NCBI RefSeq assembly: GCF_000003605.2
Contig: NW_003142800.1
Coordinates: forward strand, 52,051 to 82,603
Direction: 5' to 3'
DNA: 30,553 nt
From: Saccoglossus kowalevskii
Lineage: Eukaryota > Hemichordata > Enteropneusta > Harrimaniidae
Of this stretch, positions 1-30,553 are shown one piece after another. The translations under genes and the position numbers were made by a program. A model generated the notes under the pieces. The model saw only the letters and a list, made by a program, of their open reading frames with translations. It was not told the origin of the DNA and ran no database searches. Numbering within the stretch: position 1 is the first letter of the stretch; every line of letters starts with the position of its first letter.

Positions 1-1080
1 GACCATAAAAAAACCCAGACATCTAGGGATTAAAGCTCACAGACAGCATAAAACGTTCAAGTTGAACAGTTGTATAACCTGTATCAAACAGTATAGAATA
101 TTTCAATGGAGCAACTTCTTCCCATTTTCATTTAAAAGGCAATAAGGATATTTTCTAAACTGACTGAAAATATTTTTGTAAATAGTGTATCGTGATAAAC
201 AGTATAATGTTTCGTAAAATAAAATCACGTTTCGTTCAATGAATTGAAATCTCGATTTCGCATGCATATCATATTTCCTATTTATTAAGTGTTAATTCGG
301 CTTAATGTGTACTCGTGTTTTTCATGGATTCAAATACTCTGCTCCTACAGTGCACTGTAAATAATATGACCTTTGTGATGCGTGTCATACATTTCGATTT
401 AATTAGCCTGGGCCTGGTGAAGAGATACTTAAATTGTGTACACGCAATATATTGAACAAAACTGGTTCTAAAATATGCCCCTTTATCAAAAAAAACTACG
501 TTTGGTGAATTCCTCTTTATAAGTAGAAATGTATTCGTAATGCTTGATAAAAGTGACATATAAAAAAAATGTGTATTAAGGAAGTCAGTCAAGGTAAACA
601 ACATATTTTATGGAATATCATGAATAATAGCATAATATTTAATTTCTGAAACCCAGAGCCTGAAAATGCATAACTATTCCGGTGGGAATTCTGCCGATAC
701 GTGTTGAATCTACGTCCAATGTCATATAGGAATAGCGAAACCATCAACAACAATATACGAGTAATGTGATATAGACTAAGCTACATACCCCAAGTGTATA
801 AGGACAGAACAACTCATTAAATTTTCAACATCGAAAACCCACGGTCAAGACTCTCATTGAGATAAGGACGGTGAGAGTTTTGAAGCATTCTACTTTCAAT
901 ATATGCTAGAAATCGTATTTTGAAAATTCGCAATGTTTGTACTGCTTGGAGCAGTATGGTTTGACTAATGAGATGGTCATAAATGAACACCGAAAAAAAA
1001 AAAACACAACTCAGCGCTAAGAACAATTAGAAACTTAAAATATAGAATTAATCGGAATAACAGAGTGGCATACCAAACAA
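1..1080. other. AT-rich non-coding sequence, left edge
   Basis: No gene is recognised. The short open frames on the minus strand (302-604 and 817-1026) have low-complexity composition and no family motif, so I treat them as chance. A run of 12 A lies at 993-1004. Nothing else in this stretch stands out. Confidence 0.6.
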
Positions 1081-1082
1081 AA

Positions 1083-1114
1083 TGTCACGGGAATGGGTAA
1101 TCGAATCCGTGACA
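1083..1114. repeat. 8-bp perfect inverted repeat with 16-nt loop
   Basis: TGTCACGG at 1083-1090 is mirrored by CCGTGACA at 1107-1114, so a perfect 8-bp stem could form around a 16-nt loop. The right arm overlaps the left copy of a longer dispersed inverted repeat at about 1098-1130. The stem may therefore be part of the terminus of an old mobile element. The inverted repeat itself is seen directly; any role is inference. Confidence 0.5.
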
Positions 1115-1130
1115 CCTGGCGGCCATTCAT
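1098..1130 (-). repeat. Left member of dispersed inverted repeat (possible TIR)
   Basis: Read on the minus strand, this segment (aatggccgccaggtgtcac, then ggattcgatta) matches the plus-strand segment at about 2802-2835. I count roughly 28 of 34 matching positions with one 1-base gap. Several differences are C/T or G/A changes at CpG positions, as expected of old methylated DNA. A shorter related piece, tggccattcattatttt, also occurs at 1301-1317 in the same orientation as 1120-1130. Confidence 0.45.
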
Positions 1131-2801
1131 TTTTCCTTGTGTGTATCAAATAACAAGATGAAATTATGACAAAACGTCATGTTTTATCTTTGAAATTTAC
1201 ACTTAGACTATGAAACATATTCATATTTAATGCTTCAAGTAATAAAGCCACAGCGGTTTTATTCCATTTTAAATTACCCCTACATCTGCCCTACATACTG
1301 TGGCCATTCATTATTTTATTCTCATTATCACAGTTAAACTTTCAAAATACGAGCTTAATGTATTAAATTGGACTGAGGGCGTACTACAACAAATTGAAAA
1401 TTGGAATATTTCATCTGGTTCTTAACCTATTTTCAAGATAAACAAAAAAAAACCTGCGAGATTTGATACAAGGTAGCATTGCAATATCCGGCCCTTTGAC
1501 ATGGAAACATTCTCGGCGGGGAACCGGACAGAAACCCAAACCAGCTGAAAACTGAAAAAGTCTAATTGGTTAAACGATTGATTTGCAGTCATCTACATTG
1601 AGTGAACGGTTAGTAGAATGTCATTTAAGCCACACCTCTAATATTACGGCGTTTTCTATTGGCTGGAAGTTGAAATATGTCGATATGACTTGCAATGACA
1701 CAGGACGAATCAGCGCATAGAACAGTACGAAGCTCGCCCGTATTAGTCACAGTGGTTGGGGATAATCGGGATGCAAACGTTTCAAACTATCTCGGAGATG
1801 AAACACGCCCGACCACCAAACCCTTAGAATTTAGATATTCTATCATAGTTTTAACTTCCTGGATCGCCTGAGTGTCTGACGCGTCTAATTCCTGGTCACT
1901 CATTCGCCCGATATTATGTCGTTTACAGTATCTCTTTACACTACGCTGGAAATGCCACGAACACTAGGATGCATACTTTATACATGACAGCTTATGAATT
2001 TGTAATTTCTCCCTGTACTAACCATTGATTATATATACCGTAGTTGCTATCAAATTTCAGGGCGGAATCTAACGCCGTGATTAGGCAATGCCGCTGCAAG
2101 TTAGCACGGAATACAGTGATACGCGCTATACTCGGTACACTGGTTTTATATATTGTATTCTGTTGCTAATAAAATGAATACAATGTCACAACATTACGAA
2201 TAAAACAGTCTCGCGGTTACAAATCTATTGAAGATCGTATCAAGATCAAACTGAAAAAAAAATATGTAAACACAGTACCGCTGTATTCAGGAGAATTACT
2301 CCGCATTACGTCCACGAAATAAATGTGGAGGTGAAGCATTTACTGGCAATAAACTGACAAGGTGACACGCCCTCTACCCCAATACCCATTTTTAAATGTT
2401 GTTGGTTGATCTCTAGCCCCAAAATGTTTCGACTGCCGCCGGATATGTCGGTCCTTTTGCGTATACGTCGAAGCTTGGTCGGGTTTACCAATACACATTG
2501 AATATTGAAATTTTGATTTCAATATATCAATTTTCAATTTAGATTTGTGCGCTATACACTCGACAATGTTGAATTCATCACATATTGTGATATATTCACG
2601 GGAACGTTCGTAAATAAATAATAAACGGCCGTATTATGTACCGCATCTAATGTAATTTTCTATAGCGTATTTTGTATTTCAATTTGACAAATGCGCATTT
2701 GAAAATATGAGTAAAAGTCAATTTCCGTTATCGTTTTCAATATTGCGAAAAGATTTTTTTGGCATAATCATATTTACTTTATATGTCATGTATTTTATAT
2801 A
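1131..2801. other. Interior between the dispersed inverted pair; no gene recognised
   Basis: No transposase motif or long open frame is visible. The part at about 1480-2130 keeps more CpG and G+C than its surroundings. It contains ATTGG/CCAAT-type pentamers (near 1564 and 1658) and a TATA-like tttatata near 2144. If the flanking inverted pair are true termini, this would be the body of a non-autonomous element of about 1.7 kb. Alternatively it is a diverged regulatory patch. The short minus-strand frames at 2306-2537 show no known domain. Confidence 0.3.
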
Positions 2802-2835
2802 ATAAATGGCCACCAGGTGTCATGGGATTCAATCG
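2802..2835 (+). repeat. Right member of dispersed inverted repeat (possible TIR)
   Basis: The sequence aatggccaccaggtgtcat continuing into gggattcaatcgg is an inverted, diverged copy of about 1098-1130. The two copies face each other across about 1.7 kb. No convincing target-site duplication was found just outside them, so a mobile-element reading remains tentative. Confidence 0.45.
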
Positions 2836-3732
2836 GTTGCTCAAGTTACTCGTTGGTTATATGATAATCCAGTAAAGTAAATTAAAAAAACTATTTTATT
2901 TATAGTTATAGACATTATTCAATAAAATTCAATCAATTACGACCACTCACCGTATTCACCGTACCGAAATAATGGACTTGCACCTATATGTGCTATTTAG
3001 AAAACACTCTCACTCAAAAAGATCCCTTTTAAATATATATGAGAGAATGTCTCCAGACAAATAGGTCACGGTATTTATAAACATAATTCAGTTTAAATAT
3101 TTTGCTCTAAATACGGGATGGAATAATGTTATTCCTCACGTGTTCAGCACATACGATGCTATATAAATGATTGCCTGCTAACATGTTTGTCACATCAGAC
3201 ACGCACTAATAGTTCACCCAAGGGATTATTAATGAAATTGTCATTGTTGTATTTTATAATTGGTCTGCACGGTATAAATAAAATACTGGGACAATGAGCA
3301 TTAAGATAATCAACTACTACAATGTAAGTATGTATTATTGCAAGAACTAGTGTCTCGTATACACCTAGGTCATATTTCAGTGAACACAATTTTCCTCGCT
3401 AGCTTTTGTAGAGTTCAAGCAACACATGCTATACAACAGAAATAATGCTTCTAAATATGACAATTTAAAAAGCAAGAACACGCAAAATATTTGTAATTAA
3501 ATCGTCTTTGTGTACACATATTGATATGACTGAAATGTCATCTGTTAACTTGCAATTGATATCATAGCTTGGTTGCACAACAATGAGTCAGCTATTATAA
3601 CGCACAGAATTCAATAGGTAAATAAAGCAGCAAGCAGCAATGATCAGTCTAGGCCAATAAGCAATAGAACCCACATTTCTTCTATATAAATCTTTCTTTT
3701 TTGCGTAAGTACATTATTAATATATAAATACA
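2836..3732. other. AT-rich non-coding sequence
   Basis: No gene, RNA gene or strong repeat is visible. The small minus-strand frame at 3195-3389 has no recognisable motif and is taken as chance. Confidence 0.5.
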
Positions 3733-3733
3733 T

Positions 3734-3762
3734 TAATAAATAAATAAATAAATAAATAAATA
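3734..3762. repeat. (TAAA)n microsatellite, LINE 3' tail
   Basis: Six uninterrupted TAAA units lie at 3737-3760, with partial units on each side. On the minus strand this reads (TTTA)n and sits directly downstream of the IWNNLP-containing C-terminal fragment. It is therefore best read as the simple-repeat tail of the LINE copy. Confidence 0.85.
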
Positions 3763-3799
3763 GAACAAAAATAAATGTATTTCAAAATGGAAGAAAAAT

Positions 3800-3945
3800 G
3801 TAAATGTCAAAACTACAATAAATACAACGAAAGTAAATATATTTGGTGTCATTAAATGTTGCTTCAGTTGAACATTGAACGACTTTTTATTATTTATTGG
3901 AAGGTTATTCCATATTTTTGTTTCTTGAAAATTCACAGTAAATTA
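3800..3945 (-). pseudogene. LINE RT C-terminal tail fragment
   Basis: The minus-strand translation contains FQETKIWNNLPINN, then a lysine-rich segment ending in LKQHLM. Many LINE-encoded proteins end with this pattern: W-N-x-L-P, then about 15-20 residues, then a K/L-rich stretch. After it the frame runs into low-complexity F/L/I/Y residues and the microsatellite, so the original stop has been lost or lies in another frame. It is in the same frame as the ADD-box fragment (first-base phase), but most of the sequence between them is missing. Confidence 0.8.
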
Positions 3946-4029
3946 ATCGAAATTAGTTCTTTTTAGGTGATATTATAGATTTGATTTAGTAGAGTGTGGT
4001 ACGCATGCTTGGATAAGAAAAGATTTAGC

Positions 4030-4380
4030 TTACGGGGAAGTTTGTGAATTAAGACAATAAGAGGGGAAATTGTGTTGAGCACCTTTTTGATTATGGGATT
4101 TCCAAGTATGATTGCAATCCATAGTTAAACCAAGACATGTTGCCGTATTTACTTTATTTATGATGGCGCCATTTGTATGTAGCTCAGGTTTATTATTTAA
4201 TTTTGTATGAGCCGACGAGAAATACATGTAGTTAGTTTTATTTGCATTGATTGTGAGATTATTTGATTGGCACCATGCATTGGCGTACATCACATTGGCG
4301 TACAGTGACGATTTATTAAAGGCATGAACAAGATTGGAGTCGTCAGCAATATTAGATTTATCAATATCATTCTGAAATTC
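4030..4380 (-). pseudogene. LINE reverse transcriptase palm/thumb fragment with ADD box
   Basis: The catalytic box reads NIADDSNL (ADD codons near 4339-4347), where active enzymes usually have F/YADD, so the aromatic residue is replaced by isoleucine. About 30 residues downstream comes W-C-Q-S-N-N-L-T-I-N-A-N-K-T, the conserved W...N.L.LN..KT pattern. A LGL-T-M-D...TWK-H segment follows, typical of the region after the palm. Near 4075 the frame shifts, and a recognisable continuation (LNTISPLIVLIHKL) appears in another frame. The upstream part of the palm, including the first catalytic aspartate region, is absent. Confidence 0.87.
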
Positions 4381-4404
4381 AGGCCAAGAAAGACAAGGTT
4401 TGTT

Positions 4405-4680
4405 CTGTACTTCTTACAAAATCCATACTGGTTTCTTTTGATGATCTGGTATTGATCAGTGAATGATCGTAATTGCTAATTAAAATTAAAAAAAAAATGC
4501 TAATAATCTTTAAAATAAAAATAGGTCTATAGCTTCTAGTTTTAGATGGAGATCACTTTGGCAATTTTCAGTTGATCAGGAGATTTAACAAAAATGACTT
4601 CTATGTAATATGCGGCATAAATAAGAAGACAAGACGAAATATAATCTTGGCCACATGATTTATGAGAGCCAATAATTTTC
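4405..4680 (-). pseudogene. LINE reverse transcriptase N-terminal (fingers) fragments
   Basis: Three pieces can be read in order on the minus strand. The first is HKSCGQDYISSCLL, with PDQLKIAKVISI about 30 residues further on, matching the LK..KS.G.D.I...L and P..LK.AKV.PI pattern that opens LINE RT domains. The second is SYRPIFILKIIS in the next frame (YRPI codons around 4520-4531), the NYRPIS.L motif. The third is NQYGFCKKYRTNL at about 4395-4433 in a further frame, the Q.GFR...ST..A motif with its arginine and ST lost. Two frameshifts separate the three pieces. Confidence 0.85.
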
Positions 4681-4910
4681 AATGTTCTTGTTGAGAGGAT
4701 GAGAGAGGTATTTGATTGGGTTAAAAGTGTTATTAATTTTGTTAGCAAGATGTTTCCAAATTTGGGAAAAGAATTAATTAATTGGAGAAGGTAATGGTAG
4801 TAATGTAAACCAGTAATGGTTTCATTGGAACCATTTGGTTTGTGAGGTGTGACAACATACAATCCTTGATAGTTTGCTTTAATGGTTCGGGAGAATAGCT
4901 TATACATGTG
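4681..4910 (-). pseudogene. LINE pre-RT linker, probable
   Basis: On the minus strand, frames here contain NGSNETITGLHYYHY and, in a shifted frame, FFSQIWKHLANKINN. This resembles the I....FNNFFSN.G..LA..I segment that lies just upstream of RT in many LINEs. Sequence similarity is weaker than in the RT fragments. No endonuclease domain is seen further upstream (beyond 4910), so the copy is 5'-truncated, as is usual for LINEs. Confidence 0.6.
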
Positions 4911-4937
4911 CTTTTATAATACCTTTCGTAATCAAAG

Positions 4938-4950
4938 TTTTTTTTTTTTT
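4938..4950. repeat. Poly(T) run, 13 nt
   Basis: An uninterrupted T13 lies just outside the recognised 5' end of the minus-strand LINE remnant. It may be unrelated low-complexity sequence. Confidence 0.8.
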
Positions 4951-5394
4951 GCAAAATAAATAAGATGTACGCTCGCAACTTTTTATTTTGTTATTATCAT
5001 GTTTTGATTACCATATCTTTTTCCTTAAAGGTTCCCTAGGTGAACAATAACAATTCATATTAATAAAATTCATACACAGTATATATCAGATTCGAAGTGT
5101 TTATTACATTAAAATTCCCGAAACGTTAAAATTCAAATTTCAATATATAAACAAAGTTACTAAAATTAACAAATTATTCTAAATAACTCTTCCTCAAAGC
5201 TGTTTGCCCTGTCTTGATATATATAGTTCATCACCCCATCATCAACACATCAACGAGATGCATGAAAGACGCGCGTCGAACGTCTGCCACAAAAATCGAA
5301 CGATTTGATTTTGAACTAGAATTTCTTTATTTCGCAGCTTACATTGACCGGCCGATCTTCGACAGAGGAATATTGCTTTCGAATACCCTTACTT
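4951..5394. other. AT-rich spacer between retroelement remnants
   Basis: No gene is recognised. The small plus-strand frame at 5214-5396 has no family motif and overlaps a slightly CpG-richer stretch. It is most likely chance. Confidence 0.5.
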
Positions 5395-5399
5395 AATCG

Positions 5400-5586
5400 A
5401 AATTGCCTATCATCAAATGTGGACAGCACATTTTTAAGCATGGAAATGTCCCCGAAATACTTTCGCGTTTGTCGAATCCCACGCGATGTTTGACGCGTCT
5501 ACACGCTGTGACCTTTGTTTGTCCTGTTTTTACGTTCGATTTCACGCATAACGTGTGATTCTCGCAGTGAACGGAAAATGGTCTAT
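5400..5586 (-). pseudogene. BEL/Pao-like C-terminal tail fragment, tentative
   Basis: An open minus-strand frame includes CVKSNVKTGQTKVTACRRV. In BEL/Pao proteins the segment after GDLVL..DEN carries a VRSV.VKT...RP pattern, and this piece is compatible with that after a frameshift near 5590. Similarity is modest, so this part could be chance. Confidence 0.4.
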
Positions 5587-5589
5587 TCA

Positions 5590-5724
5590 CACACCAGTTT
5601 TCATGTTTTCATGGACTAGAAGTACCAGATCACCAATGAAAACTTTCTTTTTTGCCTTGCACTGAATCTACCATTCCTGAATTGTTGGCAAGTACTCTGT
5701 ACCCACCATTACAAACTCAGTGGC
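5590..5724 (-). pseudogene. BEL/Pao-like integrase fragment with GDLVLL motif
   Basis: One frame of 45 codons reads ATEFVMVGTEYLPTIQEW, a TAG stop, then KKKVFIGDLVLLVHENMK. It ends at a TGA (5587-5589) where a tryptophan codon TGG would be expected in the family (DEN....W). The spacing between EYL, the W/K region and GDLVL matches the integrase C-terminal region of BEL/Pao elements. Two in-frame stops over such a short, otherwise collinear stretch indicate an old inactivated copy. Confidence 0.75.
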
Positions 5725-5824
5725 AAAAAGTGTTGTTTCTTCTTTTTTGTTGTTTTAATTTCACTCACTGTAAACTGTCATTTTGGTCATAAATGAGTTA
5801 GTGGTTGGTCATCTTAGTTGATCA

Positions 5825-5938
5825 CGCATTAAAAACGTTACCAACGTCAGTGGTTGTCAGTATCTTTTCCACTTCTTCTGTGAATGCGTGTATAGTTTCC
5901 TCATCCACCAATGTGTTTTTCAGTAAAGCTTTAAGATC
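5825..5938 (-). pseudogene. BEL/Pao-like integrase fragment with EVEKIL segment
   Basis: A 38-codon open stretch on the minus strand includes DLKALLKNTLVDEETIHAF followed by TEEVEKIL. In BEL/Pao integrases the stretch downstream of the catalytic core reads roughly ..ALL....L.DE.L.T...EVE.ILN.RPL, and this agrees in order and spacing. It is followed by a TGA (5822-5824) and further stops. It is in a different frame from the GDLVLL fragment, so at least one indel lies between them. The catalytic D,D-35-E core itself is not recognised further upstream. Confidence 0.7.
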
Positions 5939-5940
5939 TT

Positions 5941-7980
5941 TTACATAACTACTTGACTTGCACTTAGGATATTAAAATGCCTCTGGATATTACTTATCAT
6001 TGATAAGACTTTGATTTCATTTAGTAAGCATACATCTATTTTAGTTTGACTCCCGGGAATTGTTTCTATTATTACTGTAGGGTTGTGTAGGTAGTCCTTG
6101 CTGACGAATGAATTGCTACATAGATTGTTTGAAGAAATCTGTGTATAAATCATGGGCCACTTTGATAATAAGAGTCTGGATAGCTAAGCTGGTGAACACA
6201 CGTCCATATCGCCTAATGACACCTCACCTGTACTTGACAAACAGTGGTACAAGATCTGTTTTGGTCACTCACGCGACAGGAAGTTTTTTTTTCATGACAC
6301 TTAATGCATCCCGCAATTACATGCTTTGAACAATCCACAACTGCTGTTGTATCTCAAATAACACTTATGATGATGTGAGGTAATATAATTTGATGTATAA
6401 TAACAAAATAATTTAACACAAATTTGAAAAAAACGAGGATGTCGTTTTAATCAGATTGTGTGCACGCGCACGTAGTATGAAATTTAAACATGCAATGACA
6501 AGTCGATTTAAAAGCATACTAAAATTGCTATCAAAGATAATATATGCAATTAAAATAATAATATTAATAATATATGTAATAATGATATTAAGTCGGCAGG
6601 TAATATGTATTTCTTTGTGACAAATATTTAGTGCCTTTAAATTGTGTGTTTGCAATGTATTTCCAATAAATGACATATTTAATGAAGCAAATATTCAATC
6701 AACAGTATTCAAATTGTAAATGAATTACTACGGAATTAAATTAATATCTGTCAAAGCATCTTTACTATATACCAAATTTGTCCTCATATCATCATGCTGT
6801 ATAGTATTTAATTCTAATAATTTAATGTGTTCCAACAGTTACCGTGTGAAAGAGTACATTTCGTGCGTAGAATAACTAACATTTGCTTTGAGTCTTACTA
6901 AAGAAAATAATATAGTCGAAATCACGTCCATCATGTCTCCGATAATGTATAGTTGAGCGAGTACATGTCAAAGGTTACCAATGATAGGAAAAACAACCAC
7001 AAACAATTTGTTAGCAATCCAAGCTCAAAAAGAACAAACTCTCCTACCATCCCCATCGTCTGTTTCAAATTTTTTGTATTTATCAAAATGTCATTAAACT
7101 GCGTGGAATAAAACCTTCTGTAAATGGTATATAGTTATGCTACGAACTACACTATTTATGTGTGTCGACTAGAACGGTCGATTAAAAAAATTGTATTTGT
7201 TAAGAATAATGTTAGCTCACGATAAACAGATACGCACATATGACTTCTCACGTTACGTTGTTCTTGACGCAGACATATCTTGTGTACGTCAACTATTAAT
7301 TACGTCAACAGTAACACAAGTATACCACATGCCTATTTAGCCATGGAGCGACCTGAAAATAATCTTAGAAGAAATCGTAAATATATTCAAAGCAATTCTT
7401 GACATTTTTGTTATACATATTATAAGATGAGCACGTGTGTATTTATGGGGATAATTTTCAATCAATTGAAGACACAACTGTTAGTACAGAGTATAAATAA
7501 TAAGCTAAACACTGTTGATCGACGCTACGTAATTTATCATGCTCCAAGTGTTGTGGTTAGAAGCGTGGGTGCCACGTAATTGGGAAACTCGTACTCGCTT
7601 GGCAGGCATACTTACACAGAATATAAAATTGAGTTGATGGGGCATTCTTAAAAAAATGAATTCTTCACTAACATTTCTTTAGGTCAACAGATCAAAATGC
7701 ATGAGTATTAACAAATAAATTGATGTAAGAAAGTAAACAACAAACGCTTATTCTAAGTATTAACATAACACTACATATCTTACATATAACGTATAGAGAA
7801 ATCTATTCCATAAATTAGTTTAAACTGAGTTATACTGCGTTTGAATTGATGTGATCATGACAATACTGTAATGACGTAAACACATGTTCATTACTTCACT
7901 AATTAATAACATGATATATATTGGATGAGTTGGTACTGAGTATGACGTCTTTCCTCCTCGTGGGCATCGTCGACCCCTAA
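5941..7980. other. AT-rich non-coding sequence
   Basis: The minus-strand frame at 5941-6153 adjoins the integrase remnant but has no clear family motif. It could be more of the same element, decayed beyond recognition. The frames at 6108-6329 and 6413-6676 look like chance. AT-rich simple sequence (repeats of aat/aata) lies at 6536-6590. At 7286-7310 TACGTCAAC occurs twice within 25 bp. No RNA gene was recognised. Confidence 0.5.
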
Positions 7981-8017
7981 CAACGGAATGGATTATTCCA
8001 TCTACTTACATTTTCAG

Positions 8018-8095
8018 CCATTTGAAACTTGCTGTCACACACAGCGTCCGACACGGAATACAATCATACTCGAAGAAATGTGCTCTTTTATCTTG
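8018..8095 (+). other. Exon-like island flanked by splice-like signals
   Basis: A TTTTCAG acceptor-like site ends at 8017, and a strong donor-like TTG/GTAAGT begins at 8096. The 78 bases between are open in phase 0 (26 codons, starting PFETCCHTQRP). The encoded peptide matches nothing I recognise. In AT-rich DNA such pairs arise by chance, so this is only a candidate internal exon. Confidence 0.18.
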
Positions 8096-8928
8096 GTAAG
8101 TAACATGAAATGGTTATGTCTAACAAGGTGTTCCATATGTGAATGTTTCATCTTGTCATTGTCTAGATGTGCAACATGAACGAGGCGCTGTGTGATTAAA
8201 CTGTACATGACACAGCGTTCAACTACCTAACCATGTTGTCACATCACGAAGTTTAAGTAAACGTGTTACTTATAAATTGTGCATATTTATATTCCAATGT
8301 GCTCCATGCTCCATCAGTGGTCAATTCGAAACTATAGTAGATTATTTCATTACCTATAGAATATTACCTTGTATATTAATTTTCCCCTTTATATATCTCA
8401 ATAATTGTATACATGTTTTTCTGGTGAAATAAATATATCAATTAATCACCGATTACCGCAAAACAGTCGAAATCCGGCTTTCGAAGTCGAGCGAACAAAC
8501 GTCTTCTGATTTCATAAATCTCAAATAATTATGCGTTTCTGTTGTGAATTTTCGGAGTTGCACGAGGTCACACAAAATGATGTTTGACCATTTGTTAAAT
8601 GAAATGGTAATCAGAAAATAACCACTGGATAACTTGCTATTGACTACGATTGAATAGTCATTTCACTTCGATTTTAAACCAACACGAAGTGCTAATATTA
8701 TAATTTTTCGCTCGTTTCACACCACTCCGTCAAACGCATCTTTCCTGCCACTACACTGTATATGTGGATGATTGACTGATTTATTGATGACACTTCTCAA
8801 AACGAGAAACGCACTGAACTGTGCATTGTGTACAAATGTTTGTGTTAATACATGCTCTATTTAATCCAATTGTAGAATGTAGTCGTTATTCATCTCACTA
8901 AAAGAGATTGAAATAATGTGTCACAAGT

Positions 8929-8955
8929 GATAATGATAATAATAATAATAGTAAT
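8929..8955. repeat. (TAA)n-type microsatellite, imperfect
   Basis: The sequence gataatgat continues into five aat/ata units and ends with agtaat. It is a short imperfect trinucleotide repeat. Confidence 0.85.
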
Positions 8956-10176
8956 CGAATCTTGTGTGGATTCTTGTTACCACGTGACCAGAAACACTGT
9001 AGAAATTCAATATATTTACGGGTGACTCACGAATGTACGAATGCGATTATTATATAGACCAATTCATACACGCGTAGAGGCATATGGGACACTTTTAAAT
9101 AAATTATATAAACATTTATTTCTCACGAAAATACGCATCGTACGTATAAGTAAAATTAGCTGAACATTAAACAAAGTGATAACTATGCTGGCGTAAAGCG
9201 TAATGTAATCAGTGTAGATGTAATTGTACGTTAAATTATTGCTACGTTTACACGGCAGCATTCTATTGAAGCCGGACTACTACTCTTCCCATCGAATAAC
9301 AGGAGATTATCTACAATGCGTTTACACGTTCAGGGGCCGAACGAGTTCAATTCAGCTCGATCAGAGACGACCAGCGCCGTCAAATACTTAGTATGAAAAA
9401 ACAACATGGCAAAGTAGTTAGTATGGTCTACTCTTTATGTAAACTTGAAAGGAATAATGGTCTTTTAATGTCTTCAAAGTTGCACGACAGTCCGTCAGGC
9501 ACAACACATACACCCTTCCCGGTTCAACACGAATGGAAAATCAGCCACATGTAATACCATGAAACGGTTTTTATCCCTTGTACAATGACATGCACCCCGG
9601 GTAGTGTTCCACACACAGCTGCAGTTCAATCAGATCACGTGACACATGTACATTCCCGTAGGTGCTGTGCAATCAGTGCCTACACCAATGCATTTACACG
9701 TGGTCGTTTAATCAGGGTGCGTGCCAGGCATATCTACTCCAACATATGGTCTAGTGAAAATACCCATGTGGTAGTACACAATTACCGTATCCGCATATCT
9801 CGTGTTATGACATTATTCGGCTCTTTCTAGCATAAACTAGGTGCGTCAGGATCGAAAATAAATGTATAATTTTGATAATAAAATCATTATACAATGACTT
9901 ACCATTTCAGAATATAGAGCCCTAAAAATGCACATAGCAAAGTCAATGTCGGGTATAACAATAGTTCTGATTGCCAACCAGTAACGCGATGTTTTATATC
10001 TGTACAGTAATAGCATTTTTTGTTTATATTTGATTGTTACTGTGATTAAATTTTATTGGGCACACGTCTTGTGAATGAATTCTGCAAATATATTTGTGAT
10101 ACATAACATAAAAAGCTGCTCCGCTCGTTTTTATCAGTTTATCAGTGGAAAGCGGGACTACTTGTTGATTTCTGGT

Positions 10177-10210
10177 TTGCTATATCATTAAATTTGCTAT
10201 ATCACTAAAT
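10177..10210. repeat. 17-bp tandem duplication
   Basis: ttgctatatcattaaat at 10177-10193 is followed directly by ttgctatatcactaaat at 10194-10210, with one mismatch. Confidence 0.9.
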
Positions 10211-10815
10211 GTCCATTGTACTAGTCATCGTACTAGTTCCAAAACTTTAAATTAAGGATTTCCATTGTGACTGTAGACCCTCAAATCAAACTCTAGTTTG
10301 CTAGAACGATATTTAGGATCAGAGTGGGACAAAATCTGGAATGCACAATTTCAATATTAAAAAACAATGAACTTAAACAAATAGACTGAACACGTTCCAT
10401 GTGCATATTAAAAAGCCATCTTCCATGTAAAAGTATAACAACTAACCAAAACGATATTCAAATAAATCACAAGTTTATTTGCAAGACCGACAAGGTGCAG
10501 ATGCATTATAATCCCACAAAACAATTTAACTGACATGTACAAATTAGTAAATTCAATAAAAAATAATGGACTTTATGACATACATTTGATCTTGTCAGTA
10601 AACGTTTCAAATAGGAATTGTGATCATAAACATAATTTAATTTTGTATTTTTAGAAATGGTTGAATAAAAAGTTTTCACTGTTAATTGTGTATGCTTGTT
10701 TCCTTGTAGGGGTGTTTTGTTAATGTGCTCTCACTTATATGAAACATATTTTTCTAAATTCACAGTGTCTAGCTTTTGTTACACAATTGATGATTGTTCT
10801 TATTTGTTGCTTCAG

Positions 10816-10861
10816 GTGTCCACAAGGAAAAGACTGGCACAATTTGAGCGTTTTTTGAGTG
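10816..10861 (+). other. Exon-like island, weak
   Basis: A pyrimidine-rich tract ending TTGCTTCAG precedes 10816, and a possible donor GTGTATG follows at 10862. The open stretch between reads VSTRKRLAQFERFLS. It has a more coding-like, charged composition than its surroundings, but it matches nothing I know and the donor is weak. It could be a small internal exon of an unrecognised gene, or chance. Confidence 0.18.
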
Positions 10862-11223
10862 GTGTATGTGTTTTTATTATTGCGTAAGCTTGGCATATAT
10901 TTAAAACACTTATACTATGGTTTTAACAAGAAATCTTTCAATTTACCGCGTGATATCATTACATACAGTGTGTATGCAGCGCCACAAAGTGCTACAATTT
11001 ATAATGAGGAAAAACTAAATAGCATAACTCGAATAGAAAAGTATTATTTTCTATATTTTGTTTAATTGCATAGAATTATGACTGAAAGAAGCTAAATAAA
11101 ATTACAATCTATGTTGTGTTCAACAACACTTGTATAAACAATAACCATTAATACATAGGAATGTATTAGGTAAAATACTGCATAAAAACAATGTCAAAAA
11201 CTGAAAATCTTTAATGTAGTGTT

Positions 11224-11257
11224 ACATTATTATATCAAATACATTATTATATCAAAT
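11224..11257. repeat. 17-bp perfect tandem duplication
   Basis: acattattatatcaaat occurs twice head to tail (11224-11240 and 11241-11257). It has the same unit length as the duplication at 10177 but a different sequence. Confidence 0.9.
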
Positions 11258-11382
11258 ACAACTGGTTGTCTTGAAGTTAGGTGGTCTTCATGCAAGGGAG
11301 ACGTTTATGTTATTTTCTACACCAGTTGTACCGGTAATATGCTGTGGAGTCAAATCATTGGATTACGATTACTCATTGATTC

Positions 11383-11396
11383 ATAGATAGATAGAT
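11383..11396. repeat. Short (ATAG)n microsatellite
   Basis: Three and a half atag units in a row. Confidence 0.8.
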
Positions 11397-12252
11397 TTTG
11401 TTATAAACTAATGCAAAAATAAAACAGGCGTGGACTTTGAGAAAAAGAATATCTACAATAATAATAATGAGTCGTGCCTGTTTCCATAAATAATAAATGT
11501 TAATGTTAATATTGAGAACATTTTGAAAGACCTTTCATGAAACTAAGGGAGGAAACGCAACAAAAAGTTATATAAAGAGTTATGTATCAGTATTCAATCC
11601 CAACAAAGTTCAAATGATACAGTATTCGAACGCTTGAGTAGTCATTCAGCCTTGACTGGTGTACATTGTTGAAACAATTTAACCTAGAAATAAACGATTA
11701 AACAAAACGGGACTGTTGAATTTGAATTTGAAATTGAATGCATTTTAGCAATAAACGTAGATTGACCTAGCGACACGTTGTTCCAAAATGATAGTTTGTC
11801 CAATATACTTTATTTTTAACTTTTTAAAATCCCAAAAAAAATATTGACTCAAACTTGAGTGTCAGTGTCAGTTGGTATACCGATGTGAATGGTTCATTAT
11901 CATGATGCGCATAATATATGAATAGGAATTTATAATAAAACATGAAACATCAGTTGGAGATAGCAAGAACAATATCAGTATACCTCAGAATTGAATTGAC
12001 TCATTTAGTTAATTTACTCTGGAGCATTAATTGTAATCAACTAATAGTGGGAATAGGAACAACATTCGAATTAATTCTTTTATATTCTCACTAAATGGCG
12101 GTTGCGTAATTAATTGCGTTAACAGTGTTAACTGAATAGATACGTTGTGTTGTTTTTTGATCACACATGCGAATGTTGGTATATGTTAAATACCGGATTA
12201 AGCGAGCGTCGTCATGACTACACTTCAGGGGAAAACTTTCAACTTATACATA

Positions 12253-12940
12253 CATCATCCTCCTGCTGACATAAGATGCATCACCATCTTACTGATGACA
12301 CAGGATGTACCACCATCTCACTGATGACACAGGATGGATCATCATCTTACTGATGACCCAGGATGCATCATCATCTCACTGATGACACAGGATGCATCAT
12401 CATCTTACTGATGACACAGGATGTGACATCATCTTACTGATGACAAGGATGTACCACCATCTCACTGATGACACAGGATGCATCATCATCTTACTGATGA
12501 CACAGGATGCATCATCATCTCACTGATGACACAGAATGTATCATCATCTCACTGATGACACAGGATGTACCATCATCTCACTGATGGCACAGGATGCATC
12601 ATCATCTTACTGATGACACAGGATGTACCATCATCTTACTGATGACACAGGATGTACTACCATCTCACTGATGACAGAGGATGCATCATCATCTCACTGA
12701 TGACCCAGGATGCATCATCACCTTACTGATGACACATGATGTATCATCATCTTACTGATGACACAGGATGTACCATCATCTTACTGATGACACAGAATGT
12801 ACCATCATCTTACTGATGACACAGGATGTACCACCATCTTACTGAGTACACAGGATGCATCATCATCTCACTGATGACACATGATGCATTATTATCTTAC
12901 TGATGACACAGGATGTACCACCATCTTACTGATGACACAT
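12253..12940. repeat. Left edge of the array, irregular units
   Basis: The first unit is strongly diverged (catcatcctcctgctgac, then ataagatg). Units up to the gap show scattered private changes: a 28-bp unit with gatgtgaca near 12420, one ending gatgacaagg, agaatgtatc near 12534, and gatggcac near 12584. I see no long-period repetition of variant order in this part. This is the usual picture of an array edge, where exchange no longer homogenises units. Confidence 0.7.
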
Positions 12941-13693
12941 NNNNNNNNNNNNNNNNNNNNNNNNNNNNNNNNNNNNNNNNNNNNNNNNNNNNNNNNNNNN
13001 NNNNNNNNNNNNNNNNNNNNNNNNNNNNNNNNNNNNNNNNNNNNNNNNNNNNNNNNNNNNNNNNNNNNNNNNNNNNNNNNNNNNNNNNNNNNNNNNNNNN
13101 NNNNNNNNNNNNNNNNNNNNNNNNNNNNNNNNNNNNNNNNNNNNNNNNNNNNNNNNNNNNNNNNNNNNNNNNNNNNNNNNNNNNNNNNNNNNNNNNNNNN
13201 NNNNNNNNNNNNNNNNNNNNNNNNNNNNNNNNNNNNNNNNNNNNNNNNNNNNNNNNNNNNNNNNNNNNNNNNNNNNNNNNNNNNNNNNNNNNNNNNNNNN
13301 NNNNNNNNNNNNNNNNNNNNNNNNNNNNNNNNNNNNNNNNNNNNNNNNNNNNNNNNNNNNNNNNNNNNNNNNNNNNNNNNNNNNNNNNNNNNNNNNNNNN
13401 NNNNNNNNNNNNNNNNNNNNNNNNNNNNNNNNNNNNNNNNNNNNNNNNNNNNNNNNNNNNNNNNNNNNNNNNNNNNNNNNNNNNNNNNNNNNNNNNNNNN
13501 NNNNNNNNNNNNNNNNNNNNNNNNNNNNNNNNNNNNNNNNNNNNNNNNNNNNNNNNNNNNNNNNNNNNNNNNNNNNNNNNNNNNNNNNNNNNNNNNNNNN
13601 NNNNNNNNNNNNNNNNNNNNNNNNNNNNNNNNNNNNNNNNNNNNNNNNNNNNNNNNNNNNNNNNNNNNNNNNNNNNNNNNNNNNNNNNNNNNN
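12941..13693. other. Assembly gap (753 N) inside the array
   Basis: The run of N is flanked on both sides by array units. True sequence length there is unknown. 753 is one less than 26 units of 29 bp, which may be coincidence. Confidence 0.99.
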
Positions 13694-14308
13694 CACAGGA
13701 TGTACCATCATCTTACTGAGTACATAGGATGCATCATCATCTTACTGATGACACAGGATGCATCATCATCTTACTGAGTACACAGGATGTACCACCATCT
13801 TAATGATGACACAGGATGTACCACCATCTCACTGATGACACAGGATGTACCACCATCTTACTGATGACACAGGATGCATCATCATCTCACTGATGACACA
13901 GGATGCATCATCATTTTACTGATGACACAGGATGTACCACCATCTTACTGAGTACACAGTATGTACCATCATCTTACTGAGTACACAGGATGTACCATCA
14001 TCTCACTGATGACACAGGATGTACCATCATCTTACTGATGACACAGGATGTACCACCATCTTACTGATGACACAGGATGCATCACCATCTTACTGATGAC
14101 ACAGGATGTACCATCATCTTACTGATGACACAGGATGTACCATCATCTTAATCATGACACAGGATGTACAATCATCTCACTGATGACACAGGATGCATTA
14201 TTATCTCACTGATGACACAGGATGCATCATCATCTTACTGATGACACAGGATGCATCATCATCTTACTGATGACACAGGATGTTCATCATCTTACTGATG
14301 ACACAGGA

Positions 14309-17176
14309 TGTACCATCATCTTACTGATGACACAGGATGCATTATTATCTCACTGATGACACAGGATGCATCATCATCTTACTGATGACACAGGATGCAT
14401 CATCATCTTACTGATGACACAGGATTCATCAACATCTCACTGAAGACACAGGATGCATCATCATCTTACTGATGACACAGGATGTCCATCATCTTACTGA
14501 TGACACAGGATGTACCATCATCTTACTGATGACACAGGATGTACCACCATCTTACTGATGACACAGGATGCATCACCATCTTACTGATGACACAGGATGT
14601 ACCATCATCTTACTTATGACACAGGATGTACCACCATCGTACTGAGTACATAGGATGCATCATCATCTTACTGATGACACAGGATGCATCATCATCTTAC
14701 TGAGTACACAGGATGTACCACCATCTTAATGATGACACAGGATGTACCATCATCTTACTGATGACACAGGATGCATCATCATCTTACTGATGACACAGGA
14801 TGTACCATCATCTTACTGATGACACAGGATGCATTATTATCTCACTGATGACACAGGATGCATCATCATCTTACTGATGACACAGGATGTACCATCATCT
14901 TACTGATGACACAGGATGTACCACCATCTTACTGATGACACAGGATGCATCACCATCTTACTGATGACACAGGATGTACCATCATCTTACTTATGACACA
15001 GGATGTACCACCATCGTACTGAGTACATAGGATGCATCATCATCTTACTGATGACACAGGATGCATCATCATCTTACTGAGTACACAGGATGTACCACCA
15101 TCTTAATGATGACACAGGATGTACCATCATCTTACTGATGACACAGGATGCATCATCATCTTACTGATGACACAGGATGTACCATCATCTTACTGATGAC
15201 ACAGGATGCATTATTATCTCACTGATGACACAGGATGCATCATCATCTTACTGATGACACAGGATGTACCATCATCTTACTGATGACACAGGATGCATTA
15301 TTATCTCACTGATGACACAGGATGCATCATCATCTTACTGATGACACAGGATGCATCATCATCTTACTGATGACACAGGATTCATCAACATCTCACTGAA
15401 GACACAGGATGCATCATCATCTTACTGATGACACAGGATGTCCATCATCTTACTGATGACACAGGATGTACCATCATCTTACTGATGACACAGGATGTAC
15501 CACCATCTTACTGATGACACAGGATGCATCACCATCTTACTGATGACACAGGATGTACCATCATCTTACTTATGACACAGGATGTACCACCATCGTACTG
15601 AGTACATAGGATGCATCATCATCTTACTGATGACACAGGATGCATCATCATCTTACTGAGTACACAGGATGTACCACCATCTTAATGATGACACAGGATG
15701 TACCATCATCTTACTGATGACACAGGATGCATCATCATCTTACTGATGACACAGGATGTACCATCATCTTACTGATGACACAGGATGCATTATTATCTCA
15801 CTGATGACACAGGATGCATCATCATCTTACTGATGACACAGGATGTACCATCATCTTACTGATGACACAGGATGTACCACCATCTTACTGATGACACAGG
15901 ATGCATCACCATCTTACTGATGACACAGGATGTACCATCATCTTACTTATGACACAGGATGTACCACCATCGTACTGAGTACATAGGATGCATCATCATC
16001 TTACTGATGACACAGGATGCATCATCATCTTACTGAGTACACAGGATGTACCACCATCTTAATGATGACACAGGATGTACCATCATCTTACTGATGACAC
16101 AGGATGCATCATCATCTTACTGATGACACAGGATGTACCATCATCTTACTGATGACACAGGATGCATTATTATCTCACTGATGACACAGGATGCATCATC
16201 ATCTTACTGATGACACAGGATGTACCATCATCTTACTGATGACACAGGATGCATTATTATCTCACTGATGACACAGGATGCATCATCATCTTACTGATGA
16301 CACAGGATGCATCATCATCTTACTGATGACACAGGATTCATCAACATCTCACTGAAGACACAGGATGCATCATCATCTTACTGATGACACAGGATGTCCA
16401 TCATCTTACTGATGACACAGGATGTACCATCATCTTACTGATGACACAGGATGTACCACCATCTTACTGATGACACAGGATGCATCACCATCTTACTGAT
16501 GACACAGGATGTACCATCATCTTACTTATGACACAGGATGTACCACCATCTTACTGAGTACATAGGATGCATCATCATCTTACTGATGACACAGGATGCA
16601 TCATCATCTTACTGAGTACACAGGATGTACCACCATCTTAATGATGACACAGGATGTACCATCATCTTACTGATGACACAGGATGCATCATCATCTTACT
16701 GATGACACAGGATGTACCATCATCTTACTGAGTACACAGGATGCATCATCATCTTACTGATGACACAGGATGCATCATCATCTTACTGATGACACAGGAT
16801 GTACCATCATCTTACTGATGACACAGGATGTACCACCATCTTACTGATGACACAGGATGCATCACCATCTTACTGATGACACAGGATGTACCATCATCTT
16901 ACTTATGATACAGGATGTACCACCATCTTACTGAGTACATAGGATGCATCATCATCTTACTGATGACACAGGATGCATCATCATCTTACTGAGTACACAG
17001 GATGTACCACCATCTTAATGATGACACAGGATGTACCATCATCTTACTGATGACACAGGATGCATCATCATCTTACTGATGACACAGGATGTACCATCAT
17101 CTTACTGAGTACACAGGATGCATCATCATCTTACTGATGACACAGGATGCATCATCATCTTACTGATGACACATGA
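14309..17176. repeat. Three consecutive 956-bp higher-order repeats (33-mers)
   Basis: The distinctive unit gattcatcaacatctc ending ctgaagac starts at 14423, 15379 and 16335, exactly 956 bp apart. That is 33 units less one base, because one unit (gatgtccatc) is 28 bp. Copies 1 (14309-15264) and 2 (15265-16220) agree at every place I compared, including the rare ccatcgtactg at about 14636 and 15592. Copy 3 is more diverged: it has catcttactg there, and its last units carry ctgagtac and catcatcatc where copies 1 and 2 have ctgatgac and cattattatc. Inside each copy the unit with cttatgac recurs after 377 bp (13 units), leaving 579 bp (20 units). Confidence 0.92.
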
Positions 17177-19408
17177 TGGACCATCATCTTAATGATGACA
17201 CAGGATGTACCATCATCTTACTGATGACACAGGATGCATCATCATCTCACTGATGACACAGGATGCTTCATCATCTCACTGCTGACACAGGATGTACCAC
17301 CATCTTATTGAGTACACAGGATGCATCATCATCTTACTGATGACACAGGATGTCTATCATCTTACTGATGACACAGGATGTACCATCATCTTACTGGTGA
17401 CACAGGATGTACCACCATCTTACTGATGACACAGGATGCATCACCATCTTACTGAGTACACAGTATGTACCACCATCTTAATGATGACACAGGATGTACC
17501 ATCATCTTACTGATGACACAGGATGCATCATCATCTTACTGATGACACAGGCTGTACCATCATCTTACTGAGTACATAGGATGCATCATCATCTTACTGA
17601 TGACACAGGATGCATCATCATCTTACTGATGACACAGGATGTTACCATCATCTTACTGATGACACAGGATGTACCAACCATCTTACTGAGTACATAGGAT
17701 GCATCATCATCATACTGATGACACAGGATGCATCATCATCTTACTGAGTACACAGGATGTACCACCATCTTAATGATGACACAGGATGTACCATCATCTT
17801 ACTGATGACACAGGATGCATCATCATCTTACTGATGACACAGGATGTACCATCATCTTACTGAGTACACAGGATGCATCATCATCTTACTGATGACACAG
17901 GATGCATCATCATCTTACTGATGACACAGGATGTACCATCATCTTACTGATGACACAGGATGTACCACCATCTTACTGATGACACAGGATGCATCACCAT
18001 CTTACTGATGACACAGGATGTACCATCATCTTACTTATGATACAGGATGTACCACCATCTTACTGAGTACATAGGATGCACCATCATCTTACTGATGACA
18101 CAGGATGCATCATCATCTTACTGAGTACACAGGATGTACCACCATCTTAATGATGACACAGGATGTACCATCATCTTACTGATGACACAGGATGCATCAT
18201 CATCTTACTGATGACACAGGATGTACCATCATCTTACTGAGTACATAGGATGCATCATCATCTTACTGATGACACAGGATGCATCACCATCTTACTGATG
18301 ACACAGGATGTACCATCATCTTACTGATGACACAGGATGTACCATCATCTTAATGGTGACACAGGATGTACCAACATCTTAATGATGACACAGGATGCAT
18401 CATCATCTTAATCATGACACAGGATGTACCATCATCTCACTGATGACACAGGATGCATTATTATCTCACTGATGACACAGGATGCATCATCATCTTACTG
18501 ATGACACAGGATGCATCAACATCTCACCGATGACACAGGATGCATCATCATCTTACTGATGACACAGGATGTACCACCATCTCACTGATGACACAGGATG
18601 CATCATCATCTTACTCATGACACAGGATGTACTACCATCTCACTGATGGTACAGGATGCATCATCATCTTACTGATGACACAGGATGTACCATGATCTTA
18701 CTGATGACACAGGATGTACCACCATCTTACTGAGTACACAGGATGCATCATCATCTTACTGATGACACAGGATGTACCATCATCTTACTGAGTACATAGG
18801 ATGCATCATCATCTTACTGATGACACAGGATGCATCATCATCTTACTGAGTACACAGGATGTACCACCATCTTAATGATGACACAGGATGTACCACCATC
18901 TCACTGATGACACAGGATGTACCACCATCTTAATGATGACACAGGATGCATCATCATCTCACTGATGACACAGGATGCATCATCATTTTACTGATGACAC
19001 AGGATGTACCACCATCTTACTGAGTACACAGGATGTACCATCATCTTACTGAGTACACAGGATGTACCATCATCTCACTGATGACACAGGATGTACCATC
19101 ATCTTACTGATGACACAGGATGTACCACCATCTTACTGATGACACAGGATGCATCACCATCTTACTGATGACACAGGATGTACCATCATCTTACTGATGA
19201 CACAGGATGTACCATCATCTTAATGGTGACACAGGATGTACCATCATCTTAATGATGACACAGGATGCATCATCATCTTAATCATGACACAGGATGTACC
19301 ATCATCTCACTGATGACACAGGATGCATTATTATCTCACTGATGACACAGGATGCATCATCATCTTACTGATGACACAGGATGCATCATCATCTTACTGA
19401 TGACACAG

Positions 19409-20566
19409 GATTCATCAACATCTCACTGAAGACACAGGATGCATCATCATCTTACTGATGACACAGGATGTCCATCATCTTACTGATGACACAGGATGTA
19501 CCATCATCTTACTGATGACACAGGATGTACCACCATCTTACTGATGACACAGGATGCATCACCATCTTACTGATGACACAGGATGTACCATCATCTTACT
19601 TATGACACAGGATGTACCACCATCTTACTGAGTACATAGGATGCATCATCATCTTACTGATGACACAGGATGCATCATCATCTTACTGAGTACACAGGAT
19701 GTACCACCATCTTAATGATGACACAGGATGTACCATCATCTTACTGATGACACAGGATGCATCATCATCTTACTGATGACACAGGATGTACCATCATCTT
19801 ACTGATGACACAGGATGCATTATTATCTCACTGATGACACAGGATGCATCATCATCTTACTGATGACACAGGATGTACCATCATCTTACTGATGACACAG
19901 GATGCATTATTATCTCACTGATGACACAGGATGCATCATCATCTTACTGATGACACAGGATGCATCATCATCTTACTGATGACACAGGATTCATCAACAT
20001 CTCACTGAAGACACAGGATGCATCATCATCTTACTGATGACACAGGATGTCCATCATCTTACTGATGACACAGGATGTACCATCATCTTACTGATGACAC
20101 AGGATGTACCACCATCTTACTGATGACACAGGATGCATCACCATCTTACTGATGACACAGGATGTACCATCATCTTACTTATGACACAGGATGTACCACC
20201 ATCTTACTGAGTACATAGGATGCATCATCATCTTACTGATGACACAGGATGTACCACCATCTTACTGATGACACAGGATGCATCACCATCTTACTGATGA
20301 CACAGGATGTACCATCATCTTACTTATGACACAGGATGTACCACCATCTTACTGAGTACATAGGATGCATCATCATCTTACTGATGACACAGGATGCATC
20401 ATCATCTTACTGAGTACACAGGATGTACCACCATCTTAATGATGACACAGGATGTACCATCATCTTACTGATGACACAGGATGCATCATCATCTTACTGA
20501 TGACACAGGATGTACCATCATCTTACTGAGTACACAGGATGCATCATCATCTTACTGATGACACAG
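19409..20566. repeat. 579-bp (20-mer) higher-order tandem pair
   Basis: The gattcatcaac/ctgaagac unit occurs at 19409 and again at 19988, 579 bp apart. The following units run in the same order in both copies for several hundred bases: gtccatc, gtaccatc, gtaccaccatc, catcaccatc, cttatgac, gagtacatag. The same 579-bp step appears between 23235 and 23814, and inside the 956-bp repeats. The second copy shortens after about 20240. Confidence 0.75.
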
Positions 20567-21909
20567 GATGCATCATCATCTTACTGATGACACAGGATGT
20601 ACCATCATCTTACTGATGACACAGGATGTACCACCATCTTACTGATGACACAGGATGCATCACCATCTTACTGATGACACAGGATGTACCATCATCTTAC
20701 TTATGATACAGGATGTACCACCATCTTACTGAGTACATAGGATGCACCATCATCTTACTGATGACACAGGATGCATCATCATCTTACTGAGTACACAGGA
20801 TGTACCACCATCTTAATGATGACACAGGATGTACCATCATCTTACTGATGACACAGGATGCATCATCATCTTACTGATGACACAGGATGTACCATCATCT
20901 TACTGAGTACATAGGATGCATCATCATCTTACTGATGACACAGGATGCATCATCATCTTACTGAGTACACAGGATGTACCACCATTTAATGATGACACAG
21001 GATGTACCACCATCTCATTGATGACACAGGATGTACCACCATCTTAATGATGACACAGGATGCATCATCATCTCACTGATGACACAGGATGCATCATCAT
21101 TTTACTGATGACACAGGATGTACCACCATCTTACTGAGTACACAGGATGTACCATCATCTTACTGAGTACACAGGATGTACCATCATCTCACTGATGACA
21201 CAGGATGTACCATCATCTTACTGATGACACAGGATGTACCACCATCTTACTGATGACACAGGATGCATCACCATCTTACTGATGACACAGGATGTACCAT
21301 CATCTTACTGATGACACAGGATGTACCATCATCTTAATGGTGACACAGGATGTACCATCATCTTAATGATGACACAGGATGCATCATCATCTTAATCATG
21401 ACACAGGATGTACCATCATCTTACTGATGACACAGGATGCATTATTATCTCACTGATGACACAGGATGCATCATCATCTTACTGATGACACAGGATGTAC
21501 CATCATCTTACTGATGACACAGGATGCATTATTATCTCACTGATGACACAGGATGCATCATCATCTTACTGATGACACAGGATGCATCATCATCTTACTG
21601 ATGACACAGGATTCATCAACATCTCACTGAAGACACAGGATGCATCATCATCTTACTGATGACACAGGATGTCCATCATCTTACTGATGACACAGGATGT
21701 ACCATCATCTTACTGATGACACAGGATGTACCACCATCTTACTGATGACACAGGATGCATCACCATCTTACTGATGACACAGGATGTACCATCATCTTAC
21801 TTATGACACAGGATGTACCACCATCTTACTGAGTACATAGGATGCATCATCATCTTACTGATGACACAGGATGCATCATCATCTTACTGAGTACACAGGA
21901 TGTACCACC

Positions 21910-23380
21910 ATCTTAATGATGACACAGGATGTACCATCATCTTACTGATGACACAGGATGCATCATCATCTTACTGATGACACAGGATGTACCATCATCT
22001 TACTGAGTACACAGGATGCATCATCATCTTACTGATGACACAGGATGCATCATCATCTTACTGATGACACAGGATGTACCATCATCTTAGTGATGACACA
22101 GGATGTACCATCATCTTACTGATGACACAGGATGTACCACCATCTTACTGATGACACAGGATGCATCACCATCTTACTGATGACACAGGATGTACCATCA
22201 TCTTACTTATTATACAGGATGTACCACCATCTTACTGAGTACATAAGGATGCACCATCATCTTACTGATGACACAGGATGCATCATCATCTTACTGAGTA
22301 CACAGGATGTACCACCATCTTAATGATGACCACAGGATGTACCATCATTTTACTGATGACACAGGATGCATCATCATCTTACTGATGACACAGGATGTAC
22401 CATCATCTTACTGAGTACATAGGATGCATCATCATCTTACTGATGACACAGGATGTACCATCATCTTACTGATGACACAGGATGTACCATCATCTTAATG
22501 GTGACACAGGATGTACCAACATCTTAATGATGACACAGGATGCATCATCATCTTACTGATGACACAGGATGTACCATCATCTTACTGAGTACACAGGATG
22601 CATCATCATCTTACTGATGACACAGGATGCATCATCATCTTACTGATGACACAGGATGTACCATCATCTTACTGATGACACAGGATGTACCATCATCTTA
22701 CTGATGACACAGGATGTACCACCATCTTACTGATGACACAGGATGCATCACCATCTTACTGATGACACAGGATGTACCATCATCTTACTGATGACACCGG
22801 ATGTACCATCATCTTAATGGTGACACAGGATGCATCATCATCTCACTGATGACACAGGATGCTTCATCATCTTACTGATGACACAGGATGTACCATCATC
22901 TCACTGCTGACACAGGATGTACCATCATCTTACTGATGACACAGGATGTACCACCATCTTACTGATGACACAGGATGCATCACCATCTTACTGATGACAC
23001 AGGATGTACCATCATCTTACTGATGACACAGGATGTACCATCATCTTAATGGTGACACAGGATGTATCATCATCTTAATGATGACACAGGATGCATCATC
23101 ATCTTAATCATGACACAGGATGTACCATCATCTCACTGATGACACAGGATGCATTATTATCTCACTGATGACACAGGATGCATCATCATCTTACTGATGA
23201 CACAGGATGCATCATCATCTTACTGATGACACAGGATTCATCAACATCTCACTGATGACACAGGATGCATCATCATCTTACTGATGACACAGGATGTCTA
23301 TCATCTTACTGATGACACAGGATGTACCATCATCTTACTGATGACACAGGATGTACCACCATCTTACTGATGACACAGGA
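21910..23380. repeat. Block A, repeated 2144 bp downstream
   Basis: Rare markers recur exactly 2144 bp later: ttaatg 21913/24057, gtac 22007/24151, ttagtg 22087/24231, ttattatac 22207/24351, the ccgg unit 22797/24941, and gattc 23235/25379. Copy A has two extra bases (gtacataagg near 22244 and gatgaccac near 22327). Copy B balances this with a 2-base longer unit (gtacaaacgg near 24859), so the spacing is restored. The match covers about 1.47 kb and ends by about 23380. Confidence 0.85.
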
Positions 23381-24053
23381 TGCATCACCATCTTACTTAT
23401 GACACAGGATGTACCATCATCTTACTTATGACACAGGATGTACCACCATCTTACTGAGTACATAGGATGCATCATCATCTTACTGATGACACAGGATGCA
23501 TCATCATCTTACTGAGTACACAGGATGTACCACCATCTTAATGATGACACAGGATGTACCATCATCTTACTGATGACACAGGATGCATCATCATCTTACT
23601 GATGACACAGGATGTACCATCATCTTACTGATGACACAGGATGCATTATTATCTCACTGATGACACAGGATGCATCATCATCTTACTGATGACACAGGAT
23701 GTACCATCATCTTACTGATGACACAGGATGCATTATTATCTCACTGATGACACAGGATGCATCATCATCTTACTGATGACACAGGATGCATCATCATCTT
23801 ACTGATGACACAGGATTCATCAACATCTCACTGAAGACACAGGATGCATCATCATCTTACTGATGACACAGGATGTACCATCATCTTCCTGAGTACACAG
23901 GATGCACCATAATCTTACTGATGACCCAGGATGCATCATCATCTCACTGATGACACAGGATGTACCACCATCTCACTGATGACACAGGATGCATCATCTT
24001 ACTGATGACACAGGATGCATCATCATCTCACTGATGACACAGAATGTATCATC

Positions 24054-25520
24054 ATCTTAATGATGACACAGGATGTACCATCATCTTACTGATGACACAG
24101 GATGCATCATCATCTTACTGATGACACAGGATGTACCATCATCTTACTGAGTACACAGGATGCATCATCATCTTACTGATGACACAGGATGCATCATCAT
24201 CTTACTGATGACACAGGATGTACCATCATCTTAGTGATGACACAGGATGTACCATCATCTTACTGATGACACAGGATGTACCACCATCTTACTGATGACA
24301 CAGGATGCATCACCATCTTACTGATGACACAGGATGTACCATCATCTTACTTATTATACAGGATGTACCACCATCTTACTGAGTACATAGGATGCACCAT
24401 CATCTTACTGATGACACAGGATGCATCATCATCTTACTGAGTACACAGGATGTACCACCATCTTAATGATGACACAGGATGTACCATCATTTTACTGATG
24501 ACACAGGATGCATCATCATCTTACTGATGACACAGGATGTACCATCATCTTACTGAGTACATAGGATGCATCATCATCTTACTGATGACACAGGATGTAC
24601 CATCATCTTACTGATGACACAGGATGTACCATCATCTTAATGGTGACACAGGATGTACCAACATCTTAATGATGACACAGGATGCATCATCATCTTACTG
24701 ATGACACAGGATGTACCATCATCTTACTGAGTACACAGGATGCATCATCATCTTACTGATGACACAGGATGCATCATCATCTTACTGATGACACAGGATG
24801 TACCATCATCTTACTGATGACACAGGATGTACCATCATCTTACTGATGACACAGGATGTACAAACGGATCTTACTGATGACACAGGATGCATCACCATCT
24901 TACTGATGACACAGGATGTACCATCATCTTACTGATGACACCGGATGTACCATCATCTTAATGGTGACACAGGATGCATCATCATCTCACTGATGACACA
25001 GGATGCTTCATCATCTTACTGATGACACAGGATGTACCATCATCTCACTGCTGACACAGGATGTACCATCATCTTACTGATGACACAGGATGTACCACCA
25101 TCTTACTGATGACACAGGATGCATCACCATCTTACTGATGACACAGGATGTACCATCATCTTACTGATGACACAGGATGTACCATCATCTTAATGGTGAC
25201 ACAGGATGTATCATCATCTTAATGATGACACAGGATGCATCATCATCTTAATCATGACACAGGATGTACCATCATCTCATTGATGACACAGGATGCATTA
25301 TTATCTCACTGATGACACAGGATGCATCATCATCTTACTGATGACACAGGATGCATCATCATCTTACTGATGACACAGGATTCATCAACATCTCACTGAT
25401 GACACAGGATGCATCATCATCTTACTGATGACACAGGATGTCTATCATCTTACTGATGACACAGGATGTACCATCATCTTACTGGTGACACAGGATGTAC
25501 CACCATCTTACTGATGACAC
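24054..25520. repeat. Block B, partner of the block at 21910
   Basis: This is the second copy of the 2144-bp displaced block. It contains the only unit of its kind in the window, gtacaaacggatc at about 24859, 31 bp long, where other copies have gtaccaccatc. The right part of this block is itself copied again further right (displacement 3302, later 3563). Confidence 0.83.
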
Positions 25521-25748
25521 AGGATGCATCACCATCTTACTGAGTACACAGGATGTACCATCATCTTACTGATGACACAGGATGCATCATCATCTTACTG
25601 ATGACACAGGCTGTACCATCATCTTACTGAGTACATAGGATGCATCATCATCTTACTGATGACACAGGATGCTTGATCATCTTACTGATGACACAGGATG
25701 TACCATCATCTCACTGCTGACACAGGATGTACCATCATCTTACTGATG

Positions 25749-27950
25749 ACACAGGATGTACCACCATCTTACTGATGACACAGGATGCATCACCATCTTA
25801 CTGATGACACAGGATGTACCATCATCTTACTGATGACACAGGATGTACCATCATCTTAATGGTGACACAGGATGTATCATCATCTTAATGATGACACAGG
25901 ATGCATCATCATCTTAATCATGACACAGGATGTACCATCATCTCACTGATGACACAGGATGCATTATTATCTCACTGATGACACAGGATGCATCATCATC
26001 TTACTAATGACACAGGATGCATCATCATCTTACTGATGACACAGGATTCATCAACATCTCACTGATGACACAGGATGCATCATCATCTTACTGATGACAC
26101 AGGATGTCTATCATCTTACTGATGACACAGGATGTACCATCATCTTACTGGTGACACAAGATGTACCACCATCTTACTGATGACACAGGATGCATCACCA
26201 TCTTACTGAGTACACAGGATGTACCATCATCTTACTGATGACACAGGATGCATCATCATCTTACTGATGACACAGGCTGTACCATCATCTTACTGAGTAC
26301 ATAGGATGCATCATCATCTTACTGATAACACAGGATGCTTCATCATCTTACTGATGACACAGGATGTACCATCATCTTACTGATGATACAGGATGTACCA
26401 TCATCTTACTGATGACACAAGATGTACCACCATCTTACTGATGACACAGGATGCATCACCATCTTACTGATGACACAGGATGTACCATCATCTTACTTAT
26501 GACACAGGATGTACCACCATCTTACTGAGTACATAGGATGCATCATCATCTTACTGATGACACAGGATGCATCATCATCTTACTGAGTACACAGGATGTA
26601 CCACCATCTTAATGATGACACAGGATGTACCATCATCTTACTGATGACACAGGATGCATCATCATCTTACTGATGACACAGGATGTACCATCATCTTACT
26701 GAGTACACAGGATGCATCATCATCTTACTGATGACACAGGATGCATCATCATCTTACTGATGACACATGATGGACCATCATCTTAATGATGACACAGGAT
26801 GTACCATCATCTTACTGATGACACAGGATGCATCATCATCTCACTGATGACACAGGATGTACCACCATCTTACTGATGACACAGGATGCATCACCATCTT
26901 ACTGATGACACAGGATGTACCATCATCTTACTGATGACACAGGATGTACCATCATCTTAATGGTGACACAGGATGTATCATCATCTTAATGATGACACAG
27001 GATGCATCATCATCTTAATCATGACACAGGATGTACCATCATCTCACTGATGACACAGGATGCATTATTATCTCACTGATGACACAGGATGCATCATCAT
27101 CTTACTAATGACACAGGATGCATCATCATCTTACTGATGACACAGGATTCATCAACATCTCACTGATGACACAGGATGCATCATCATCTTACTGATGACA
27201 CAGGATGTCTATCATCTTACTGATGACACAGGATGTACCATCATCTTACTGGTGACACAAGATGTACCACCATCTTACTGATGACACAGGATGCATCACC
27301 ATCTTACTGAGTACACAGGATGTACCATCATCTTACTGATGACACAGGATGCATCATCATCTTACTGATGACACAGGCTGTACCATCATCTTACTGAGTA
27401 CATAGGATGCATCATCATCTTACTGATAACACAGGATGCTTCATCATCTTACTGATGACACAGGATGTACCATCATCTTACTGATGATACAGGATGTACC
27501 ATCATCTTACTGATGACACAAGATGTACCACCATCTTACTGATGACACAGGATGCATCACCATCTTACTGATGACACAGGATGTACCATCATCTTACTTA
27601 TGACACAGGATGTACCACCATCTTACTGAGTACATAGGATGCATCATCATCTTACTGATGACACAGGATGCATCATCATCTTACTGAGTACACAGGATGT
27701 ACCACCATCTTAATGATGACACAGGATGTACCATCATCTTACTGATGACACAGGATGCATCATCATCTTACTGATGACACAGGATGTACCATCATCTTAC
27801 TGAGTACACAGGATGCATCATCATCTTACTGATGACACAGGATGCATCATCATCTTACTGATGACACATGATGGACCATCATCTTAATGATGACACAGGA
27901 TGTACCATCATCTTACTGATGACACAGGATGCATCATCATCTCACTGATG
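25749..27950. repeat. 1101-bp (38-mer) tandem duplication
   Basis: Two adjacent copies (about 25749-26849 and 26850-27950) share a series of otherwise rare changes exactly 1101 bp apart: ctaatg 26003/27104, gattc 26045/27146, caggctg 26276/27377, ctgataac 26325/27426, gcttc 26337/27438, gatgatac 26382/27483, cacaag 26418/27519 and catgatgg 26766/27867. The ctaatg and ctgataac changes are seen in these two copies only. This makes them the most recent large duplication that can be read in the window. Confidence 0.92.
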
Positions 27951-28189
27951 ACACAGGATGCTTCATCATCTCACTGCTGACACAGGATGTACCACCATCT
28001 TATTGAGTACACAGGATGCATCATCATCTTACTGATGACACAGGATGTCTATCATCTTACTGATGACACAGGATGTACCATCATCTTACTGGTGACACAG
28101 GATGTACCACCATCTTACTGATGACACAGGATGCATCACCATCTTACTGATGACACAGGATGTACCACCATCTTACTGAGCACACAGGA

Positions 28190-30414
28190 TGCATCACCAT
28201 CTTACTGATGACACAGGATGTACCATCATCTTACTGATGACACCGGATGTACCATCATCTTAATGGTGACACAGGATGCATCATCATCTCACTGATGACA
28301 CAGGATGCTTCATCATCTTACTGATGACACAGGATGTACCATCATCTCACTGCTGACACAGGATGTACCATCATCTTACTGATGACACAGGATGTACCAC
28401 CATCTTACTGATGACACAGGATGCATCACCATCTTACTGATGACACAGGATGTACCATCATCTTACTGATGACACAGGATGTACCATCATCTTAATGGTG
28501 ACACAGGATGTATCATCATCTTAATGATGACACAGGATGCATCATCATCTTAATCATGACACAGGATGTACCATCATCTCACTGATGACACAGGATGTAC
28601 CATCATCTCACTGCTGACACAGGATGTACCATCATCTTACTGATGACACAGGATGTACCACCATCTTACTGATGACACAGGATGCATCACCATCTTACTG
28701 ATGACACAGGATGTACCATCATCTTACTGATGACACAGGATGTACCATCATCTTAATGGTGACACAGGATGTATCATCATCTTAATGATGACACAGGATG
28801 CATCATCATCTTAATCATGACACAGGATGTACCATCATCTCACTGATGACACAGGATGCATTATTATCTCACTGATGACACAGGATGCATCATCATCTTA
28901 CTGATGACACAGGATGCATCATCATCTTACTGATGACACAGGATTCATCAACATCTCACTGATGACACAGGATGCATCATCATCTTACTGATGACACAGG
29001 ATGTCTATCATCTTACTGATGACACAGGATGTACCATCATCTTACTGGTGACACAGGATGTACCACCATCTTACTGATGACACAGGATGCATCACCATCT
29101 TACTGAGTACACAGGATGTACCATCATCTTACTGATGACACAGGATGCATCATCATCTTACTGATGACACAGGCTGTACCATCATCTTACTGAGTACATA
29201 GGATGCATCATCATCTTACTGATGACACAGGATGCTTGATCATCTTACTGATGACACAGGATGTACCATCATCTCACTGCTGACACAGGATGTACCATCA
29301 TCTTACTGATGACACAGGATGTACCACCATCTTACTGATGACACAGGATGCATCACCATCTTACTGATGACACAGGATGTACCATCATCTTACTGATGAC
29401 ACAGGATGTACCATCATCTTAATGGTGACACAGGATGTATCATCATCTTAATGATGACACAGGATGCATCATCATCTTAATCATGACACAGGATGTACCA
29501 TCATCTCACTGATGACACAGGATGCATTATTATCTCACTGATGACACAGGATGCATCATCATCTTACTGATGACACAGGATGCATCATCATCTTACTGAT
29601 GACACAGGATTCATCAACATCTCACTGATGACACAGGATGCATCATCATCTTACTGATGACACAGGATGTCTATCATCTTACTGATGACACAGGATGTAC
29701 CATCATCTTACTGGTGACACAAGATGTACCACCATCTTACTGATGACACAGGATGCATCACCATCTTACTGAGTACACAGGATGTACCATCATCTTACTG
29801 ATGACACAGGATGCATCATCATCTTACTGATGACACAGGCTGTACCATCATCTTACTGAGTACATAGGATGCATCATCATCTTACTGATGACACAGGATG
29901 CTTCATCATCTTACTGATGACACAGGATGTACCATCATCTTACTGATGATACAGGATGTACCATCATCTTACTGATGACACAAGATGTACCACCATCTTA
30001 CTGATGACACAGGATGCATCACCATCTTACTGATGACACAGGATGTACCATCATCTTACTTATGACACAGGATGTACCACCATCTTACTGAGTACATAGG
30101 ATGCATCATCATCTTACTGATGACACAGGATGCATCATCATCTTACTGAGTACACAGGATGTACCACCATCTTAATGATGACACAGGATGTACCATCATC
30201 TTACTGATGACACAGGATGCATCATCATCTTACTGATGACACAGGATGTACCATCATCTTACTGAGTACACAGGATGCATCATCATCTTACTGATGACAC
30301 AGGATGCATCATCATCTTACTGATGACACATGATGGACCATCATCTTAATGATGACACAGGATGTACCATCATCTTACTGATGACACAGGATGCATCATC
30401 ATCTCACTGATGAC
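28190..30414. repeat. Displaced copy of about 24890-26850 with a 261-bp insertion
   Basis: Markers from about 24890 recur here, at first with displacement 3302 (ccgg 24941/28243) and later with 3563. Examples of the later spacing are gattc 25379/28942 and 26045/29608, caggctg 25610/29173 and 26276/29839, gatgatac 26382/29945, and catgatgg 26766/30329. The change of 261 bp is exactly nine units. It is explained by a local duplication seen as two ctgctgac units 261 bp apart (28351 and 28612). Confidence 0.88.
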
Positions 30415-30553
30415 ACAGGATGCTTCATCATCTCACTGCTGACACAGGATGTACCACCATCTTATTGAGTACACAGGATGCATCATCATCTTACTGATGA
30501 CACAGGATGTCTATCATCTTACTGATGACACAGGATGTACCATCATCTTACTG

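Follow-up and report, generated by a model that had tools for sequence, protein, structure and literature searches.

One locus of the Saccoglossus kowalevskii assembly holds a non-coding giant minisatellite, a tandem array of 29-bp units whose layered higher-order repetition is real in the assembled sequence, where adjacent, nested duplications of whole-unit blocks carry differing numbers of differences. We consider it likely that this one locus was grown and renewed by out-of-register homologous recombination between sister chromatids or alleles.

Results

The window, by which we mean the whole 30,553-nt stretch of DNA that was analysed, belongs to a contig of 365,692 bases in a 572-Mb assembly of 4830 contigs. 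TRF found the array at 12253-12939 and 13694-30553 of the window. Wrap-around alignment to the consensus cut the left piece into 24 units and the right piece into 583 (2 partial); 558 of the 583 parsed right-piece units are exactly 29 bp long, and the G+C content of the array is ~41%. The main array sits between N runs of 753 and 4558 bases, the second of which begins right at the window end and is followed by ~7 further degenerate units and then by non-tandem DNA. Non-tandem DNA flanks the locus on both sides within its 366-kb contig. With its N runs the locus measures ~23 kb, and the 10-kb stretch upstream of the window is all N.

Table 1. Position of the array, its block duplications and a flanking feature in the window.
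Feature	Positions	Strand	Remarks
Left edge piece	12253-12940	+	23 whole degenerate units and 1 cut off; without higher-order repeat
Run of 753 N	12941-13693		separates left piece from main array; assembly gap or withheld stretch
Main array	13694-30553	+	581 whole ~29-bp units and 2 partial; 73 distinct types; ends at window end
33-unit (956-bp) repeat, three copies	14285-17152	+	starts 14285, 15241, 16197; exact over 1311 bp at lag 956
13-unit (377-bp) tandem duplication	14487-15240	+	nested in 33-unit repeat, again in second copy (15443-16225)
74-unit (2144-bp) duplication	21935-25529	+	matching segment 50 of 74 units; 8 differences in 1451 bp
23-unit (666-bp) duplication	25038-26311	+	also in later copy 28601-29903
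38-unit (1101-bp) duplication	25762-27934	+	0 differences in 1072 bp
85-unit (2462-bp) duplication	25038-30553	+	second copy from 28601, cut off at contig end
Possible decayed LINE-type reverse transcriptase remnant, outside array	3736-4913	-	broken frames in left flank, judged by eye

A 29-bp unit falls within the range of about 9-100 bp given for minisatellites (PMC2599865), and a discrete locus of ~23 kb, the only one in the assembly, falls within the roughly 0.5-30 kb given for their arrays (PMC8122249). A 26-place unit pattern had 309 exact matches in the whole assembly, all in the window and 0 on the reverse strand, a count of exact matches only, which mismatched copies elsewhere would escape; with an 87-base query, only this contig appeared among the matches listed. 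The abundance at many loci expected of a centromeric satellite was therefore not found in a search that covered exact copies in assembled, N-free sequence. As there is one locus in the assembly, "minisatellite" fits better than "satellite", a label that the initial annotation had used loosely.

Higher-order repetition was assessed by coding each of the 581 whole units of the main array as a letter according to its exact sequence; 23 of the unit types were seen once. All nine offsets at which unit order had been claimed to repeat were recovered as diagonals of identical units, with best runs of 14 units at 377 bp (13 units), 14 at 579 bp (20 units), 15 at 666 bp (23 units), 45 at 956 bp (33 units; the longest exact run of all), 37 at 1101 bp (38 units), 13 at 2144 bp (74 units), 22 at 2462 bp (85 units), 13 at 3302 bp (114 units; the sole run of at least 4 at this offset) and 24 at 3563 bp (123 units). 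Each offset is a whole number of units minus 0-4 bases, as had been stated. Two qualifications apply. The repetition, ascribed to all of 12253-30553, holds for the main array, but that span also takes in the N run and the left piece, whose 23 whole units share with the main array a longest common run of 2 units, equal to the null of 50 permutations. Moreover, although each offset is real, the nine are not independent and are partly sums of one another: 377+579=956 bp (13+20=33 units), 1101+2462=3563 bp (38+85=123 units), and 74+114=188 units, also an observed lag. Equally strong offsets, e.g. 5275, 3653, 4609, 2666 and 10695 bp, were absent from the original list.

The observed runs far exceed those of randomised arrays. 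Exact runs of at least 8 units numbered 75, against 0 in 200 unit shuffles, in which the longest run was 6 units as compared with 45 in the array. A first-order Markov null (100 strings), which contains the repeats because it was trained on the array string itself, gave longest runs with a mean of 10.9 and a maximum of 16, and ~11 runs of at least 8 units. In a scored search that tolerated mismatches, 67 segments scored at least 10, against a permutation maximum of 6.0 (30 shuffles). At the base level, the longest exact repeats in two 10-kb parts of the array were 1311 bp (at the 956-bp lag) and 1118 bp (at the 1101-bp lag), as opposed to 63-80 bp when 29-bp chunks were shuffled three times per part. 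Blocks are also more alike than the units inside them, which is the mark of higher-order repetition: divergence between copies is 0-0.55% in the five segments with the highest scores, while random unit pairs differ on average at 3.18 of 29 positions (~11%).

The individual duplications listed in Table 1 can be partly ordered in time. The 13-unit duplication shows 0 differences in 406 bp at lag 13 in both of its places, and since two copies of the 33-unit block contain it, the 13-unit event came earlier; the first and third copies of that block differ at 8 positions in 898 bp. By the same reasoning the 23-unit duplication, whose copies differ at 3 positions in 608 bp at one site and at 1 in 637 bp at the other, preceded the 85-unit duplication, both copies of which contain it. 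The 85-unit copies differ at 3 positions in 1796 bp at lag 3563 and at 2 in 1216 bp at lag 2462. As the stretch past the 38-unit insertion matches at lag 85, the 3563-bp (123-unit) offset most plausibly reflects an 85-unit duplication, the first copy of which gained a later 38-unit duplication. Judged by its absence of differences, the 38-unit duplication is the youngest of its region; its presence in one 85-unit copy only likewise makes it the last event.

A greedy parse that tolerates mismatching units collapsed the array from 581 to 292 units by undoing adjacent duplications of 38, 85, 33, 33, 74, 13 and 13 units, compared with 0 events in 20 permutations; the two 13-unit events, with scores of 8 and 6, lie close to the null. 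In this parse 289 of the 581 units, roughly half of the sequenced core, can be accounted for by seven duplications of adjacent blocks 13-85 units (0.4-2.5 kb) in length, and 543 of the 581 units fall within a block copy. Gapped alignments at lags of ~126-132, 159-182 and 248 units, with 0.2-0.8% differences, reveal older layers. Many block copies are non-adjacent, at lags of up to 467 units (for example, 19 units with one difference at a lag of 13157 bp). An older regular sub-period was considered and rejected: the 292 units left after collapse show scattered lags (z -5.4 at 119, -4.3 at 60, -4.1 at 77, -3.4 at 20 and 96) and no single ancestral block.

Block events match the array better than single-unit events. 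Identity between neighbouring units (lag 1) was 0.029, against 0.065 expected (sd 0.0096), and 0 of 2000 permutations were as low; simulated single-unit growth gave 0.56-0.85 (two settings, three seeds each). Growth unit by unit would set like beside like, and identity below chance therefore contradicts it. Together with the seven adjacent duplications, this bears out the earlier proposal of local segment duplication over unit-by-unit expansion. Under the lower mutation setting, simulated blocks with a mean of 30 units reached longest runs of 45-73 units, with lag-1 identities of 0.13-0.16, above that observed. With the higher mutation setting and blocks of 30 or 60 units, lag-1 identities were 0.002-0.029 and the longest runs 15, 28, 35, 40, 164 and 25 units. 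Simulations with blocks averaging 30 or 60 units produced 93-227 unit types, against 73 in the array. Among these unfitted settings none matched every observed statistic, as either lag-1 identity was too high or, in most seeds, runs were shorter.

The units carry two complex markers, TG/GT at positions 15-16 and TAC/CAT at positions 27-29, and every one of their four combinations is seen (in 223, 199, 33 and 41 units); of 105 variant-site pairs, 25 show all four, each in at least 3 units. Exchange would produce this pattern, which could also arise by recurrent mutation. The array has a homogenised core between two degenerate edges: among the 581 core units, 521 are matched by an exact twin lying over 130 units off, whereas an exact twin in the core was found for 11 of the 23 whole units at the left edge and for 0 of the 6 full units at the right edge. 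A homogenised core with degenerate edges is expected when out-of-register exchange acts less at the ends.

Long block repeats are not peculiar to the 29-bp locus, since other short-unit arrays of the genome also hold long repeats above their nulls. The control sample consisted of the first 10 kb of 20 contigs, 4 of them wholly and 5 partly N; because selection went by contig number and took in many short contigs, repeats are over-represented in it. Tandem repeats with a TRF score of at least 100 were present in 14 of the 16 remaining contigs, and the exact-repeat test covered six of the longest arrays. The longest exact repeat was 523 bp in a 66-bp-unit array (shuffle maximum 79 bp), 339 bp in a 50-bp-unit array (69 bp) and 830 bp in an 86-bp-unit array (205 bp), and runs of at least 200 bp occurred at 18, 2 (a weak case) and 23 lags, respectively, as compared with 34 and 28 in the two parts of the window array. 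Three tRNA or 5S rRNA gene arrays exceeded their nulls by less (438/257, 294/243 and 240/147 bp). The 29-bp locus thus has the strongest block repetition of the arrays tested.

Several of the control stretches are of interest in themselves. Three 10-kb stretches consist almost wholly of 66-bp (G000:C200), 50-bp (G000:C400) and 86-bp (G000:C1900) satellite, with an additional period of 332 bp in the first and of 150 bp in the second. Positions 1-10000 of G000:C3800 form a tandem 5S rRNA gene array with a 216-bp period and 46 Rfam matches, and G000:C500 and G000:C2500 carry tandem arrays of tRNA genes with periods of ~261-262 bp and many copies per 10 kb.

A coding tandem repeat was rejected, as no open frame of at least 100 codons runs through sequenced units; of five such frames in the window, the three in the array all cross the N run (translation table 11). 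Searches of the window for structured RNAs and tRNAs gave 0 Rfam matches at the gathering score and 0 ARAGORN genes. For this reason we dropped the idea that CTGATGA resembles a hammerhead core or C box. Pfam searches of 9 window frames and 10 right-flank frames gave 0 matches above the cut-off. Sub-threshold matches in the window were to RVT_1, DUF7113 (E 0.0012) and DUF5463; those in the right flank were to Ig_3 (E 0.0047) and DUF3566. The RVT_1 match (E 0.029, 14.5 bits against a Pfam cut-off of 29.6) covers 4033-4413, a piece of the possible remnant in Table 1, whose LINE label and extent are putative. An AATA run lies at 3719-3762 beside these broken frames, which by eye resemble the end of a LINE-type reverse transcriptase. 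Inspection by eye showed that two short stretches of the window, 1081-1130 and 2803-2840, resemble each other around a GGCC(A/G)CCAGGTGTCA-like motif and run in opposite directions; they are possibly parts of a dispersed repeat.

Discussion

Our favoured mechanism, homologous recombination between sister chromatids or alleles paired out of register, would expand and renew the array. The pathway may be unequal exchange, or synthesis-dependent strand annealing (SDSA), in which break repair would copy a block from a misaligned repeat before re-annealing. Each event would duplicate ~13-85 neighbouring units adjacent to the source block; later events would land inside or across earlier ones, and the blocks would for that reason be nested. 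Point mutations would label units between events, and the array edges would take part less and decay. An unequal crossover model was reportedly set out by Smith in 1976.

Work on minisatellites bears on this choice in several ways. SDSA has been put forward for MS32, MS205 and CEB1, while in blood simple duplications and deletions are described as common (PMC2599865). Variant maps have been treated with multi-copy duplication models (WAMI), with slippage suggested for short segments and exchange or conversion for long ones (PMC2897807). It has also been argued that array-intrinsic unequal crossover or slippage is not the main process in human minisatellites, where events are mostly conversion-like with polar gains at one end (PMC3356730). 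By analogy, this polar, conversion-like view would count against plain unequal crossover here.

The initial annotation had named unequal exchange or slippage without choosing. Block duplication stands; the two processes are not fully separable, and block sizes of 0.4-2.5 kb favour recombination over slippage. We infer, on that ground, that recombination made the blocks, and our view of the pathway is of the same kind. Replication slippage, or fork template switching within one chromatid without exchange between molecules, would also yield adjacent duplications, and a 5-bp stem can form in each unit. Such events are nevertheless an unlikely source of the array: its blocks would be long for slippage by the distinction cited above (PMC2897807), the single-unit form is contradicted by lag-1 identity, and hairpin-driven slippage was rejected because the single-strand unit fold is no better than that of shuffled sequence (z -0.22 to -1.33).

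The main doubt concerns the assembly. An assembler might have duplicated or mis-joined repeat contigs, or placed one allele after the other, and some of the longest duplications would then be its product. Since nothing but repeat lies between the N runs, unit order may be partly wrong; the second 85-unit copy runs into the contig end, and the two youngest duplications, exact over more than 1.1 kb, could be assembler errors. Several others have differences of their own (8 in 1854 bp, 8 in 1451 bp and 3 in 1796 bp) and are consistently nested, and 75 exact runs over many lags are too varied for a single mis-join. Other arrays of the assembly have long repeats too, though an assembler fault could hit all of them. 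On balance we regard an artefact of this kind as rather improbable.

Recombination between misaligned copies, our preferred reading, has to accommodate the non-adjacent block copies, for which later insertions and deletions, or copying at a distance, are needed. The evidence is one allele of one individual, in which no duplication event is seen happening. Speculatively, frequent long-range conversion or template jumping, over up to 13 kb within the array, may keep a private minisatellite in constant block turnover. We give this idea little credence; were it correct, the activity might be genome-wide, as other short-unit arrays of the genome hold long block repeats too. Excision of repeat circles, rolling-circle amplification and reinsertion of the multimers could give tandem blocks of any length and distant copies, but the collapse shows two or three copies per block rather than long runs of one block, and the array is confined to a single locus of the assembly, which makes this route very improbable. 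Least credible is a centromeric or other dispersed satellite with higher-order repeats kept by selection or drive, a reading that, despite the typical occurrence of such repeats in alpha satellite (PMC5615363, PMC8122249), is largely contradicted in this assembly by the 309 of 309 exact pattern matches within the window, the non-tandem DNA on both sides and the lack of a dominant block length.

Minisatellites such as the human MS32 are the nearest known kind. Like the array, MS32 (D1S8), MS205 and CEB1 have interspersed variant units at one locus and undergo duplications and deletions (PMC2599865, PMC3510502). MS32, which is mapped by its variants, also shares the 29-bp unit length (PMC3510502). 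Unlike the array, with its ~41% G+C and a single known sequence, MS32 is GC-rich and its instability has been measured. A 16-base core of the 29-bp unit was not found in the literature searched.

Higher-order blocks on a short unit have precedents. Arabidopsis telomeric variants with a 7-bp unit form higher-order repeats that are called typical of minisatellites, and their growth and shrinkage are attributed to slippage and unequal crossing over (PMC11406999); they lie at chromosome ends and are of telomeric origin, whereas the array is internal to its contig. The ape subterminal satellite pCht has a nearly equal unit length (32 bp) and variant-based block types (PMC12758386). It differs from the array in its millions of copies at many chromosome ends and in that the types described for it are 20-kbp blocks grouped by variant content rather than ordered-unit repeats (PMC12758386). 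The earlier claim that such repetition is less usual over a 29-bp unit is less supported in view of the 7-bp precedent (PMC11406999) and of the long repeats in other arrays of this genome.

In alpha satellite, as in the array, several diverged units are copied jointly as a block. Its 171-bp unit is centromeric, and one block length dominates over long stretches; the array, by contrast, has many block lengths and no sign of a centromere.

We propose no host function, and no finding here needs one. Block-in-block growth is an expected mode of evolution for such DNA, and the picture of how minisatellites are known to evolve stays unchanged. The array preserves nested block duplications with unusual clarity, so that their sizes and part of their succession in time can be read. 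Should long reads bear this out, the locus would offer a good natural test of models for how tandem repeats grow, including block size, adjacency and edge decay.
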